DNA from: Flavivirga amylovorans
GTDB taxonomy: Bacteria > Bacteroidota > Bacteroidia > Flavobacteriales > Flavobacteriaceae
DNA length: 64,000 bases
Direction of reading: 5' to 3'
Assembly (NCBI RefSeq): GCF_030540875.1
Contig: NZ_JAUOEM010000002.1
Span: 216,926-280,925 of the forward strand
Shown: piece after piece, positions 1 through 64,000 of the stretch
Layout of the letters: every line of letters begins with the position of its first letter
Numbering within the stretch: position 1 is the first letter of the stretch
Made by a program: the position numbers and the translations under genes
The notes under the pieces: model-generated
What the model saw: only the letters and a program-made list of their open reading frames with translations
Database searches by the model: none
Told to the model about the DNA's origin: nothing

Positions 1-420
1 TTCAGATGCTACCGGATATAGGATCCATGTTGGAACGACATCAGGAGGCGTGGATATTTTAGATAGTGAAGATGTTAGCGGAACGACCTATAGTTTTACA
101 TCTAACTTATCAAATGATACAAGGTATTATGTAACCATCATTCCTTATAATGCTGTAGGTTCTGCAACGGGCTGTACAGAGGAAAGTTTTAGAACAGTTG
201 ATCCACCTACAGTTATTCCTAGCTGCACAACCTTATCGAGTCCTTTGCATGGAGCGACAAATGTTGCAGTAACAACAGATCTTAGCTGGAATGCTGTTTC
301 AGATGCTACCGGATATAGGATCCATGTTGGAACGACATCAGGAGGCGTGGATATTTTAGATAGTGAAGATGTTAGCGGAACGACCTATAGTTTTACATCT
401 AACTTATCAAATGATACAAG
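1..420 (+). repeat. Tandem 297-bp coding repeat with a 123-bp exactly identical core
   Basis: Bases 1-123 are identical to 298-420 (offset 297 bp, 99 codons). The copies start to differ at position 124 versus 421. The repeat unit is one Fn3-like domain of the surface protein. A third, clearly diverged unit begins near 595. Exact identity at the DNA level, including wobble positions, points to recent duplication or gene conversion and allows copy-number change by recombination. Confidence 0.9.
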
Positions 421-1090
421 ATATTATGTAACCATTATTCCTTATAATTCAGCTGGAGATGTAACAGGTTGTTCAGAAGAATCGTTCACAACAGAGACAA
501 TAGTGGCAGTACCAAATTGTACTGTATTAACAAATCCATTAAATGGTGACAGTAATATTGCATTAAGCACAAGTCTTATTTGGGATGCTGTTACAGGTGC
601 TACAGGATACAGAATAAATGCAGGAACATCATCAGGTGCTACAAATATATTAAATGCTGAAGATGTAGGTAATGTTACGATGTTTGATTTATCGGATTTG
701 CCTGAAGGAGAGACGATTTATGTAACTATAACACCTTATAATGCTGTTGGGGATGCTATAAGTTGTACAGAAGAATCGTTTACTACTGAACCTTTGATAG
801 AATCAAAATATGGTGTTTCACCCAATGGTGACGGAATTAATGATTTTTGGGAGATAAAAGGAATAGAAAATAGCCCACAGAATACTGTAAACATCTATAA
901 TAGGTGGGGAGATTTAGTTTTTTCAATTTCAAATTATAACAACACCACTAATGTGTTTAGAGGAGACGCTAATAGCCTCACTAAGTTAGGAGCAAACTCG
1001 TTGCCGAATGGAACCTATTTCTTTGATATTAAAATATCTGGAAACCATAATCTGAAAAAGCTAAAAGGATTTTTAGTATTAAAACGTTAA
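2..1090 (+). CDS. Partial secreted repeat protein with T9SS type B (gliding-type) C-terminal sorting domain
   Basis: The 3' part of a larger gene. The frame is open from base 2 with no start codon, so the gene begins before the window. The visible protein has tandem ~99-residue Fn3-like repeats of the pattern ATGYRIHVGT...YYVTI.PYN.....C.EESF: two near-identical copies and a diverged third. The last ~85 residues are the CHU_C/gliding-associated C-terminal domain (SPNGDGINDFW, IYNRWGDLVF, LPNGTYFF, GFLVLKR). In this family that domain directs export by the type IX secretion system and retention at or release from the cell surface. A PorP/SprF gene starts 4 bp downstream, the standard partner arrangement for type B substrates. 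The repeats resemble adhesin stalks; binding specificity cannot be inferred. Confidence 0.9.
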   Translation, partial: SDATGYRIHVGTTSGGVDILDSEDVSGTTYSFTSNLSNDTRYYVTIIPYNAVGSATGCTEESFRTVDPPTVIPSCTTLSSPLHGATNVAVTTDLSWNAVSDATGYRIHVGTTSGGVDILDSEDVSGTTYSFTSNLSNDTRYYVTIIPYNSAGDVTGCSEESFTTETIVAVPNCTVLTNPLNGDSNIALSTSLIWDAVTGATGYRINAGTSSGATNILNAEDVGNVTMFDLSDLPEGETIYVTITPYNAVGDAISCTEESFTTEPLIESKYGVSPNGDGINDFWEIKGIENSPQNTVNIYNRWGDLVFSISNYNNTTNVFRGDANSLTKLGANSLPNGTYFFDIKISGNHNLKKLKGFLVLKR

Positions 1091-1094
1091 TATA

Positions 1095-2027
1095 ATGGAT
1101 AGAAAAAATAACTTTTCCGCTTATGCGGCTGTCTTATTATTTTATATTTTAAAAACGAGTATTTGTTTTGGTCAGCAAACACCAACGTTTTCTGAATACA
1201 ATTACAATCCCTTTATTATAAATTCTGCATACGCGGGTTTAACTCCAGATACAGAGCTTTCCATAAGTAATTCGGGTTATTTTAATCAATTTGAAGGAAG
1301 TCCAAGAAGCTTTTCATTTAGTGGACATGGCGCATTAAGTAGAGGTAAAATGGGTGTGGGAGCTGGTATTATTAGAGATGAAATAGGAGTAACTACTTCG
1401 ACTAATTTTTTTGGAGCCTATTCTTATAAAATATTCTTTGATTTAAAAAATGGTCGTCCTTATTGGCAACATTATACAGCAGGAGTACTTTCTTTTGGAA
1501 TCACAGCTGGTCTACAACAATATCAAGATAATTTATTGGAGTTAGGAATTACAAATGACCCCCTTTTTTCTGAAAACATCAACGCAACTATCCCAACAGT
1601 AGGGCTTAGTTTTTTGTTTAATTATGCGACGTTTTATTTAGGAGTTTCAACTCCAAATGTTATAGGGGAATCTCTAGCTTCAAATAATAATTTAAATCTT
1701 GTAAATCCTTATTATGGCTATTTTGGATATCGTTTTTTTAATAATCCTTATCAAGAAATAATGATAAAGCCAAATGTACTTTTAAAATATGAAGAAGGAG
1801 CTCCATTGCAAGCTGATATAAATGTAGCCCTAAGTTTTAAAAATAAATTTGAAATAGGAACAGGCTATAGAACAAAATCTTCTCTAATTTTTTTAGCAGG
1901 GGTTTATTTATTTAAAAATGCACGATTTATTTATAATTATAATGCAGCAAATAATGATTCACCACTAGGGAATGCGCATGGCTTTATTTTAAGTTACCAG
2001 TTTGGAAATGGATATAGAATCGATTAG
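1095..2027 (+). CDS. PorP/SprF family type IX secretion outer-membrane protein
   Basis: 310 residues with a signal peptide ending near FGQQTP, followed by the family hallmark FSEYNYNPFIINSAYAG (N-terminal 'yN..l.NPA.aG'-like motif) and an outer-membrane beta-barrel rich in alternating aromatic residues. PorP/SprF proteins are accessory outer-membrane parts of the type IX system that work with one dedicated type B CTD substrate. The gene begins 4 bp after the substrate gene, so the two are co-transcribed. A strong hairpin terminator follows 27 bp after the stop codon. Assignment to the family is secure; which substrate it serves is inferred from adjacency. Confidence 0.92.
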   Translation: MDRKNNFSAYAAVLLFYILKTSICFGQQTPTFSEYNYNPFIINSAYAGLTPDTELSISNSGYFNQFEGSPRSFSFSGHGALSRGKMGVGAGIIRDEIGVTTSTNFFGAYSYKIFFDLKNGRPYWQHYTAGVLSFGITAGLQQYQDNLLELGITNDPLFSENINATIPTVGLSFLFNYATFYLGVSTPNVIGESLASNNNLNLVNPYYGYFGYRFFNNPYQEIMIKPNVLLKYEEGAPLQADINVALSFKNKFEIGTGYRTKSSLIFLAGVYLFKNARFIYNYNAANNDSPLGNAHGFILSYQFGNGYRID

Positions 2028-2053
2028 AAAAATATTAGAATATAGTAAAAATG

Positions 2054-2081
2054 AAAAAGGTGAACGAATGTTCACCTTTTT
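2054..2081 (+). terminator. Rho-independent terminator of the porP/sprF operon
   Basis: A perfect 12-bp stem (AAAAAGGTGAAC with GTTCACCTTTTT) closes on a 4-nt loop (GAAT). The A-run and T-run make it usable in both directions. It lies 27 bp after the PorP/SprF stop. Confidence 0.85.
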
Positions 2082-2125
2082 GCCCCAAATCTACCATGAA
2101 CTTAACCTACTTATGTTATGGTGAG
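2082..2125. repeat. 44-bp intergenic repeat, copy 1
   Basis: Identical over 44 bp to 2310-2353. It contains an internal imperfect dyad (ACCAT...ATGGT, extended by AAC...GTT with a one-base bulge) and follows directly after a terminator hairpin. I do not recognise a named element. Confidence 0.8.
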
Positions 2126-2277
2126 TCAAATATATGAAGCTTGTTAAGTTTAATAAAATATTTTAGTTAAACTACTCATATATTGGCTTAAACGGTTGTA
2201 TTAAAGCTATTTTGATATAAAACGGAATAATAAATAATTTTTTGAGATAGATTTATTGAAAAGAAACAAAATTGCAT

Positions 2278-2309
2278 AAAAAAAGGCGAACAGTTGTTCA
2301 CCTTTTTTT
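2278..2309. terminator. Second hairpin of the module, bidirectional terminator
   Basis: The stem is AAAAAAAGGCGAAC with GTTCACCTTTTTTT, loop AGTT, with one C-A mismatch. It has A- and T-runs on both sides. On the minus strand it lies downstream of purF (stop near 2466), so it could end that transcript. Confidence 0.65.
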
Positions 2310-2353
2310 GCCCCAAATCTACCATGAACTTAACCTACTTATGTTATGGTGAG
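2310..2353. repeat. 44-bp intergenic repeat, copy 2
   Basis: Exact second copy of 2082-2125, again placed directly after a hairpin whose loop and one stem base differ from copy 1. The sequence diverges completely after position 2353. Confidence 0.8.
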
Positions 2354-2465
2354 ACCAAGTTATATGTATTTTAGGTATTCTGATTATTTTTTAGACGAAC
2401 GGCACATTTTTTGGATTAAGTGTGTTTTTTTACAGATTAAGTGGAAAATTTTGACAAATCCTAAA

Positions 2466-4364
2466 TTAATAAGCACGCTCATTATTTCCTTCATAAAAGT
2501 TTATAAATGCCCTATTTACAACTCTGTTTCCACCTACAGTAGGATAGTTTCCTGTAAAGTACCAATCACCTAAATGATCTGGACATGCTTTATGTAAATT
2601 TTCGACAGGTTGAAAGATTATTTTAACTTCAGCATTAATACTTTGATCACTTAATAACTCGGATATTTTATCTGATATTTCTTCATCAGTAAAAGGGTCA
2701 TAAATCTCTTTTACAAAATTTTGAACATGTTTATCATCTAAGTCTGTTTGATTCATACATTTATTGTATACGTCTTCCACAATATGATATTTATTTGCAT
2801 CTTTTAATAAGCCTAAAGCAGCTCTAAAAGCGACTAGACTTTCAAGGTTAGCCATATCTATACCATAGCAATCTGGGTATCGAATTTGTGGTGCAGAAGA
2901 TACTACAATGATTTTTTTAGGATTTAGGCGATCAAGCATTTTTAAAATACTCATTTTTAATGTCGTACCTCTAACAATACTGTCATCAATAATAACCAAA
3001 TTGTCTTCAGGTTTTATAACCCCATAAGTAACATCGTAAACGTGAGCGACTAAATCATCACGGCTACTATCTTCGGTAATAAATGTTCTTAGTTTAACAT
3101 CTTTTATAGCAATTTTTTCAATTCGTGCTCGCTCCGATAAGATTTCGGTTACTTTTTCGGCAGATAAAGAACGTTGCCCGTTTAAGATCGTATGGGTCTT
3201 TTTTTTATTTATATAAGCTTCAGCAGTTTCTATCATTCCAAAAAATGATGTTTCTGCTGTATTAGGTATATATGAGAAGACCGTATTCTTAGTGTCGTTA
3301 TCTATGGCTTTAAGAACTTTTGGCATTAATAGTTTACCAAGCATTTTTCGTTCTTGATAGATTTCAGCATCGCTACCTCGAGAAAAATAAATACGTTCAA
3401 AAGAACAAGATTTTCTTTCTAAAGGTTCAAGTATTTGCTTAAAGCGTACTTCTCCAGATTTTTTAATAATAATGGCTTTTCCTGGATCTAACTCTTTTAC
3501 GTCTTCAAAGTTCACGTTAAATACGGTTTGAATAACTGGGCGTTCTGATGCTACAACAACTATTTCATCGTCTTTATAGTAGTATGCTGGACGAATACCT
3601 GCAGGATCTCTTAAAACAAAAGAATCACCATGACCAATAAGACCAGCCATAGCATAACCACCGTCCCAATTTTTTGCCGCACGTCTTAATATTTTAGCAA
3701 CTTTAAGTCGCTCGGCAATAAGAGGAGAAGCGTCTCTTTTATTATATCCTTCTTTTTTTAAATCTTTATAAATTTTACTTACCGCATCGTCTAAAAAATG
3801 ACCAATTTTCTCCATAATAGTTATGGTATCGGTATATTCTTTTGGGTGCTGACCTAACTGAATAAGATTGGCAAAGAGTTCTTTAACATTAGTCATGTTA
3901 AAATTTCCAGCCATTATTAAATTTCTGTGCATCCAATTATTTTGCCTTAAAAATGGATGTACACTTTCTACACTATTTTTTCCAAAAGTACCATAACGAA
4001 CGTGTCCTAATAATACCTCTCCTATATAAGGAATGTGTTGTTTTTGTAAAGCAACATTATTAGCGTACTCAGGGTGTGCTGTTAACTCGTTATTAATTCT
4101 GTCGTTTATTTTTCCAAAAATATCTTGAATAGGTTGTTGCGCCACAGAACGTACTCTGCTTATATAGCGTTCACCCGGTTTTGTATCTAATTTAATACTT
4201 GCAAAACCAGCACCGTCCTGACCACGATTATGCTGCTTCTCCATCATAAGATACATTTTGTTTACACCATAAAATGCACTTCCGTATTTTTCTTTATAAT
4301 ATTCTAGTGGTTTTAAAAGTCTAATAACTGCTATTCCACATTCATGTTTTAAGGCATCACTCAT
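2466..4364 (-). CDS. purF: Amidophosphoribosyltransferase (PurF-like)
   Basis: 632 residues. The enzyme family uses glutamine and PRPP to make phosphoribosylamine, the first committed step of purine synthesis. The N-terminal Ntn-type glutaminase half has the nucleophile Cys9 after a short propeptide (KHECGIAVI) and the RGQDGAG motif. The phosphoribosyltransferase half has the PRPP loop VIIDDSIVRGTT near residues 460-475. It is longer than classical PurF (about 470-500 residues), which in my recollection is normal for the Bacteroidota form. purN lies 2 kb away on the same strand, which fits a purine role. The upstream leader holds the pfkB terminator, so it probably has its own promoter. Confidence 0.85.
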   Translation of the reverse strand: MSDALKHECGIAVIRLLKPLEYYKEKYGSAFYGVNKMYLMMEKQHNRGQDGAGFASIKLDTKPGERYISRVRSVAQQPIQDIFGKINDRINNELTAHPEYANNVALQKQHIPYIGEVLLGHVRYGTFGKNSVESVHPFLRQNNWMHRNLIMAGNFNMTNVKELFANLIQLGQHPKEYTDTITIMEKIGHFLDDAVSKIYKDLKKEGYNKRDASPLIAERLKVAKILRRAAKNWDGGYAMAGLIGHGDSFVLRDPAGIRPAYYYKDDEIVVVASERPVIQTVFNVNFEDVKELDPGKAIIIKKSGEVRFKQILEPLERKSCSFERIYFSRGSDAEIYQERKMLGKLLMPKVLKAIDNDTKNTVFSYIPNTAETSFFGMIETAEAYINKKKTHTILNGQRSLSAEKVTEILSERARIEKIAIKDVKLRTFITEDSSRDDLVAHVYDVTYGVIKPEDNLVIIDDSIVRGTTLKMSILKMLDRLNPKKIIVVSSAPQIRYPDCYGIDMANLESLVAFRAALGLLKDANKYHIVEDVYNKCMNQTDLDDKHVQNFVKEIYDPFTDEEISDKISELLSDQSINAEVKIIFQPVENLHKACPDHLGDWYFTGNYPTVGGNRVVNRAFINFYEGNNERAY

Positions 4365-4404
4365 ATGTAAAATTTTTCGCTTTCGCGGAAATAATAAATT
4401 ATTA

Positions 4405-4435
4405 ATTAAAAACGCGCTCTATGTCAGAGCGCGTT
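4405..4435 (-). terminator. Terminator downstream of the PfkB kinase
   Basis: A perfect 10-bp GC-rich stem (AACGCGCTCT with AGAGCGCGTT) and 5-nt loop at 4411-4435. On the minus strand it is followed by a T-rich run. It lies 84 bp after the kinase stop codon, between the kinase and purF. Confidence 0.85.
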
Positions 4436-4518
4436 CGTATTATGTTAATTATTTTATGTGTAATTAATATGTGTTTCTTAAAAATCATATTTAATCGTCT
4501 AATTCTCATTAGGGATTG

Positions 4519-5454
4519 CTACAAATTATCGTTTAAGACGATTTCAAATTGTGTTAACTGTTTAAATTGTAATAAACGTTTATAAACTTCCTCACTTGAT
4601 AAATCTTGCATACGCTCTGTTCCAAATTTTTCTACACAAAACGATGCTAAAGTAGAGCCGTAAATAACCGCATTCTTCATGTTTTCAAAAGAAGTGTCTC
4701 CTGTTTTTGCAAGATATCCTGCAAAGCCTCCGGCAAAAGTATCACCTGCTCCTGTTGGATCAAAAACTTCTTCTAAAGGTAATGCTGGTGCATAAAACAC
4801 ATTGTCATCATGAAATAATAACGCGCCGTGTTCCCCTTTTTTAATAACAACATATTTAGGTCCCATATCATGAATCTTTCTTGCAGCTACAACTAAGGAA
4901 TATTCCCCTGTTAACTGTCTAGCTTCCTCATCATTTATGGTAATAACATCTACATTTTTAATAACGTTAAGTAAATCTTCCAAAGCACAATCCATCCAGA
5001 AATTCATAGTGTCTAAAACTACTAATTTAGGTTTTGTTGCCATTTGGTCAAGAACACTTTGTTGTACTAAAGGATGTAAATTTCCTAGCATAACAATTTC
5101 AGCATCTCGGTGACTTTCTGGAACTACAGGGTTAAAATCTGCAAGTGTATTTAATTCTGTAACCAAAGTGTCTCGAGAATTCATATCGTTATGGTAGCGA
5201 CCGCTCCAAAAAAACGTTTTTCCTTCCTTAACTATTTCAATACCTGAAATATCTATGTTTTTGTTTGATAATAAATCTAAGTAATCTTGTGGGAAGTCAT
5301 CGCCAGCAATAGATACAATAGATGAGTCTACATTAAATTGTGAAGCCGATAAACCAATGTAAGTTGCGGCACCGCCCAGAATTTTATCGGTTTTACCGAA
5401 GGGCGTTTCAATAGCATCAAATGCTACTGTGCCAACTATTACTAATTTACTCAT
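4519..5454 (-). CDS. PfkB family sugar/nucleoside kinase
   Basis: 311 residues with the PfkB/ribokinase fold. The N-terminal glycine-rich substrate region is GGAATYIGLSASQF and the C-terminal ATP/anion-hole signature is DPTGAGDTFAGGFAGYLA, whose GAGD aspartate is the catalytic base in the family. The substrate cannot be read from the sequence. Purine genes nearby would allow a nucleoside or ribose substrate, but this is only context. It has a very good promoter upstream and a strong terminator downstream, so it is probably monocistronic. Confidence 0.88.
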   Translation of the reverse strand: MSKLVIVGTVAFDAIETPFGKTDKILGGAATYIGLSASQFNVDSSIVSIAGDDFPQDYLDLLSNKNIDISGIEIVKEGKTFFWSGRYHNDMNSRDTLVTELNTLADFNPVVPESHRDAEIVMLGNLHPLVQQSVLDQMATKPKLVVLDTMNFWMDCALEDLLNVIKNVDVITINDEEARQLTGEYSLVVAARKIHDMGPKYVVIKKGEHGALLFHDDNVFYAPALPLEEVFDPTGAGDTFAGGFAGYLAKTGDTSFENMKNAVIYGSTLASFCVEKFGTERMQDLSSEEVYKRLLQFKQLTQFEIVLNDNL

Positions 5455-5477
5455 AAAAGAGACCTGATAATTTTCTG

Positions 5478-5507
5478 CAAAGATAAGTCTTTTAAGTACT
5501 AATTCAA
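5478..5507 (-). promoter_or_regulatory. Bacteroidota-type promoter for the PfkB kinase
   Basis: On the minus strand TTG (5505-5507), a 19-base spacer, then TATCTTTG (5478-5485). This matches the Bacteroidota -33 TTG / -7 TAnnTTTG consensus exactly. The start codon is about 24 bases below the -7 box. Confidence 0.75.
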
Positions 5508-5568
5508 GAATATTTTTTTTGAATGTAAATACATCTGTTAGTGATGAAGATACGGATTGATAGACAGC

Positions 5569-6210
5569 TTATTTTCTTCCAAAATCAGCAGGGATTTCTC
5601 CCCATGCTTTTGTTTCCCATTTTACAATAACAGTCTTGTAGGTATTATTTTTTAACCAATCAATAGCCCTGTCGGTTAATTCAAAAAGCGCTTTATTTTT
5701 ATTATTTCGCTCTAGCTTAGTATTGCATTTTTTCTTTTTCACCCAACTAATAGCTGTTTTGGAATCGGTATATAGTATACGATCACTATTGTTTTTTTTA
5801 AGCAGAGCCAAACCATGTACAATAGCCAAAAACTCACCTATATTGTTTGTTCCTTCTTGAAAAGGGCCTTGTATAAAGAGTTGTTTTTTCGTTTTAGTGT
5901 CAACACCACGGTACTCCATTTTTCCAGGGTTCCCACTTGAAGCTGCATCAACCGAAATAGAATTATAATTGGGCTGGCCTATTTTTTTTAATTGTTCTTT
6001 TGAAAGTTCACTTTTAAATTTTGAAGATTTCCCAATATAATCTTTATAGTTACCTTTTAAAGCTTTTTTAGCAGCTTCAAATGTTGAAAACGATTTATAT
6101 TGTGCGCCTTGAAAATCTTTTATTTGTGCCTTACAATCGTTCCAAGATTCAAAAACACCAGTGTGATGTCCTTTCCAAACAGTATAATATTTTTTTTTCT
6201 TCTTTGACAT
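5569..6210 (-). CDS. Ribonuclease H1 with N-terminal viroplasmin-type domain
   Basis: 213 residues. The first ~50 residues are a caulimovirus-viroplasmin/RNase H1 N-terminal domain (YYTVWKG..TGVFESW...C), which binds RNA-DNA hybrids in the family. Residues ~85-213 are the RNase H fold with acidic catalytic positions in SVDAASSGNPG, NNIGEF, YTDSKTA and the terminal ADFGRK. It degrades RNA in RNA-DNA hybrids. The gene lies 42 bp after purN on the same strand; the gap holds a small hairpin repeat. The last helix ends abruptly after ADFGRK, a common form in this subfamily. Confidence 0.9.
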   Translation of the reverse strand: MSKKKKKYYTVWKGHHTGVFESWNDCKAQIKDFQGAQYKSFSTFEAAKKALKGNYKDYIGKSSKFKSELSKEQLKKIGQPNYNSISVDAASSGNPGKMEYRGVDTKTKKQLFIQGPFQEGTNNIGEFLAIVHGLALLKKNNSDRILYTDSKTAISWVKKKKCNTKLERNNKNKALFELTDRAIDWLKNNTYKTVIVKWETKAWGEIPADFGRK

Positions 6211-6218
6211 TTTTTGTC

Positions 6219-6235
6219 ATTCCCGTGAAGGGAAT
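6219..6235. repeat. Short ATTCC-GGAAT hairpin repeat, copy 1
   Basis: ATTCCC-GTGAA-GGGAAT hairpin in the purN/RNase H gap. It shares the flanks GTCATTCC...GGAATCTT with copies near 12617 and 32153, so it belongs to the same small intergenic repeat family. Confidence 0.6.
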
Positions 6236-6252
6236 CTTTATAAATAAAAGTT

Positions 6253-6825
6253 CTAAATTTCTTTAAGAAGTAGTTTTTCAACCACTTTAGGGAAATGTTC
6301 CATTTCTAGTTTATGAATTTTTTCAGCGATATTTTCGGCTGTATCAGAAGTGCTAACATCACATTTAGCCTGAAAAATAATAGCCCCTTCATCATAATGT
6401 TCGTTTACATAATGTATGGTAATACCTGTTTCTACTTCATTATTAGTAACAACAGCTTCATGCACATTCATACCATACATGCCTTTGCCTCCATATTTTG
6501 GTAATAAAGCAGGATGTACATTAATTACTTTATTAGGAAAGACTTTTAAGATAGATTCGGGAAATTTCCATAAGAATCCAGCGAGGATAATTAAATCTGG
6601 TTGAGATGCTTGTAATATATTTAATACGTCATCTGTTTTTGTAAACGCGATTCTATTAAAAGACATGGCACTTACTTTTAAATTTTTAGCACGGTCTAAA
6701 ACTTTGGCATGAGGATTGTTGGTAAGGATCTGAATAACAGATGCATTATCGCTGTTGTGAAAAAACTTAACTAGATTTTCAGCATTAGTACCACTTCCGG
6801 ACGCAAAAATTACAATACGGTTCAT
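6253..6825 (-). CDS. purN: Phosphoribosylglycinamide formyltransferase
   Basis: 190 residues from the chosen start (MNRIVIFASGSGTNAE). An in-frame ATG 33 bases upstream would add 11 residues not typical of the family. PurN transfers a formyl group from 10-formyl-THF to GAR in purine synthesis. Visible motifs are the N-terminal SGSGTN phosphate loop, NVHPALLPKYGGKG and the TGITIHYV.E.YD.G region containing the catalytic Asn-His-Asp set. It is divergent from acpP, with 185 bp between the starts. Confidence 0.93.
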   Translation of the reverse strand: MNRIVIFASGSGTNAENLVKFFHNSDNASVIQILTNNPHAKVLDRAKNLKVSAMSFNRIAFTKTDDVLNILQASQPDLIILAGFLWKFPESILKVFPNKVINVHPALLPKYGGKGMYGMNVHEAVVTNNEVETGITIHYVNEHYDEGAIIFQAKCDVSTSDTAENIAEKIHKLEMEHFPKVVEKLLLKEI

Positions 6826-6971
6826 TTTACAGTTTATAATGTTAGAATTATTCAACAAAAAAAAGAATAATTATTAACAATTTGAAGGTGAAATATAAAT
6901 AGTTAAAACTTATTTTAGTAAATTACAAACACATTTTTATATGAAAGATGTGTTTTAAAAATAAAGTTTTT

Positions 6972-6979
6972 TATTTTTG
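6972..6979 (+). promoter_or_regulatory. Probable -7 box of the acpP-fabF operon
   Basis: TATTTTTG matches TAnnTTTG, 32 bases above the acpP start. No clear TTG is seen at the -33 position. Confidence 0.5.
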
Positions 6980-7010
6980 CCAACTAATTAAAATTTAAAA
7001 TTAAAATATT

Positions 7011-7244
7011 ATGTCAGACATTGCATCAAGAGTAAAAGCGATTATCGTAGACAAATTGGGAGTTGATGAGAACGAAGTTGTAACAGAAGCAAGCTTCACA
7101 AACGATTTAGGAGCGGACTCATTGGATACTGTTGAATTAATAATGGAATTCGAAAAAGAATTCGATATCCAAATACCAGACGATCAAGCTGAAAACATTG
7201 CTACAGTAGGTCAAGCTATTTCTTATATAGAAGAAGCAAAATAA
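7011..7244 (+). CDS. acpP: Acyl carrier protein
   Basis: 77 residues, the usual size. The phosphopantetheine attachment serine lies in [14 protein letters not shown]. It is highly acidic and helical, carrying acyl chains as thioesters during fatty acid synthesis. fabF follows 12 bp downstream, the standard pairing. Confidence 0.97.
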
Positions 7245-7256
7245 GCATTACACTTT

Positions 7257-8507
7257 ATGGAACTAAAGCGAGTTGTAGTCACAGGATTGGGGGCTTTAAC
7301 ACCTATAGGTAATACCAAAGAAGAATTTTGGGAAGGACTTATTAGTGGTAAAAGTGGTGCTGCGCCTATAACATATTATGATACCGAGAAGTTTAAAACA
7401 AAGTTCGCTTGCGAATTAAAAGGTTTTAACGCAACTGATTTTCTAGATAGAAAAGAGGCTCGTAAGATGGATAAGTTTGCGCAGTATGCTATGGTAGCTT
7501 CAGATGAAGCTATTGCAGATGCTAAATTAGATCTTGATGAGGTAAATAAGTTGCGAGTAGGTGTTATATGGGGTGCAGGAATTGGAGGCTTAGAAACCTT
7601 TCAGCAAGAAGTTTTAAACTTTGCTGAAGGTGATGGAACTCCAAGGTTTAATCCATTCTTTATTCCAAAAATGATCGCAGACATTGCGCCAGCCAATATT
7701 TCCATAAAACATGGATTTATGGGACCAAATTATACAACGGTTTCTGCATGTGCCTCTTCTGCAAACGCTATGTTTGATGCTTTAAACTCGATTCGTTTAG
7801 GGTATTGTGATGTAGTTGTTACTGGAGGAAGTGAAGCAGCAGTTACTATTGCTGGGATGGGTGGTTTTAATGCCATGCATGCATTATCTACTAGAAATGA
7901 AAGTCCGGAAACAGCTTCAAGACCATTTGACGGAACCAGAGATGGTTTTGTTTTAGGGGAAGGAGCAGGCGCTTTGATTTTAGAAGAGTACGAGCATGCA
8001 AAAGCAAGAGGAGCAAAGATTTATGCTGAAGTTGCAGGAGGCGGATTGTCTTCTGATGCACATCACATGACAGCTCCACATCCAGAAGGTATCGGTGTTG
8101 TTGAGGTGATGAAAAATTGTTTAGAAAATGCCAACCTTAAGCCAGAAGATGTAGATCACATAAATACACATGGAACATCTACACCTTTAGGTGATGTGGC
8201 CGAACTTAAAGCTATTTCTAAAGTTTTTGGAAACCATGCTAAGAGTATAAATATTAATTCAACAAAATCAATGACAGGGCATTTATTGGGTGCTGCTGGA
8301 GCTATTGAAGCGATTTCGGTTATATTGGCCATGGAACACGGAGTTGTTCCCCCAACAATTAACCATACTACAGTAGATGAAAGAATTGATCCTGAATTAA
8401 ATCTAACTTTAAATAAGGCTCAAAAACGCGAAGTTAAAGTAGCTATGAGTAATACATTTGGATTTGGTGGACACAACGCTTGTGTAGTATTCAAAAAAAT
8501 TGATTGA
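7257..8507 (+). CDS. fabF: Beta-ketoacyl-ACP synthase II
   Basis: 416 residues, full length. It catalyses malonyl-ACP condensation in fatty acid elongation. The Cys-His-His triad is visible: the nucleophile Cys in SACASSANAM, His in THGTSTPLGD and His in the C-terminal NTFGFGGHNA. It forms an operon with acpP and probably rnc, 98 bp further on. Confidence 0.97.
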   Translation: MELKRVVVTGLGALTPIGNTKEEFWEGLISGKSGAAPITYYDTEKFKTKFACELKGFNATDFLDRKEARKMDKFAQYAMVASDEAIADAKLDLDEVNKLRVGVIWGAGIGGLETFQQEVLNFAEGDGTPRFNPFFIPKMIADIAPANISIKHGFMGPNYTTVSACASSANAMFDALNSIRLGYCDVVVTGGSEAAVTIAGMGGFNAMHALSTRNESPETASRPFDGTRDGFVLGEGAGALILEEYEHAKARGAKIYAEVAGGGLSSDAHHMTAPHPEGIGVVEVMKNCLENANLKPEDVDHINTHGTSTPLGDVAELKAISKVFGNHAKSININSTKSMTGHLLGAAGAIEAISVILAMEHGVVPPTINHTTVDERIDPELNLTLNKAQKREVKVAMSNTFGFGGHNACVVFKKID

Positions 8508-8605
8508 ATTCCGAATGAAATAAGCCATAAGATACATTAAATTTTATAGTAAAATGAAACATGGTTTATTACATCTGACATTAAAATAATAGTATTAATT
8601 ATCAG

Positions 8606-9346
8606 ATGAAAAGCATTCGCAACATATTAAATTCCCGTTTTAAACGCAACGGGAATTTTTTTATGCAATTAACTAAAATTCTTGGCTTTAAACCTAAGCA
8701 CATTAAATTCTATAAAACGGCTTTTACACACCGATCCATGAATATAAGGGATAGTAAAGGGAATGCTATTAATTATGAGCGGTTAGAGTTTTTGGGAGAT
8801 GCTACATTAAGTGCCGTAATTGCGTCACACTTATACCTAGAAGTACCAAGTGGAGATGAAGGCTATCTAACTAAGATGCGTTCTAAGATTGTAAGTAGGG
8901 AGCATTTAAATGAGCTAGGTAAAGACTTAAATTTAATAGACTTAGTCGAGAGTAAGATTCCTCCAGGGCAATTTGGAGACAATATTCATGGTAATATCTT
9001 TGAAGCTTTAATTGGCGCTATTTTTCTTGACAAAGGCTATAAGTTTTGTGAAAAGTTTATATATAAGTGCGTTATTATTCCTTATGTAGATATAGAAACT
9101 TTAGAAGGTAAAGTTATTAGTTACAAAAGTTTGCTTATAGAATGGTGCCAAAAAGAAAAGAAAACATTTGGCTATAATGTGTATGAAGATACAGGTAATG
9201 ACGAGGTTCGACATTTTTCAGTAAAACTATCTATAGACGAAAAAATTGTTGCAAAAGCACGAGCAACATCCAAGAAAAAAGCGGAAGAAAAAGCTTCAAA
9301 ACGTGCTTTTTTTGCATTTCAAAGTAAGATGTCTAAGATGATTTAA
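8606..9346 (+). CDS. rnc: Ribonuclease III
   Basis: 246 residues. The RNase III signature is NYERLEFLGDATLSAV with the metal-binding acidic residues; the second acidic site is in GNIFEALIGAIFLD. The double-stranded RNA-binding domain occupies the C-terminal ~75 residues (SYKSLLIEWCQ...KAEEKASKRAFFAF). It processes rRNA and other duplex RNA. The start is uncertain. The ATG at 8606 gives a 19-residue extension, and the next ATG at 8663 lies right after a terminator-like hairpin (8629-8662). I keep 8606 because the extension is in frame and resembles my recollection of flavobacterial RNase III N-termini. Confidence 0.93.
   Translation: MKSIRNILNSRFKRNGNFFMQLTKILGFKPKHIKFYKTAFTHRSMNIRDSKGNAINYERLEFLGDATLSAVIASHLYLEVPSGDEGYLTKMRSKIVSREHLNELGKDLNLIDLVESKIPPGQFGDNIHGNIFEALIGAIFLDKGYKFCEKFIYKCVIIPYVDIETLEGKVISYKSLLIEWCQKEKKTFGYNVYEDTGNDEVRHFSVKLSIDEKIVAKARATSKKKAEEKASKRAFFAFQSKMSKMI
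8629..8662 (+). other. Perfect hairpin with T-run inside the 5' end of rnc
   Basis: The 11-bp perfect stem AAATTCCCGTT / AACGGGAATTT (8629-8639, 8648-8658) has an 8-nt loop and seven Ts at 8656-8662. It looks like an intrinsic terminator but lies within codons 8-19 of rnc if translation starts at 8606. Confidence 0.7.
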
Positions 9347-9466
9347 GAGATTTTAGACAAAAGGACTAAACTATAACGTTTTCGTTTACTTTGTTATTAA
9401 GATATAAGTTAAACGTATTCCGATTGACTGTTTTTAATACTATATTTACCGTGATTAATATAAGTT

Positions 9467-9952
9467 ATGGCTGTACACAAACTTATTCTTGATGATGTTT
9501 TTGAAGAAGATTTATATACTTTAATTGCAATTCATTGTACACTTGAAGATTATCGTTTAGTATATCTTTTAAATAAGTATTTAGGAATAAGTCTTATTAG
9601 AAACCCATTAGATTTAGATTATCAAAATGGAAAATCCACGTACTCTTTTTTTGAATGGGAAGATGATAAACAACAGACAATCTGGAATTTAGTGTCTAAT
9701 GTATGCAAAACAGAAGATTATAGACAAAGGAATGGTGAATCATTATTTGATTCTGAAGAAAAGATAACGAGGATAGCATATTTAATACCAGAATATAAAA
9801 TGGTTAATTATTTTTTAAAAATAGATAATGAAGTCAATTTTAGCAAACAGAAATATATTCTAAATAATGTATTAAAAGTGCCTCAAATAGCTACAGCTTA
9901 TAGTATTGATATTAATCAATTGAAATCTAAGGACAATTTAATTTTTAACTAA
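9467..9952 (+). CDS. IPExxxVDY family protein
   Basis: 161 residues, no signal peptide. It carries the family signature IPE....NYFL near residue 107 (here VNY instead of VDY). This small family of unknown function is typical of Bacteroidota and commonly sits directly upstream of pyruvate kinase, as here. Its stop codon overlaps the pyk start (TAATG), so the two are translationally coupled. The N-terminal ~95 residues are predicted helical with many acidic and aromatic residues. No catalytic motif is visible. Confidence 0.85.
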   Translation: MAVHKLILDDVFEEDLYTLIAIHCTLEDYRLVYLLNKYLGISLIRNPLDLDYQNGKSTYSFFEWEDDKQQTIWNLVSNVCKTEDYRQRNGESLFDSEEKITRIAYLIPEYKMVNYFLKIDNEVNFSKQKYILNNVLKVPQIATAYSIDINQLKSKDNLIFN

Positions 9953-11394
9953 TGTCAACAACAAAGAAAACGAAAATAGTAGCAACATTAGGACCTGCTA
10001 CAAGTACAAAAGAAGTTTTAAAGGGAATGCTTGAAGAAGGTGTTAACGTATTTAGAATAAACTTTTCTCATGCCGATTACAGCGATGTTACAGAGCGTAT
10101 CACAATGATACGAGAGTTGAATGAAGAACATGGTTTTACTGCTGCTATTTTAGCAGATTTACAAGGACCTAAACTTCGTGTTGGTGTTATGAAGGAGGAA
10201 GTCGTTGTTCATCCTGGTGATGAAATTGTATTTGCAACTGGCGAACGTTTTGAAGGAACAAAGGAACGTGTTTATATGACCTACGAAAGGTTTCCTCAAG
10301 ATGCAAAACCAGGAGAGCGTATTCTTTTAGATGATGGAAAATTAATTTTTGAAGTTGTTTCAACTAACAAAGAAAACGAAGTTGTTGCTCGTGTGATTCA
10401 AGGAGGTCCCCTTAAATCTAAAAAAGGAGTTAATCTTCCTAATACAAATATTTCGCAACCAGCTTTAACCGAAAAAGATGTTGAAGATGCTATTTTTGCT
10501 GTTAGTCAAGATGTAGATTGGATTGCTTTATCATTTGTGCGTCATGCAGAAGATTTAATGCAACTGCGCGATTTAATAAATAAACATAGTGAGCATAAAA
10601 TACCAATTATAGCTAAAATAGAAAAGCCGGAAGCTGTAGAAAATATCGATAAAATTGTAGCACATTGTGACGGTCTTATGGTAGCCCGTGGTGATTTAGG
10701 AGTAGAGGTTCCTGCAGAGGAAGTACCTCTTATTCAAAAGCAATTGGTGTTACGTGCTAAAAAGGCGAGAATTCCTGTAATTATAGCAACTCAGATGATG
10801 GAGACTATGATTTCCAGTTTAACACCAACAAGAGCAGAGGTGAACGATGTTGCAAATTCAGTTATGGACGGTGCGGATGCTGTGATGTTATCTGGTGAGA
10901 CATCTGTGGGTAGCTATCCTGTGCAGGTTATTAAACAAATGTCTGATATACTTAAAAGTGTAGAAGACTCAAGTTTGATTAAAGTACCACAATTACCTCC
11001 ACATATTCGTACAAATCGTTATATAACAAAATCTATTTGTTATCATGCCGCTAATATGGCAAACGAAATTAATGCAAAAGCCATTTCAACATTAACAAAT
11101 AGTGGGTATACAGCATTTCAAATTTCAGCATGGAGACCATCATGTCATATTTTAGTTTTTACATCTAATAAACGTATATTAACACGTCTTAGTTTACTTT
11201 GGGGGGTTCGTGCTTTTTACTACGATAAATTTGTAAGTACAGATGAAACTATTGAAGATGTTAATGCTATTGCATGTAAAAGAGGTTATTTAGAGGAAGG
11301 TGATATGCTTATTAGTTTAGCAGCAATGCCAATTAAAGACAAAGGTATGGTGAATACATTACGTGTTACAGAAATAGAGACTTGTAATTTTTAA
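9952..11394 (+). CDS. pyk: Pyruvate kinase
   Basis: 480 residues, full length. It converts phosphoenolpyruvate and ADP to pyruvate and ATP. Visible motifs are TKIVATLGPAT and NVFRINFSHAD at the N-terminus, the K/Mg-binding IPIIAKIEKPEAVENID block, DGLMVARGDLGVE, ATQMMETM, and the C-terminal regulatory domain. The start overlaps the stop of the IPExxxVDY gene by one base. A terminator follows. Confidence 0.97.
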   Translation: MSTTKKTKIVATLGPATSTKEVLKGMLEEGVNVFRINFSHADYSDVTERITMIRELNEEHGFTAAILADLQGPKLRVGVMKEEVVVHPGDEIVFATGERFEGTKERVYMTYERFPQDAKPGERILLDDGKLIFEVVSTNKENEVVARVIQGGPLKSKKGVNLPNTNISQPALTEKDVEDAIFAVSQDVDWIALSFVRHAEDLMQLRDLINKHSEHKIPIIAKIEKPEAVENIDKIVAHCDGLMVARGDLGVEVPAEEVPLIQKQLVLRAKKARIPVIIATQMMETMISSLTPTRAEVNDVANSVMDGADAVMLSGETSVGSYPVQVIKQMSDILKSVEDSSLIKVPQLPPHIRTNRYITKSICYHAANMANEINAKAISTLTNSGYTAFQISAWRPSCHILVFTSNKRILTRLSLLWGVRAFYYDKFVSTDETIEDVNAIACKRGYLEEGDMLISLAAMPIKDKGMVNTLRVTEIETCNF

Positions 11395-11404
11395 TAATTC
11401 ATTT

Positions 11405-11437
11405 AAGCGTTATTCTTATTAGGGGTGACGCTTTTTT
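11405..11437 (+). terminator. Terminator after pyk
   Basis: Short stem AAGCGT / ACGCTT with a loop of about 17 nt and a run of seven Ts, 10 bp after the pyk stop. Confidence 0.6.
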
Positions 11438-11503
11438 TATAGTATCTAAAATAAGGAAAATTGGTCCGGAGAGAAATTGAAGGGTTTCAATACATTTGAC
11501 CGA

Positions 11504-12601
11504 TTAAAACTTAAATTTTAATTGAACACTTACGCTTTTTTGCTCTGGTTTTTTCTTCGCTTCTGTATTTAAATTAGACATTGATATACCCAATAAGCGT
11601 ACGGAATTGTTTAATTTTTCTTGATATAACAAATCCTTTGCGGTTTCTAAAATAACACTCTTATCGCTTATAAAATACTGCAATGTTTTACTCCTTGTCT
11701 GTAATGTGAAATCACTATATTTTATTTTTAATGTAACTGTTTTTCCAGCTACTTTACTTTTGTCTAAACGTCGTGAAACTTCGTCAGCAATATGCTCAAG
11801 TTTTTCAAGCATAAATATTTCACTCGATAAATTTTCGCTAAAAGTCCGTTCGGCAGCCAACGATTTTCGTATCCTATTAGGTTTTACCTCGCTATTATGA
11901 ATGCCTCTAACTATATGGTAATAATAGCGTCCAGACTTTCCAAAATTTTTATCAAGATACTCAAGTGATTTTCCTTTTAAATCCAATCCCGTAAAAATAC
12001 CTTTTTGATACATTTTTTCGGCAGTCACTCTACCTACACCATAAAACTTCCTAATATCTAATTGTTCCAAGAATTCAATAACTTCTTCTGGATTTACTGT
12101 TTTTTGCCCATTAGGCTTATTGTAATCACTTGCCACTTTAGCTATGAATTTATTAATAGAGATTCCAGCAGAAGCCGTTAAACCAACTTCCTTAAAAATG
12201 CGTTCACGAATTTCTTCAGCAATTAAAGAAGCACTTGGATTCCCTTTTTTATTTTCAGTAACATCTAAATAAGCCTCATCAAGTGAAAGTGGTTCTACCA
12301 AATCGGTATAATCATAAAAGATAAGCCTAACTTTTTTAGAAATTTCGCTGTATCTATCAAAACGCGGTCTTACAAAAATCAAATCCGTACATAATTTAGA
12401 AGCCAGATTACCAGCCATGGCACTTTTTACTCCAAATTTTCTAGCCTCATAACTAGCAGCGCTAACAACACCTCGTTTGCCACCACCGCCAACAGCAAGG
12501 GGTTTCCCTTTAAGATCAGGATTGTCCATTTGCTCAACGGATGCATAAAACGCATCCATATCTACATGAATGATTTTTCTTATTGTTAAATCGCCAGACA
12601 T
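11504..12601 (-). CDS. dinB: DNA polymerase IV (Y family)
   Basis: 365 residues. A translesion polymerase with the metal-binding carboxylates in HVDMDAFYASVEQ (Asp14) and SLDEAYLD (Asp108, Glu109), helix-hairpin-helix motifs around residues 170-210, and a little-finger domain. The protein ends in QLKFKF, a good match for a beta-clamp binding peptide, as expected for Pol IV. It is divergent from the CYTH gene. No obvious LexA-type box was seen in the 93-bp intergenic region, which instead contains a hairpin repeat. Confidence 0.93.
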   Translation of the reverse strand: MSGDLTIRKIIHVDMDAFYASVEQMDNPDLKGKPLAVGGGGKRGVVSAASYEARKFGVKSAMAGNLASKLCTDLIFVRPRFDRYSEISKKVRLIFYDYTDLVEPLSLDEAYLDVTENKKGNPSASLIAEEIRERIFKEVGLTASAGISINKFIAKVASDYNKPNGQKTVNPEEVIEFLEQLDIRKFYGVGRVTAEKMYQKGIFTGLDLKGKSLEYLDKNFGKSGRYYYHIVRGIHNSEVKPNRIRKSLAAERTFSENLSSEIFMLEKLEHIADEVSRRLDKSKVAGKTVTLKIKYSDFTLQTRSKTLQYFISDKSVILETAKDLLYQEKLNNSVRLLGISMSNLNTEAKKKPEQKSVSVQLKFKF

Positions 12602-12616
12602 ACTGTAAATTTATGA

Positions 12617-12636
12617 ATTCCTGCGGAGGCAGGAAT
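12617..12636. repeat. Short ATTCCTGC-GCAGGAAT hairpin repeat, copy 2
   Basis: Perfect 8-bp stem ATTCCTGC / GCAGGAAT with loop GGAG, between the divergent dinB and CYTH starts. The stem is the same as the copy at 32153, where the loop is GAAG. Confidence 0.75.
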
Positions 12637-12694
12637 CTCAATTTATGAGATTTCAATAAAATTAAGTAAGATACCCACTTTCGTAGGCATTATT

Positions 12695-13165
12695 ATGATA
12701 GAAATAGAACGTAAATTTTTAGTGACATCAAGAGCTTATAGAGATGAAGCATTTAAGAGTACTAGAATTATTCAAGGGTTTTTAAACACTCATAAAAAAC
12801 GTACGGTTCGTGTTAGATTGAAAGGAGATATAGGTTATATAACGGTAAAAGGTCAATCAACACAAGATGGTCTATCACGATTTGAATGGGAGAAAGATAT
12901 ATCTAAAAACGAAGCAGAATCACTGTTAAATATTTGTGAATCAGGAGTTATTGATAAAATTCGCTATGAAGTAAAGATTAAAAATCATATTTTTGAAATA
13001 GATGAGTTCTTTGGAGATAATGAAGGATTAGTTGTTGCAGAAGTTGAATTAGGAAGTGAAAATGAAATCTATGAAATGCCTCATTGGTTAGGACAAGAAG
13101 TTACAGGACATATAAAATATTATAACTCCCAGTTAAGCAAACATCCATATAAAACATGGCAATAA
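12695..13165 (+). CDS. CYTH domain protein (inorganic triphosphatase / adenylate cyclase-like fold)
   Basis: 156 residues. It starts MIEIERKFLV, the ExExK signature (Glu3, Glu5, Lys7) of the CYTH triphosphate-tunnel fold, followed by alternating acid/base strands (VRVRLKGDIGYITVKG, FEWEKDI, EIDEFFG). Bacterial members of this short type mostly hydrolyse inorganic triphosphate. The substrate is not proven here. It leads a three-gene run with the YciI-like lipoprotein and the EEP hydrolase. Confidence 0.88.
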   Translation: MIEIERKFLVTSRAYRDEAFKSTRIIQGFLNTHKKRTVRVRLKGDIGYITVKGQSTQDGLSRFEWEKDISKNEAESLLNICESGVIDKIRYEVKIKNHIFEIDEFFGDNEGLVVAEVELGSENEIYEMPHWLGQEVTGHIKYYNSQLSKHPYKTWQ

Positions 13166-13182
13166 TTTAAAAAGACCTAATT

Positions 13183-13728
13183 ATGAAACATTTAATATTA
13201 CCAGTATTTTTAGTATGTGTTCTTTTTTCGTGTAAAGAAGGAGCAAAGGCATCTATGTCGGACATTAAAGAAGGTACTTCAGAAGTTAAAGAAGAACAAG
13301 TAGATTCAATAATAGAAGTTGTAGAAGAACCTATTAAGAAAACAACTAAGCAAATTAAAGAAGAGCTCATAGCAAAAGGTTTTAAGGTTTTTGATTTTGT
13401 TGATAATAAAACGCAAGACACCATTATAATGCAGCAATATTTCATGGCGTTTTTAAAAACAGGGCCTATAAGAGGACAAAACGAAGAAGAAACAGCCTTG
13501 TTACAGGAAGAGCATTTAGCACATTTAACAAAGATGTACGATCTAGGATATGCAGATATTTCTGGTCCTTTTGGAGACGACGGAGATATTCGCGGGGTAA
13601 CAGTTTATAATGTCCCCACGTTAAAAATGGCAGATAGTTTAGCAAACTCTGATCCTATGGTAAAAGCAGGGCGCTTAGAAATTGAAATACACCCGTGGTG
13701 GGCAGGAAAAGGATTTCCTTTGCGATAG
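13183..13728 (+). CDS. YciI-like domain lipoprotein
   Basis: 181 residues. The signal peptide has a lipobox cysteine (LFSC, Cys17). A Lys/Glu-rich linker follows to about residue 65, then a YciI-type domain: YFMAFLKTGPIRGQ, HLAHLTKMYDLGYADISGPF, DIRGVTVYNV, ADSLANSDPMVKAG and EIHPWW. YciI domains are ferredoxin-like folds of mostly unknown activity with a conserved His-Asp pair; most are cytoplasmic, so a lipoprotein version is less common. It sits 17 bp after the CYTH gene and abuts the next gene with no gap. Confidence 0.75.
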   Translation: MKHLILPVFLVCVLFSCKEGAKASMSDIKEGTSEVKEEQVDSIIEVVEEPIKKTTKQIKEELIAKGFKVFDFVDNKTQDTIIMQQYFMAFLKTGPIRGQNEEETALLQEEHLAHLTKMYDLGYADISGPFGDDGDIRGVTVYNVPTLKMADSLANSDPMVKAGRLEIEIHPWWAGKGFPLR

Positions 13729-14598
13729 ATGTTAAGACTTTTAAAGCTCCTATTTCATATCATTAATGTTGTAATAATTATAGCGTTATTGATCATTCAT
13801 TTTTTTGTGAAAGAAAGTAGTTACGAGGCATCTTTATATTTTTATACGTTTCCTTTACCAATAATTATTCTTATCATTTTAATACTTTCTATTTTTATCA
13901 AAAAAAGGAAGTATAACATAATATTAGTAGGGGTTTTATTAGCTATCTGGTTAGGAAGAAGCTTTAGAATTCATTTTGCAGAAGATATTAAAGAAACAGA
14001 CTTAGAGGTTGTTTTTTGGAATGCTTCACATGACAGGAATTTTGAAGAAGCTTTTAATGTCAATAAAGGTATTCCAGATGTGCTTGTTTTGGTTGAACAC
14101 GGTGAATTTATAGTAAAAGAGTTTCAGCAAAAGTATCCTGATTATACTTTTTACAGGTCTATTAGAGGAATCAGTATTTTTTCAAGAACATCGTTAAAAA
14201 TTATAAATGAAACAACATCAAATTATAAATCCAACTTTATAAATTTTGAAACTCAAGGAATCAATTTCTATGTTTTTGATGTGTCGGCAAGCATGGATGT
14301 ACCTCGTGAGTGGGAGTTAGGATTTGTAAACGCATTAATTCAAGAAACAAATAATACGGTGATTCTAGGAGACTTTAATGTGCCTTATGAATCTAAATAT
14401 TTCGATGCTATTAAAACGAATTTTAATCATACTTTCTCAGAAAAGGGAAATGGCTTTAGGGAAACTTGGTTTTGGAATATTCCTTTACTGTCTTTAGATC
14501 ATATTTGGGTTTCTAAAGATTTAAAAGTCCTTAAAACAGAAAAGATAGCTACTTTTAAAAGTGATCATAGCATGATTAAAACCTTTATAAGAAAGTAA
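13729..14598 (+). CDS. Membrane-anchored endonuclease/exonuclease/phosphatase family protein
   Basis: 289 residues. Three membrane helices (about 8-28, 40-58, 63-80) precede an EEP domain with all the expected motifs: VVFWNASHD (Asn), LVEHGEF (Glu), ILGDFNVPYES (DFN), LDHIWVS and KSDHSMI (terminal DH). This layout is common for periplasm-facing EEP hydrolases of unknown substrate. The gene starts directly after the preceding stop codon and ends tail-to-tail with pbpC with no intergenic base. Confidence 0.88.
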   Translation: MLRLLKLLFHIINVVIIIALLIIHFFVKESSYEASLYFYTFPLPIIILIILILSIFIKKRKYNIILVGVLLAIWLGRSFRIHFAEDIKETDLEVVFWNASHDRNFEEAFNVNKGIPDVLVLVEHGEFIVKEFQQKYPDYTFYRSIRGISIFSRTSLKIINETTSNYKSNFINFETQGINFYVFDVSASMDVPREWELGFVNALIQETNNTVILGDFNVPYESKYFDAIKTNFNHTFSEKGNGFRETWFWNIPLLSLDHIWVSKDLKVLKTEKIATFKSDHSMIKTFIRK

Positions 14599-16950
14599 TT
14601 ATTCTGAAATTGTAATTCTTCGTTTCGCCTCGTTCCCAAATTTGTCTACAACAGTAATTATATGGGGGCCTTGTTTAGGCATAATTGCCATATCATGGAT
14701 GTCCTTAGTACTTCCAATAAAAGTGTCGTTTAGGTACCAAAACAAAGTGCTTTCGGGTTTAGAATGTGCTATTTTTAAAATAAGATCATTGGTGTTTCCA
14801 TCAAAATCTTTGGGTAAGAAAATAGCATTATTCTCTTTTGGATAAATAAATTCCATTGAGGCGGTATTTTCTCCTAAACAATCACTTCTGAATTTAGGAA
14901 GTGGTTTGTAAAATGGGTTTTTGGTTTTGTAATAGTGAGCCATTAAAGGCGGTAAAACAAACCAGGGTTTATGAATGATATTGTTTAAATCTTCACAAGA
15001 TGCACTCACTTGAAAGGATTCGTTATTATCTACATGAATTAATACGTGATAGGGGCATGGCTTTGTTTTTAAGCCACTTACCTGAATAAATTTTTGCTCA
15101 ATATTTTTGCAATTTTGAGATGCTCTATGTCCGCTTTGTTTACAAATATCGATCTCTTGCATTTCATCAAAAGGTTTTGAAAACCAATTACTATTTGGTA
15201 ATAAATCGAACACATCAAATAAAATAGGAGCTGCTGTTTGTACACCAACTAAACCCGGTCGTCCTTCTCCATCCGCATTACCAACCCAAACCCCAACAAC
15301 ATAATCTTTAGTAGTACCAATAGCCCAGGCATCCCGAAACCCAAAACTAGTACCAGTTTTCCATGCAACCTGTTTAGAACCATCAAAAAATTCCCAACTT
15401 TCATCACTTTCAGGTCTGTTTACTTCTTTTAAACTTTCATAGGTCAAATAAATAGATGCCGCATCAAAAAGGGTTTTACCACTAGTCTTATCTCCAAAAT
15501 CAATATTGTTTGAAGCTAAAAAAGTAGGTTCGCAAAACTCATTTGTAAAATACTTACTGGAAGTTTCCGTAAAATGATTTAAGGTTGAAGAGAGCGCCGC
15601 ATAACTTTTACATAAATCCCAAAGGTTACTTTCTGCACCTCCCAAGATAAGAGATAGACCATAATGATTGGCGTTATACTTTAAGTCTTTTAATTGTAAA
15701 GTTTTTAAATAATGGTGGAACCTATCTAAACCGAATTCCTGAAGCATTCTAACAGCTGGAACATTTAACGAACGTGATAAAGCTCTACTAGCAGGAACTG
15801 CACCATCGTAGGTTTTGTTATAATTCTCTGGATTGTAACTACCAAATTGAGTAGGAACGTCTGCAACCAAGGTATTAGGCAATAAATCCCCAGCATCTAA
15901 CATAGCGGCATATAAAAAAGGTTTTAAAATGCTACCTGTACTTCTTGGTTTATTTATAATGTCAACATCTTTTTGATGCCTTTTATCAGTGGGTGTATTG
16001 CCCACATAAGCTAAAACCTGTCTAGTCTTTACATCTAAAACCAACACGGCTGCATTATAAATTTCATTCTGGCTTAATTGATTATAATGGTTTTTTATAA
16101 TATAGTTTACGCGTTGTTGAAGTTTAGAGTCAATAGTTGTTTTTATACGCTTACCATGATTGGTTTGGGATACTCTTTGTAATAGATGAGGTGCTATTTG
16201 TGGTAGTGGATATGGTTTTTGAGGTAAGCCTTCTGCAATTGATAGTTTATAGGTTAAAGAATCAATCAAGGCGTTTTCTAAAAGTTTTTTTAAAAGACGA
16301 TCACGTTTTTTTAATAATTGACCCTGGTTTTTCCCTGGGTAAATTAAACTAGGGGCATTAGGCAATACGGCTAGCGCGGCGCTTTCCGCCCAAGATAATT
16401 GATTAGCATTTCTATTAAAATAACGCCATGATGCAGCATCTAATCCAACAACATTCCCTCCAAAAGGAGCATGACTACTATAATAGGATAATATGTTGTT
16501 TTTGGATTCTCGTAACTCTAATCGAGTTGCCAAAATAATTTCTTTAAGCTTTTCGAAATAGGTTCTTGATTGCCCTTTTCTCGACAATCGAATGACTTGT
16601 TGTGTAATGGTGCTTCCGCCTCGTTTTACAGAACCAGATTTTAGATTGTCTCTTAATGCTTTATAGATGGATATGGGGTTGAAACCGGGATGTTTATAAA
16701 AATATTCATCTTCAAATTGAACGATACAGATTTTAAATTTTTCAGGGATACTATCGTTTTGAGGAAATCGCCATTGGCCATCTTTGGCAATTTGGGCACC
16801 TAGCAATTCATTATTTGAACTAGTAATAACGGTTGTTGTAGGGTCTTTAAAAAGTTGATTTGGCAGACAGAAATAATAAGCAATTAATAATACAGCTAAT
16901 ATTGCGGATTTAATTTTATGGCGTTTTATATAGTTTTTTATTCTGTTCAT
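14599..16950 (-). CDS. pbpC: Penicillin-binding protein 1C
   Basis: 783 residues. One N-terminal membrane anchor (about 13-29). A GT51 transglycosylase follows with catalytic Glu80 in FEDEYFYKHPGF and GGSTITQQ. The transpeptidase has SILK (nucleophile Ser340), SRSLNVPA (SxN) and KTG at 531-533. The C-terminal BiPBP_C domain is present. It is a bifunctional peptidoglycan synthase of the type usually encoded next to a bacterial alpha-2-macroglobulin. Here that partner is 1.9 kb upstream on the same strand, with three small genes in between. All catalytic motifs are intact. Confidence 0.95.
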   Translation of the reverse strand: MNRIKNYIKRHKIKSAILAVLLIAYYFCLPNQLFKDPTTTVITSSNNELLGAQIAKDGQWRFPQNDSIPEKFKICIVQFEDEYFYKHPGFNPISIYKALRDNLKSGSVKRGGSTITQQVIRLSRKGQSRTYFEKLKEIILATRLELRESKNNILSYYSSHAPFGGNVVGLDAASWRYFNRNANQLSWAESAALAVLPNAPSLIYPGKNQGQLLKKRDRLLKKLLENALIDSLTYKLSIAEGLPQKPYPLPQIAPHLLQRVSQTNHGKRIKTTIDSKLQQRVNYIIKNHYNQLSQNEIYNAAVLVLDVKTRQVLAYVGNTPTDKRHQKDVDIINKPRSTGSILKPFLYAAMLDAGDLLPNTLVADVPTQFGSYNPENYNKTYDGAVPASRALSRSLNVPAVRMLQEFGLDRFHHYLKTLQLKDLKYNANHYGLSLILGGAESNLWDLCKSYAALSSTLNHFTETSSKYFTNEFCEPTFLASNNIDFGDKTSGKTLFDAASIYLTYESLKEVNRPESDESWEFFDGSKQVAWKTGTSFGFRDAWAIGTTKDYVVGVWVGNADGEGRPGLVGVQTAAPILFDVFDLLPNSNWFSKPFDEMQEIDICKQSGHRASQNCKNIEQKFIQVSGLKTKPCPYHVLIHVDNNESFQVSASCEDLNNIIHKPWFVLPPLMAHYYKTKNPFYKPLPKFRSDCLGENTASMEFIYPKENNAIFLPKDFDGNTNDLILKIAHSKPESTLFWYLNDTFIGSTKDIHDMAIMPKQGPHIITVVDKFGNEAKRRITISE

Positions 16951-16961
16951 TTGGTTTTTGA

Positions 16962-17022
16962 CCCTTCCGTCTTTGATTTCTTTATTGAAATCAAATCCAC
17001 CTTTCCTTTATAAGGGAAGGAG
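16962..17022 (+). repeat. Double-hairpin intergenic element B1 (CCTTCC type)
   Basis: Order: CCCTTCCGTCTT, a hairpin TTTGATTTC/GAAATCAAA (16972-16980/16987-16995), TCCAC, then a second hairpin CTTTCCTT/AAGGGAAG with one G-T pair. Same architecture as elements at 17082, 17585 and 18721. Confidence 0.75.
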
Positions 17023-17081
17023 TTAAGTGTAACTTCATTTTAAATTTCATTTAATTGATCCATATTAATTCCTGTTTGATT

Positions 17082-17144
17082 CTCCCCCTTTTTAAGGAGG
17101 AGTGGATCCTATTTCAAAATATTGAAATAGAAGACGAGGAGGTT
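17082..17144 (-). repeat. Double-hairpin intergenic element B2 (CCTCCT type)
   Basis: Inverted orientation. Hairpin CTCCCCCTT/AAGGAGGAG with one mismatch, GTGGAT, hairpin CTATTTCAA/TTGAAATAG (17109-17117/17122-17130), then AAGACGAGGAGG. It abuts the stop codon of the DUF559 gene. Confidence 0.75.
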
Positions 17145-17507
17145 TTAACCTTTAAAATGATTACTTATTTCCTCTAATACATTAGCAATATTTTCAAAAA
17201 CTAATTTGTTTTCGAAACGAAGTACTTCAAAGCCTAATTCGTTTAAATCTTTAGTTCTTTCACAATCATAATTTTGTTGAGCAGAATCAAGATGATAAGC
17301 TCCGTCTAATTCTATAATTAGTTTTTCTGATGCGCAATAAAAATCAACAATATAGTTTTTAATACTATGCTGTCTTCTAAATTTTCTTCCTTCTAGTTTC
17401 TTTTTTTGTAAAAATGTCCATAATGCTGCTTCTGCTGAAGTTGAATTTTTCCGTAATGCTTTTCTGTATTCTTCAAGATACTTGTGGTTATGGATTTTGT
17501 TGCTCAT
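17145..17507 (-). CDS. DUF559 (Vsr-like PD-(D/E)xK) endonuclease domain protein
   Basis: 120 residues, a single DUF559 domain. The PD-(D/E)xK-type active site is visible as D55 in YIVDFYC and E66-L-D68 in LIIELDG, followed by H72. E25 sits in the conserved AEAALW helix. The fold is related to very-short-patch repair endonucleases; the biological target of stand-alone DUF559 proteins is not established. The gene is bracketed by palindromic elements: B2 directly at its stop codon, a partial element 14 bp above its start, and B3 beyond that. It also interrupts the pbpC/A2M pair, which suggests it is a late arrival. Confidence 0.85.
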   Translation of the reverse strand: MSNKIHNHKYLEEYRKALRKNSTSAEAALWTFLQKKKLEGRKFRRQHSIKNYIVDFYCASEKLIIELDGAYHLDSAQQNYDCERTKDLNELGFEVLRFENKLVFENIANVLEEISNHFKG

Positions 17508-17520
17508 ATTTATGATTTTA

Positions 17521-17540
17521 CCCTTTCGTCTTTGATTTCG
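17521..17540 (+). repeat. Partial/decayed double-hairpin element
   Basis: CCCTTTCGTCTTTGATTTCG matches the left arm of element B1 (CCCTTCCGTCTTTGATTTC) with a small change, then loses similarity. Confidence 0.5.
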
Positions 17541-17584
17541 ATTTTAAATTTTAGTTTCATTGTTTATTGTATACTCTTATTTAA

Positions 17585-17645
17585 CCCTCCTCCTTAAAAA
17601 GGAGGAGTGGATTCAGATTTCTTAAAAATCTGAAGACGAGGAGGT
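17585..17645 (-). repeat. Double-hairpin intergenic element B3 (CCTCCT type)
   Basis: Hairpin CTCCTCCTT/AAGGAGGAG (17587-17595/17599-17607, perfect), GTGGA, hairpin TTCAGATTT/AAATCTGAA (17612-17620/17626-17634, perfect), then GACGAGGAGG. Inverted relative to B1. It overlaps the 3' end of the monooxygenase-like gene and supplies its last codons. Confidence 0.8.
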
Positions 17646-17951
17646 TTGAAACTCATACTCACGTTCCACTTTGCATATTTTCACATTGTACCAACTATAC
17701 CATTCAGCTCTTCCTTTTTGCTGTGCTTTCAGATGATCACTTTGCTGTTTCCAATTTTTTATAGCCTCTATATTTTTCCAATAACTTACAGTTATGCCGA
17801 CGTCGTTTCTAGCACTGTCTATTCCTAAATAGCCGTCTTGTTGTTTTGCTAAGGCTTCCATTTTATTAGCCATTTCGGAATAGCCTTCAATATTCTCATC
17901 ATGTGTTGATGTAAAAATGACTGCATAATAAGGTTCAAAATCTTTGTTCAT
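17622..17951 (-). CDS. Antibiotic biosynthesis monooxygenase (ABM) superfamily protein
   Basis: 109 residues. A dimeric alpha-beta barrel-type domain: YYAVIFTSTHDEN, Y..MANKMEALAKQQDGYLGIDSARND, ISYWKN-like ITVSYWKNIEAIKNWK..DH..AQ, WYSWYNVKICKVEREY. The family includes small cofactor-free oxygenases and heme-degrading enzymes; the substrate here is unknown. The last ~8 residues (TSSSSDF) are read from hairpin element B3, so the original C-terminus was probably altered by element insertion. The gene lies 9 bp after the DUF2071 gene. Confidence 0.8.
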   Translation of the reverse strand: MNKDFEPYYAVIFTSTHDENIEGYSEMANKMEALAKQQDGYLGIDSARNDVGITVSYWKNIEAIKNWKQQSDHLKAQQKGRAEWYSWYNVKICKVEREYEFQTSSSSDF

Positions 17952-17960
17952 ATTTTTTAA

Positions 17961-18692
17961 TTAAAAGTCGCTTAGTGATAGTTTTCTTTTGTCCCAGGTT
18001 AATACTTGTACACCACAGGAATAATGAGCCTTATCAGGTTTGTTATTTATTAAATGATTAAACTTAGGGTAGCTTAAATCTAGCTTTTTAATTATAATTG
18101 ATTGCATAGGCCATTCAATATGATGTACGTCGTATTCAATAATATGTTTTTTATGGTTCTGAAAAACAGCATATCGTTCGGTTAGCCATAAATCGATTTC
18201 ATCTTTTTCAATAGAATCATTTTCTGTACCGTATTCAATATAAAACGAGTCTTTAAATGGTTTGTTTTTTGATGTATAGGTGGTGTCATTTCTACTCATC
18301 TTTGAATATTGATAAGGGAATTTTGACATCATTTTTAAAACCTTACAAGAAGATCGTTTGCTACCTTCCATACTTAAAAAATAAACACTTGGTTTGCCTT
18401 TACAAGTAATATATACTCTAATATTGATTTCAAAAAAATCTGAAATATATGGTACTTTGGGGAGGTTTCTAATACCTATATTATTCATATTAAAAGCGAC
18501 TAGGCTTACCCAGGTTTTACCATTAATAATATCTAGTTTTATACCTTTTGGAAGAAAAGGAGTTATTAATTCAGGATTTACTTCCCAATGTAAAAAAACA
18601 GCTTTATTCCATTCTTGATAATACCTCCAAGGATGTTCTGGGTGCGCAAACGAGCGATGTTTTTTTTGTTTTAATATACCTTTTGTATTCAT
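17961..18692 (-). CDS. DUF2071 (YqjF-type) protein
   Basis: 243 residues, no signal peptide. The opening HPWRYYQEWNKAVFLHWEV, L..FLPKGIKLD and the block TWVSLVAFNMNNIG are typical of DUF2071/YqjF, an acetoacetate-decarboxylase-like fold with no established function. It is probably co-transcribed with the ABM gene (9-bp gap). It lies 108 bp downstream of the alpha-2-macroglobulin stop, with hairpin element B4 in that gap. Confidence 0.82.
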   Translation of the reverse strand: MNTKGILKQKKHRSFAHPEHPWRYYQEWNKAVFLHWEVNPELITPFLPKGIKLDIINGKTWVSLVAFNMNNIGIRNLPKVPYISDFFEINIRVYITCKGKPSVYFLSMEGSKRSSCKVLKMMSKFPYQYSKMSRNDTTYTSKNKPFKDSFYIEYGTENDSIEKDEIDLWLTERYAVFQNHKKHIIEYDVHHIEWPMQSIIIKKLDLSYPKFNHLINNKPDKAHYSCGVQVLTWDKRKLSLSDF

Positions 18693-18720
18693 AAAACTTA
18701 TTAATAAAGCCCAATTAAAT

Positions 18721-18780
18721 CTTCCGTTTTTGATTCCTAAAAGAAATCAAATCCACCTTCCCTTATTTCCAAGGGAAGGT
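18721..18780 (+). repeat. Double-hairpin intergenic element B4 (CCTTCC type)
   Basis: CTTCCGTTTTTGATTCC...AAATCAAATCCAC (first, shorter hairpin), then a perfect 10-bp stem ACCTTCCCTT/AAGGGAAGGT (18755-18764/18771-18780). Same orientation and plan as B1. Confidence 0.75.
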
Positions 18781-18800
18781 GTTTTAAGGGTTTAAAGTAA

Positions 18801-21800
18801 TTACTTCTTAACAGTAATCCATTTTCCTTTAGTTCTTACCAAATACTCATTATCATACATGGCTTCTGCTTGAACACCTGGTAAATAATAAGTGCCTAAA
18901 TACGATGCGTTTAGCATAACATTAAATATTTTGGTACTCTGTCTTCCTTTTCGTTGTAAATCGAAATAGAAATTAACGCGATCGTCTCTAATATCTGTAA
19001 ACCTGGCTTGACTGGTTGCCGTGCTTCCAAAATCTGTAAAACGGGTATTTACAATGTCCCAACCTGATGGAAATATTTGTGTTAATGCCACATCATTTAT
19101 AGCTTCATTTTTAAGATTGCTAACTTTTACAGTTGCTACAAAATCCTGACCTTGTTGTAGTTCTGAGATATTAATTGTATGTCCTCTCAAGTCTTTATAT
19201 TGTATTGAAACACTTAATCCGCGTTGTTCTGTTAATTCCTGGCCAAGCGGTAATTTTCCGGAGTTTAAAACACGTACATAAACAATATTGTCTTTATTAT
19301 TAGTAAAGGATAATGTGTTTTCTCCATCAACAATGTTTAATTCGCGTTGTGCAATGGCACTTTTAGTGTTTATGGTTTCTGCTTTTCCGTTTATAGTGTA
19401 GTTTACATGAAGTGCTTTACCGCCATTAGCAGTTACCATTTTTGCAATAGCTAATAAACTGTAGGCTGTTGTTTGGGTACTCATCCAACGATTACTCGAT
19501 AAATCTTTGGCAATATACTGGGACAGTTCTCGTCTTTTTGAGTTTTTAGTAAGCACCATCGTTTCTAAAGCCATGGCACGATTTCTATCAACAGAGCCGT
19601 AAGTATAATAGTTGTAACGAACAGGCTTAAAGTTGATATTTGCTGATTTAGAAATAGATTCGCTGGCCTCTTTTTGACCTGCCAATGCATATGCTGCTGC
19701 CAGTCGCCATTTGGCTTCGTTTGATATTTCGCTAAACTCACGTAATCTATTCATTGCAGCTAAATCTGCTTGTCCTGCTAACGCTAGAGTATACAACCTA
19801 TAAGCTTGTGCTAAGTCTGAATTATAAGACCTATAACTCGGTCTCCACTCTCTTGCTATTTGTTGTTGGTATTTAACCCAATTACTTTTAAAGGTAAGCG
19901 GTAAAACAAAACCTTTCTTTTCAGCTTCAAGCATAAAATGGCCTGCATAACTGGTTCCCCAATCATTCGTATCGTTTTCTCCCATCCAATAGCTTAAACC
20001 GCCGTTTGGTTTTTGAAAATGACCCAAACGTTTGATGCCGTTTTCAATATTACTCTTGATTTTTTGCTTTTTATCATGTGTTAAATCGAAAATATCATTT
20101 AAAAATAACTGCGGAAATACGCTCGATGTCGTTTGCTCTACGCATCCATGTGGGTATTGAATTAGGTACTGTAGCCTACGTGAGAAATCCATTGGAGGCA
20201 TCGTAGAGAATTCCAGGGTTGCTGAATTAGTTCCATAAACTCCAAATGTTGAGAATGCTATAGATTCTGATGCATTTGCTTCTAAAGTTTGATCTATTGG
20301 TTTTGATGTAATTGGATTTGGATTTATCACATCTAACTCAACTTTAAAAGTCGATTTTTCACCATTCCCAGAGGCGATCACTTCTACAGTGTTAACCCCT
20401 TTTGCTTTGCTAACATCCAGTTCAAAATAGACCATTTTTTCATCTGGATTCGCAAAAGTGAGCGTTTTTGATTTGTGGCCAACAACAGAAATTCCATTAC
20501 TGAGTCTCAAGCTAATGTTTACGTTTTTTACTTTGGATTCCATTGCGAAAACAGTAACTGGAAGCATAACTTTTTCACCTGGGCTTAATTTTCGCGGAAG
20601 CGATGCTAATACCATTAAAGGTTTTTTTACTGTAACCGTTTTGTCTGTACTTCCATAAGCTTCGTTTGTATTGTTTCCGGCTACCACCATAGTTCTTACG
20701 GATCCGATGTAATTAGGCATTTTTATTTTATGCGTTTTACGATCACCAGCATTTAAAGTAAAAGGTCCTAAATAAGTAACTACAGGTTTAAAGCGGTTTG
20801 CTTTTTTGTTCTTTCCACCAGCAGCACTTCCATCACCACCTATTGCAAATACTTGATCGATACTGCCAGAATAAGCGCCGATAACATCATCAAAAATATC
20901 CCATGTTTTTACTCCCAATGCTTCGCGAGCATAAAAAGAGTTCCAAGCGTTTGGTGTTTTAAAACGTGTTAAATCCAATAGACCTTCTTCAACCATGGCA
21001 ATGGTATAAGTCATGGCTTTATTGTTTTTTTCTGAAACAGTGATCTCAAATTCTTGCTCTGGACGCAATTTGTCGGGCATTTTTAATTCAGGCTCTAATT
21101 TAGTTTTTGGGTCTTCAACTAACATAGGGATGACTCCAAATAGTCGAATTGGTAAATCGTTAGCCGAAATAGCATGTGGTTGTAATAATGAAATATTGAT
21201 AAACACATTAGGAGCCATTTCAGACGTTACAGGGATATTAACTATGGTTTCACCTGGTTTTGTTTTTACCCATTTATGTTCTAGCACTTCTGTACCATTT
21301 TCAATGCTTACTAATGCACGTCCTTCGCTACCCGATTGAAATGTTACCTTAGCCGTTTCTCCAACATTGTACTTCTCTTTATCTGCCGAAAAAACAAGCA
21401 TTTTTGCAGCATCTTTATTACTTGAAGATGAATTTTGCCACCAATTTTTATAAAAATAGGCTGTTCTTCCTGTAGCATGACCACTAACAGGATCTTTAAT
21501 TCTTATAAGATAACGACCACGTTCGTCATCTGGAATATTGATGTTTAATGTTGCTTTCCCGTTAGCGTTGGTGCTTATTTTAGAGTTTAAATACGGTCTG
21601 TGATAGCTACTGGATACATAGCTTGATAAATTGTCGTAAGAGGAGTTCCACCACCAACGCCATTCAATTTTATAAACCTTTACTTCTAGGTTATTTCGTT
21701 GTATTGGATTTCCTTTGGCGTCGACTACGACTAAGTCAAAGCTTTGATTTTCGTCTGTAAAATAAGAACCGTAAGCATTGCCTTTTGGAGAACGTAACCC

Positions 21801-24365
21801 AACAAAAGACTCGTAAGGCGCATATTGTTTTGTAAAAGCATCTAATGAGAAATCACCACCATTTTCGAAAGCACGTACTAAAAATTGAACGTTTAACATG
21901 CCTGGGGCATTTTTACCAACAGCTATTTTATTAGTAATTTTAGCTCGTCCTTCTTCATTTACTTTCCCTTCAAAAACATTAATCTCTTCAGTATTAAATT
22001 GACGAGTAGGATCATTAAACGTATAGCCTTTATATTTTTTAAAGCCAGCATGCGAGCTACTAAATTTTGCTTTTATTTCAGCCTTTAGGTTTTTTCCGGG
22101 AGCACCATGAAGCCACTTTATATCTAGATTTCCTTTTAAAGGTGCTGTACTGGTAAGCACATCATTTTCAAAATCAACTTTAATTTTTAATCGGTTAGGT
22201 TTAACAGTTTCAATTTTTAAGCCTTTATGAAACGTAGCGCCTCCAACAGAGACCTTGGCATTGTAATGTCCTGTTTTATCTTCTGAAGACGTAGGCACTG
22301 TAAATTTGAAAAAATTATTAATGTTATCTGTGGTGACTTCTTTAAAGACTAATTTTCCATTAGGATCAGTAACTTCAAGTTTTACAGGGTGCTGTTTAGG
22401 AAGATTATTCGCTTTGTCATTTAACATGAATGTTAAGTGCAGCGTATCACCAGGTCGCCAAACTCCACGCTCACCGTAAATATAACCTTTAAGTCCTCGT
22501 TGTAATCTGTTTCCAGAAACATCAAACTTACTTAGCGATAAAGAATTGCCATCGTGAAGTTTTATGTAACTAACATTATTTCCTTTTGAAACAATCGCAA
22601 AAGCTGCATGTTTTTCAGCATCAATAATGGTTAAACCTTCTTTATCTGTAGTTTTTTCTTCTAGTTTTTGTTGCTGGAAGTTATAAAGTGATACGGTTGC
22701 GTTTGCTTCTGGATTGGTATTTAAAATATTTGTAACCGCAAAGTAATATGAATTGTTGGTGCCTCGTTTCGCAATCACGCCTAGATTTGAAGCGATAAGA
22801 TTTTGAGATGTAATACGGTTTTCGTTATAATAGGCACTATGACAAGGGTTTTCTCGCTCCCTCCAGTTGTACGAATAGTTTCGGTATCTGTAATTTAGGT
22901 TATTCCAGTAGGCTTCTTCTTTTAATTCCTCATCGTCAATAGTTTCTTCGCCATAATCTTCTTCATAGTATTCATCTTCGTAATAATCATCTCCGTTTTC
23001 AACATTATTCACATTAGCAACAGCATCGCAATCATAGAGTGAATAGCTTTTGTTAAAACTAACTTCTACACGGTAAATAGCACCTGGATCTGCTTTGAAA
23101 AATTTTGAAAGATCAATACTGTAAGCTTTCCATTTCCCTGTATTTTCTGCTTCCGATACTAACGGAATGGTCTTTTTTGCAATACGACGCCCTACTTTTC
23201 TAATTTCATGACTATTATTACTATTCATGTTATTGTCTTGTAAAAATTGAAGAATATTATCTTCAAAAATTTTAATAACTCTAACATCAACAGCACTTAA
23301 ATTAACGGCTTCAAAATTAAATTTTAGTTGCTCCGAATTTGGTAAAATACTACCATTGCTAATTAAACGTACTTGCGGTTTTAATTCTTCAAAAGCAATA
23401 ATTTCAGAAAAAGGGTTTTTAAGTTTTACGCCATCTGTGTTTTTAATGCCTTGGAAAATATCTACCTGAATATTGCCCACCAATTTAGTGCCTGGATATA
23501 CTTTTAGTACATTACCATCAACCACATATTTTGGGTTTTTTGCATTTTGAATTGATACTAAACCATCAAAGTTTTGTTGTTTTTTTAACGGGTCTGAAAA
23601 GTTGATCAATAAATGTTGCTCAGGTGATTGAATAACATCCGTTTTAGTAATGGTGAAGTTGTTTACTCCCGGAATAATTATTTTGTTTTCCCCTTTATTA
23701 CCAGCCTTAATAGATTTTCCATTCCAGGAAACGGTAATATCACTATCATCTGTTAAACGATTTATACTATCTATTTTAAAATCGAAAACCTTACTTTTTT
23801 CATTTGTTTCGTTAAATACAATGTTTAAGTTACTTCCGTTTTGGGAAGCTTTTACTAATTGTTTCGCATGGTCTAGACTAATAACATCAGCCGATTTAAT
23901 AACACCTTCTAAGTACTGCCAATTTTTACTATAAGATTGAAGATTATTAGTAACAATACTAAAGCTTGGTGTAATGGTTTTAAATTGAAACGTGTATGCT
24001 TTAAAGTCTTTAGGGATATCCTTATAAATATCGTTAAGTTTAATTGTGACTGCGTATTCGGTATCTGGTTGAAGTGGTTTGTCTGGAGTAAATAATAAAG
24101 CATGCTTGTTGGCTACCATCAATTTACCTTGCACATGTGGTTTTATAGAAATAATAGGATCTGTAATCTCTTGGCCCATTTCCCAACCTTCAACATCTTC
24201 AGTTAGACTTATTTCAATGGGGCTCATCACTGATGTTAACCCAGAAGAAGTGAAACTTATATAATCTTTGAATTTAAAAAGGTTATCAGTTTCAACAACT
24301 TTTTCTTTACAGGATATAGCTAACACAATAAGGAGTATGAGAGCAAATGATTTTTTTAATAGCAT
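18801..24365 (-). CDS. Alpha-2-macroglobulin family lipoprotein (thioester protease inhibitor)
   Basis: 1854 residues. The lipobox Cys19 (LAISCKEK) predicts an envelope-anchored lipoprotein. An unusual Asp/Glu/Tyr-rich insert lies near residues 455-485. The MG2-type domain follows (GVWRPGDTLHLTF near 630), then MG-like domains and the A2M domain. The thioester motif GCVEQ is intact at Cys1408-Gln1411, followed by the alpha-helical thioester domain. In the family this lipoprotein traps proteases that breach the outer membrane and works beside PBP1C. pbpC is on the same strand downstream, but three genes and four repeats now separate them. Length and domains fit the Bacteroidota form. Confidence 0.93.
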   Translation of the reverse strand: MLLKKSFALILLIVLAISCKEKVVETDNLFKFKDYISFTSSGLTSVMSPIEISLTEDVEGWEMGQEITDPIISIKPHVQGKLMVANKHALLFTPDKPLQPDTEYAVTIKLNDIYKDIPKDFKAYTFQFKTITPSFSIVTNNLQSYSKNWQYLEGVIKSADVISLDHAKQLVKASQNGSNLNIVFNETNEKSKVFDFKIDSINRLTDDSDITVSWNGKSIKAGNKGENKIIIPGVNNFTITKTDVIQSPEQHLLINFSDPLKKQQNFDGLVSIQNAKNPKYVVDGNVLKVYPGTKLVGNIQVDIFQGIKNTDGVKLKNPFSEIIAFEELKPQVRLISNGSILPNSEQLKFNFEAVNLSAVDVRVIKIFEDNILQFLQDNNMNSNNSHEIRKVGRRIAKKTIPLVSEAENTGKWKAYSIDLSKFFKADPGAIYRVEVSFNKSYSLYDCDAVANVNNVENGDDYYEDEYYEEDYGEETIDDEELKEEAYWNNLNYRYRNYSYNWRERENPCHSAYYNENRITSQNLIASNLGVIAKRGTNNSYYFAVTNILNTNPEANATVSLYNFQQQKLEEKTTDKEGLTIIDAEKHAAFAIVSKGNNVSYIKLHDGNSLSLSKFDVSGNRLQRGLKGYIYGERGVWRPGDTLHLTFMLNDKANNLPKQHPVKLEVTDPNGKLVFKEVTTDNINNFFKFTVPTSSEDKTGHYNAKVSVGGATFHKGLKIETVKPNRLKIKVDFENDVLTSTAPLKGNLDIKWLHGAPGKNLKAEIKAKFSSSHAGFKKYKGYTFNDPTRQFNTEEINVFEGKVNEEGRAKITNKIAVGKNAPGMLNVQFLVRAFENGGDFSLDAFTKQYAPYESFVGLRSPKGNAYGSYFTDENQSFDLVVVDAKGNPIQRNNLEVKVYKIEWRWWWNSSYDNLSSYVSSSYHRPYLNSKISTNANGKATLNINIPDDERGRYLIRIKDPVSGHATGRTAYFYKNWWQNSSSSNKDAAKMLVFSADKEKYNVGETAKVTFQSGSEGRALVSIENGTEVLEHKWVKTKPGETIVNIPVTSEMAPNVFINISLLQPHAISANDLPIRLFGVIPMLVEDPKTKLEPELKMPDKLRPEQEFEITVSEKNNKAMTYTIAMVEEGLLDLTRFKTPNAWNSFYAREALGVKTWDIFDDVIGAYSGSIDQVFAIGGDGSAAGGKNKKANRFKPVVTYLGPFTLNAGDRKTHKIKMPNYIGSVRTMVVAGNNTNEAYGSTDKTVTVKKPLMVLASLPRKLSPGEKVMLPVTVFAMESKVKNVNISLRLSNGISVVGHKSKTLTFANPDEKMVYFELDVSKAKGVNTVEVIASGNGEKSTFKVELDVINPNPITSKPIDQTLEANASESIAFSTFGVYGTNSATLEFSTMPPMDFSRRLQYLIQYPHGCVEQTTSSVFPQLFLNDIFDLTHDKKQKIKSNIENGIKRLGHFQKPNGGLSYWMGENDTNDWGTSYAGHFMLEAEKKGFVLPLTFKSNWVKYQQQIAREWRPSYRSYNSDLAQAYRLYTLALAGQADLAAMNRLREFSEISNEAKWRLAAAYALAGQKEASESISKSANINFKPVRYNYYTYGSVDRNRAMALETMVLTKNSKRRELSQYIAKDLSSNRWMSTQTTAYSLLAIAKMVTANGGKALHVNYTINGKAETINTKSAIAQRELNIVDGENTLSFTNNKDNIVYVRVLNSGKLPLGQELTEQRGLSVSIQYKDLRGHTINISELQQGQDFVATVKVSNLKNEAINDVALTQIFPSGWDIVNTRFTDFGSTATSQARFTDIRDDRVNFYFDLQRKGRQSTKIFNVMLNASYLGTYYLPGVQAEAMYDNEYLVRTKGKWITVKK

Positions 24366-24495
24366 AAGTGATGGTTTTAAATGAAAAAATAAAAATAGCT
24401 TGAAAAAAGAAAGTGTAGGCTGTTTCTTGTTAAACTAGTTACGTTCAAATTTTGTTCTTTAGATTTTGAGTTGTTGTTAAATTATTCTTAAAAGC

Positions 24496-25554
24496 TTAAT
24501 CGTTATAAATACCAATTGATAATTCGCCTTTGTCATTCATTGTTGCTCGATACATGCCAGTTGTATTAAACTCTGTAACCATATTACCGTTTTTATCAAC
24601 AGCAATAATGCCTCCTGTACCTCCTAAATTTGATAGCTTGTTTTGGATAACCTCTTTGGAGGCTTCTTGCAAAGATAAATTTTTATACGCCATAAGGGCA
24701 GAAATATCGTGCGCTACCATAGCACGAATAAAATACTCTCCCCAACCAGTGCCGGATACCGCGCAGGTATTGTTGTTTGCATAAGTACCTGCTCCAATAA
24801 TAGGCGAATCTCCAATACGTCCCCAGCGTTTATTTGTCATGCCTCCAGTCGATGTGCCTGCAGCCAAGTTTCCATTTTTATCGAGTGCGACACAGCCTAC
24901 AGTTCCAAATTTAGAGTTTTTAATATCATCATCGTAAAAGCAGGCCGTTTTTTCATCATGATCTAATTCAATTTTTTCCGATTCTTTTATTTTTTCAAGG
25001 GACTTGTGTCGTCTTTCAGTATAAAAATAATCAGGAGGAACAAGTTGTAGACCTTGCTCTTTAGCAAAAGTATTGGCACCATTTCCAGATAGCATAACAT
25101 GAGGTGAATGATCCATGATAGTTCTTGCTAAATCTATAGGGTTTTTAACAATAGTTGTTCCTGTAGACGCTCCGGCATTTAATGTTTTTCCGTCCATGAT
25201 AGAAGCATCATGTTCGTTGGTGCCTGCATTAGTGAAAACAGCTCCTTTTCCAGCATTAAATAAAGGCGAATTTTCCATAACATTAATTGTTTTTTGTACA
25301 GCGTCCAAACTAGACCCACCATTTTTTAAGATGTTGTACCCAATTTTTATGGCTTCCTCTAAGGTTGCTTTATAAGCAACTTCTTTTTCTGGAGACATAT
25401 TTTTTCTTAAAATAGTGCCGGCACCTCCGTGAATTATTATCGAGAACTCTCGTTTAACTTTATTTTGGTGGTGTGTTTCTGTGTGTGATTTCGATTCATT
25501 TTTACAGGAGGTAAATATCAGTAAAACAGCAATTAAAAAAGTAAGTTTTTTCAT
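24496..25554 (-). CDS. Isoaspartyl peptidase / L-asparaginase lipoprotein (Ntn hydrolase)
   Basis: 352 residues. Lipobox cysteine at Cys17 (IFTSC). A plant-type asparaginase of the Ntn family. The autocleavage site is Gly217-Thr218 in KFGTVGCVALD, making Thr218 the nucleophile of the mature beta subunit. Other motifs are IIHGGAGT near the N-terminus, STGGMTNKRWGRIGDSPIIGAGTYA and SGTGWGEYFIR. It removes isoaspartyl residues from peptides or hydrolyses asparagine. Same strand as the A2M gene, 130 bp upstream, so co-transcription is possible but unproven. Confidence 0.92.
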   Translation of the reverse strand: MKKLTFLIAVLLIFTSCKNESKSHTETHHQNKVKREFSIIIHGGAGTILRKNMSPEKEVAYKATLEEAIKIGYNILKNGGSSLDAVQKTINVMENSPLFNAGKGAVFTNAGTNEHDASIMDGKTLNAGASTGTTIVKNPIDLARTIMDHSPHVMLSGNGANTFAKEQGLQLVPPDYFYTERRHKSLEKIKESEKIELDHDEKTACFYDDDIKNSKFGTVGCVALDKNGNLAAGTSTGGMTNKRWGRIGDSPIIGAGTYANNNTCAVSGTGWGEYFIRAMVAHDISALMAYKNLSLQEASKEVIQNKLSNLGGTGGIIAVDKNGNMVTEFNTTGMYRATMNDKGELSIGIYND

Positions 25555-25756
25555 GGTGAGTAGTAATGATTAAGCGGAATAAAGTTAGTGGTTTTATTGA
25601 GAACTTTATCCTAAACCTTTTATATGATTTTCTATAATATCATCATTTAATTCTCATATTTTGGTTTTCACACACACAAAACTAAACACATCGTTTTATT
25701 TTTACACCCCTGAATTCCGTGAAATCTACTTTTAATAATTATGTTGTAATATGTTA

Positions 25757-25774
25757 ATACCCATATATGGGTAT
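25757..25774. promoter_or_regulatory. Perfect 18-bp palindrome upstream of the CAP lipoprotein gene
   Basis: ATACCCATATATGGGTAT reads the same on both strands. It ends 33 bp above the -7 box of the CAP-domain gene, the position expected for an activator or repressor dimer. The binding protein is unknown. Confidence 0.6.
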
Positions 25775-25807
25775 AGTAGCAAATAAACCATAAAGAGAAA
25801 AAGAACG

Positions 25808-25815
25808 TATATTTG
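25808..25815 (+). promoter_or_regulatory. -7 promoter box of the CAP lipoprotein gene
   Basis: TATATTTG matches TAnnTTTG exactly, 22 bases above the start codon. No TTG is seen at -33, which together with the upstream palindrome suggests activator-dependent transcription. Confidence 0.55.
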
Positions 25816-25837
25816 AATATCCCAAATCAAATAATTC

Positions 25838-26323
25838 ATGAAAAACTTTTTATTAAAAACTGGACTTGCAATAGCATTTTTAACCATTTTAACTTGTAAT
25901 ATAGGATGTTCTAAAGACGATTCGGCTGCCGATATTGAAAAGGAAATGAGTATTAATATAGTTAATGAAATACTACAATTAGTTAATAAACATAGACTTA
26001 GTATAGGAAAACAAATTTTAGAAACTAATACGTTAGCGGAAGATTTAGCCGAAGAGCATAATACATTCATGATTATTCAAGGAGACATTAGTCATGAAAA
26101 CTTTGATCATCGAGCAGATAGATTGTTTGACGAGGAAAATGCGAAAGGTGTTGGAGAAAATGTAGCAGCCAAACAAAAATCTGCACATGATGTTATGACT
26201 GCCTGGTTAGAAAGTAAAGGGCACAGAGAGAATATAGAAGGTAATTATACACATATTGGTATTAGTGCTATCAAAAATGCGAAAGGGCAGTATTATTACA
26301 CGCAACTTTTTCTAAAAAAGTGA
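25838..26323 (+). CDS. CAP (SCP/PR-1) domain lipoprotein
   Basis: 161 residues with a signal peptide and lipobox (NIGC, Cys24). The rest is a bacterial CAP domain: LVNKHRLSIGKQIL, LAEDLAEEHNTFM, the metal-site HENFDHRADRL, GENVAA, AWLESKGHRENIEGNYTHIGIS and YYTQLFLKK. CAP proteins are secreted and their bacterial roles are poorly known. It is monocistronic, with its own -7 box and an upstream palindrome. Confidence 0.9.
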   Translation: MKNFLLKTGLAIAFLTILTCNIGCSKDDSAADIEKEMSINIVNEILQLVNKHRLSIGKQILETNTLAEDLAEEHNTFMIIQGDISHENFDHRADRLFDEENAKGVGENVAAKQKSAHDVMTAWLESKGHRENIEGNYTHIGISAIKNAKGQYYYTQLFLKK

Positions 26324-26402
26324 TTTTAAAATTTTGTGATTTCTTCATAGTGCATAGTAATAGATAAATACAATACAGGCAGTGCTTTTACCATTGTTTA
26401 TT

Positions 26403-26435
26403 TTGCATTTAAAATACTTTTTATTGCTATATTCG
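26403..26435 (+). promoter_or_regulatory. Probable promoter of the ALDH gene
   Basis: TTG (26403-26405), 22 bases, then TATATTCG (26428-26435), one mismatch from TAnnTTTG; start codon 36 bases below. The bat operon has the same TATATTCG box. Confidence 0.45.
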
Positions 26436-26471
26436 CAAATAATAACACAATAAATAATAATTCAATAATTA

Positions 26472-28025
26472 ATGCAAGCAATAGCAACTGATTTTGGTAT
26501 AGATAAAGCACTTAAAGTATTAGGTGTAGAAGGTGTTAACGAAGGGACTTCAACGGGTTCAAATAGTTTTTCTAGTGGTAATATTATAGAGTCTTTTTCT
26601 CCAGTCGATGGTCAGTTGATTGGGAAAGTAAAAACGACTACTAAAGAAGATTATGAGAAGGTGATGGAAAGTGCAACAAGTGCTTTTAAAACTTGGAGAA
26701 CGATGCCAGCACCACAACGTGGAGAGATTGTACGTCAGTTTGGTGAAAAACTAAGAGAAAAGAAAGAAGCTTTAGGGAAATTAGTTTCCTATGAAATGGG
26801 TAAATCTTATCAGGAAGGATTGGGAGAAGTCCAAGAAATGATTGATATCTGTGATTTTGCAGTTGGATTATCTCGTCAGCTTCATGGTTTAACAATGCAT
26901 TCGGAACGTCCTGGGCACAGAATGTATGAGCAGTACCATCCATTAGGTGTGGTTGGAATTATTTCTGCATTCAATTTTCCAGTGGCAGTTTGGGCATGGA
27001 ATACGGCCTTGGCTTGGATTTGTGGAGACGTATGTGTTTGGAAACCTTCTGAGAAAACGCCTATCTGTGGTGTAGCTTGCCAGAATATTGCAGCCGAGGT
27101 TTTCAAAGAAAATAATCTGCCAGAAGGAATTTGTAATTTAATTAATGGTGATTATAAAGTAGGAGAGTTCATGACGAAGGATACTCGTGTTCCATTAGTT
27201 TCTGCAACGGGCTCTACTAGAATGGGTAAAATTGTAGCGCAAGAAGTGGCTGCACGTTTAGGTAAAAGTTTATTAGAACTTGGTGGTAACAATGCGATTA
27301 TTGTAACACCAGATGCGGATATTAAAATGACGGTTATAGGAGCTGTTTTTGGAGCAGTAGGAACTGCAGGACAACGTTGTACTTCAACACGTCGTTTAAT
27401 TATTCATGATAGTATATATGATCAAGTTAAGAATGCGGTTGTAGATGCTTATAAGCAATTACGTATTGGAAACCCATTGGATGAAAACAATCATGTAGGC
27501 CCTTTAATTGATACGGATGCTGTTAAAATGTATGAAAGTGCATTAACCAAAGTTATTGAAGAAGGTGGGAATATTGTTGTTGAAGGTGGCGTGCTTTCTG
27601 GTGAAGGTTATGAAAGTGGTTGTTATGTAAAACCAGCCATTGCTGAAGCAAAACCTAATTTTGAAATTGTACAACATGAAACTTTTGCTCCTGTTTTATA
27701 TTTACTTAAATATTCAGGAGGTGTTGAAAATGCTATAGATATTCAAAATGAAGTAGCTCAAGGGTTAAGTTCTGCTATTATGACCAATAATTTAAGAGAA
27801 GCAGAGCGATTCTTATCTGTAAATGGCTCAGATTGTGGTATAGCTAATGTAAACATAGGAACTTCTGGCGCCGAAATCGGTGGTGCTTTTGGAGGAGAAA
27901 AAGAAACTGGGGGTGGCCGCGAATCTGGTTCTGATGCTTGGAAAATTTATATGAGACGTCAAACCAATACTATAAATTATACAACAGAGTTGCCTTTAGC
28001 CCAGGGAATTAAATTTGATTTATAA
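26472..28025 (+). CDS. Aldehyde dehydrogenase, ALDH7/AmaB-like (alpha-aminoadipic semialdehyde dehydrogenase type)
   Basis: 517 residues. NAD-dependent ALDH fold with the catalytic Cys in GTAGQRCTSTRRL, the Glu in LELGGNNAIIV, and FNFPVAVWAWN / WKPSEKTPI for cofactor binding. The overall sequence is of the ALDH7 group, which in bacteria oxidises aminoadipate semialdehyde/piperideine-6-carboxylate in lysine breakdown. No other lysine gene is adjacent, so substrate assignment is by family only. A strong terminator follows. Confidence 0.9.
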   Translation: MQAIATDFGIDKALKVLGVEGVNEGTSTGSNSFSSGNIIESFSPVDGQLIGKVKTTTKEDYEKVMESATSAFKTWRTMPAPQRGEIVRQFGEKLREKKEALGKLVSYEMGKSYQEGLGEVQEMIDICDFAVGLSRQLHGLTMHSERPGHRMYEQYHPLGVVGIISAFNFPVAVWAWNTALAWICGDVCVWKPSEKTPICGVACQNIAAEVFKENNLPEGICNLINGDYKVGEFMTKDTRVPLVSATGSTRMGKIVAQEVAARLGKSLLELGGNNAIIVTPDADIKMTVIGAVFGAVGTAGQRCTSTRRLIIHDSIYDQVKNAVVDAYKQLRIGNPLDENNHVGPLIDTDAVKMYESALTKVIEEGGNIVVEGGVLSGEGYESGCYVKPAIAEAKPNFEIVQHETFAPVLYLLKYSGGVENAIDIQNEVAQGLSSAIMTNNLREAERFLSVNGSDCGIANVNIGTSGAEIGGAFGGEKETGGGRESGSDAWKIYMRRQTNTINYTTELPLAQGIKFDL

Positions 28026-28050
28026 ATCGAAAATAAAATATAAAATGATT

Positions 28051-28080
28051 AAAAGCCGTTTCAATTTGAAACGGCTTTTT
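28051..28080 (+). terminator. Terminator after the ALDH gene
   Basis: 12-bp perfect stem AAAAGCCGTTTC / GAAACGGCTTTT with loop AATTT and a T-run, 25 bp after the stop. Confidence 0.9.
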
Positions 28081-28219
28081 TGTATCTTGGTTTTAAGATC
28101 TATTTCTTGTTTGAAATATCCATAATGAAGACAAGTAGATACATCAAGGATTAAACCTTTTTAATTAATTCAAGTCAAAGCAATTGTAAAACACTCATAA
28201 TCCTTCAAATTCAATTTAT

Positions 28220-29599
28220 ATGAAGACTAAACATGTTCAACATTTATATTGGCGTATTGGTTTTGGAATTTTACCAACAGAACTTGAAAAGCTTTCTAAG
28301 AAAAATAAAAAGGCTGTAGTTAATGGCCTTATTAATGCTTCAAAAACAATAACACCTTTAAAGCTTGATACTTCCGAACTTGATGATTTACTAAGTGGAT
28401 CTTATGAAAAAACTAGAGAAAACATCAAAAAAGTTCAAACGATAAGTCGACAAAAAACCAAAGAATTGAATGTGGCTTGGGTAGATAGGCTTGCAGGTAC
28501 AAAAGAATTGTTACGAGAAAAAATGACCCTGTTTTGGGCGAATCATTTTGTATGCGAAGACAATAATTATGTATATAGTCAACAATTTCATAATACTTTG
28601 AGGACTCATGCTTTAGGAAACTTTAAAGATTTTGTTATGGCCATTTCTAAAGAAGCGGCTATGACGAAATACTTAAATACCAAGCAAAATCGTAAACAAA
28701 AACCTAATGAGAATTTTGCACGTGAGCTTATGGAACTATTCACGTTAGGTGTTGGACATTATACTGAAGATGATATAAAAGAAAGTGCCAGAGCATTTAC
28801 AGGTTATAGCCACAATTTACAAGGGGGATTTGTTTTTAGAAAGCGCCAACATGATGAAAGTATCAAAACCTTTTTTGGTAGGTCAGGAAATTTCAATGGT
28901 GATGATATTGTTAATATTATTCTAGAAAACAAACAATGTGCAAAGTTTATATGTAGAAAAATGTATCGTTATTTTGTTAATGACATTATAGATGAAAACC
29001 ACGTTAATGAGATGGCAGATGTGTTTTATGCTGATTATAACATAGAGAATATTATGCGTTATATGATGCTTTCAGATTGGTTTTATGATGAAAAAAATAT
29101 AGGAACGAAAATAAAATCTCCTATCGAATTTTTAGTAGGTATAAAAAAGATTGTTCCTGTAAACTTTAAAAACCCGAAACAGCTATTATACATTCAAAAA
29201 TTATTAGGTCAAATATTACTAAACCCACCAAATGTAGCAGGCTGGAAAGGTGGCAGAAATTGGATTGATAGCAATACCATAGTTATGCGTTTAAAATTAC
29301 CATCACTAATTTTGAATAACGCTTATATTTCTAAGGCTAAAAAAGGAACGTCTGATATCGTTGCGGAAACTAAAAAGCAGATGTTTAAAAAGAAGTTTGA
29401 AAAACGTTTTAAAACAGAAAGTAATTGGAGCTATTTTAATGATCAGTTTAAAAATGTAGATATCAGTAATTTAGAAAACTACATGCTTGCATGTACTATG
29501 GGTGAAACTGCTAGCGTATATTTAGAATCGCTAAGTAAAGTGTCGAAACAGGAGCATTGTGTGCAACTGATGTCATTACCAGAATATCAAATGTGTTAA
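28220..29599 (+). CDS. DUF1800 domain protein
   Basis: 459 residues. Family motifs are MTLFWANHFVCE, NFARELMELFTLGVGHYTEDDIKESARAFTGY (given here as key blocks), KQCAKFICRKMYRYFVND and the C-terminal PPNVAGWKGG. No signal peptide is seen. The family is widespread in Bacteroidota and Planctomycetes and is almost always paired with a DUF1501 gene, as here; function is unknown. The stop codon lies 2 bp before the DUF1501 start. Confidence 0.9.
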   Translation: MKTKHVQHLYWRIGFGILPTELEKLSKKNKKAVVNGLINASKTITPLKLDTSELDDLLSGSYEKTRENIKKVQTISRQKTKELNVAWVDRLAGTKELLREKMTLFWANHFVCEDNNYVYSQQFHNTLRTHALGNFKDFVMAISKEAAMTKYLNTKQNRKQKPNENFARELMELFTLGVGHYTEDDIKESARAFTGYSHNLQGGFVFRKRQHDESIKTFFGRSGNFNGDDIVNIILENKQCAKFICRKMYRYFVNDIIDENHVNEMADVFYADYNIENIMRYMMLSDWFYDEKNIGTKIKSPIEFLVGIKKIVPVNFKNPKQLLYIQKLLGQILLNPPNVAGWKGGRNWIDSNTIVMRLKLPSLILNNAYISKAKKGTSDIVAETKKQMFKKKFEKRFKTESNWSYFNDQFKNVDISNLENYMLACTMGETASVYLESLSKVSKQEHCVQLMSLPEYQMC

Positions 29600-29601
29600 T
29601 T

Positions 29602-30792
29602 ATGGACAGAAGAAAATTTTTAAAAAAATCATCTTTAGCGAGTAGCTTATTTTTTGTTCCAAGTTTTGTAAAGGCTTTTGAGGAAGTAACGAGTAGCTAC
29701 TTAGGTTATAAAAGATTGGTAATTATACAATTATCTGGAGGAAACGATGGCTTAAATACTGTGATTCCGTTTAGAAATGATTTGTACTATAAAGAACGCC
29801 CTACTTTGGCAATTCCAAAAAAAAGTATTATAAAGCTTAACGAAGATATTGGATTGCACCCAAGTCTAACACCTTTAAAGCGTTTATATGATGAAGGTTA
29901 TCTGTCCATCATTAATAATGTAGGGTATCCAAACCCTGTTAGGTCGCATTTTAGATCTATGGATATTTGGCAAACGGCCACAGATTCAGATAAATATATG
30001 CAAAGTGGATGGTTAGGACGATATTTAGATCACTACGGAAAACATCCGCACAGTGCTATTGAAATTGATGAAAGCTTATCATTAGCTATGAAAGGTGAAG
30101 TTATAAACGCTATAGCAACGCAAAACCCTAAATCTTTCTATAACTTATCAAAAGATCCATATTTTAAAAATATCCATAACCATCAAAATGATGCGCATTT
30201 AAGTGAACATAATTTAGGTTATTTATACAAGTCTATGATTGCTGCAGAGTCTTCTGCTAAATATATTTATGAAACTTCTAAAACAATTTCGACTAGTAAA
30301 GAATACCCAAATAACTCTTTTGGAAAACAGTTAAAAACTACAGCTCAATTTATCAATTCAGGCATAAATACTAAAGTGTTTTATGGGTCGCTAAATGGTT
30401 TTGATACGCATGTAAACCAATTAAATGCCCAAAAACGATTATTAAAGAATTATGCTGATTGTATGGGGACTTTTGTACAAGATTTAAAAGATAACGGAAC
30501 ATTTAAAGATACCTTGATTTTAACCTTTTCGGAATTTGGACGTCGTGTTAAACAAAATGCAAGTATAGGTACAGATCATGGTACTGCTAATAATGTATTT
30601 ATTATTGGAGAGCATTTGAAGAAACAAGGTCTTTATAATAATATGGCTAGTTTAAGTGATTTAGATGATAATGGCGATTTAAAATTTGAAATAGACTTTA
30701 GAACTATTTATGCAACAGTTTTGAATAAATGGTTAGAAGTAGATGATGAAAAAATCTTAAATAAATCGTTCAAACAACTAGATTTTATTTAA
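29602..30792 (+). CDS. DUF1501 (sulfatase-like fold) protein with Tat-type signal
   Basis: 396 residues from the chosen ATG. A longer in-frame start at 29557 would overlap DUF1800 by 43 bp and precede the signal with 15 foreign residues. The N-terminus DRRKFLKKSSLASSLFF fits a twin-arginine signal. DUF1501 motifs are LVIIQLSGGNDGLNTVIP, LGLHP-like IGLHPSLTPL, GYPNPVRSHFRSMDIWQ, GFDTHVNQL, FSEFGRRVKQN and GTDHGTANNVFI. The fold is alkaline phosphatase/sulfatase-like; activity unknown. It probably acts in the periplasm with DUF1800. Confidence 0.9.
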   Translation: MDRRKFLKKSSLASSLFFVPSFVKAFEEVTSSYLGYKRLVIIQLSGGNDGLNTVIPFRNDLYYKERPTLAIPKKSIIKLNEDIGLHPSLTPLKRLYDEGYLSIINNVGYPNPVRSHFRSMDIWQTATDSDKYMQSGWLGRYLDHYGKHPHSAIEIDESLSLAMKGEVINAIATQNPKSFYNLSKDPYFKNIHNHQNDAHLSEHNLGYLYKSMIAAESSAKYIYETSKTISTSKEYPNNSFGKQLKTTAQFINSGINTKVFYGSLNGFDTHVNQLNAQKRLLKNYADCMGTFVQDLKDNGTFKDTLILTFSEFGRRVKQNASIGTDHGTANNVFIIGEHLKKQGLYNNMASLSDLDDNGDLKFEIDFRTIYATVLNKWLEVDDEKILNKSFKQLDFI

Positions 30793-30880
30793 TGTTTTGG
30801 TAAAAGTGATTCAGCTGTAGGATTGAAAATCATTTTTGATTTGAAACTGCTTTTTATGCTTTAAAAAAATAGCATAAAAG

Positions 30881-30925
30881 AAAAAACCTTGCTCCAACTC
30901 CAAATTTATCGGGTAAAACAAGGTT
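30881..30925 (-). terminator. Possible terminator of the AlbA_2 gene
   Basis: On the minus strand AACCTTG, a 27-nt loop, CAAGGTT followed by six Ts. It lies about 87 bp after the AlbA_2 stop codon. The large loop weakens the call. Confidence 0.45.
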
Positions 30926-31011
30926 ATTCTAAAAAGATTAATAGCGGTGCAAAAATAACGCTTTTTCTTGCATTTCAAAATTTGCAGGTCAAGATTATTA
31001 ACAAATGTTAA

Positions 31012-32154
31012 TTAACTGTATTTAACCTTTCTTAAAATTCGTAATGATTCTTTGTGAAGATTATAAAGCTCTATGCTATGAGCTTTTAAATAAGGTTTAG
31101 CTTCATTAAGTTTATTTATGGCTTCCTGAAATGAATTAAGAAAACAGATAAGGTAAGTTCCGGGTAGATTTTTTAAATCTATTTCTTCTCTTTTTGTGAG
31201 TGTGAGTCCCTTTTTTAGTTTCTCTAAAATGGCATTATTGGCATTGTAAATATGATGCAATGCTTTTTTGTCAAATTGAGGAGGTTCGAATAATAATGTT
31301 GTTTCAATATTATAGCTTGCATTATCTTCGAAACGAATGGTAGTTTCTTCTAATTGATAGTACTTGTTTGTGTTTTGTAGTCCCAGATCTACATATTCAA
31401 TAATTTTAAAGCTTTCATCATCAAATGAAATAGAGACTTCATCCAAAGCAGAAAAGAATAACCGCACTTGTTCGTTAATTAATTCAATATCTACTCTTGA
31501 AAAGAAAACTTCATCCTTTACGGTCTTTTTTTGACCAGCCCAACAGACTACAAAGTACTCTTTAAATACTTTATATTGCGCATTATAATCTTTACGGGTG
31601 TTCATGAAATCAAAAACACCATTAAGAGTATGTTCTATATTGTTTTGAGCGTTATTCTCAATAGCCTCAACAATTTTAGAATTAACATCTTTTATTTCTA
31701 TGTCAAATACTTTAGGCATACTCATACTGCCGTCTCTAAAAAAAACAGAGCCTCCGTAGTATTTCCAGATGTTTTTTCGAAGCGATGTCATTTTACCCGT
31801 AGGTCTAATAGTTACTAAACCAACTACTTTATCATCGGGGAGGTGTGGAAATGGAATGTTTTCATATTGTACTATGGGAGGATTGCTCAAGTAAGCATTG
31901 ATGAGGTTTTGTATTTTGCTATCATCAAAAAAATCGACACCTATAATATTATTGTCTTCATCTTCAACGCCAATAACTATGTAGGAATTATTTTTTGGGT
32001 TGCTGTTAGAAAGCGCACAAATATGCTTTAAAAACTTAGCTTTTCCTTCTTTATGACTAATATCTATTTTTCGCTTTTTATCATAAAAACTGTTCTCATC
32101 GTTATGAGCTAAGAGATGTTTTATGAGAAGGCGTTTGTTGATCATATCTGTCAT
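31012..32154 (-). CDS. AlbA_2 (Schlafen-like) domain protein
   Basis: 380 residues. The N-terminal ~130 residues match the AlbA_2 / putative nucleic-acid-binding fold: IDISHKEGKAKFLKHICALSN, SYIVIGVEDEDNNIIGVD, KIQNLINAYLSNPP and VVGLVTIRP. The C-terminal 250 residues show no motif I recognise. The first ATG lies in a hairpin repeat, and a second in-frame ATG at 32145 (MINKRLL) may be the true start. It is third in an SDR-SIR2-AlbA_2 run, 33 bp after the SIR2-like gene. AlbA_2 proteins include regulators and, in Schlafen relatives, nucleases; activity here is unknown. Confidence 0.75.
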   Translation of the reverse strand: MTDMINKRLLIKHLLAHNDENSFYDKKRKIDISHKEGKAKFLKHICALSNSNPKNNSYIVIGVEDEDNNIIGVDFFDDSKIQNLINAYLSNPPIVQYENIPFPHLPDDKVVGLVTIRPTGKMTSLRKNIWKYYGGSVFFRDGSMSMPKVFDIEIKDVNSKIVEAIENNAQNNIEHTLNGVFDFMNTRKDYNAQYKVFKEYFVVCWAGQKKTVKDEVFFSRVDIELINEQVRLFFSALDEVSISFDDESFKIIEYVDLGLQNTNKYYQLEETTIRFEDNASYNIETTLLFEPPQFDKKALHHIYNANNAILEKLKKGLTLTKREEIDLKNLPGTYLICFLNSFQEAINKLNEAKPYLKAHSIELYNLHKESLRILRKVKYS

Positions 32155-32172
32155 TCCTGCGAAGGCAGGAAT
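32153..32172. repeat. Short ATTCCTGC-GCAGGAAT hairpin repeat, copy 3
   Basis: Perfect 8-bp stem with loop GAAG between the SIR2-like and AlbA_2 genes. The candidate first ATG of AlbA_2 is part of the element. Confidence 0.75.
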
Positions 32173-32187
32173 CTTATGAGTTTTAGT

Positions 32188-33231
32188 TTAAAATTCTATT
32201 GGAATGAAAAATTGATCTTTGTATTTGATCGATTCAAATTGTACTCTATGATTTTGATACCACTGAATTAGCCCTTTCATTTTTTCAATGACGTTCTCAG
32301 AATTAGAAGGATCTTGAACATATACCTTGGTTAATTTAGGCATTGCATCTAGCATTAACTTATCAACTTTTCTGTTGAAAAACGGAAATGAATAACCAAT
32401 GACAATTAAAATTTCAGTTTCTCTAATGGATTCTTTTAAACTTTTGTTAAAATAGGAATCAATATTAAAATTTTCCCATGCAAAAGACATGTTTGGATTA
32501 TAGTCGTTTTTAGAAGAACGTTTGTTTATATCTAAAAACACTTCTACAAGAGAAGATTCGATACTATCAAATTCATTTAAAATCTCGAATAGTTCTTTGT
32601 TTTTATCTATAAATCCAGTGGTTCCATTGATTTTAAAAACACTAAATTCAGTTTCGTTTTTTATTATATTACTACCTTTAGAAAACAGGTTTAATATATG
32701 TTTAGAGTTATTTATTGTTGTATTGACAAAACGATTAAAAGCTATTTCTAATTGAGAATCATAATTCCAAGAAAGAATTTTTAAATTTTCAGGAAGTTTT
32801 GATAAATCATCTAAAATTGAAGCAAAAAAGCTGTCATAACGTTTATCAAATTTTTTGGTTTGTAAATAGAGGAAAAAACAAGACAATATGATTTTAAGCT
32901 TTTTTAGGTTTTTATTATCTTTTTGTAAGTAAAGTTTTTTAGCAAAAGTATCTATACTTGTATGGTTTTCAGCTCCAGTTTTCAGCCAAATAATATCATT
33001 ATAAAATTTTTTGACATTTTGAGAAATATTTTCGTTTGCTTGATGTTTAGAGAGATACCGATTAATAATACTATCTCTAAATACAATAGAATGATTGGGT
33101 GAACTAGAAGTCAAAATACTTGGATTGAATTCTTCTGCAAAATCGTTTAGAGCATTAGGGATTTTATCTACAATTGGTAGTGCTCCAATACTTGCTCCCG
33201 CACCTAATAAGTAAGTTATGTTTTTACTCAT
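32188..33231 (-). CDS. SIR2-like protein with altered catalytic position
   Basis: 347 residues, no signal peptide. SIR2-type Rossmann motifs are the N-terminal TYLLGAGASIGALP, KILSWNYDSQ (Asn156, Asp158), FKINGTTGF and LIVIGYSFPFFNR near residue 280. In active SIR2 NADases the K-x-x-G position usually contains His (KLHG-like); here it is Asn202, so NAD hydrolysis may be lost or changed. The start is 2 bp after the SDR stop, so they are co-transcribed. The gene is strikingly AT-rich (11 G/C in 32881-32940), more than its neighbours. It could be a defence NADase relative or a nucleotide-binding regulator. Confidence 0.7.
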   Translation of the reverse strand: MSKNITYLLGAGASIGALPIVDKIPNALNDFAEEFNPSILTSSSPNHSIVFRDSIINRYLSKHQANENISQNVKKFYNDIIWLKTGAENHTSIDTFAKKLYLQKDNKNLKKLKIILSCFFLYLQTKKFDKRYDSFFASILDDLSKLPENLKILSWNYDSQLEIAFNRFVNTTINNSKHILNLFSKGSNIIKNETEFSVFKINGTTGFIDKNKELFEILNEFDSIESSLVEVFLDINKRSSKNDYNPNMSFAWENFNIDSYFNKSLKESIRETEILIVIGYSFPFFNRKVDKLMLDAMPKLTKVYVQDPSNSENVIEKMKGLIQWYQNHRVQFESIKYKDQFFIPIEF

Positions 33232-33233
33232 AA

Positions 33234-33986
33234 TTACACGTTCTTTTTCACAATCGTACTACTAGCTTGCGCAGTAGGAAACACCAATAAATCTGCAATA
33301 TTTACATGAGGAGGTCTAGAAATCGCAAAGTAAATAATCTCTGCAATATCGTTAGCTTGTAATGCTTTAAAACCTTTATAAACCGAGTCGGCAACTTCAT
33401 CCCCTTTAAAGCGAACTTGAGAAAACTCAGTTTCTACCAATCCAGGACTTATGGCACCTACTTTTATTCCAAATGGATTTAAGTCTATGCGCATACCTTC
33501 CGTAATTGCTAAAACAGCATGCTTGCTAGCACAATACACATTTCCTTTAGGATAAACTTCTTTACCTGCCGAAGAACCAATGTTAATAATATGTCCAGAT
33601 TGGCGGGCAGTCATTTGTGGAATAATAGCTTTGCTTACGTAAAGTAATCCCTTTACGTTAATATCCATCATGGCATCCCAGTCATCAATACTTCCTTCGT
33701 TTATAGGGTCTAAACCATGCGCATTACCAGCATTATTTATTAAAATATCAATATTTTGAAAAGCATTAGGAAGTGATTCAATAGCTTGAAGTGTTTTCGT
33801 TTTGTCACGAACATCGAAGTTTAAAATATGCACATTGGTTAACCGTTCCAATGCTTTTTGGATGGTGTTTAGACGATTTAAACGCCTCCCACATAAAACT
33901 AAATGAATACCGTGTTTTGCAAATTCATAAGCAGTAGCTTCTCCGATACCGCTTGTTGCTCCGGTAATTAGGGCTGTTTTTTTCAT
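33234..33986 (-). CDS. SDR family NAD(P)-dependent oxidoreductase
   Basis: 250 residues, a classical short-chain dehydrogenase. The cofactor loop is TGATSGIGEA, with NNAG, active-site Ser in NIGSSAGKEVY and the YxxxK pair in YCASKHAV. CGRRLNRL after the second strand suggests NADPH preference. It resembles the YdfG-type group acting on small hydroxy acids or serine, but the substrate is not determined. It is the first gene of the run leading into the SIR2-like and AlbA_2 genes. Confidence 0.9.
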   Translation of the reverse strand: MKKTALITGATSGIGEATAYEFAKHGIHLVLCGRRLNRLNTIQKALERLTNVHILNFDVRDKTKTLQAIESLPNAFQNIDILINNAGNAHGLDPINEGSIDDWDAMMDINVKGLLYVSKAIIPQMTARQSGHIINIGSSAGKEVYPKGNVYCASKHAVLAITEGMRIDLNPFGIKVGAISPGLVETEFSQVRFKGDEVADSVYKGFKALQANDIAEIIYFAISRPPHVNIADLLVFPTAQASSTIVKKNV

Positions 33987-34210
33987 TTCCTTAATTATAA
34001 TTAAAAAACAATTTTTTATGCTTTTTACAGGTTATATACCTTTTTTAGCAATTCACGTATAAAAATACTTAAAACTGGTTTAATATCGTATTATTGAGTT
34101 TAAATTATAATTAATCCCTAGACTATAAGTTTGTTGCAAGTGGAAAGATGTTTTTTAATGACATCTAAATTCATTGGAATAACTAGTAGCTTAAAAATTA
34201 GAATGATAAT

Positions 34211-35302
34211 ATGAGAACTTTAAATAAACTAAAGTTATCACTCTTTTCCTTGATATTAATATTCATTTTTGGATGCCATAGTTCGGAATCAAATAATACA
34301 AACTTATTAGCTCCGACTATTTCCATTAAATTGGTAGATAAGTCTGGAGATTTTGAAGAAGTGAATGTTGAAGTTGTAGATGTTTTGATTAAAATGGATA
34401 ATGATTGGATATCACTTAATTCAAATCAAAAAGTGATAAACTTATTAGATCTTACTGGCGGTGTTCATGAAATTTTAGTGGATAAGTTTCCTATTCCTCC
34501 TGGAACTTTAAAGCAAATAAGATTAGTATTAGGAGAAAATAACACGATTGTTATTAAAAATGATTTTAATGAAGGTGTGGCGCATGATTTGAAAACACCA
34601 AGTGCACAACAATCTGGTTTAAAATTAAAAGTAGATGCGTTAATAGAAGAAGGCTTTACTTATGATTTTGTTTTAGATTTTGATGTTGATAAATCGGTTA
34701 TAATTGCCGGAAAATCTGGGAATATTAACTTAAAACCAGTAATGAGGGTAACGACAGAAGTGAGTTCTGGGATTATAGAAGGATCTGTACTTCCTGTTGA
34801 TGAATCTGCTGTAGCATCTGTTGTAGACACCAAAGGAACATCTGAAACTGAAGATGATGAAGTTATTTCTGCGTACACTAATTATAACGGGGATTTTGCG
34901 CTCTGGGGAGTTCCTACTGGAACCTATGAGGTTGTACTAACTCCTGTAGATTCAAATTCTAAATACAAGGTAACAACTGTTTCTGATGTAGAAGTAGTTA
35001 ATGGTGACATTACTGTTATTAAACCTGCTATAGAATTAGCATTAAAAGAAGGGACTATTACAGGGGAAATACTTAATAAAAATGTTGTGGTGACGGCTTC
35101 TATTGTAGTGAACGGTATTGATATTCAGGTTAATACAAATCAAGAAGGTGTGTTTCTTCTTGAAAATATTCCAATCGGAGTTTACAAAATTACATTAACA
35201 CCTGCAGATGGATCGGGACTTGTGAAAGTCGAGTTAAATAATGAAGAAGTAAAAGAAGATCAAATAAATGATTTAGGAGATATTACTTTACCAGAAGTGT
35301 AA
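34211..35302 (+). CDS. DUF4382 lipoprotein with two carboxypeptidase-regulatory-like repeats
   Basis: 363 residues. The lipobox cysteine is in FIFGCHSS (Cys22). Residues ~35-195 form DUF4382 (SIKLVDKSGDFEEVNVEV, NLLDLTGGVHEILVD, IRLVLGENN). Two beta-sandwich repeats follow (about 200-280 and 285-360), each with NGDFALWGVPTGTYEVVLTP- or EGVFLLENIPIGVYKITLTP-like strands. It is a surface or periplasmic lipoprotein of unknown function. Monocistronic: a good terminator follows and the next gene has its own promoter. Confidence 0.85.
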   Translation: MRTLNKLKLSLFSLILIFIFGCHSSESNNTNLLAPTISIKLVDKSGDFEEVNVEVVDVLIKMDNDWISLNSNQKVINLLDLTGGVHEILVDKFPIPPGTLKQIRLVLGENNTIVIKNDFNEGVAHDLKTPSAQQSGLKLKVDALIEEGFTYDFVLDFDVDKSVIIAGKSGNINLKPVMRVTTEVSSGIIEGSVLPVDESAVASVVDTKGTSETEDDEVISAYTNYNGDFALWGVPTGTYEVVLTPVDSNSKYKVTTVSDVEVVNGDITVIKPAIELALKEGTITGEILNKNVVVTASIVVNGIDIQVNTNQEGVFLLENIPIGVYKITLTPADGSGLVKVELNNEEVKEDQINDLGDITLPEV

Positions 35303-35329
35303 ATATTTATTCCATTAAGTATAAATATT

Positions 35330-35360
35330 AAGGGCGGTTTCGAAAGAAATTGCCCTTTTT
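35330..35360 (+). terminator. Terminator after the DUF4382 gene
   Basis: 12-bp stem AAGGGCGGTTTC / GAAATTGCCCTT (two G-T pairs), GAAA loop, T-run. Confidence 0.85.
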
Positions 35361-35438
35361 GTTTTAACCAATTATTAACTGAGATTATTAAATATTTTAA
35401 CCTATCCTTAACAGGATTAAAAGAAAAATTTTAACAAT

Positions 35439-35469
35439 TTGCATTGCTCAAATAAGCTTATTATATTCG
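35439..35469 (+). promoter_or_regulatory. Probable promoter of the MoxR-Bat operon
   Basis: TTG (35439-35441), 20 bases, then TATATTCG (35462-35469), one mismatch from TAnnTTTG. The MoxR start is 21 bases below. Confidence 0.5.
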
Positions 35470-35490
35470 GGCTTTAAAAAAATAAAGAAG

Positions 35491-36492
35491 ATGCAAGAAA
35501 CAGGTACAATTGATATTAAGACAATTAACGAGAAAATTGAAAAGGAAAGTGCTTTTGTTGATTTACTGATGCTAGAAATGAATAAAGTAATTGTAGGCCA
35601 AAAACATATGGTTGAACGATTGCTTATTGGATTGTTAGGACGGGGACATATTTTACTTGAAGGTGTTCCTGGATTAGCAAAAACATTGGCAATAAATACT
35701 CTGGCACAAGCGGTAGACGGAAGCTTTAGCAGAATACAGTTTACTCCCGATTTATTGCCCGCCGATGTTACGGGAACATTGATTTATAACATGAAGGTTA
35801 ATGACTTTTCTATAAAGAAAGGACCTATATTCGCTAATTTTGTATTAGCCGATGAGATTAACAGAGCACCTGCTAAAGTACAATCGGCTTTACTAGAAGC
35901 GATGCAGGAAAAGCAAGTAACTATTGGCGATGAAACCTTTGTATTAGATAAGCCATTTTTAGTAATGGCAACACAAAATCCAGTAGAGCAAGAAGGAACT
36001 TATCCGTTACCAGAAGCTCAGGTTGACCGTTTTATGCTAAAAACGGTTATTGATTATCCGAAAATTGACGAAGAGCAAATGATTATGAGGGCTAATTTGA
36101 AAGGCGCTTGGGATAAGGTAAATCCTGTTGTTACAGTATCCCAAATACTAAAAGCTCAAGAAGTGGTTCGCGAAGTGTACATGGATGAGAAAATTGAAAA
36201 GTATATTCTAGATATTATATTTGCAACGCGATACCCAGAAAAATATAAACTTGCAGATTTAAAACCTCTTATTTCTTTTGGAGCATCGCCACGTGGAAGT
36301 ATTAATTTAGCAACCGCAGCTAAATGTTATGCTTTTATTAAACGTCGAGGCTATGTAATCCCAGAAGATGTTCGTGCAGTTGTTTATGATGTATTAAGAC
36401 ATAGAATAGGTATTACTTATGAAGCTGAAGCCGAAAATGTAACTTCAGTAGACATCATTAACAAAATTGTAAACGAGATAGAAGTACCATAA
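35491..36492 (+). CDS. MoxR family AAA+ ATPase
   Basis: 333 residues. Walker A GVPGLAKT, Walker B FVLADEINRAP, sensor ATQNPVEQEGTYPLPEAQVDRF. MoxR ATPases are thought to act as chaperones that load metal ions or assemble VWA-domain partners. It heads the DUF58-BatA-BatB-BatC-BatD-BatE cluster, whose members interact in related bacteria and affect oxygen and stress tolerance. The 115-bp gap to the next gene is filled by degenerate repeats. Confidence 0.93.
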   Translation: MQETGTIDIKTINEKIEKESAFVDLLMLEMNKVIVGQKHMVERLLIGLLGRGHILLEGVPGLAKTLAINTLAQAVDGSFSRIQFTPDLLPADVTGTLIYNMKVNDFSIKKGPIFANFVLADEINRAPAKVQSALLEAMQEKQVTIGDETFVLDKPFLVMATQNPVEQEGTYPLPEAQVDRFMLKTVIDYPKIDEEQMIMRANLKGAWDKVNPVVTVSQILKAQEVVREVYMDEKIEKYILDIIFATRYPEKYKLADLKPLISFGASPRGSINLATAAKCYAFIKRRGYVIPEDVRAVVYDVLRHRIGITYEAEAENVTSVDIINKIVNEIEVP

Positions 36493-36607
36493 ATAATGAG
36501 TCTTCAGTATTCAGTAACAGTTAGCAGTTGTTCACTCATAACTGAATACAAAAAGATACAATCAACGGTTTACTGAAAACTGCGACTGAAAACTGTTTAC
36601 TTAATAG
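36493..36607. repeat. Degenerate CAGTATTCAGT / ACTGAAAACTG repeats between moxR and DUF58
   Basis: The gap is built of variants of one word and its complement (TTCAGTATTCAGTAACAGTT, ACTGAAAACTG twice with TGCG between). No gene or terminator is visible, so it is a low-complexity spacer inside an operon. Confidence 0.5.
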
Positions 36608-37474
36608 ATGGATACTAAAGAATTACTAAAAAAAGTACGAAAAATAGAGATTAAGACACGTCGTTTGTCTGATCATATATTCGGAGGCGAATATCATTCG
36701 ACCTTTAAAGGGAGAGGTATGACTTTTAGTGAAGTACGCCAATATCAATTTGGTGACGACGTTCGTAATATAGATTGGAACGTAACGGCACGCTACAGCG
36801 AACCTTTCGTAAAAGTTTTTGAAGAAGAACGAGAACTTACCATGATGCTTATGGTAGATGTATCTGGTTCTGAATTGTTCGGAACAGAGCAGCAATTTAA
36901 AAACGAAGTCGTTACAGAAATTGCAGCGACCTTGGCTTTTTCAGCAACTCAAAACAATGATAAAATTGGACTTATCTTGTTTTCTGATAACGTCGAACTA
37001 TATATTCCACCTAAAAAAGGACGATCGCATGTACTTCGTATTATTCGTGAACTTATAGAATTTAAACCAGCTAGTAGACAAACGAATTTGGTAGAAGCAT
37101 TGAAATTTATGCAAAATGTCATGAAGAAAAAAGCCATTGTATTTGTGTTGTCTGATTTTATTGCGGATGATTATCATCAAACCATGAAGATTGTTTCTGG
37201 GAAACATGATGTTACTGGTATACGAGTTTACGATAAACATGAAGAAAGCATACCAAACTTAGGAATGGTTCAAATGCAAGATGAAGAAACTGGAGAATTG
37301 ATGTTAGTAAATACATCATCAAAAAAAGTAAGGCTAAATTATAGTAAATTCTATAATGAAAAAGTAGCTTACTATAAAGAGAGCTTTACAAAATCTGGAG
37401 CAGGAGCAATTGATTGTCGTGTTGATGAAAGCTATGTGAAAAAGCTATTGGGATATTTTAAAAGAAGAGGATAA
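36608..37474 (+). CDS. DUF58 domain protein of the Bat cluster
   Basis: 288 residues. The conserved block GDDVRNIDWNVTARYSEPFVKVFEEERE and the VWA-like MIDAS sequence MLMVDVSGSELFG are visible, then an IGLILFSD strand and VFVLSDFI. DUF58 proteins are always linked with MoxR and Bat genes; they are probably the direct MoxR partner. Cytoplasmic, no membrane helix. Confidence 0.92.
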   Translation: MDTKELLKKVRKIEIKTRRLSDHIFGGEYHSTFKGRGMTFSEVRQYQFGDDVRNIDWNVTARYSEPFVKVFEEERELTMMLMVDVSGSELFGTEQQFKNEVVTEIAATLAFSATQNNDKIGLILFSDNVELYIPPKKGRSHVLRIIRELIEFKPASRQTNLVEALKFMQNVMKKKAIVFVLSDFIADDYHQTMKIVSGKHDVTGIRVYDKHEESIPNLGMVQMQDEETGELMLVNTSSKKVRLNYSKFYNEKVAYYKESFTKSGAGAIDCRVDESYVKKLLGYFKRRG

Positions 37475-37520
37475 ATGTAAATGTAATGTTTGGTTGAGCT
37501 CAGTCGAAACCTACTCGAAA

Positions 37521-39200
37521 ATGAAAAAAAGTTATTTAAATATTAAGGAATCAAGAATCAAGAATCAAGAATCAAAACGGTCTTATCTTTTTGTTAGGTA
37601 CACCTTGTCTTGCGTCTTTGTTTTCATATCTTTTTTCTCTTTTGCTCAAGTTACTTCAGCAATCGATTCTACATCTATAAAAATAGGTGAGCAAATTACA
37701 TATCATATTCAAGTAGAAACAGATACTACGAGTTTGGTTGTTTTTCCAGAAGGGCAAACATTTCAGCCTTTAGAAATGATTGAATCTTATGACGTTGATA
37801 CTTTAAAAAAGAGTGATAAATATAGCTTGATTAAAAAATACGGTTTAACACAATTTGATTCAGGAGCCTATACCATTCCCAGACAAAAAATAATTATTGG
37901 GGATAAAACTTTTTTTACTGATTCTTTAAAAGTTGAGGTGAATAATATTGTCGTAGATACTACAAAACAAGGGTTGTATGATATTAAGCCTATTATTGAA
38001 GTTAAAAAACCTTCAAGTAATTGGTGGAAATATGTATTAATAACACTTTTAATAATTGGAATTGTAGCCTTTTTATTGTTTTGGTTCATTTGGAGAAAAA
38101 AGCCATTAACAGAAGAAGAAGAAATTGCGTTACTTCCACCATATGACAGAGCCAAGTTAGCCCTTAAAAAGTTAGATGAAAGTCACTATTTAGAGCATTC
38201 AGAAATAAAAGAATATTACTCAGAATTAACAGGGATCATTAGAAAATATTTAGATGAAAAAGTATATGATCATTCTTTAGAAAGTACGACCGACGAACTT
38301 GTTAACAGGCTACGATTACTTAAAGAAGGGAATCAAATTGATTTAAGTCAGGAAACAATTAAAAATATTGAAAGTATTTTAAAACGAGCCGATTTAGTAA
38401 AATTTGCAAAGTCAGCACCAGATATCGCATTAGCTGAATTAGATAGAGATACCATTGATAGTGAGATTGATCATGTAAAAGAAGTGTTACCTGAGCCAAC
38501 AGAAGAGGAGAAGCTTTTAGATGAAAAATATAGAGAAGAATTAGAGCGTAAAAAAACTCGAAAAAAGATCATTATTACGGTGGCTATAAGTGTCTTTTTA
38601 TTAATAGCCACTTTTGTAGGCTTTTCAATAAAATATGGTTTCAATTATGTAAAGGATACCATTATTGGTCATGAGAGTATTGAGCTTTTAGAAGGAGATT
38701 GGGTAACTAGTGAGTATGGATTTCCACCTATAACCATATCCACACCAAAAGTGTTAAAAAGAATGGATCCTAGTATCCCAGATGAAATGGCGCAAATGGT
38801 TGAGGTTACTATGTTTGGCTATGGAAGTCTAATGGATAAGTTTAGTCTTGTAGTTGCCACTTCTAAGTACAAAAATTTAGGCGAAAATAAAATAGACCTG
38901 AAACAATCTATAGAAGGAAACTTTAAAATTATTGAAGAAACTGGCGCAAAGAATATCATAACAAAGAATGATGAATTTGTGACTCCTAATGGCGCTGAAG
39001 GGTTAAAAGTTCATGGTACTTTAGATATGCCAATACCAAATTCGGATACATTTGAAAAAGGTAAGTATGCTATTCTAGCATTTAATTCAGAAAATATTGT
39101 ACAACAAGTACTTATTTCATGGAAAGAAAATGATGTGTATGCAGATCAAATAGTTGAGCGAATTTTAAATTCAATAGAACTTAAAAAAGCAGAAGAATAA
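37521..39200 (+). CDS. Bat-cluster membrane protein with N-terminal BatD-like domain
   Basis: 559 residues from the ATG at 37521; a TTG 27 bases earlier is in frame but less likely. After a long 20-residue lead partly encoded by a heptanucleotide repeat, a signal peptide runs to FSFAQ. A BatD-like beta domain follows (STSIKIGEQITYHI), a membrane helix near 180-200, a charged helical domain (YYSELTGIIRKYLDEKVYDHS) and a second helix near 355-375, then a C-terminal domain of unknown type. It overlaps the batA start by one base. It is the usual extra member before batA in flavobacteria; function unknown. Confidence 0.75.
   Translation: MKKSYLNIKESRIKNQESKRSYLFVRYTLSCVFVFISFFSFAQVTSAIDSTSIKIGEQITYHIQVETDTTSLVVFPEGQTFQPLEMIESYDVDTLKKSDKYSLIKKYGLTQFDSGAYTIPRQKIIIGDKTFFTDSLKVEVNNIVVDTTKQGLYDIKPIIEVKKPSSNWWKYVLITLLIIGIVAFLLFWFIWRKKPLTEEEEIALLPPYDRAKLALKKLDESHYLEHSEIKEYYSELTGIIRKYLDEKVYDHSLESTTDELVNRLRLLKEGNQIDLSQETIKNIESILKRADLVKFAKSAPDIALAELDRDTIDSEIDHVKEVLPEPTEEEKLLDEKYREELERKKTRKKIIITVAISVFLLIATFVGFSIKYGFNYVKDTIIGHESIELLEGDWVTSEYGFPPITISTPKVLKRMDPSIPDEMAQMVEVTMFGYGSLMDKFSLVVATSKYKNLGENKIDLKQSIEGNFKIIEETGAKNIITKNDEFVTPNGAEGLKVHGTLDMPIPNSDTFEKGKYAILAFNSENIVQQVLISWKENDVYADQIVERILNSIELKKAEE
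37548..37575 (+). repeat. Four tandem copies of GAATCAA near the start of the BatD-like gene
   Basis: A 7-bp unit repeated four times directly after the start region and inside the open frame (residues ~10-19). Since 7 is not a multiple of 3, loss or gain of one unit would shift the frame. Confidence 0.85.
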
Positions 39201-40204
39201 TGTTTGAGGGAATCGAATTTTTAAATAAAGAATTTTTCTGGTTGCTATTAGCGCTTCCATTAGTTATTCTATGGTATATATTTAAGAACAAAAAACAAAC
39301 AGCAGAACTTAAAATATCAAGCTTAAAAGGCTTTAAGATTACCAATTCTTGGCTACCAAAATTAAAGCATATATTATTTGTTTTTCGTTTACTAGCACTG
39401 GCTTTATTAATAACGGCATTAGCAAGACCTAGAACAGTTGATGTTTCAACAAAAACAAAAACAACAAGAGGAATAGACATTGTTATGGCCATAGATGTTT
39501 CTGCAAGTATGTTGGCTAAAGATTTATCGCCAAATAGATTAGAAGCTTTAAAAAAAGTAGCAGCAGAGTTTATTAAAGGCAGACCAAACGATAGAATTGG
39601 TTTGGTAGAATACGCAGGAGAAAGTTACACGAAAACACCAATTACAAGTGATAAAGCTATAGTTATACGCTCTTTAAAAAGTATAAAATATAATAATATT
39701 ATTGAAGGAGGAACCGCTATAGGGATGGGTTTGGCAACCGCAGTAAACCGATTAAAAGATAGTAAAGCAACAAGTAAAGTCATTATTTTATTGACCGATG
39801 GTGTTAATAATTCAGGGTTTATAGACCCTAAAATTGCTAGCGAATTAGCAGTTGAATATGATATAAAAACCTATACAATTGGTCTAGGAACTAATGGAAT
39901 GGCATTGTCTCCAGTCGGTATTTTACCCAATGGAACATTTCAATACGGTCGTATTCAAGTAGAGATTGATGAAGAATTACTTAAAGAAATAGCCAATGTT
40001 ACTGGAGGTAAATATTTTAGAGCCACCAATAACAGAAAGTTAGAAGAAATTTATGATGAAATTAATAAGCTGGAAAAAACAGAAATAGAAGAGTTTAAGT
40101 TTTATAATTACGAAGAGAAGTATCGCTCATTAGTATTTTTTGCAGGACTATTACTCCTTATAGAAATACTGTTGCGTTTTACAGTTTTTAGAAATTTCAA
40201 TTAG
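39200..40204 (+). CDS. batA: VWA domain protein BatA
   Basis: 334 residues. Two N-terminal membrane helices, a periplasmic/cytosolic VWA domain with MIDAS DVSASMLA and ILLTDGVNNSG, and a C-terminal membrane helix. It belongs to the aerotolerance Bat proteins. It starts on the stop codon of the previous gene (ATAATG). Its second half is similar to BatB. Confidence 0.92.
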   Translation: MFEGIEFLNKEFFWLLLALPLVILWYIFKNKKQTAELKISSLKGFKITNSWLPKLKHILFVFRLLALALLITALARPRTVDVSTKTKTTRGIDIVMAIDVSASMLAKDLSPNRLEALKKVAAEFIKGRPNDRIGLVEYAGESYTKTPITSDKAIVIRSLKSIKYNNIIEGGTAIGMGLATAVNRLKDSKATSKVIILLTDGVNNSGFIDPKIASELAVEYDIKTYTIGLGTNGMALSPVGILPNGTFQYGRIQVEIDEELLKEIANVTGGKYFRATNNRKLEEIYDEINKLEKTEIEEFKFYNYEEKYRSLVFFAGLLLLIEILLRFTVFRNFN

Positions 40205-40253
40205 TATGAGTGAATTTGTTGCAAAATGAATTCACAACGAACAAATAGACACA

Positions 40254-41291
40254 ATGTATCAATTAGAAGAGAAAATATGGTTTTGGGTATTAGGTGTTAT
40301 TCCTGTAATAATCCTGCTCTTTTTGGTGCTTCAATTTTGGAAATATAAAGCACAAAGTAAATTTGCTGATAAAAAATCACTTAAAAAACTAAGCCCAAAT
40401 ACATCGCTATTTAAATCCATTTTAAAATTAGTTGTTTTAAGTCTGGCCTTTGCGTGTTTAGCAATAGCATTAGTAAATCCCAAAATAGGTACAAAATTAG
40501 AAACGGTAAAGCGAGAAGGCGTAGATATTGTTTTTGCGGTCGATGTTTCTAAAAGTATGTTGGCAGAAGATATTGCGCCAAACAGATTAGAAAAATCAAA
40601 ACAACTCGTTACACAAATCATCAATAATCTGGCAAGCGATCGCATAGGTATCATAGCTTATGCAGGAAAGGCATTCCCGCAATTGCCTATAACAACAGAT
40701 TATGCATCGGCTAAAATGTTTTTACAAAGCATGAATACGGACATGCTTTCATCACAAGGTACAGCCATAAACGAAGCTATTAAATTGGCAAAAACGTATT
40801 TTGATGATGAAGAACAAACCAATCGGGTACTTGTTATTATTTCGGATGGTGAAGATCATAGTGAAGAAGCGGCTGCCATTGCAGAAGAAGCTAATGAAGA
40901 AGGCATTCGAATATTTACCATAGGTGTGGGAGATATAAAAGGAGGGCCTATTCCAGAAAAACGAAATGGCATTGTTTTAAATTATAAAAAGGACAGTCAA
41001 GGAGAAACAGTTATAACACGTTTAAATGAAGAAACTCTTATAGCCATTGCAGAAGAAGCCAATGGAGCTTATATAAATGGAAAAAATACAAATGATGTTG
41101 TAGAGACTATTCGTGAAATTTTAAACAGCATGGATAAAACAGAATTTGAAGCCAAACAATTTGCCGATTTTAAAGATCAATTTCAATGGTTCTTAGGTTT
41201 TGGTATTTTCTTTTTGCTTTTAGATGTTTTCTTATTGGAGCGTAAAACAGCATGGTTAAAGAAGTTGAATCTATTTAATGAAAATCTGTAA
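40254..41291 (+). CDS. batB: VWA domain protein BatB
   Basis: 345 residues, paralogous to BatA: flanking membrane helices and a VWA domain with MIDAS DVSKSMLAEDIAPNRLEKSK and VIISDGEDHSEEA. An 8-bp hairpin (AACTTTCG/CGAAAGTT, 41290-41313) follows directly at the stop codon without a T-run, so readthrough to batC is likely. Confidence 0.92.
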   Translation: MYQLEEKIWFWVLGVIPVIILLFLVLQFWKYKAQSKFADKKSLKKLSPNTSLFKSILKLVVLSLAFACLAIALVNPKIGTKLETVKREGVDIVFAVDVSKSMLAEDIAPNRLEKSKQLVTQIINNLASDRIGIIAYAGKAFPQLPITTDYASAKMFLQSMNTDMLSSQGTAINEAIKLAKTYFDDEEQTNRVLVIISDGEDHSEEAAAIAEEANEEGIRIFTIGVGDIKGGPIPEKRNGIVLNYKKDSQGETVITRLNEETLIAIAEEANGAYINGKNTNDVVETIREILNSMDKTEFEAKQFADFKDQFQWFLGFGIFFLLLDVFLLERKTAWLKKLNLFNENL

Positions 41292-41391
41292 CTTTCGAGT
41301 CAAACCGAAAGTTAGGCGATTTGATTTAAAACTTTTATAAAATTTTTAACGAACAAAAGTATTAAGGTTTTATATCTTAGAAATAAAAAAA

Positions 41392-42234
41392 ATGAAACGT
41401 ATAACATTAATTCTATTAACATGTATAGTCTCAATATCTTTTGCACAAGAAGATAAAGAGCAACTGTTAGCGCTTAAAAAGGCCAATGGCTTTGTTTATG
41501 AAGGTAATAGTTTAATAAATGATGACGATTTTGTTTCTGGAGAAATGGCATATAGACAAGCGATTTCCAAACAACCAAATACGGTAGCTGGGATTTATAA
41601 TCTAGGTAATGCGTATTATAAAAAAGGCAATTTTGAAGAAGCACTTTACCGTCATGAACAAGCGGCAAAAGCCACCTCTTCGAAATCAGAAAAACATAAA
41701 GCATATCATAATATTGGCAATATATTAATGCAAAATAAAAAATGTAAGGAAGCTGTTGAAGCTTTTAAAAATGCTTTGAGAAATGATCCTACAGATAATG
41801 AAACCCGTTATAATTTAGGTGTGGCCAAGATTTGTGCAGAAGAACAAAAGGATCAAGAAGATCAAAATAAAGACGATAAGAACAAAGACGAGAATAAGGA
41901 CGATAAGGATAAGAAAGAGAACAAAGACAAAAAAGATAAAGAGGGCGACGATAAAGAAGAGGACAAGAAAGATAAAGGCGACGAGGAGAAAAAAGAGGGT
42001 GACGACGAAAAGGATGATAAAGGAAAGCCCAAAGACGAAAAAGAAGATAAAGGAAAAGGAGATGAAGATAAGAAGAAAGAACAGCAAAAGCCTAAGCCTC
42101 AACCCGGGCAAATGTCGCCACAGCAAATAAAGAATTTACTGGAAGCGATGAATAATCAAGAACAAAAGGTTCAAGAAAAAATGAATGCAGTAAAAGAAAA
42201 AGGTGCAAAAATCAAAACTGAAAAAGATTGGTAA
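41392..42234 (+). CDS. batC: TPR protein BatC with highly charged tail
   Basis: 280 residues. Signal peptide (ISFAQED), three TPR units (about 30-140: YRQAISKQPNTVAGIYNLGNAYYKKGNFEEAL and the two following), then ~80 residues made almost only of Lys, Asp, Glu and Gly, and a short Gln/Met-rich C-terminus. TPRs mediate contact with other Bat proteins. The charged tail is common in BatC but long here. The coding strand of that part (about 41838-42090) is nearly all purine. Confidence 0.9.
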   Translation: MKRITLILLTCIVSISFAQEDKEQLLALKKANGFVYEGNSLINDDDFVSGEMAYRQAISKQPNTVAGIYNLGNAYYKKGNFEEALYRHEQAAKATSSKSEKHKAYHNIGNILMQNKKCKEAVEAFKNALRNDPTDNETRYNLGVAKICAEEQKDQEDQNKDDKNKDENKDDKDKKENKDKKDKEGDDKEEDKKDKGDEEKKEGDDEKDDKGKPKDEKEDKGKGDEDKKKEQQKPKPQPGQMSPQQIKNLLEAMNNQEQKVQEKMNAVKEKGAKIKTEKDW

Positions 42235-42288
42235 AACTAAAGAAATCTGATTAACGATTGGTGAGTTTTGAATTAAATAGAAGTATTA

Positions 42289-42666
42289 ATGAAAACAAAT
42301 GACCTTGAAGACAGAATAATTGATTTCACAGTTTTTATAATTAACATAATAGAAAAGGTGAAGAATAATTATGCTGGTAATTATTATGGAAATCAATTAA
42401 TACGTTCTTCTGGTTCTCCAGCCCTTAATTATGGAGAAGCTAGAAGCGCTGAGTCGCACAAAGATTTTGTTCACAAAATGGGAATATGTTTAAAAGAGCT
42501 TAGAGAATCATATAATTGTTTAAGAATAATAAATAAGGCTAACTTATTTGAGGGAAATCAAGATAAAATGGATAAAGCTTTAGATGAAAACAACCAACTA
42601 ATATCCATTTTTGTTACTAGTATTAAAACGTCGAAAAGCAATAATTCAAACATCAAAAATCGCTAA
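42289..42666 (+). CDS. Four-helix-bundle (S23 / 23S rRNA intervening-sequence type) protein
   Basis: 125 residues of the S23-like family: LEDRIIDFTVFIINIIEK, QLIRSSGSPALNYGEARSAES, FVHKMGICLKELRESYNCLRII. The family was first seen inside 23S rRNA intervening sequences, and stand-alone copies are scattered in Bacteroidota genomes; function is unknown. It is an insertion between batC and batD, flanked by a 10-bp inverted repeat TGATTAACGA (42248-42257) / TCGTTAATCA (42674-42683). It has the operon's orientation and leaves the neighbours intact. Confidence 0.85.
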   Translation: MKTNDLEDRIIDFTVFIINIIEKVKNNYAGNYYGNQLIRSSGSPALNYGEARSAESHKDFVHKMGICLKELRESYNCLRIINKANLFEGNQDKMDKALDENNQLISIFVTSIKTSKSNNSNIKNR

Positions 42667-42685
42667 TCGTTGTTCGTTAATCATC

Positions 42686-44461
42686 ATGAAAATTATCAAA
42701 CACATATCAATAATATTATTACTACTTACAACAAGTATAGCTTCAGCACAAGTTAAATTTGAAGCGAAAGTAAGTAAACAAAAATTAGGTATAAACGAGC
42801 GTTTGCGTATTGACTTTGAAATGAATAAAGATGGAGATAACTTTAATCCTCCAAATTTTTCAAATTTCACAGTAGTAGGCGGGCCAAATCAATCTGTAAG
42901 TAACTCCTGGATTAATGGTGTGAGAACTTATAAGAAGACCTATAGTTATTTTTTAGCACCAAAAAAGCGAGGTAATTTTACTATTAGACAAGCAACTATT
43001 TCCATTGGCGGTGAAACCTATAAGACATTACCATTAAATATTCAGGTTACTGCGGCAGTAGACAAACCAAAAGATCCGAATGATGCAAATTTTATCGCTT
43101 CAGAAAACATTCATTTAGTAGCAGAAGTTTCAAAAACAAATCCCTATTTAAATGAAGCCATTACGGTTGTTTATAAGCTATATGTGTCGCCTTCTATAGC
43201 AGTCGATAATTGGAATGAGATGGATAGCCCAAGATATAATGATTTTTGGAGCCAGAATATAAATACCCAAGGACAAAAAGTTCAAAACGGTACCTATAAT
43301 GGTAAAGATTATCGTTTTTTGATTTTACGAAAAGCAGTATTATATCCTCAAAAAACAGGCAAGCTAAATATAGAGCCGTTAACGTTAGATATCTCTTTAC
43401 GCGTACCTTCTAATAGGCGAGATATTTTCGGAAGCCTTTTAATGACTCGAGTTAATAAAACGGTCTCTGCAGGTAATAAAACAATTCATGTTAAGCCTTT
43501 GCCAGATGCTGGTAAGCCTGTAGATTTTGCAGGAGCTGTTGGTGATTTTAAACTTGATGTCTTAGCCTCAAAAAGAGTATTAGACGCCTCGGAATCATTC
43601 CAAATAAAAGTGGCTGTTAAAGGAAATGGGAATCTAAAGCTTTTTAAGTTGCCTAAAATATCATTGCCAAGCTCTTTAGAAGTTTATGAGCCAGAGCATA
43701 AAGAGCAAATAAAAACAAATCTATCTGGGATGAGAGGAAGTATTTCAGATAGTTATACCGTTGTACCGCAATACAAAGGTAAGTATCCAATACCTAGTAT
43801 TTCCTTTTCATATTTCGATTTAAAAACAGAAACTTATAAGCGATTATCATCTGACGAAATTATAATTGATGTTTTAAATGGACCATCAAATACTACTAGC
43901 GGAGCTTCCAACGGAAACCTTACAAATAATACTAAGCAACGCGTAGTTTTAAATAACGATCAATTTGCATTTATCAAAACAAAGACAGATTTTGTTAGTA
44001 CCAAATCAACTTATTTCTTTAAAACAAACTTGTTTTGGAGTTTGTTATTATTCCCTTTTTTACTAATTCCTTTAGCTATAATTGTTCGTAAGAAAAAAGC
44101 AAGTAGAGATTCTGATGTATATGGCAATAGAATTAGAAAAGCAGATAGATTGGCAAAGAAGTATTTGAGCAATGCTAAAAAATCACTTGGTAAAAAAGAA
44201 GCCTTTTATATAGCCTTAGAAAAAGCATTGCACAATTATCTAAAGGCCAGATTGCACATAGAAACTAATGACTTAAGTAAAGATAAAATTAATAGCTCGC
44301 TAAAGGAAAAGCAAGTTGATGAAGGGGTAATAAAAGATTTTATTGCTATTGTAGAAAACTGTGAGTTAGCAAGATATACACCAATAGATATTGTTACTAT
44401 GCAAGATGATTATGAAAAGGCAGCAAAAACAATTTCTTTAATAGATAAACAAGCACGTTAA
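42686..44461 (+). CDS. batD: BatD protein
   Basis: 591 residues from the ATG at 42686. A longer in-frame start would overlap the S23 gene and precede the signal peptide MKIIKHISIILLLLTTSIAS. Repeated beta-sandwich domains follow (VKFEAKVSKQKLGINERL; NIHLVAEVSKTNPYLNEAITVVYKLY), then a membrane helix near residues 450-470 and a cytoplasmic helical tail. It is envelope-exposed and part of the Bat complex. It ends one base before batE. Confidence 0.92.
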   Translation: MKIIKHISIILLLLTTSIASAQVKFEAKVSKQKLGINERLRIDFEMNKDGDNFNPPNFSNFTVVGGPNQSVSNSWINGVRTYKKTYSYFLAPKKRGNFTIRQATISIGGETYKTLPLNIQVTAAVDKPKDPNDANFIASENIHLVAEVSKTNPYLNEAITVVYKLYVSPSIAVDNWNEMDSPRYNDFWSQNINTQGQKVQNGTYNGKDYRFLILRKAVLYPQKTGKLNIEPLTLDISLRVPSNRRDIFGSLLMTRVNKTVSAGNKTIHVKPLPDAGKPVDFAGAVGDFKLDVLASKRVLDASESFQIKVAVKGNGNLKLFKLPKISLPSSLEVYEPEHKEQIKTNLSGMRGSISDSYTVVPQYKGKYPIPSISFSYFDLKTETYKRLSSDEIIIDVLNGPSNTTSGASNGNLTNNTKQRVVLNNDQFAFIKTKTDFVSTKSTYFFKTNLFWSLLLFPFLLIPLAIIVRKKKASRDSDVYGNRIRKADRLAKKYLSNAKKSLGKKEAFYIALEKALHNYLKARLHIETNDLSKDKINSSLKEKQVDEGVIKDFIAIVENCELARYTPIDIVTMQDDYEKAAKTISLIDKQAR

Positions 44462-44462
44462 G

Positions 44463-45221
44463 ATGAAAAAAGTTTTTTGCATAGTATCGTTTTTGTTAGG
44501 CCTAGTCGCTTTTTCCCAAAATCAAACACTATTTGAAAAAGCCAATGCCTTGTATAATGAAGGTAAATATGCCGAAGCGATAGATAATTATAATGCTATT
44601 TTAGAGACACAGAATCATTCAGCCGATGTGTACTTTAATTTGGCAAACGCACATTATAAACTAAACAATATTGCACCCAGTATTTACTTTTATGAAAAGG
44701 CATTACAATTAGCGCCTGATGATGATGATATTAAAAACAACTTGTCATTTGCTCAAAACATGACCATTGATGCTATTGATGTTATTCCAGAAGCTGGACT
44801 TTCTAAACTCATAAAAAGTATGACCAATATGATGAGTTTTGATAATTGGGCAAGAACGGCTGTAGGTCTAGTGTTTTGTTTTGTCATTTTAGTGCTCGTT
44901 TATTACTTTGCTTATTCAACGTTAAGGAAACGTTTAGCGTTTATGGGAAGTTTAGCCTCATTAGTTTTATTATGTGTGTCGCTTGCATTTGCATTTCATA
45001 AATACAACTTAGATAAAAAAGATAACCCTGCCATTGTTTTTGTACAAGAAAGTAAAGTGAAAAGCGATCCAAATCCTAAAAGTGAAGAGTCTTTTAGATT
45101 GCATGAAGGCACTAAAATACAGGTGTTAGAGTCGTATAATAATTGGAAAAAAATTAAGCTTTCTGATGGCAAAATGGGTTGGGTAAATTCAGAAGATATT
45201 AAGTTGTTGAACGATATTTAA
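44463..45221 (+). CDS. batE: BatE protein (TPR, membrane helices, SH3-like domain)
   Basis: 252 residues. Signal peptide, two or three TPRs (ANALYNEGKYAEAIDNY, ADVYFNLANAHYKLNN), two membrane helices (about 137-157 and 165-181), and a C-terminal SH3-like domain (FRLHEGTKIQVLESYNNWKKI..GKMGWV). Last gene of the Bat cluster. The SH3 domain may touch peptidoglycan, by analogy only. Confidence 0.9.
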   Translation: MKKVFCIVSFLLGLVAFSQNQTLFEKANALYNEGKYAEAIDNYNAILETQNHSADVYFNLANAHYKLNNIAPSIYFYEKALQLAPDDDDIKNNLSFAQNMTIDAIDVIPEAGLSKLIKSMTNMMSFDNWARTAVGLVFCFVILVLVYYFAYSTLRKRLAFMGSLASLVLLCVSLAFAFHKYNLDKKDNPAIVFVQESKVKSDPNPKSEESFRLHEGTKIQVLESYNNWKKIKLSDGKMGWVNSEDIKLLNDI

Positions 45222-45244
45222 CTTTTCCCTAACAAAAAAAAGTA

Positions 45245-45252
45245 TATATTTG
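45245..45252 (+). promoter_or_regulatory. -7 box before the small protein / carbon cluster
   Basis: TATATTTG matches TAnnTTTG, 22 bases above the next start codon. No TTG at the -33 distance. Confidence 0.5.
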
Positions 45253-45274
45253 TTTTTCATGTTTTTTTAATAAA

Positions 45275-45577
45275 ATGTTTAGAAATATAGTTTCTGTATG
45301 CTTGTCAATAATCTTTTTGGTGTTTTTATCAGCACCAACGGTTATTACTATAGTAGACGATTCTATTGATGTCTCTTTCTTTTTTGCTTCATCTGAAGAA
45401 GAAGAAAAAGGCGGTAAAAAAGATAAAGATGTAGAGATTTTGGTTTTTGATCTTAATATGAGTGAATTAGATTTTGTTTCAAACGAATCGGAAAATGATT
45501 TAGAGTATTATTTCAAAAACTATCCTAAACCTCATTTAAACCTTATCTCCCCCCCTCCACAATTGCACATATTATAA
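45275..45577 (+). CDS. Small membrane or secreted protein, unknown function
   Basis: 100 residues. An N-terminal hydrophobic segment (about 5-26), then an acidic/lysine stretch (SSEEEEKGGKKDKD) and a C-terminal region rich in Asn, Pro and aromatic residues. No domain recognised. It has its own -7 box and stands 85 bp before the SulP gene, so it may be the first gene of the carbon cluster. It is probably a real gene because of the signal-like N-terminus and promoter. Confidence 0.6.
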   Translation: MFRNIVSVCLSIIFLVFLSAPTVITIVDDSIDVSFFFASSEEEEKGGKKDKDVEILVFDLNMSELDFVSNESENDLEYYFKNYPKPHLNLISPPPQLHIL

Positions 45578-45662
45578 TGTAAGTTTTGTTGGCTTTTTAA
45601 GCTATTTTATCTAATTAATCACTCTTTGATTTTTCAATGAAGGAGAAAAAATTTATTGTAAT

Positions 45663-47243
45663 ATGTTTAAAACTATTAAGAATGACTTACCAGCGAGTAT
45701 AGTCGTATTTTTTGTTGCACTACCATTATGTTTAGGTATTGCATTAGCAAGTGGAGCTCCCCTTTTTTCAGGATTGATAGCAGGAATTATAGGAGGGGTA
45801 GTTGTAGGCGCTTTAAGTGGCTCAAAAATTGGAGTTAGTGGACCGGCTGCGGGTTTAGCAGCAATTGTTTTAACAGCTATAGGAACCTTAGGAGGGTATC
45901 AAAACTTTTTAGTAGCTGTTGTGTTAGGAGGCGCTATTCAACTGTTATTCGGCGTTTTAAAAGCAGGGATTATTGGATACTATTTTCCGTCTTCAGTAAT
46001 TAAGGGCATGTTAACAGGTATTGGTATTATCATTATTTTAAAGCAAATACCTCATTTTTTTGGCTATGATGCCAATCCCGAAGGTGATTTATTTTTCTTT
46101 GAAGTAGACAGTAAAGGAACTTTTTCAGAACTAATAGGTACTATAAACCATATAAAGCTAGGCTCTGCTTTAATTGGCATAATAGGATTAGCCATTTTAA
46201 TACTTTGGGATAAAGTACTATCTAAAAAAGGTAAAATATTTCAATTGATACAAGGACCACTTGTAGCTGTTGTGGTTGGAATTATTTTTTATGTTATTAC
46301 ATTATCAAATGAAGTTTTAGCAATAACACCATCACATTTAGTTAGTGTCCCAGTTCCTGAAGATGCTTCGTCATTTTTTGGTCAATTCAGTTTTCCTAAT
46401 TTTAGCGTTATTACTAAACCAGAAGTATGGATTGTTGCATTTACAATTGCCTTGGTAGCAAGTTTAGAAACCTTGCTGTGTGTAGAAGCAACTGATAAGT
46501 TAGATCCTAACAAAAATGTAACACCTACTAATAGAGAATTGTTAGCTCAAGGTACAGGTAATATTCTTTCTGGGCTAGTTGGAGGGTTACCGATAACACA
46601 AGTAATAGTTAGGAGTTCAGCAAATATTCAATCAGGTGGCGTATCAAAAATGTCAGCAATTATTCATGGGTTTTTCTTAATAATCTCAGTTATTTTAATT
46701 CCTAAGCTGTTAAACATGATTCCGTTATCTGTATTAGCCGCTGTACTATTAGTAGTTGGATATAAGTTAGCAAAGCCTTCTTTGTTTAAAAAAATGTTTG
46801 ATTTAGGATGGAAACAATTTATACCGTTTACTGTAACAGTTTTGGGAATTGTCTTTATCGACCTTTTATATGGAATAGGACTTGGATTAGGAGTTGGTAT
46901 TATCGTTATCCTTATTAAAAGTTATCAAAACTCACATTTTCTACATATTGAAGATAAGAGTAATGGAAAGCATAAAATAAAAATGACATTTGCCGAAGAG
47001 GTTACGTTTTTTAATAAAGGAGCTATTCTTAAAGAATTAGATAGTTTACCAAGAGACACCTATTTAGAGTTAGATGTTAGGAAAACAAGATATTTAGATA
47101 ATGATATTATTGAGATTTTAGAAGATTTTGCATTTAAAGCAAATGAAAGAAACATTGATATTAAATTGATTTCAGAGCGTGGTATGGTTGAAAACCCGTC
47201 AAGCTTTATTGAGTTTTTTAAATTGAGACCCAAAGCAACTTAA
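45663..47243 (+). CDS. SulP family inorganic anion (probably bicarbonate) transporter
   Basis: 526 residues, about 12 membrane helices. SulP signature: LPLCLGIALASGAPLFSGLIAGIIGGVV near the start and GPAAGLAAIVLTAIG. A C-terminal STAS-like domain is present (residues ~430-520: TYLELDVRKTRYLDNDIIEILEDF). Clustering with a universal stress protein and a beta-carbonic anhydrase supports bicarbonate as substrate (BicA-like); sulfate cannot be excluded by sequence alone. Confidence 0.88.
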   Translation: MFKTIKNDLPASIVVFFVALPLCLGIALASGAPLFSGLIAGIIGGVVVGALSGSKIGVSGPAAGLAAIVLTAIGTLGGYQNFLVAVVLGGAIQLLFGVLKAGIIGYYFPSSVIKGMLTGIGIIIILKQIPHFFGYDANPEGDLFFFEVDSKGTFSELIGTINHIKLGSALIGIIGLAILILWDKVLSKKGKIFQLIQGPLVAVVVGIIFYVITLSNEVLAITPSHLVSVPVPEDASSFFGQFSFPNFSVITKPEVWIVAFTIALVASLETLLCVEATDKLDPNKNVTPTNRELLAQGTGNILSGLVGGLPITQVIVRSSANIQSGGVSKMSAIIHGFFLIISVILIPKLLNMIPLSVLAAVLLVVGYKLAKPSLFKKMFDLGWKQFIPFTVTVLGIVFIDLLYGIGLGLGVGIIVILIKSYQNSHFLHIEDKSNGKHKIKMTFAEEVTFFNKGAILKELDSLPRDTYLELDVRKTRYLDNDIIEILEDFAFKANERNIDIKLISERGMVENPSSFIEFFKLRPKAT

Positions 47244-47254
47244 ACCTAAAAATC

Positions 47255-48064
47255 ATGAAAAAAAAATATAAAATATTAGTCCTTTCAGATTTAAAAAAAT
47301 CGACAAATGCTACATTAAAAAGCACAGTCAGTTTAGCTAAAATGATAAATGGAGACATAGAATTTTTCCATGTTAAAAAGCCCAGCGACATTGTAGAAAA
47401 AGAAAGTCAATTATCAGCTATGCGTACTATAAATAAGGAGCATTTTGCAATTGAAAAGGAAATACAAACTTTAATAACATCTATTTCTAAAGATTACGGA
47501 GTAAACATAAATTATTCATTTACCTATGGAAATGTAAAGGATGAAATGCGTAAATACATCAAACTTAATAAACCCGACATCATTGTTTTAGGTAAAAGAA
47601 AACCTAAACCACTTAATTTTATAAGTTATGGCATTACAAATTTTATTCTTAAAGAACATAATGGTGTAATCATGTTGGCAGATAATGATAATATATTAGA
47701 ACCAAATAATGACATATCGCTTGGTGTACTAAACGGAGTTGAAGAATCATTTAATCTAGAATTTATTGAGGACTTGATGAATCATAGTCAAAAGCCCTTA
47801 AAATCTTTTAAAATTGTTAAAGGCGATTCAAATACAAACTCAAAAGCAGATACAGATATTAGCAAAAAAATGGTTGAATATGTATTTGAAACGAGTGACA
47901 ATATTATTGATAACCTTTCTAATTATGTATCAAAAAATAATATTAACTTATTATGCGTAAATAGAGAAAAGAAAAATACCGTAAAAAACGAAAACACATC
48001 AGCATCTGATATTAAAACTTTTATGGGGAAGCTTAATGTTTCATTTCTAGTTACAAGAGGATAA
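47255..48064 (+). CDS. Universal stress protein, two-domain
   Basis: 269 residues, two UspA-like halves. The first has ILVLSDLKKSTNATLKSTVSLAKMINGDIEFFHV and PDIIVLGKRKPKP; the second is degenerate (LLCVNREKKNTVKN) and lacks a clear ATP loop. It lies between the SulP and carbonic anhydrase genes (11 and 53 bp) and is likely a regulatory partner. Confidence 0.8.
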   Translation: MKKKYKILVLSDLKKSTNATLKSTVSLAKMINGDIEFFHVKKPSDIVEKESQLSAMRTINKEHFAIEKEIQTLITSISKDYGVNINYSFTYGNVKDEMRKYIKLNKPDIIVLGKRKPKPLNFISYGITNFILKEHNGVIMLADNDNILEPNNDISLGVLNGVEESFNLEFIEDLMNHSQKPLKSFKIVKGDSNTNSKADTDISKKMVEYVFETSDNIIDNLSNYVSKNNINLLCVNREKKNTVKNENTSASDIKTFMGKLNVSFLVTRG

Positions 48065-48117
48065 AGACTATTAGCACAATAATAATTTTATGAAAAATGA
48101 ATTTTAATTAAAAAATT

Positions 48118-48747
48118 ATGAAAGCACATACAAAAGAAACACAAGCAGCAATGACACCTCAAAAGTCATTGGAATATTTAAAAGCGGGAAACCAAAGGTT
48201 TCAGGATAATTTAAAAGTGGATAGAGATTTATTGGATCAGGTTAAAGATACGAGCAATGGGCAATATCCATTTGCGACTGTTTTAAGTTGTATAGACTCT
48301 AGAGTATCTTCAGAATTAATTTTTGATCAAGGTATAGGTGATATCTTTAGTGCTAGAGTCGCAGGGAATTTTGTAAATGAAGATATTTTAGGAAGCATGG
48401 AATTTGCTTGTAAATTAGCAGGTACCAAGCTCGTAGTTGTATTAGGGCATACCAGTTGCGGCGCTGTAAAAGGTGCTTGTGATAATGCTAAAATGGGCAA
48501 TTTAACCAAACTTATCGAAAAAATTACACCAGCAGTCAATGCCGTTTCAGAACCTAAGGATGCAAGTTTACGAAATTCAAAAAACATAGAATTTGTAGAC
48601 AATGTTTCTAAGAAAAATGTCGAGTTAACTATTGAAAGAATTATGAAAGAAAGCGATGTATTAGCAGATATGCAAAATAATGGCGAGATTATGATAGTTG
48701 GAGCTATGTACGATATTCATTCAGGTGCCGTGACATTCTATGAGTAA
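48118..48747 (+). CDS. Beta-carbonic anhydrase
   Basis: 209 residues, no signal peptide. Zinc ligands and catalytic pair are visible: Cys58-x-Asp60-x-Arg62 (SCIDSR), His111 and Cys114 (HTSCGAVKGA). It interconverts CO2 and bicarbonate in the cytoplasm. Directly after SulP and USP, it makes a functional unit for inorganic carbon supply, probably to carboxylases. Confidence 0.95.
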   Translation: MKAHTKETQAAMTPQKSLEYLKAGNQRFQDNLKVDRDLLDQVKDTSNGQYPFATVLSCIDSRVSSELIFDQGIGDIFSARVAGNFVNEDILGSMEFACKLAGTKLVVVLGHTSCGAVKGACDNAKMGNLTKLIEKITPAVNAVSEPKDASLRNSKNIEFVDNVSKKNVELTIERIMKESDVLADMQNNGEIMIVGAMYDIHSGAVTFYE

Positions 48748-48763
48748 ACAGCTTAGCTTATAG

Positions 48764-49447
48764 ATGGGAAAGAATACTATGAAAATAAAAACAAGTCTGG
48801 TAGCATTAGTTATGGCATTAATGTCTCCCTTATTTATGCAAAGTCAAGACAGTGATTTTGGAAATTGGCTAATATATATAGGTAATAAAAAACTTAATAA
48901 GAAGTGGAACATCCATAACGAGATTCAATACAGAAACTATGATGCTATCGGAGACCTTGAACAATTGCTTTTAAGAACAGGTTTGGGGTATACCTTTAAT
49001 GAAAGTAAGAATAACGTATTATTAGGTTATGGCTATATCCTTTCGGAGAATTACGTAGGAAATACAGATGATAAAGTCTCTGTTAATGAACACAGAGTTT
49101 TTCAGCAGTTTACATCAAAACAAAACATAGGTCGCGTAAAATTAAATCACCGGTATAGATTTGAACAACGTTTTGTTGAAGATGATTTTAAATTACGTTT
49201 TCGCTATTTTTTAGCGTTAAATATTCCTTTTTGTAATAAGGAGGATCAAAATAGTAACTATTATTTTTCTGCATACAATGAAATATTTTTAAATACAGAA
49301 ACAGCAATTTTCGATAGAAATAGGCTATATGCAGGTATTGGTTATAATATCAATAAGAATATAAGACTCGAAGCTGGCTACATGAATCAATTTTTCGAAA
49401 CCAGTAGCAGAGATCAATTGAATATTATCACTTTCGTTACATTTTAA
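48764..49447 (+). CDS. DUF2490 outer-membrane beta-barrel-like protein
   Basis: 227 residues. The signal peptide is best read from the in-frame ATG at 48779 (MKIKTSLVALVMALMS...FMQSQ); starting at 48764 adds five residues. DUF2490 block: DFGNWLIYIGNKKLNKKWNIHNEIQYR, then amphipathic strands (LRTGLGYTF, NVLLGYGYI, YRFEQRF, LFYAGIGYNI-like) ending in FVTF, typical of an outer-membrane barrel. Co-oriented with the carbonic anhydrase gene, followed by a terminator. Role unknown. Confidence 0.82.
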   Translation: MGKNTMKIKTSLVALVMALMSPLFMQSQDSDFGNWLIYIGNKKLNKKWNIHNEIQYRNYDAIGDLEQLLLRTGLGYTFNESKNNVLLGYGYILSENYVGNTDDKVSVNEHRVFQQFTSKQNIGRVKLNHRYRFEQRFVEDDFKLRFRYFLALNIPFCNKEDQNSNYYFSAYNEIFLNTETAIFDRNRLYAGIGYNINKNIRLEAGYMNQFFETSSRDQLNIITFVTF

Positions 49448-49460
49448 GTTAACTTTAATT

Positions 49461-49497
49461 AAAAAAACCAATACTTTTGAGAGTTGGTTTTTTTTTT
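49461..49497 (+). terminator. Terminator after the DUF2490 gene
   Basis: AAAAAAACCAA / TTGGTTTTTTT stem with a 12-nt loop followed by further Ts. Confidence 0.75.
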
Positions 49498-49543
49498 GAA
49501 CCAAGATGAATTAACTTGGAACTTCTAAATAGTTACTTAAAAT

Positions 49544-51406
49544 ATGAAAAATCTTTTTTCAAATATAAAAGGAGATGCTTTTGGTGGTATTACTGCTGGT
49601 ATAGTTGCATTACCCTTAGCGCTTGCTTTTGGAGTGTCTTCTGGGTTAGGACCTACAGCAGGATTATATGGGGCTATTTTTATTAGTTTTTTTGCTGCTC
49701 TTTTTGGAGGAACTAATACACAGATTTCTGGGCCAACAGCACCAATGACGGCAGTTAGTATGCTTGTTATAGCAGGTATCATTGCAACAAACGATGGCGA
49801 TGTTAATAAGGCACTACCAGTAATTCTTACTGTATTTTTGTTAACAGGATTAATGCAAGTTGGATTAGGTATTTTAGGTTTAGGAAAGTATATAAGGTAC
49901 ATTCCTTACCCTGTAGTTTCAGGTTTTATGACGGCCATAGGCGTTATTATATTACTAACTCAAATTTTACCTTCTATAGGGTATTACCCAAAGGAAGATA
50001 TGGAGTTTGTAAACACATTTAAGGCACAAGCAGAAAATGTTATTCTTAGGAATATTATCGAAGAAGAAAAAAGCGAAGGTATTTTAGTACTAGAAAATTT
50101 TAAAGAAACAATATCCAGATCTGAAGCTATTTCGCAAGAGGATATTTTACGAGAGTCCCAAACATTAGCTAAAAATGAAAGTAAAAAAGCTTTCGGAATA
50201 TTAAAAATTCTACCAAGAGCATTACAAAATATTAATTGGTTAGAATTAATGCTAGCTTTAGGAACCATTTTTATTATTTATGGCTTTAAACGTATTACTA
50301 AAGCTGTACCAAGTACATTAGTCGCTTTAATAGTGATGTCTGGAATTGCATTTGGTTTTGGATTAAACTACAGACCCATTGAAGAAATTCCGAGCGGATT
50401 ACCGATTCCAAATTTAGAAATTTTTACAAATTTTAAATTAAGTAGTATAACCCCTTATGTTTTTACTGCATTAACATTGGCTTTATTGGGAGCGATAGAT
50501 TCATTGTTAACGAGTGTTGTTGCCGATAATATGACAAAAACGAAACACAAACCAAACAAGGAATTAGTAGGCCAAGGTATAGGTAATAGTATTGCCGCAA
50601 TTTTTGGAGGTATCCCTGGAGCAGGAGCAACCATTAGAACCGTAGTAAATATTACCTCTGGTGGTAAAACAAAATTATCAGGGATGATTGCTGGTGTTTT
50701 ATTGTTAATAATATTGCTAGCCTTAGGGCCTGTAGCATCAAAAATTCCTGCGGCAGTCCTGGCCGGTATCTTAATAACAGTTGGTATTGGCGTTATGGAT
50801 TACAAAGGCTTAAAAGCCATTCCAAGTTTACCAAGAGATATAAAACTAGGGCCACTAAAACTAAGTTCAGAAGTATTGATAATGCTTGTTGTTTTGTTAC
50901 TTTCTACTTTTTGGGACCTAATTTATGCTGTTGGTATCGGACTTGTAATAGCGTCTTTAATGTTTATGAAGAAAATAGGGGATTTAACAGCAGAACGTTC
51001 AGATGTAAAACCACTAAAAGAAGAAGCTTGGGCAGATGAAGCTGGGTTTCCTGAAAATTTAAAAGAAGAAGTCTTTATAAAACACTTAAAAGGCCCTTTG
51101 TTTTTTGGATCAACAAGCGATTTTCAGCAATTAACAGCACAAATTCCCGATACAGCTAAAACAGTTATTATAAGATTAGGACGTATGCAGTATATGGACC
51201 AATCCGGGCTATATGCTATGGAAGATATGTTACAAGAATTAAGTAAAAAAGGAATTGCAGTCTTATTTGTTGGGTTGTTAAGACAGCCGAAATATATGAT
51301 GGAACGAATTGATATCATTCCTGATTTAATTCCTAGAGAGCATATATTTGATAGTTTTAAGGAATGTATTGGTTGGATTAAAGAGAATGTGCATGAAAAT
51401 GATTAG
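49544..51406 (+). CDS. SulP family anion transporter with STAS domain
   Basis: 620 residues. GITAGIVALPLALAFGVSSGLGP and QISGPTAPMTAV are SulP hallmarks. An unusual ~80-residue charged insert lies near residues 150-230 between helices. The C-terminal STAS domain has FFGSTSDFQQL and RLGRMQYMDQSGLYAMEDML. It differs from the first SulP (45663) and is the second of the cluster. Substrate is bicarbonate or sulfate by context; not determined. Confidence 0.9.
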   Translation: MKNLFSNIKGDAFGGITAGIVALPLALAFGVSSGLGPTAGLYGAIFISFFAALFGGTNTQISGPTAPMTAVSMLVIAGIIATNDGDVNKALPVILTVFLLTGLMQVGLGILGLGKYIRYIPYPVVSGFMTAIGVIILLTQILPSIGYYPKEDMEFVNTFKAQAENVILRNIIEEEKSEGILVLENFKETISRSEAISQEDILRESQTLAKNESKKAFGILKILPRALQNINWLELMLALGTIFIIYGFKRITKAVPSTLVALIVMSGIAFGFGLNYRPIEEIPSGLPIPNLEIFTNFKLSSITPYVFTALTLALLGAIDSLLTSVVADNMTKTKHKPNKELVGQGIGNSIAAIFGGIPGAGATIRTVVNITSGGKTKLSGMIAGVLLLIILLALGPVASKIPAAVLAGILITVGIGVMDYKGLKAIPSLPRDIKLGPLKLSSEVLIMLVVLLLSTFWDLIYAVGIGLVIASLMFMKKIGDLTAERSDVKPLKEEAWADEAGFPENLKEEVFIKHLKGPLFFGSTSDFQQLTAQIPDTAKTVIIRLGRMQYMDQSGLYAMEDMLQELSKKGIAVLFVGLLRQPKYMMERIDIIPDLIPREHIFDSFKECIGWIKENVHEND

Positions 51407-51491
51407 AATTACGGGTTTCAAAAGTATTTAAAAGATATTATGGAGACCGATCATGAGTCATCCTAAAATAAATTAACAGTTTTTAAATAAC

Positions 51492-51526
51492 AAAAAACCA
51501 TTGAAACTAGCTTCAATGGTTTTTTT
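51492..51526. terminator. Bidirectional terminator between SulP and HmuY genes
   Basis: Perfect 14-bp stem AAAAAACCATTGAA / TTCAATGGTTTTTT, 6-nt loop, symmetrical A/T runs; between convergent genes. Confidence 0.9.
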
Positions 51527-51583
51527 GTTACGTAAAAATCAGGCATTTTATAACGTTGTTTTTAGTGGCCTGTTTTAATCATT

Positions 51584-52672
51584 TTATTGCAGCAAACTAT
51601 AAACAAACTCAGGGTATCCACGTACTCCATCTTCATTTGTTAAAGCTAAAAATTGTAGCTTGTAAAGGTTTCCGTCAGTATCATTTACAACATAAAAAAC
51701 AGTTGTTTTTAAAGAAGGTAAGCTTCCTGGTCCCCCACCATTTCTCCAACTACTTCCAATACTACGTTGGTCTGAAGTAAAATTACTTTCAACAATATCT
51801 GCTAATGTAAAATCAGCATAAGTTAATGTGTTATCAATCTCAGTATCTATCATGTATACTTTTGCATCAGCTTTAGCATTGTTAACTACAAAATCGGAAT
51901 AACCATAAGAACCAAACCCTTCAATTTCGTTTGTAAAAACGGTAAAGTTTAAATCCCAATTTTCCTTTTCTGGTTCTACATTAATTTTATCTTTAGTATC
52001 GAAGCTGAAAAAAGTATAATTATAATCAGAATTTTTAGATATAGTTATTTCTTGGTGCGTTGTAGCATCCAAATCTGCATATTGTAGAACATAATCACTG
52101 CCATTTTTTAGAACTCGAATTTTTTTCCATCCTCTTGAAATACCTGAAATAGCTACACTTCCTGTAGATGGGGTTTCTGTTCCTACCTTATAACCTAAAT
52201 TCAATAAGTAAACGTTGTTATTAGCATCTGTATTAGAAATTTCGTCAATAGCTGTATTGGTAATTGTACCATCTGGAGCATCTACATAAGCTTTGTTTGC
52301 ATCATCAAAAGTACCAACAGCTACTTGAGGCTGTAAATCTTGTACTTCTGTAGAAGTTGAATTTATGGCATCTATATCTGTTGCAGATAGTTTAGCAGTA
52401 GCCATATAGATAGATCCGTTAATTATAACTCTAAAGTTTGTCCCTGAGTAAAACCCCAGATCCCACGAATCTCGTTGTACAGTTGAAGAGGTATTACTAC
52501 TTAAATCAATATAGACTTGATTTTGTTGGTTAGGGCCTCCAACACTTGGAGATACTGATGCACCTTCAATTATAACTTTGATAGGCTCGGTTGGTCCATC
52601 GTCATTAGTACTACAACTAGTAAAAGCTAGAACAGTAGTACATAGAATAAGGGTTAAAAATTTGTTTAACAT
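51584..52672 (-). CDS. HmuY family heme-binding-type lipoprotein
   Basis: 362 residues. The lipobox cysteine is in LAFTSCSTN (Cys20). HmuY-type fold cues: VYIDLSSNTSSTVQRDSWDLGFYSG, a central region with W and repeated beta strands, and ENWDLNFTVFTNEI. Family members hold heme at the cell surface and pass it to a TonB receptor. The gene follows the TonB receptor by 11 bp on the same strand, matching hmuR-hmuY order in reverse gene naming. Heme ligands cannot be assigned. Confidence 0.85.
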   Translation of the reverse strand: MLNKFLTLILCTTVLAFTSCSTNDDGPTEPIKVIIEGASVSPSVGGPNQQNQVYIDLSSNTSSTVQRDSWDLGFYSGTNFRVIINGSIYMATAKLSATDIDAINSTSTEVQDLQPQVAVGTFDDANKAYVDAPDGTITNTAIDEISNTDANNNVYLLNLGYKVGTETPSTGSVAISGISRGWKKIRVLKNGSDYVLQYADLDATTHQEITISKNSDYNYTFFSFDTKDKINVEPEKENWDLNFTVFTNEIEGFGSYGYSDFVVNNAKADAKVYMIDTEIDNTLTYADFTLADIVESNFTSDQRSIGSSWRNGGGPGSLPSLKTTVFYVVNDTDGNLYKLQFLALTNEDGVRGYPEFVYSLLQ

Positions 52673-52683
52673 AATTAGTGATT

Positions 52684-54816
52684 TTAAAATTTAAGATTAT
52701 ATAATAGTTTTAAGTAATATGAACGGCCATAGCCCAATAAAAGCCCACTATTATTTAAAGAATGAATAGCCCCATTTCCAGAGCTACTAACATTTACATT
52801 AGTAACATCTAGTAGGTTTCTAGCTCCAACTGTGGCTTGAATTGCGTTATCGAAAAAAGATTTTTTTATAGAAGTATCTAACCAGTTATAGGCATCAGTA
52901 GTCGTTTTAGAAAACAAAGAATTTCCATTAGCATCCGTTCCTACAGCACTATAGTTTTGTTGTTTTCCGTTGTGTTTTAAAAGAACTGTTACTGCTGTTT
53001 GCCATTTTTTAATTTGATACGTGCCACTGGTATTAATTTGTACAGCATAAAGAAAGTCATCTTCAGAGTTTAATTCATCATTAGCTATTTGAGAAATACC
53101 TTGTAGTGTAGCCCCTAAATTAAACGTCCAATTATCAGTTTTCAAACTGTTTTCTGAAGTAATTCCCCATAATTTGTAAGCGTCAATGTTTATGTATTGA
53201 AACTGTAAAGGTGTATTGTTAACAATAGCTAGATCAATTTTATCCTGTAAATCGATATAGCTGATCTTTAGGGTATTTATAAGTGAAGTATTTTTAAACC
53301 AATTGCGTTTTTTAAAGTTTACAAAAGCAGTGAAACCATTTTCTGGATTCAGATTTTCATTACCTCTTACATCATGATTACTATCTACGAAATAATAGTA
53401 AAGTTCTTCAAAATTTGGTGTTCGGTAGGAGGTACCAATGTTTCCTCGTAGCTCAAAACCATGTTTCATCAAATAGCGTGCGCTTATTGAACCTAAAAAT
53501 TTTGATTGAAATTGTGAATTATATTCATAACGCAAGCCGGGGCGTAATAGAATTTTATCAGAAAGATTGATTTCTGAAGAACCAAATAAGGCATAATTAT
53601 TTTGAGACTGTTCTTTGTCTTGTTGTGTAATAGCTCCCGAAGCTTGTGTGTCAAATCCTTTTATTAGGCGAGTTTCATAGCCCAGCTGAAAGTTATAAAA
53701 GTTATTTTTAACCAGATTATTGATGTTTCCTTTTGAAAAAAACACCTTGCTAGACTGATACACTTCGTCAGTCTCATTGCTCCTCTCTTCAGTAACGATG
53801 AAGTAATTAAATTCGTTTAAATGACGCTTTTGTTGCTGATAAGAAACAGAAGCATTGTAATTCACTCCAGAATTTAACTTACCGTTTACGCTCAAATTAT
53901 TAACGAATCTATTGGTTGTAAAAATTCTATCAGTTGCAGATGGGTTACTTGTTTGTGATTGTGTATCTATATTAGCTCTAACTGCTGCATCGTGATAATT
54001 TATAATTTCATTGAAGTAATCAAACTTATAAAATAGTTTAAAGTTCTCTTTACTATAGTTTAGTAATGCGTTAGTGTTTATTTGTGTTTTAGGCAACCAA
54101 TCGTAGCCCCTTAAACCATCATTTTGATAATGGTTTTTTCCTTGTCTATCATTATAAAACCCAGCAAATTGATTTCTGTTAACACCAGCCCTAGCAAACC
54201 AATTTTTTTTGAAATTATGACCAATGTTTAGGGCTTGTATATGTCTACCTTTGTTAAACCAAGCATACTCATCACTTACCGTTTCTTCTTGTATAACTGT
54301 TTGAATTTTCCATTCACTACTAATTGTCTTTTTGGTTATAATATTAATAACGCCAGAAACAGCATTGGCTCCATATTCAACCCCCATAGCACCTTCAACG
54401 ATCTCGATACGTTCTACATCATCAAGATTTATTTGTGTTAAATCTATATTGTTTCCAAGTCCGCTATCGCTTACTAGCGGAATATTATCGACCAGAATAT
54501 TGAAGTATTGAGCGTCTAAACCAAAAAAAGAAATAGTTGATTTTCCAGTTTGCGCATTCGGAATGATAGTTAAGTTTAAATTGAAATTTAATAGGTCCGC
54601 TAAATTATTAGCTGCCTGATTTTCAATTTGCTCTCTTTTTATTACAATAACGTTATGAACCGATTTCTTTATAGATTGCGGATTATATTGTCCAGTAACA
54701 ACAACCTCTTCTAAACTATTAACTTTTACTGAATCTTGTTTTACTTCTTGAGAAAATATCAGGCAAGAAAAAAAAATTGAAAAATAAATGCCGAAATAGT
54801 TTTTATTTAGAATCAT
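52684..54816 (-). CDS. TonB-dependent receptor (heme/iron type), partner of HmuY
   Basis: 710 residues. Signal peptide to about residue 22, TonB-box-like SLEEVVVTGQYNP, plug domain (NNLADLLNFNLNLTIIPN, VERIEIVEGAMGVEYGANAVSGVINIIT) and a 22-strand-type barrel ending in a terminal phenylalanine (LLYNLKF). There is no carboxypeptidase-like N-terminal domain, unlike SusC types. Transcription starts at a TATATTTG box overlapped from upstream by a dyad, so repression by an iron regulator is likely. Confidence 0.93.
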   Translation of the reverse strand: MILNKNYFGIYFSIFFSCLIFSQEVKQDSVKVNSLEEVVVTGQYNPQSIKKSVHNVIVIKREQIENQAANNLADLLNFNLNLTIIPNAQTGKSTISFFGLDAQYFNILVDNIPLVSDSGLGNNIDLTQINLDDVERIEIVEGAMGVEYGANAVSGVINIITKKTISSEWKIQTVIQEETVSDEYAWFNKGRHIQALNIGHNFKKNWFARAGVNRNQFAGFYNDRQGKNHYQNDGLRGYDWLPKTQINTNALLNYSKENFKLFYKFDYFNEIINYHDAAVRANIDTQSQTSNPSATDRIFTTNRFVNNLSVNGKLNSGVNYNASVSYQQQKRHLNEFNYFIVTEERSNETDEVYQSSKVFFSKGNINNLVKNNFYNFQLGYETRLIKGFDTQASGAITQQDKEQSQNNYALFGSSEINLSDKILLRPGLRYEYNSQFQSKFLGSISARYLMKHGFELRGNIGTSYRTPNFEELYYYFVDSNHDVRGNENLNPENGFTAFVNFKKRNWFKNTSLINTLKISYIDLQDKIDLAIVNNTPLQFQYINIDAYKLWGITSENSLKTDNWTFNLGATLQGISQIANDELNSEDDFLYAVQINTSGTYQIKKWQTAVTVLLKHNGKQQNYSAVGTDANGNSLFSKTTTDAYNWLDTSIKKSFFDNAIQATVGARNLLDVTNVNVSSSGNGAIHSLNNSGLLLGYGRSYYLKLLYNLKF

Positions 54817-54834
54817 TCTTAATTAAATTTGCTG

Positions 54835-54842
54835 CAAATATA
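54835..54842 (-). promoter_or_regulatory. -7 box of the TonB receptor/HmuY operon
   Basis: TATATTTG on the minus strand, 19 bases above the receptor start codon; exact TAnnTTTG. Confidence 0.6.
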
Positions 54843-54844
54843 TA

Positions 54845-54871
54845 TCTTATTTTAATTCAGTCTAAATAAGA
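54845..54871. promoter_or_regulatory. Dyad operator candidate between the two iron operons
   Basis: TCTTATTT - 11 bases - AAATAAGA, perfect 8-bp arms, in the 104-bp divergent region. It sits between the -7 and -33 positions of the leftward promoter and upstream of the rightward one, the place for a shared repressor such as a Fur- or DtxR-type iron regulator. Regulator identity is inferred. Confidence 0.55.
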
Positions 54872-54920
54872 ATAGATTAAATTTTAATTTTTTTCAATTA
54901 ATAAAATCAAACCATTAAAA

Positions 54921-55826
54921 ATGAGACAATTATCGATTTTTTCACTATTAATTCTAGCTTTTTCAATGCATGGAAATGCTCAAAGCAAGAAAAAACAAGA
55001 TGCAGAAGCCATTAAAAAAATGTGTGGATGCTATGAAGTGACTTTCAATTTTGCAGAAACCTTTAACTATAGTGAAGACTCACTTTACAAGCCATCTAAA
55101 ACAAAGAGGGATAAAGGTCTGGAGTGGGCACAATTGGTTGAAGATGATAAAAACAAAATAGCTATTCAGCATATTCTTCAAGTGGGAGATTCTTCTAAAC
55201 CACATATTGTAAAACATTGGAGACAAGATTGGCTTTATGAGAATACTGATTTTTATATGTTTAATGGGGATAACACTTGGAAATATGTTTCTAAGCCAAA
55301 ATCTGAAGTTAAAGAGCAATGGACTCAAAAAGTATATCAGGTTGACGACAGTCCAAGATATGAAGGTACAGCAACTTGGGTGCATGTAGATGGTAAGAGT
55401 TATTGGGAAAACATAACGGATGCACCATTACCAAGACGTGAATATACTAAACGAAGTGATTACAATGTAACCGTTAGAGGCAACCGCCATGAGATTACTA
55501 AAAATGGCTGGGTACACGACCAGGATAATGCTAAAGTAATTCGTGAAGATGGAAAATCAGATGTGATTTTGGCAAAAGAAAAAGGTTATAATACGTATGT
55601 GCAAGTTGATGACAGTAGGTGTAAGGCTGCTGCAACTTGGTGGAAGGAAAATCAAGGAAAATGGGCTTTAGTACGTGCCAAATGGTCTGATGTTTATAAT
55701 AGAAATCAAAACTTAGCATTAGAACCAAAAGTTGAAAATAAACAGCTTTATAAATATTTGTTTTCTGATGATTACAATAAAGCTGATGACATAAATAAAG
55801 TGATAGAATCTTTTGTAAAAAAATAA
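54921..55826 (+). CDS. DUF6607 family secreted protein
   Basis: 301 residues with signal peptide (FSMHGNAQS). The motif CGCYEVTFNFAETFNY lies just after it, with blocks rich in Trp (KHWRQDWLYEN, NTWKYVSKP, TATWVHVDGKSYWEN, AATWWKENQGKWALVRAKW). These fit DUF6607, a family seen near TonB receptors for iron. Function unknown; perhaps a periplasmic substrate or degradation protein. First gene of the 7-gene iron operon, followed after 30 bp by the receptor. Confidence 0.82.
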   Translation: MRQLSIFSLLILAFSMHGNAQSKKKQDAEAIKKMCGCYEVTFNFAETFNYSEDSLYKPSKTKRDKGLEWAQLVEDDKNKIAIQHILQVGDSSKPHIVKHWRQDWLYENTDFYMFNGDNTWKYVSKPKSEVKEQWTQKVYQVDDSPRYEGTATWVHVDGKSYWENITDAPLPRREYTKRSDYNVTVRGNRHEITKNGWVHDQDNAKVIREDGKSDVILAKEKGYNTYVQVDDSRCKAAATWWKENQGKWALVRAKWSDVYNRNQNLALEPKVENKQLYKYLFSDDYNKADDINKVIESFVKK

Positions 55827-55856
55827 CCAAAAAATTAGAGAACCAAGAAATTAAAG

Positions 55857-58283
55857 ATGAAAAAAATACTATCAATATTACTACTTAGTTGTGGTATTAT
55901 ACACTTTGCTTACAGTCAGGCAACACTTAAAGGAATTGTGAAAAGTAATACGAATGAAGCTATTCCATATGCAAGTATATCTATCAACGGTGCTAAACTA
56001 GGAACCAATGCATCAACCGATGGTACTTTTACGATTAATAATGTGCCTTTTTCCACGTATAAAATTATTATAAGTGCTGTAGGTTATAAAAAAACCATAC
56101 AAGAAATTAATGTAAATGGTGATCTTTTGGATATCATATTCATACTAGAAGAAGGTGATGAATTAGACGAAATTGAACTTTTTGGTTCAAGAAATAAAAG
56201 GGCAGAAAAACTTGAAACACTTACAAGGTTACCTCTTGCTCCCAATGAACAATTGCAAAGTATTTCTATTCTATCGAACAAGCTTATTGAACAACAAAAT
56301 GCTTTAACACTTAGTGATGTTACCAAAAATGTTGCCGGTGTTTACACCTTTGCTACTTACGGAAATATTAGAGAAAGCATGTCTTTAAGAGGGTATAGAG
56401 GCATTCCATTACTTAAAAATGGTGTTAGAATTAATTCTGATTTTAGAGGCATAGGCGTTATTACAGATATGGCAGGTGTCGATAATATCCAGGTACTAAA
56501 AGGAGTATCAGCTATTAGTCAAGGTTTGGGAGGTGATTTAGGTTCCGCGGGAGGTGTTATTAATATCGTTACAAAAACACCTAAATTTTACGATGGTGGT
56601 GAAATAAGTTTAAGAGCCGGTAGTTTTGGTATGGTACGACCTGTATTTGATTTTTATGGGCCTTTAGATAAAAAGAAAACAGTGGCTTTTAGAGTGGCAG
56701 GTTCTTACGATAGAGCAGATAGTTATAGAGTAAAAGTAAATTCAGAACGTTTTTACATCAACCCTTCAATTGCCTGGAAACCTAACGATAAAACCAAGAT
56801 CTTTTTTGAAATGGATTATATGGATGATAGTAGAACTCCAGATCAAGGCACTATTAATTTAGGCGATTATGCGACCAATAATATTTTGAAATTACCAGAC
56901 AATAAATTTTTAGGCTTTGAATCGGATAGAGCGAATAGTGTCAATACAACCTATGCGGTAAGATTCGAAAGAGAAATTAATGATCATCTAAAAATTAAAG
57001 GTGGGTACTTTGCTTCAGATTTAGAAACCTATAGCGAAACATCTTATGCATTTGAAGGTGGTGGAAGAACTGGTTTGCCAGAACTTGCAAGTACGCAACG
57101 ATATAGAGAATACTATGCAGATGGAAGAAAAGATAAAAATAGTGTACTGCAAATAGATTTAGTAGGCAAAGATGTAAAAACAGGAGCTTTAAAACACACA
57201 TTTCAAGTTGGGATAGATTATAGAAATACAAATTTCGATAACACGGCATATATAACCACATATCCAAATACTGATGCCTATATAGATATTATTGATGTTA
57301 ATCAGCCTATAAATAATATATTGCCAGAAGGTGTTTCTGTTGCTCCAAATCCTGCCAGGGCATCAGGGTCTCAAACAAAATCTTATGGGTTTACAATTCA
57401 AGATAAAGTTTCAATAACCTCATGGGCAGATGTGTTTTTAGGTATTCGCTATACCTCTTTAGAGCGCACCAAAGGAAACTTTATTGGAAGAAGCTTAACA
57501 GGAGCAAAAAGAGATGACGCGTTTAATCCTTTAATGGGATTCAATATAAAACCTATAGAAAATATTATAGTCTTCGGATCGTATGCCAGCAGTTCAAATC
57601 CTATGACCTCATTTTATAGAGATATTGATGGTAATGAATTAGGAACAGAACGTTGGGATCAATTTGAAACAGGTATAAAATCGACATGGTTTGATAAAGC
57701 CTTGCGTTTTAATGTTACTTATTTCTCTACTTATAGCAAGAATTTAAATTTAGAAGCTATTGACGCAGCTGGAACCTTTTTAGGGTATTATTTAAAGGGA
57801 GGAGAAGATACCAGAAGTGGTGTTGAGGTTGAATTAATAGGTCGCATATTGCCAAATTTAGAGATCATAGGAGGCTATTCTTATTTAGATGCCAAGTATA
57901 AAGACCATATATCGTATTACTTTAACTCCAGTCCTATTAACACACCAAAGCATACAGCAAATTTATGGCTACACTATGGATTTAAGAACGTTCTAGATGG
58001 ACTGTCTTTAGGTGCAGGAGCTTATTATTTAGGAGAGCGGCCACATAATGTATGGTCTAGAAACTATACCCATACGGGAGTCGTTCCAGGTGTTAAACCA
58101 TTCGATTTAAAAGCATATACAACGGTAAACGTGCAAGCGTCCTATAAGTTTAATAATGCTTTGAGTTTAGATGTTTTTGGGAATAATATTTTCAATGAAT
58201 TAGGATTTAACGCCTATAGAACAGTATACATTAATAGAATACAGCCAGCTAGTTTTGGAAGCACCCTACGCTATAAATTTTAA
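55857..58283 (+). CDS. TonB-dependent siderophore-type receptor with carboxypeptidase-regulatory-like domain
   Basis: 808 residues. Signal peptide (1-20), a CarboxypepD_reg-like domain (about 22-96, ATLKGIVKSNTNEAIPYAS), TonB-box region (DELDEIELFGSRN), plug (QNALTLSDVTKNVAGVY, SMSLRGYRG, VDNIQVLKGVSAI, GGVINIVTKTP) and a barrel ending STLRYKF. The plug pattern 'GV....... R...RG' and FNELGFNAYRTVY near the end are typical of ferric-siderophore receptors. The exact ligand is unknown. Confidence 0.93.
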   Translation: MKKILSILLLSCGIIHFAYSQATLKGIVKSNTNEAIPYASISINGAKLGTNASTDGTFTINNVPFSTYKIIISAVGYKKTIQEINVNGDLLDIIFILEEGDELDEIELFGSRNKRAEKLETLTRLPLAPNEQLQSISILSNKLIEQQNALTLSDVTKNVAGVYTFATYGNIRESMSLRGYRGIPLLKNGVRINSDFRGIGVITDMAGVDNIQVLKGVSAISQGLGGDLGSAGGVINIVTKTPKFYDGGEISLRAGSFGMVRPVFDFYGPLDKKKTVAFRVAGSYDRADSYRVKVNSERFYINPSIAWKPNDKTKIFFEMDYMDDSRTPDQGTINLGDYATNNILKLPDNKFLGFESDRANSVNTTYAVRFEREINDHLKIKGGYFASDLETYSETSYAFEGGGRTGLPELASTQRYREYYADGRKDKNSVLQIDLVGKDVKTGALKHTFQVGIDYRNTNFDNTAYITTYPNTDAYIDIIDVNQPINNILPEGVSVAPNPARASGSQTKSYGFTIQDKVSITSWADVFLGIRYTSLERTKGNFIGRSLTGAKRDDAFNPLMGFNIKPIENIIVFGSYASSSNPMTSFYRDIDGNELGTERWDQFETGIKSTWFDKALRFNVTYFSTYSKNLNLEAIDAAGTFLGYYLKGGEDTRSGVEVELIGRILPNLEIIGGYSYLDAKYKDHISYYFNSSPINTPKHTANLWLHYGFKNVLDGLSLGAGAYYLGERPHNVWSRNYTHTGVVPGVKPFDLKAYTTVNVQASYKFNNALSLDVFGNNIFNELGFNAYRTVYINRIQPASFGSTLRYKF

Positions 58284-58292
58284 TTTGAGACA

Positions 58293-59786
58293 ATGAATAA
58301 ATTAAAAACAGTACTGCTAATGGTTTTGCTTGTAAATGTTTTACAGGCCCAAACAAAAAACATTTTTTTAAGTAGAGAATTCTGGAAAACATCCCCAAAA
58401 ATAGAGATTGTAGAGCAAAAAATTAAAGAAGGCCATAATATTTCAGAACTCAATCAATATGGGTTTGATGCTGTAGTATATGCCATATTAGAAAAAGTAC
58501 CTAACACCCTAATTAAGTATTTGCTTTCAAAAAAAGGGAACTCGGTTAATAAGCTTACTCATGATAAGAGAACTTATGTTTTTTGGGCAGCCTATGCGAA
58601 TAATGTTGAGTTAATGGCTTATCTCATAGATAGAAATGCGAGAATGGATTTAAAGGATGCTCATCATTTTTCAGTATTAACATTTGCCGCAGCTACAGGT
58701 CAAACAAATAAACAAATTTATGATCTATGTATAAAAAACGGCATCGATATTAAAAATGATAAAGATGAACATGGTGCCAATGCATTATTATTGATTGCTC
58801 CCTTTCTTAAGGATATAACACTAATAGAATATTTTACATCCAAGGGCATAGATATTCATAGTACTGACGATATTGGTAATGGTATTTTTAATTATGCAGC
58901 AAAAAATGGCAATATAGAAATAATGAAACGCTTAATTAAGTTAGGTGTTTCATACAATACACTAAATAATGAAGGCGGCAATGCTATCATTTTTGCGAGC
59001 CAAGGTACCAGACAACACATTAATTCTATAGAAACTTTTAAATATTTAGAGTCTTTGGGAATTAATTCAAATGTTACAACTACTAAAGGTGTAACGCCTT
59101 TACATGCTTTGGCATATAGAAGTAAGGATATCTCGACATTTAATTATTTTATAGATAAAGGCGTAGATGTTAATCAAGCTACAAGTGATGGTAATACTCC
59201 TTTTTTAAATGCAGCAAATAATAATACAATTACTATTGTTTCTCATTTATTCAAGCAGGTAAAAAACATCAATTTTACAAATAAAGATGGTAAATCTGCG
59301 CTCACAAATGCAGTATATAAGAATAGTATTGACGTTGTTGAGTTTCTTTTAAAGCAAGGAGCAGATACTTCTATTAAAGACAAAAACGGGAACAATCTTA
59401 CATACTATCTTTTTAAAAGTTTCGATTTAAAAAACATAGATACATTCAATAAAAAGTTAGCCTTGCTTATCAAGCACAATTTGGATTTAAAGGAGACTCA
59501 AGGAAATGGAGATACGCTATTTCATTTAGCATTAGAAACAGGTAATTTGGATTTATTAAAACGTGTAAATACTATGGGAATAAATATAAATACTAAAAAT
59601 AATGATGGGATTTCCCCTTTGCAAGAAGCAGTTATGAAAGCCAAAGACGATACTGTATTAAAGTATTTATTGTCCGTTGGCGCAGATAAAACTGTTAAAA
59701 CCGATTTTGATGAAACAATTTATGATTTAGCAAAAGAAAACGAATTGCTCAAAACTCATAATATCGATATTAATTTTTTAAAATAA
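58293..59786 (+). CDS. Secreted ankyrin-repeat protein
   Basis: 497 residues. Signal peptide (1-20, VNVLQAQ), then about 10-12 ankyrin repeats from residue ~45 to 490 (YVFWAAYANNVELMAYLIDRNARMD, GVTPLHALAYRSKD, GKSALTNAVYKNSIDVVEFLLKQGADTS, GISPLQEAVMKAKDD). Ankyrin repeats bind proteins. An exported version in an iron operon suggests a periplasmic scaffold or regulator for the receptor or reductase. Gaps of 9 and 6 bp to the neighbours. Confidence 0.9.
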   Translation: MNKLKTVLLMVLLVNVLQAQTKNIFLSREFWKTSPKIEIVEQKIKEGHNISELNQYGFDAVVYAILEKVPNTLIKYLLSKKGNSVNKLTHDKRTYVFWAAYANNVELMAYLIDRNARMDLKDAHHFSVLTFAAATGQTNKQIYDLCIKNGIDIKNDKDEHGANALLLIAPFLKDITLIEYFTSKGIDIHSTDDIGNGIFNYAAKNGNIEIMKRLIKLGVSYNTLNNEGGNAIIFASQGTRQHINSIETFKYLESLGINSNVTTTKGVTPLHALAYRSKDISTFNYFIDKGVDVNQATSDGNTPFLNAANNNTITIVSHLFKQVKNINFTNKDGKSALTNAVYKNSIDVVEFLLKQGADTSIKDKNGNNLTYYLFKSFDLKNIDTFNKKLALLIKHNLDLKETQGNGDTLFHLALETGNLDLLKRVNTMGININTKNNDGISPLQEAVMKAKDDTVLKYLLSVGADKTVKTDFDETIYDLAKENELLKTHNIDINFLK

Positions 59787-59792
59787 TAACAG

Positions 59793-60281
59793 ATGAAGCG
59801 TATTAAAACAATTAAAATAATATCACTTCTTATGCTTTTTATGCTATTAGGGTTTAAAAATAAAGCAGAAACCACAACATATAAGTGCATGATCCAAATG
59901 ACGAATTATTCTGGAGAAGGGGCTTATGTTATTATTTCATTATTAAATCCAGAAGGCAAATATGAAAAAACATTATACGTGCAGGGAGATGATGATGAAT
60001 GGTATTCTGAAATAACAGCCTGGTGGAAATTTCAAGGAAAAAGACGGACAGATATTGATGCCATAACAGGAGCAACAATAAGTGGTGGCGGGCGTATGAT
60101 AAGTGTTATCGAGATTGAAAATAGCAAAATAGATACGGGTTATAAAATACGTTTTGAAACCGCTGTGGAAAATCAGGAATATTATAAAGATGATGTAGAA
60201 TTTGAGCTTACATCCGAAACCATAAAAAATAAAATAGAAGGAACAGGCTTCATACGTTACGTTCGTATGATGGCACAATAA
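59793..60281 (+). CDS. DUF2271 protein, candidate flavinylated periplasmic electron carrier
   Basis: 162 residues. N-terminal signal or anchor (8-21). The domain matches DUF2271 (MTNYSGEGAYVIISLLNP.GKYEKTLYVQGDDDEWY). It contains D89-A-I-T-G-A-T95 (DIDAITGATISGG). D-x-x-[TS]-G-A-[TS] is the acceptor motif that ApbE-type enzymes use to attach FMN through phosphothreonine in NqrC/RnfG and FMN-binding domains, so Thr95 is the predicted site. Located immediately before the PepSY-flavin reductase (11 bp), it could take electrons from it. I infer flavinylation; it is not shown. Confidence 0.85.
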   Translation: MKRIKTIKIISLLMLFMLLGFKNKAETTTYKCMIQMTNYSGEGAYVIISLLNPEGKYEKTLYVQGDDDEWYSEITAWWKFQGKRRTDIDAITGATISGGGRMISVIEIENSKIDTGYKIRFETAVENQEYYKDDVEFELTSETIKNKIEGTGFIRYVRMMAQ

Positions 60282-60292
60282 AAAGATCCCAA

Positions 60293-62485
60293 ATGACCAT
60301 TTCTATATGGAGATATAGCCACCTTACTTTGGCTATATCTTCTTCTATATTCATATTATTAGCAGCCTTAACAGGTATAGTTTTAGCGTTTGAACCTATT
60401 TCAAATCAGCTAAAACCTTATGCTGTAAAGCATGCTGATGCCCTTTCGCTTTCTAAAACCGTAGAAAACCTACAAGCTGAATATGATGAGGTAATACATG
60501 TAGAAAAGGATAAAAACAATTTTGTAATAGCTTCTGTTATTACAAAAGACGGCAAAAATGAAACCTTTTATATAAATCCATTTACTGCTAAAAAAATAGG
60601 CGATATTATTGAAAAAGCACCATTTTTTAAATTTGTTACCAATTTACATAGGTCATTGTTTTTAAAGTCTACAGGAAGGGTTCTTGTAGGTTTTATATCC
60701 TTTTTACTCTTTTTAATGGCCGTTACTGGTGTGTTTCTAATTATTAAGCGACAAGGCGGTGTAAAACGTTTCTTTTCAAAAATGATTAAAGAAAATTTTA
60801 ATCAGTATTACCATATCATTATTGGAAGGTATGTTTTAATACCTATTGTAATAGTTACGCTTTCGGGCGTTTATTTATCGTTGGAAAAGTTTTCGTTATT
60901 GCCATCAGAAAAAAAACCACATGACATAAATGAAGAACTTTTAGTAGGAACACCTAAAATAAAAGTTCAGGATTTCAGTCTTTTTAAAACCCTTACTTTA
61001 AATGATATTCAGCGTGTTGAATTTCCTTTTTCTGATGCTATTGAGGACTATTTTGTTTTAAAGCTTAATGATAAAGAATGGCTTGTAAATCAATATAACG
61101 GAGCCATAATAAGTGAAAAAAAACAAAATTTGGTAGCTTTAGTTTCAAGTTGGAGTATGCTATTACATACAGGCCAGGGTTCTATAATGTGGTCTGTTAT
61201 TTTGCTGTTAACTTGTATTGCTATCTTGTTTTTTATGTTTTCGGGGTTTGCTATGACACTAAACCGCAGAAAAAATAGTATCAAAATTAAAAACAAATTT
61301 AGCAAAGACGCTGCTGAGTATATTATTTTAGTTGGTTCGGAAACAGGAAGCACTTATGGTTTTGCAAAAGCTTTGTATAAAGCTTTAATTGCAGAAGGTA
61401 AATCGGTATTTGTTTCAGAATTAAATGCGTATTCCAGCTATAAAAAAGCAGAACATTTGGTGGTATTTACATCTACTTATGGGGATGGAGAGCCTCCCAC
61501 AAATGCAAAGAATTTTGAAAAATTGGTTGGTCATGTTTATCAGAACAAGATCCTTAAGTACTCCGTTGTTGGTTTTGGTTCTTTAGCTTATAAAGGCTTT
61601 TGTAAGTATGCTATTGTGGTAGATTCTTTATTGCAACTACACCAGAAGTTTATTCCGAATTTATCCCTTCATAAAATTAATAACCAATCTTTTGACGCTT
61701 TTAAGGACTGGGCATCTTCGTGGAGTAAAAACAAAGGCTTAAATCTAAAAATTGAAAAACCTGTAAACACACCTCAGCCTAAAAATTCAAAATTATTTAA
61801 AGTGGTTAGCAGATCTATGGTTAATTCCGATAACTCTTTTTTGCTTGAATTAGAGCTTGCCCAGAAGTTAAAATTTAACTCTGGAGATTTGTTTAAAGTA
61901 TATCCAAAGAACGAACAAAGAGAACGTTTATACTCTATTGGTAAAATAAATGAAAATATAGTATTAAGCATTAAAAAACATGAGTTCGGAGTATGCTCAG
62001 GTTATTTTAGTAAACTTAAAAAAAACGATATGGTACTAGCAGATATAAAACAAAATAAAGATTTTAATTTTCCTGTAAATGTGAAAGAAGTCGTTATGAT
62101 TTCTAATGGGACGGGGATTGCACCATTCTTGGGGATGATTAATAATCAGGATTCTAATTCTGTAAAATCACATTTGTTTTGGGGTGGACGGACGAAAGAT
62201 TCTTATCAAATCTATTCAGAATTAATAGATAAAGCTTTTTATAGCAAAAAACTATCTGGACTTTACATTAGTTTTTCAAAAGAGGAAAGTCAAAAAAGAT
62301 ATGTGCAAAATTCAATAGTAGAAAAAAGTGATTTAATATCTCGGGTATTAAAAAGTGATGGTGTTATTATGATTTGTGGATCAATAGCTATGCAAAACGA
62401 TGTTCTGGAAACATTAGAAAGTATCTCTGAATCTAAATTGAATAGGCCTTTAAATCTAAATCAAATTAAAACAGATTGTTATTAA
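60293..62485 (+). CDS. PepSY-TM / flavodoxin / NAD(P)H reductase fusion (ferric-substrate reductase)
   Basis: 730 residues. Membrane helices are near 11-33, 128-150, 173-195 and 297-319, with His10, His119, His174 and His292 at helix ends, good candidates for two b-heme ligand pairs. The periplasmic PepSY-type segments lie at ~40-118 and ~200-290. A flavodoxin domain starts at ~343 (LVGSETGSTYGFAKAL; STYGDGEPPTNA). A ferredoxin-reductase-like FAD/NAD(P) module occupies the last ~230 residues (RLYSIGKI, VMISNGTGIAPFLGMI, MICGSIAMQNDV). It moves electrons from NAD(P)H across the inner membrane. Its context with a siderophore receptor and DUF2271 supports ferric-siderophore or heme reduction. 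Confidence 0.9.
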   Translation: MTISIWRYSHLTLAISSSIFILLAALTGIVLAFEPISNQLKPYAVKHADALSLSKTVENLQAEYDEVIHVEKDKNNFVIASVITKDGKNETFYINPFTAKKIGDIIEKAPFFKFVTNLHRSLFLKSTGRVLVGFISFLLFLMAVTGVFLIIKRQGGVKRFFSKMIKENFNQYYHIIIGRYVLIPIVIVTLSGVYLSLEKFSLLPSEKKPHDINEELLVGTPKIKVQDFSLFKTLTLNDIQRVEFPFSDAIEDYFVLKLNDKEWLVNQYNGAIISEKKQNLVALVSSWSMLLHTGQGSIMWSVILLLTCIAILFFMFSGFAMTLNRRKNSIKIKNKFSKDAAEYIILVGSETGSTYGFAKALYKALIAEGKSVFVSELNAYSSYKKAEHLVVFTSTYGDGEPPTNAKNFEKLVGHVYQNKILKYSVVGFGSLAYKGFCKYAIVVDSLLQLHQKFIPNLSLHKINNQSFDAFKDWASSWSKNKGLNLKIEKPVNTPQPKNSKLFKVVSRSMVNSDNSFLLELELAQKLKFNSGDLFKVYPKNEQRERLYSIGKINENIVLSIKKHEFGVCSGYFSKLKKNDMVLADIKQNKDFNFPVNVKEVVMISNGTGIAPFLGMINNQDSNSVKSHLFWGGRTKDSYQIYSELIDKAFYSKKLSGLYISFSKEESQKRYVQNSIVEKSDLISRVLKSDGVIMICGSIAMQNDVLETLESISESKLNRPLNLNQIKTDCY

Positions 62486-62496
62486 TATAAAAATGT

Positions 62497-62850
62497 ATGT
62501 GCAATAGTATAAGGACAATAGCAAAAGTAACTAGTGGAGAACTTTCAATATGTGAGCAATGTAATGTCTATCATGTTGAGTTTAATAATATTTATTTTGA
62601 ATTTACTCCAAATGAGTTTGATCATTTTAAAGACTATCTTTTAAACATCGAGTTGGATTATTGGGAAGAAAGATATTCTTGCGCAAAGGTTAAAAGAAAA
62701 ATCCCCATTCCGTCAATGCAAAAAAACCTGGTTTTAATGTTCAATAGACAAGAAATAAAAGAATTGAAATTACTTTTTTGTGGAGAAGAATGTGGTTTTG
62801 AAAATGTATTATATGCTAACGATATAGATTATAAATTGATTTTAAACTAA
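62497..62850 (+). CDS. DUF6686-like Cys-rich small protein, copy 1
   Basis: 117 residues, no signal peptide. Cysteines at 2, 19, 22 (CEQC), 62, 95 and 99 (CGEEC) could bind a metal. Blocks NVYHVEFNNIYFEFTPNEFDHF and KRKIPIPSMQKNLVLMFNRQEI match my recollection of DUF6686. Function unknown. In the iron operon, 11 bp after the reductase. It may sense or store iron, by inference only. Confidence 0.7.
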   Translation: MCNSIRTIAKVTSGELSICEQCNVYHVEFNNIYFEFTPNEFDHFKDYLLNIELDYWEERYSCAKVKRKIPIPSMQKNLVLMFNRQEIKELKLLFCGEECGFENVLYANDIDYKLILN

Positions 62851-62857
62851 TTAAAGC

Positions 62858-63211
62858 ATGGACGATATAAACACGATTTACTATAATGATTTTGGAATCG
62901 CTTTCCACTGGAAAAGATGTGCTGTTAAAGATTTTAAGAAGATTCAATTAGTCTTTAGAGACACAGGGTTATTACTAACGTCCCATGAATTGCTATTATT
63001 CTCTGAAAACATAGATAGATCTTTAAACAGAAACTGTTCATGTATAGATTGTATAGAATATAAAACTTGCAAATTGTTGGTTGAAGCTCCAAATCCGCAA
63101 ATGACTTTCGCCATGACTTACACAGAAATAAAAGACATACAAGATTTAGTAAAAGGAACTTTATTTCAAATGGGATTAAATAAGATACTTAGCGATAATA
63201 CAATTAAATAG
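62858..63211 (+). CDS. DUF6686-like Cys-rich small protein, copy 2
   Basis: 117 residues, same length and plan as the preceding gene (FRDTGLLLTSHELLLFSENI aligns with the FTPNEFDHFKDYL region; TYTEIKDIQDLVKG with NRQEIKELKLL). It has a different cysteine set: 21, 60, 62, 65 (CSCIDC) and 71. A diverged tandem duplicate. It ends one base before the convergent cvpA stop. Confidence 0.65.
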   Translation: MDDINTIYYNDFGIAFHWKRCAVKDFKKIQLVFRDTGLLLTSHELLLFSENIDRSLNRNCSCIDCIEYKTCKLLVEAPNPQMTFAMTYTEIKDIQDLVKGTLFQMGLNKILSDNTIK

Positions 63212-63212
63212 C

Positions 63213-63737
63213 TTAAACTTCACCTGCTTCTATGGTATCCTCTTCCTCATTTTCATTAGAATCTAAAATATTTGGAAGAATCATAGGCACCAAGGATTTT
63301 ACGGGGTTATAGAATACAGAAGCTTTTAAATCGTCTTCATTTGCAAATGGTATTGCTCTATTCATTTTATCAAAAACGATTAAAATCACACTTAAAATCA
63401 ATGCAATTTTAAGACTTCCAAAAATGCCTCCAAGTAGCTTATTTATAATGCCTAGAGCAGCAAAATCTGCTAATTTAGTTAGTGCTTTTCCAGCAAGCGC
63501 AATGGCTAAAACAATGATTACAAAAGTTATTATAAAAGCAGCAATATTAATGGTTTTTTCATTCCAATCTACTTTACTTTCTAAAAATTCACCAGCAAAA
63601 TTGCTAAAATGTATGGCGCCATAAACCCCAGCAATTAAAGCAACCAAAGAGGCAACTTCAACAAAAAGCCCTTTCATAAAACCACGAATAAGTCCGAATA
63701 AAATTAAAGCTCCTAAAACAATGTCTATAATACCCAT
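63213..63737 (-). CDS. CvpA family membrane protein
   Basis: 174 residues. Four to five membrane helices, opening IIDIVLGALILFGLIRGFMKGLFVEVASLVAL, the usual CvpA start, and an acidic C-terminal tail. The family is linked to colicin V production and to envelope stability; molecular function unclear. It lies 26 bp downstream of the partial TonB receptor on the same strand. Confidence 0.9.
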   Translation of the reverse strand: MGIIDIVLGALILFGLIRGFMKGLFVEVASLVALIAGVYGAIHFSNFAGEFLESKVDWNEKTINIAAFIITFVIIVLAIALAGKALTKLADFAALGIINKLLGGIFGSLKIALILSVILIVFDKMNRAIPFANEDDLKASVFYNPVKSLVPMILPNILDSNENEEEDTIEAGEV

Positions 63738-63763
63738 AAAACAAATGTATGATAAATATATAA

Positions 63764-64000
63764 CTAAAAATATAGTCTAAATGTTGCATTTGGTGTAAAG
63801 CCAAGTGATAATTGTTCTATACGATCTAATTCTTCTACGCCTGTATTTGGATTTGTATCCACTCTGTAAAATACAGAAAGAGGGATTTGTCTTGAGTAGA
63901 TATTTTGTAATGATACTCCAAAAACACCGCGCGTTTTGTTACGCTGTGATAGTTTAAAATGATACAATAATGACGCGTCTAGGCGATGGTAATTTGGTAA
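63764..64000 (-). CDS. Partial TonB-dependent receptor, C-terminus
   Basis: The frame is open to the window edge, so the start lies beyond 64000; 78 codons are visible. The motif LPNYHRLDASLLYHFKL is the typical late-barrel segment of TonB receptors, and the protein ends in NATFRLYF with the terminal Phe of an outer-membrane barrel. The substrate cannot be told from this part. Confidence 0.85.
   Translation of the reverse strand, partial: LPNYHRLDASLLYHFKLSQRNKTRGVFGVSLQNIYSRQIPLSVFYRVDTNPNTGVEELDRIEQLSLGFTPNATFRLYF

Follow-up and report, generated by a model that had tools for sequence, protein, structure and literature searches.

A haemophore-linked PepSY/DUF2271 redox block in a probable heme and iron-chelate uptake locus of Flavivirga amylovorans

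How flavobacteria extract iron from heme is a question for which the operon described in this study offers a direct and testable candidate. The locus lies on part of contig NZ_JAUOEM010000002.1 of Flavivirga amylovorans and was studied in a window of 64,000 nucleotides, the whole stretch of DNA that was analysed, whose positions are used throughout. An iron-uptake operon of seven genes had been predicted at 54921-63211; all seven open reading frames were found there on the plus strand with intergenic gaps of 6-30 bp, every call stands, and the domain content proposed for them was borne out by Pfam and TIGR searches. We also observed that the locus reaches beyond these coordinates, as an HmuR/HmuY pair in divergent orientation (51584-54816, minus strand) and a common palindromic operator belong to it. 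This pair and the operator had been missed in the first reading of the stretch. As a whole, we read the locus as a Fur-controlled system for the uptake of heme and ferric chelates with its own NAD(P)H-driven periplasmic reductase, a reading that we consider probable, and which suggests that marine flavobacteria reduce iron compounds, probably including heme, as they import them. The electron route and the iron link of the original prediction were supported, while the role of DUF6607, the main partner of the redox genes and the nature of two Cys-rich proteins had to be corrected.

The first gene of the operon (54921..55826, plus strand) encodes a DUF6607 protein (Pfam E 1.7e-101), which had been taken to have no known role; its fold, its sequence and published work place it in the RhuH haemophore family. 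It shares about 49% identity with the crystallised RhuH (PDB 8xjc; phmmer E 1e-91), and its AlphaFold2 model (pLDDT 92.7) recovered 8xjc in a Foldseek search (E 6e-34) and was superposed on it over 275 residues at 2.0 A (Z 36.6), showing the RhuH fold. The predicted heme ligand H99 was invariant in 44/44 DUF6607 relatives, as was each of the predicted propionate contacts R146, Y147, R173, R186 and Q201. The protein is a RhuH-type haemophore, for which heme binding is predicted here from sequence and model. The heme ligand of RhuH has been tested, with heme binding and extraction from hemoglobin reported for Riemerella and three other species only, and growth of Riemerella on hemoglobin and hemin requires rhuH (PMC11967795). 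No papers were found under the names DUF6607 or DUF6686.

On the opposite strand, a TonB-dependent receptor of HmuR/RhuR type (52684..54816) with a beta-barrel, a plug and a sub-cut-off match to TIGR01785 (TonB-hemin) adjoins an HmuY-family heme-binding lipoprotein (51584..52672; Pfam HmuY E 6.6e-29), which has a lipobox-like N-terminus and occupies the position of Riemerella RhuA. The two are a heme-receptor pair of RhuR/RhuA type, transcribed divergently from the haemophore promoter. A putative Fur operator, TTATTTAGAATCATTCTTAATTA (54803..54825), overlaps the HmuR start codon, and a weaker second copy of the palindrome, TTATTTTAATTCAGTCTAAATAA (54847..54869), differs from the 23-mer consensus by 4 mismatches. 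This Fur-type palindrome was detected in the promoters of 62/62 relatives, and a genome-wide scan gave 8 sites for it, compared with none for the reversed control. When the Fur box 19-mer published for Riemerella was looked for in these promoters, it scored no better than in shuffles, whereas the longer palindrome, which is unlike that 19-mer, did stand out. Judging from the sequence pattern, Fur is the putative binder, and the best reading is that the heme genes and the redox block are both under iron (Fur) control. In Riemerella, rhuH and rhuR-rhuA have a Fur-box promoter in common (PMC11967795). Again, the Riemerella genes B739_0173-0177, which by gene order and annotation look like the equivalents of the block, are induced under iron limitation and have a promoter bound by Fur (PMC5429918, PMC7976709).

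The redox block consists of genes for a secreted ankyrin-repeat protein (58293..59786; Pfam ankyrin families), a secreted DUF2271 protein that is a predicted ApbE substrate (59793..60281; Pfam E 1.5e-39) and a PepSY fusion (60293..62485), all on the plus strand. The FMN acceptor motif that had been proposed for DUF2271, D89-A-I-T-G-A-T95, is present, and the predicted attachment site Thr95 (codon 60075..60077, plus strand) was a threonine in 112 and a serine in one of 113 homologues, with D89 kept in 112/113 and G93 in 113/113. By sequence, no DUF2271 relative of known structure was found at E 0.1. The fusion joins a PepSY_TM domain (Pfam E 3.6e-35) of four TM-like segments to Flavodoxin_1 and NAD_binding_1, its fused parts being a flavodoxin and a CPR/CysJ-like FAD-NADPH reductase. 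As proposed, four histidines, H10, H119, H174 and H292, lie at the ends of the four hydrophobic segments, and they were conserved in 103/103 homologues. FoxB (7abw) was the sole match when the PDB was searched with the TM profile of the fusion (E 1.5e-4).

Two ApbE copies were found in the genome, neither of them adjacent to the operon. About 8 kb separate the C10 copy from an NqrC-like protein, the only FMN_bind protein of the genome, and the C8 copy resembles operon-linked ApbE, one genome copy being 53% identical to an ApbE encoded directly 3' of the block in another genus. The idea that both copies serve the operon was dropped on these grounds. Since many relatives carry a single ApbE, the division of labour between C8 and C10 is not strict. 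Residue conservation, the presence of ApbE and the PepSY/DUF2271 class known from the literature (PMC8238504) support the proposed route from NAD(P)H through FAD, FMN and two b-hemes to the FMN of DUF2271; covalent flavinylation and electron flow themselves we infer from sequence. The original prediction had named the absence of ApbE, loss of the threonine and lack of association with iron genes as outcomes that would speak against it, and none of these was encountered.

The linkage of these genes was followed across relatives. HmuR stands beside DUF6607 in 72/80 named loci and HmuY in 71/80, and the whole ankyrin-DUF2271-PepSY block adjoins DUF6607 in 60/80. Seen from DUF2271, about 58% of 48 loci have the block linked to RhuH/HmuR, while 9/48 (about 20%) pair it with an MxcH-like (myxochelin-type) siderophore receptor and lack heme genes. 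The iron link that had been drawn from a siderophore receptor is strong, but within this family the commonest partner of the block is the RhuH plus HmuR/HmuY heme-uptake set. DUF6607 and DUF2271 occur together in 36/149 genomes (odds ratio 12.9, Fisher p 4e-11, with no correction for phylogeny). RhuH is also paired with flavin/PepSY parts of other kinds: an FMN_bind protein takes the place of DUF2271 in some RhuH loci without linked DUF2271, and in another lineage of the phylum a separate flavodoxin, DUF6686 and PepSY_TM stand beside RhuH/HmuY. The ankyrin gene is a near-constant member of the block, adjoining DUF2271 in 43/48 loci. The redox block is modular, being joined to heme or to siderophore uptake genes. 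In Riemerella, the block seems to be encoded away from the RhuH locus; because of this and of the siderophore-linked loci, heme is not the sole, and maybe not the direct, substrate of the block. That one reductase block is plugged into the uptake of heme and of siderophores of both catecholate and hydroxamate type would explain the difficulty of naming its cargo.

Gene content, site conservation, haemophore identity, the operator and the linkage patterns are the parts of the mechanism backed by our tests. According to the proposed scheme, RhuH and HmuY would catch heme outside the cell and pass it on to HmuR, and the inserted siderophore-type receptor may import a ferric hydroxamate-like chelate. 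The PepSY fusion would oxidise cytosolic NAD(P)H, lead the electrons through FAD to the FMN of its flavodoxin domain and send them across the inner membrane over two bis-histidine b-hemes, predicted at H10/H174 near the cytosol and at H119/H292 near the periplasm, to FMN held covalently on Thr95 of DUF2271. Reduced DUF2271 could then reduce the imported ferric cargo, freeing iron or ferrous heme for uptake, with FeoB as a possible importer; we infer that heme is among the cargoes so reduced. The ankyrin protein would probably be a scaffold that holds the carrier and the cargo-binding proteins together. The reported location of RhuH, in secreted vesicles and not in the periplasm, counts against this scheme. 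The search of the genome for heme-degrading or heme-handling proteins covered three families, heme oxygenase (PF01126), CobN/HmuS (PF02514) and HemS (PF05171), and gave no match to any of them. That the DUF2271-bound FMN reductase frees heme iron in the periplasm, with a ferrous importer taking the iron up in replacement of heme oxygenase, is a speculative step that we hold to be rather unlikely.

A narrower form of the proposed scheme is that the block turns ferric into ferrous heme for hand-over or membrane transit, with iron being removed later in the cytosol. Some HmuY-family proteins prefer ferrous heme and take albumin heme only under reducing conditions (PMC6200708), and the block is tightly linked to HmuY/HmuR, but no member of the three heme-degrading or heme-handling families that were searched for was found in the genome; we regard this form as a tentative possibility. 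Slightly less credit is given to the view that the block serves ferric siderophores only and stands beside heme genes since iron starvation switches all of them on from one promoter. This view draws on the MxcH-linked loci without heme genes, on the action of the PepSY proteins FoxB and HiuB on siderophores (PMC13001220), and on the insertion of siderophore receptors at two separate positions within heme-type operons. The receptor of this operon (55857..58283, plus strand) is FhuA/FoxA-like, exceeds the TIGR01783 cut-off of 223.5 with 234.8 bits and lies between the haemophore and ankyrin genes. Its relatives at the same operon position come from few genera only, and it is a lineage-limited insertion. 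Against siderophores as the only cargo, a siderophore receptor sits inside the operon in just 6/80 heme-type loci, and RhuH is repeatedly paired with differing redox parts.

Linkage does not prove joint function, and the wider gene order on both sides is common to part of the family, as would be expected if the genes were passively inherited together; yet the RhuH-ankyrin-DUF2271-PepSY order is kept where the outer flanks differ, and comparison of coordinates showed DUF6607 and DUF2271 to be linked in 30/36 genomes having both, so that we consider mere synteny quite improbable. Most improbable of all is a role on another metal or in redox repair, for instance with copper as reported for the Bordetella PepSY_TM protein CrpH: a link of PepSY_TM proteins to copper enzymes is on record (PMC13038864), but the linkage, the operator and the expression data in the literature consistently indicate iron.

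Among known systems, the block agrees with the flavinylated reductases of PepSY/DUF2271 type (PMC8238504) in having PepSY_TM with histidine ligands, DUF2271 with the [S/T]GA[S/T] motif and a genomic ApbE; of the systems already reported there, more than 1000 members have an NAD-binding domain, and a TonB receptor is present in 231 clusters. DUF4198, a partner in about half of the published clusters and not required for the wider PepSY flavinylated class, had no Pfam match among the seven operon proteins. Unlike those systems, the present locus has a secreted ankyrin in place of the usual DUF4198, is linked to RhuH and HmuR/HmuY, and carries a DUF6686 pair; neither ankyrin nor DUF6607 is mentioned in the main text of PMC8238504. 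The locus resembles RhuH-RhuR-RhuA of Riemerella anatipestifer (PMC11967795; 8xjc) in haemophore fold, heme ligand, divergent receptor, HmuY-type protein and Fur-type promoter, but no redox block is described there, whereas in the present operon the block comes after the haemophore gene. The FoxB/HiuB siderophore reductases (7abw; PMC13001220) likewise have a PepSY core in the membrane, with bis-histidine sites for heme; our protein differs from them in the fusion of PepSY to flavodoxin and FNR and in its pairing with a predicted flavinylated carrier. Iron-regulated PepSY and DUF2271 also occur in Caulobacter CCNA_03155-03159 and in Alteromonas DUF2271/DUF4198 clusters (PMC12004947, PMC7190382), which have DUF4198 where ankyrin stands here, with no RhuH described. 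In a figure legend on Porphyromonas hmuY regions (PMC12106395), a PepSY gene is drawn near hmuY, but no flavinylated carrier, RhuH or fusion is reported there. The Bizionia MliR paper yielded nothing beyond a PepSY gene whose identity is uncertain.

The operon lends a functional setting to DUF6607, to the secreted ankyrin protein and to DUF6686. The sixth gene (62497..62850, plus strand) encodes a small DUF6686 protein (Pfam E 4e-45) with CxxC and no signal peptide seen. A model of the DUF6686 fold (pLDDT 84) was matched only weakly, with Z up to 6.9 for PUR-alpha repeats and further matches to cupin-like entries and DUF155, and suggested no function. The seventh protein (62858..63211, plus strand) has no Pfam match itself and was recognised with a local DUF6686 profile (E 3.3e-16). 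The two Cys-rich proteins noted earlier are present, but they are not unrelated extras; they are DUF6686 paralogues, the second being a divergent one.

The locus is best read as serving the uptake of heme and ferri-chelates, with a periplasmic reductase driven by NADPH; the tested parts of this reading are composition, haemophore identity, redox-site conservation, operator and linkage. The operon at 54921-63211 (+) consists, as originally predicted, of seven co-directional genes separated by 6-30 bp, and Pfam and NCBIfam upheld the calls of DUF6607, a siderophore-class TonB receptor, ankyrin repeats, DUF2271 and a PepSY_TM-flavodoxin-NAD(P)-binding reductase fusion, besides detecting DUF6686. 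The seventh protein has no match in Pfam; since a DUF6686 profile made from relatives matched it at E 3.3e-16, and it can be aligned with the sixth over their length, the two Cys-rich proteins are, judged by sequence, DUF6686 paralogues. The locus extends past these genes, as a divergent TonB receptor (HmuR, 52684-54816, minus strand), beginning 104 bp ahead of the DUF6607 start, and an HmuY-family lipoprotein (51584-52672, minus strand; Pfam E 6.6e-29) belong to it. Two SulP-type transporters and a carbonic anhydrase-like gene (45663-51406) adjoin HmuY and are retained there in several relatives (neighbour clusters c12/c6).

DUF6607 had been considered to have no known role, which was overturned by its matches to the haemophore RhuH of Riemerella anatipestifer. 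The superposition of its AlphaFold2 model (pLDDT 92.7) on RhuH (PDB 8xjc) covered 275 residues at 2.0 A with Z 36.6, and the sequence search gave E 1e-91. RhuH binds heme tightly through His96 and extracts it from hemoglobin, and rhuH faces rhuR-rhuA across a common Fur-box promoter (PMC11967795), the same arrangement as that of DUF6607 and HmuR/HmuY here. His96 aligns with H99, while the predicted propionate contacts map to R146, Y147, R173, R186 and Q201; all six residues were invariant in 44/44 sequences from several families of the phylum. The predicted model and sequence place DUF6607 in the RhuH haemophore family. Among 80 named loci, its neighbours included HmuR in 72, HmuY in 71 and DUF2271 in 64, and the whole redox block (ankyrin, DUF2271 and PepSY fusion) lay nearby in 60.

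Conservation of the redox sites also agreed with the original prediction. The predicted FMN-acceptor Thr95 of DUF2271 was Thr in 112 of 113 homologues and Ser in one, with D89 in 112 and G93 in all 113. Ala94 (codon 60072-60074) was Glu in 21/113, departing from the published [S/T]GA[S/T]. Histidines 10, 119, 174 and 292 of the PepSY fusion were present in 103/103 homologues. They lie at the ends of four hydrophobic segments, one per segment, which would place two on each membrane side. The only solved structure matched by the membrane-part profile was FoxB (7abw, E 1.5e-4), whose histidines aligned with H10 and H119, and the C-terminal part of the fusion is similar to cytochrome P450 reductase, CysJ and NOS reductase domains. 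The source genome has another PepSY_TM gene, unfused and without DUF2271 linkage, at G000:C6:36794-37831 (locus L235).

The anticipated apbE is present, with copies on contigs C8 and C10, and in the family sample every one of the 48 genomes whose DUF2271 exceeded the cut-off also encodes ApbE. It directly follows the redox block in one genus and forms a single protein with DUF2271 in another. The C8 ApbE shares 53% identity with the operon-linked one, and the C10 copy lies near the genome's only FMN_bind protein. A natural 507-residue ApbE-DUF2271 fusion (L077:7912-9435; PF10029 E 2.5e-35) seemingly lacks the usual GAT acceptor motif in its DUF2271 part. The C8 ApbE (L082:3411-8888) adjoins an ECF sigma factor, a FecR protein, a TonB receptor and a thioredoxin-like protein, and the same sigma/FecR/receptor trio adjoins a PepSY block in locus L040.

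We infer flavinylation of DUF2271, electron flow through the redox block and the cargo of the reductase, and the ankyrin protein probably serves as a scaffold. PF01126, PF02514 and PF05171, searched as heme oxygenase, CobN/HmuS and HemS, had no match in the source genome (99.99% complete), which is not proof of reductive iron release from heme. PepSY/DUF2271/ApbE systems, their NAD-binding fusions and the TonB receptor link (PMC8238504), iron regulation and fitness effects of such systems in Caulobacter and Alteromonas (PMC12004947, PMC7190382) and RhuH itself (PMC11967795) are already published, and a Porphyromonas pepSY gene is drawn near hmuY according to a figure legend in PMC12106395. Among the papers searched, none connected a flavinylated carrier with uptake through RhuH or HmuY, and none named the ankyrin protein as a system component.

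The neighbourhood check recovered both ankyrin and PepSY beside DUF2271 in 42/48 loci, with DUF6607 and HmuR in 28 and an MxcH-like (myxochelin) receptor but no heme genes in nine. Some heme-type operons carry an inserted MxcH-like receptor between DUF2271 and PepSY, and in this lineage (relatives labelled Aquimarina, Maribacter and Tenacibaculum) an FhuA/FoxA-like receptor is inserted after the haemophore. Of 20 RhuH loci without linked DUF2271, seven encode, immediately after RhuH, a secreted FMN_bind protein whose motif resembles DxIxGATxS; in some cases a small 4-helix membrane protein is present as well. In some RhuH loci (L120, L129, L149) this FMN_bind carrier is directly followed by a 164-residue protein without Pfam match that has roughly four hydrophobic segments as well as conserved histidines, a candidate new membrane electron-transfer protein. 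A more distant lineage has, after RhuH, flavodoxin, DUF6686 and PepSY_TM as separate proteins, and this unfused layout supports interpreting the fusion as a single electron path. Riemerella B739_0173-0177, annotated as TonB receptor, hypothetical, ankyrin, periplasmic protein and 'nitric oxide synthase', resemble the siderophore layout by gene order and names only; they are induced when iron is limiting, and the B739_0173 promoter is bound by Fur (PMC5429918, PMC7976709).

In the promoter common to HmuR and DUF6607, the palindrome TTATTTAGAATCATTCTTAATTA lies at 54803 and is repeated, in weaker form, at 54847. When up to four mismatches were allowed, a site occurred in 62/62 divergent HmuR/DUF6607 promoters of named genomes, against 0.2% of shuffled promoters, and by analogy with Riemerella, Fur probably binds this putative operator. 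Genome-wide, the consensus gave 8 palindromic sites vs 0 with the reversed control; hemA, FeoB and an imelysin/DUF4856 cluster are among the nearby genes, and three sites have no clear iron link. The sites near hemA (with a divergent AraC gene; G000:C11:147959, L139) and FeoB (G000:C8:56105, L143) imply that heme synthesis and ferrous uptake may have a common regulator. Two copies (G000:C1:885632-885727, L142) precede the DUF4856-imelysin-membrane protein-TonB receptor cluster, which would place these uncharacterised genes in the same iron regulon.

Follow-up and report, generated by a model that had tools for sequence, protein, structure and literature searches.

A predicted ApbE-flavinylated DUF2271 protein beside a PepSY flavin reductase in Flavivirga amylovorans

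The DUF2271 protein of Amantichitinum ursilacus is flavinylated by its own ApbE in E. coli, and replacement of the motif Thr by Ala abolishes the modification (Meheust et al. 2021, PMC8238504). The same survey reports 3220 PepSY-like clusters, of which 2833 include DUF2271, together with 1077 PepSY-like genes that carry an NAD-binding domain, and it proposes iron reduction as a role for PepSY/DUF2271 clusters. DUF2271-type genes have been tied to iron in Alteromonas (PMC7190382) and in Caulobacter, in which the CCNA_03155-03159 operon (flavin reductase, PepSY, DUF2271 and DUF4198) is described as iron-responsive and as affecting fitness under chelation (PMC11870441). In the PepSY ferrisiderophore reductase FoxB, two haems are reported to be held by conserved histidines (PMC13038864).

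Here we describe a related gene cluster in a 64,000-nucleotide stretch of the F. amylovorans genome (the window). The features considered are as follows.

51584-52672, minus strand: HmuY-family protein, encoded after the divergent receptor gene
52684-54816, minus strand: divergent TonB-dependent receptor, sharing the intergenic region with the Fur-box-like site
54805-54823, plus strand: Fur-box-like palindrome ATTTAGAATCATTCTTAAT, matching the Riemerella Fur box ATTTAGAATTATTCTAAAT at 17 of 19 bases
54921-55826, plus strand: DUF6607 protein, encoded by the gene that opens the cluster (Pfam; recurrence in related loci)
55857-58283, plus strand: TonB-dependent receptor that most related clusters lack; its nearest solved relatives are the siderophore receptors FhuA and FoxA
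58293-59786, plus strand: ankyrin-repeat protein of 497 aa with a signal-like N-terminus, a near-constant partner (Pfam; related loci)
59793-60281, plus strand: DUF2271 protein of 162 aa with an ATG start, predicted ApbE substrate (Pfam match; reported flavinylation of a homologue, PMC8238504)
60057-60077, plus strand: codons of the flavinylation motif DAITGAT, residues 89-95
60293-62485, plus strand: reductase of 730 aa, PepSY_TM with flavodoxin and FNR-like parts (Pfam; alignment)
62497-62850, plus strand: small DUF6686 protein (Pfam; related loci)
62858-63211, plus strand: 117-aa protein without a Pfam match, recurring next to DUF6607
63213, minus strand: Colicin_V protein (Pfam)

A PepSY_TM gene (PF03929) lies beside the DUF2271 gene, and PepSY-like flavinylation clusters are recognized by such a gene next to one for DUF2271 or another ApbE substrate; apbE and DUF4198, frequent but non-obligatory members of such clusters, are not part of this one, and DUF4198 was found in none of the eight window proteins covered by the Pfam scan of the cluster region. 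The protein shares with its A. ursilacus counterpart the Pfam family, the [S/T]GA[S/T] core, a Thr in the acceptor position and membership in the PepSY-cluster family for which iron reduction was proposed. It differs in context: the A. ursilacus gene is described with a cognate apbE in its cluster and DUF4198 as a frequent partner (PMC8238504), whereas here apbE lies elsewhere in the genome and the partners are a DUF6607 protein, an ankyrin protein and a FhuA-like receptor. The Caulobacter operon likewise pairs PepSY with DUF2271 but includes DUF4198, and the word ankyrin does not occur in the text that describes it (PMC11870441). With FoxB and HiuB, as reported (PMC13038864, PMC13001220), the reductase has in common PepSY_TM, conserved histidines, here candidate haem ligands, and a probable siderophore receptor nearby; unlike them, it includes a flavodoxin-FNR part for electron input and has a DUF2271 protein as its partner.

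The DUF2271 protein and its neighbours

The protein encoded at 59793-60281 matches Pfam DUF2271 (PF10029) with 135.2 bits against a cut-off of 27.3, over profile positions 2-135 of 136, and thus scores above the family's gathering cut-off across the whole domain. A preliminary description of this DNA, made from its letters and open reading frames, had singled out DAITGAT at residues 89-95 as an exact match to the ApbE acceptor motif, with Thr95 as the prospective acceptor. The translation bears this out: the residues fit the consensus D-x-x-[S/T]-G-A-[S/T] reported for ApbE-flavinylated proteins (PMC12052999). Among 200,000 shuffles of the protein, D..[ST]GA[ST] appeared in 124 and the exact heptapeptide in 1, and the pattern occurs in no other of the 59 window open reading frames of at least 100 aa; taken together with the Pfam match and the position of the motif, this confirms the observation.

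Read by eye, the N-terminus consists of basic residues followed by a hydrophobic stretch at about residues 9-21, which resembles an export signal and might instead be an uncleaved anchor. In AlphaFold models, the motif falls within a loop of pLDDT below 50 that connects a short helix to a strand, and a second run with 49 alignment rows modelled this loop no better; such a low-confidence loop is compatible with an accessible acceptor but does not prove one. A fold search of the PDB with the model returned nothing at E <= 0.001 (the best matches, C2 domains, reached 7.3e-3 with a TM score of about 0.4), and no credible relative emerged when PDB sequences were searched with a profile. Cys32, at a position that is not lipobox-like, does not vary among the 31 rows of our first alignment, described below, and is replaced by Ile in two loci of a broader sample (L163 and L165).

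The same description had placed a trans-membrane flavin reductase directly after the DUF2271 gene, as is the case: it starts 11 bp downstream and combines PepSY_TM, Flavodoxin_1 and NAD_binding_1 domains, and its C-terminal half resembles cytochrome P450 reductase, the reductase of nitric oxide synthase and sulfite reductase alpha. His10, His119, His174 and His292 are invariant in all 28 aligned reductases of at least 600 aa; these four are candidate ligands, in pairs, of two haems. The receptor at 55857 gave 128 bits with FhuA and 119 bits with FoxA in a comparison with solved structures. In the open PMC literature, we found no report on DUF6607 or on an ankyrin protein together with DUF2271, nothing relevant on ankyrin with ApbE and, among the matches listed, nothing relevant on ankyrin with PepSY.

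Conservation of the motif, the cluster and a Fur-box-like site

The first sample comprised 119 genomes, including the source genome, of which 30 carry DUF2271 in 31 copies. D..[ST]GAT is present in 30 of these 31 rows and was kept down to 47% identity; the exception is the second DUF2271 copy of one genome (L091 in G012), which reads DAIVGET and still retains Gly93 and Thr95. The preliminary description had named loss of the motif from DUF2271 proteins next to PepSY reductases as the observation that would speak against it; in the alignment, all 29 first-sample proteins with an adjacent reductase have D..[ST]GAT.

DUF2271 and the reductase go together almost without exception. The reductase adjoins DUF2271 in 29 of the 31 loci (all except L064 and L091) and, counted genome-wide, occurs in 30/30 genomes with DUF2271 as opposed to 1/89 others, the single case being a fragment at a contig edge (G026); in one genome (G033), the reductase is unlinked. 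The ankyrin gene accompanies 27 of the 31 loci, DUF6607 22 and the same high-scoring receptor 7. Across the 119 genomes, the ankyrin protein is found in 28, namely 27 of the 30 with DUF2271 plus G026, and DUF6607 is more broadly distributed than DUF2271 (35 genomes). In three of the loci that have DUF6607 without DUF2271 (L112, L113 and L117), it lies beside a TonB receptor and an HmuY gene.

A second set was formed from the best 80 of 478 relatives obtained by a scan of genome contigs, drawn from Flavivirga, Algibacter, Aquimarina, Winogradskyella, Polaribacter, Tenacibaculum and similar genera and from unplaced Flavobacteriaceae, Flavobacteriales and Bacteroidia bins. As their selection was based on similarity to the window's own group, these loci are uninformative about distant DUF2271 proteins, and as they overlap the first sample in some species, the two sets are not independent. 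Of these best 80, 76 carry D..[ST]GAT, whereas 4 (L212, L238, L243 and L255) read D..[ST]GET; the reductase accompanies 79 (the other, L216, being a short stretch), the ankyrin gene 78 and DUF6607 77. The change of Ala to Glu in the motif thus recurs in four loci with intact reductases as well as in L091, which weakens the idea that the odd motif of L091 marks a dead orphan copy. Either ApbE tolerates Glu at this position or the loop has another role.

Upstream of the cluster lies ATTTAGAATCATTCTTAAT, which of all sites in the window comes closest to the predicted Riemerella Fur box; promoters with that box are reported to have bound Fur in EMSA (PMC5609570), and we treat ATTTAGAATCATTCTTAAT as a candidate site. 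Among the closest relatives, it is retained in 11/11 upstream regions aligned; of the 17 regions scanned, the six that belong to other genera do not have it in this form. In the second set, 72 of the 77 loci with DUF6607 match at least 15 of the 19 Fur-box bases ahead of that gene; among 1600 random stretches of 250 bases from these loci, 39 do. The site lies between divergent genes and may therefore act on one receptor, the other or both. The same intergenic region contains a second strongly conserved stretch, TTATTTTAATTCAGTCTAAATAA (54847-54869), with a poorer fit to the Fur box.

Genome-wide enrichment of the Fur-like pattern was rejected, with 12 matches compared with 14 for a reversed control, and with two mismatches allowed the window holds 16, no excess over a chance mean of 16.4. 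In a post hoc reading, 4 of the 9 genomic places of the pattern adjoin iron, haem or Fe-S genes.

ApbE supply and the acceptor residue

The preliminary description's reading of motif and reductase is supported, but it did not mention that the cluster has no apbE. We found none in any of the 31 first-sample loci, within fetched flanks of about 7 kb on most sides and less at contig ends, nor within the fetched stretches of the best 80 of 478 relatives. The source genome does encode two ApbE proteins, on contigs C8 and C10, with N-termini that, judged by eye, look signal-like and lipoprotein-like, respectively, so that extracytosolic ApbE is predicted in the same genome. The C8 gene (L093 in G000:C8) sits between a thioredoxin-like gene and a gene for DUF3570, a type of protein reported as an ApbE substrate (PMC8238504). 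The C10 gene, of Nqr type, lies about 8 kb from that for NqrC (C10:204208-204498), the only FMN_bind match of the genome. NqrC belongs to an ApbE-substrate family and reads DAIAGAT, close to DAITGAT; it differs from the window protein in being FMN_bind rather than DUF2271 and part of the Na+-NQR.

In the first sample, ApbE is present in 30/30 genomes with DUF2271 and 77/89 others (Fisher p 0.036, shared ancestry ignored). ApbE is so common among these relatives (107/119) that its presence barely discriminates at family level; we judged this association too weak and repeated the comparison in a phylum sample of 296 genomes, in which 22 have DUF2271 over the cut-off. There, ApbE occurs in 22/22 genomes with DUF2271 and 170/274 without (p 8e-5, shared ancestry again ignored), and the ApbEs whose N-termini were read appear export-like.

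Relatives with a single ApbE bear on which enzyme might act. Exactly one is present in 15 of the 30 DUF2271 relatives; it is of the C10/Nqr type in 15/15, and in 12 of the 15 it has nqr genes within about 10 kb (a contig end cuts L103). If DUF2271 is flavinylated in these genomes, the Nqr-type ApbE must do so. Given that the cluster lacks apbE, this lipoprotein-like enzyme probably serves DUF2271 in trans.

From the phylum sample, the 20 over-cut-off loci not included above were fetched, and two ApbE-DUF2271 fusions (L162:6281-7789 and L164:7177-8688) were left out of motif counts, leaving 18 stand-alone loci. In the fusions, a form also mentioned by Meheust et al. 2021 (PMC8238504), the motif of the DUF2271 half is changed (SITSAT and AIAGAT). 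Of the 18, all have the reductase, 17 the ankyrin protein and 14 a local ApbE. Every one of the 18 DUF2271 proteins carries [ST]GA[ST], with Ser as acceptor in 15 and the leading Asp absent from 13. The 14 loci with a local ApbE all read [SD]A[KIV]TGAS, Asp-led in one, and the four without read DAITGAT, DAVTGAT, DGITGAT and DGISGAS. Pooling the stand-alone loci of the first and phylum samples gives D..[ST]GAT in 33/35 without a local ApbE and the Ser form in 14/14 with one. The cluster-borne enzymes of these 14 loci are of the C8, DUF3570-associated type. In the reductase tree, the 14 form one clade (100/100) with one change, which makes the pairing of acceptor and ApbE one event in evolution and no more than a correlation; as the tree is midpoint-rooted, gain and loss of the local apbE are inseparable.

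These patterns suggest a joint reading that we offer tentatively and consider somewhat more likely to fail than to hold: DUF2271 would have a lineage-specific acceptor code matched to the ApbE that modifies it, and an exported ankyrin protein would be a dedicated partner of the iron reductase. On this tentative reading, D[AG].[ST]GAT would be served by an Nqr-type ApbE in trans in most sampled Bacteroidota, including the window, and the clade with a DUF3570-type cluster ApbE would have switched to [SD]A[KIV]TGAS with a Ser acceptor, while the ankyrin protein would perhaps dock a siderophore, haem or the receptor.

Proposed electron path and its alternatives

Our explanation of the locus as a whole, to which we assign a probability of about 0.8, is that the DUF2271 protein is an FMN-bearing periplasmic carrier, flavinylated in trans and fed by the reductase through haems, that reduces ferric iron. 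After export, a periplasmic ApbE would take FMN from FAD and bond it to Thr95 in the DAITGAT loop. On the cytosolic side, the reductase would draw electrons from NAD(P)H via FAD and FMN; these would cross the membrane through two haems held by the four invariant histidines and be handed to the FMN on Thr95 in the periplasm. The reduced flavin would then act on ferric iron, for which a siderophore or other chelate imported by the TonB receptors is the most likely ligand, and the resulting ferrous iron would enter the cell.

The protein could be flavinylated and reduced by the PepSY protein as proposed, with the electrons going to copper reduction, haem handling through the divergent HmuY protein and receptor, or repair of oxidized periplasmic proteins. 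PepSY_TM proteins are described as diverse, CrpH among them acting in copper supply (PMC13038864); an HmuY gene and a receptor are the divergent neighbours here, and the same two kinds of gene adjoin DUF6607 in three of the loci without DUF2271. We nevertheless consider a purpose other than iron unlikely, given the FhuA/FoxA-like receptor within the cluster, the candidate Fur-box-like promoter site and the iron links reported for DUF2271 clusters of Caulobacter (PMC11870441) and Alteromonas (PMC7190382). About as unlikely, at roughly one chance in five, is that the C8 enzyme beside DUF3570 flavinylates the window protein in place of the Nqr-type ApbE: half of the DUF2271 relatives (15/30) have no second ApbE and yet keep the Thr motif, and C8-type cluster enzymes accompany the Ser motif, although it is to the C8 type that the cluster-borne ApbEs of the 14 phylum-sample loci belong.

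Least probable of the three, in our view, is that DAITGAT is a conserved structural loop of a beta-rich domain that goes unflavinylated in this lineage, the dedicated apbE being missing from the cluster. That absence, the GET variants beside intact reductases and the persistence of Gly93 and Thr95 in L091 would all fit such a loop. Against it stand the retention of the ApbE motif down to 47% identity, the occurrence of ApbE in every DUF2271 genome examined, with export-like N-termini in those read, and the reported flavinylation of a homologue (PMC8238504). Flavinylation of this protein is a well-supported prediction, and it is already published for another member of the family.

Because DUF2271 flavinylation and its loss on Thr-to-Ala replacement have been reported (PMC8238504), the prediction is of a known kind, and what is added here (ApbE in trans, the acceptor switch, the ankyrin partner and the Fur-like site) is modest and testable. 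With it, a flavinylated family known from the literature gains a cluster that is headed by a Fur-box-like site and widespread in Flavobacteriaceae, with Thr95 as a concrete residue prediction. The ankyrin protein emerges as an uncharacterized, near-constant partner of the DUF2271/PepSY reductase pair, and the joint switch in motif and ApbE type could be used as a natural model for the study of ApbE substrate choice. For the organism, the arrangement suggests that one house-keeping ApbE may modify the Nqr sodium pump as well as a system for iron reduction.
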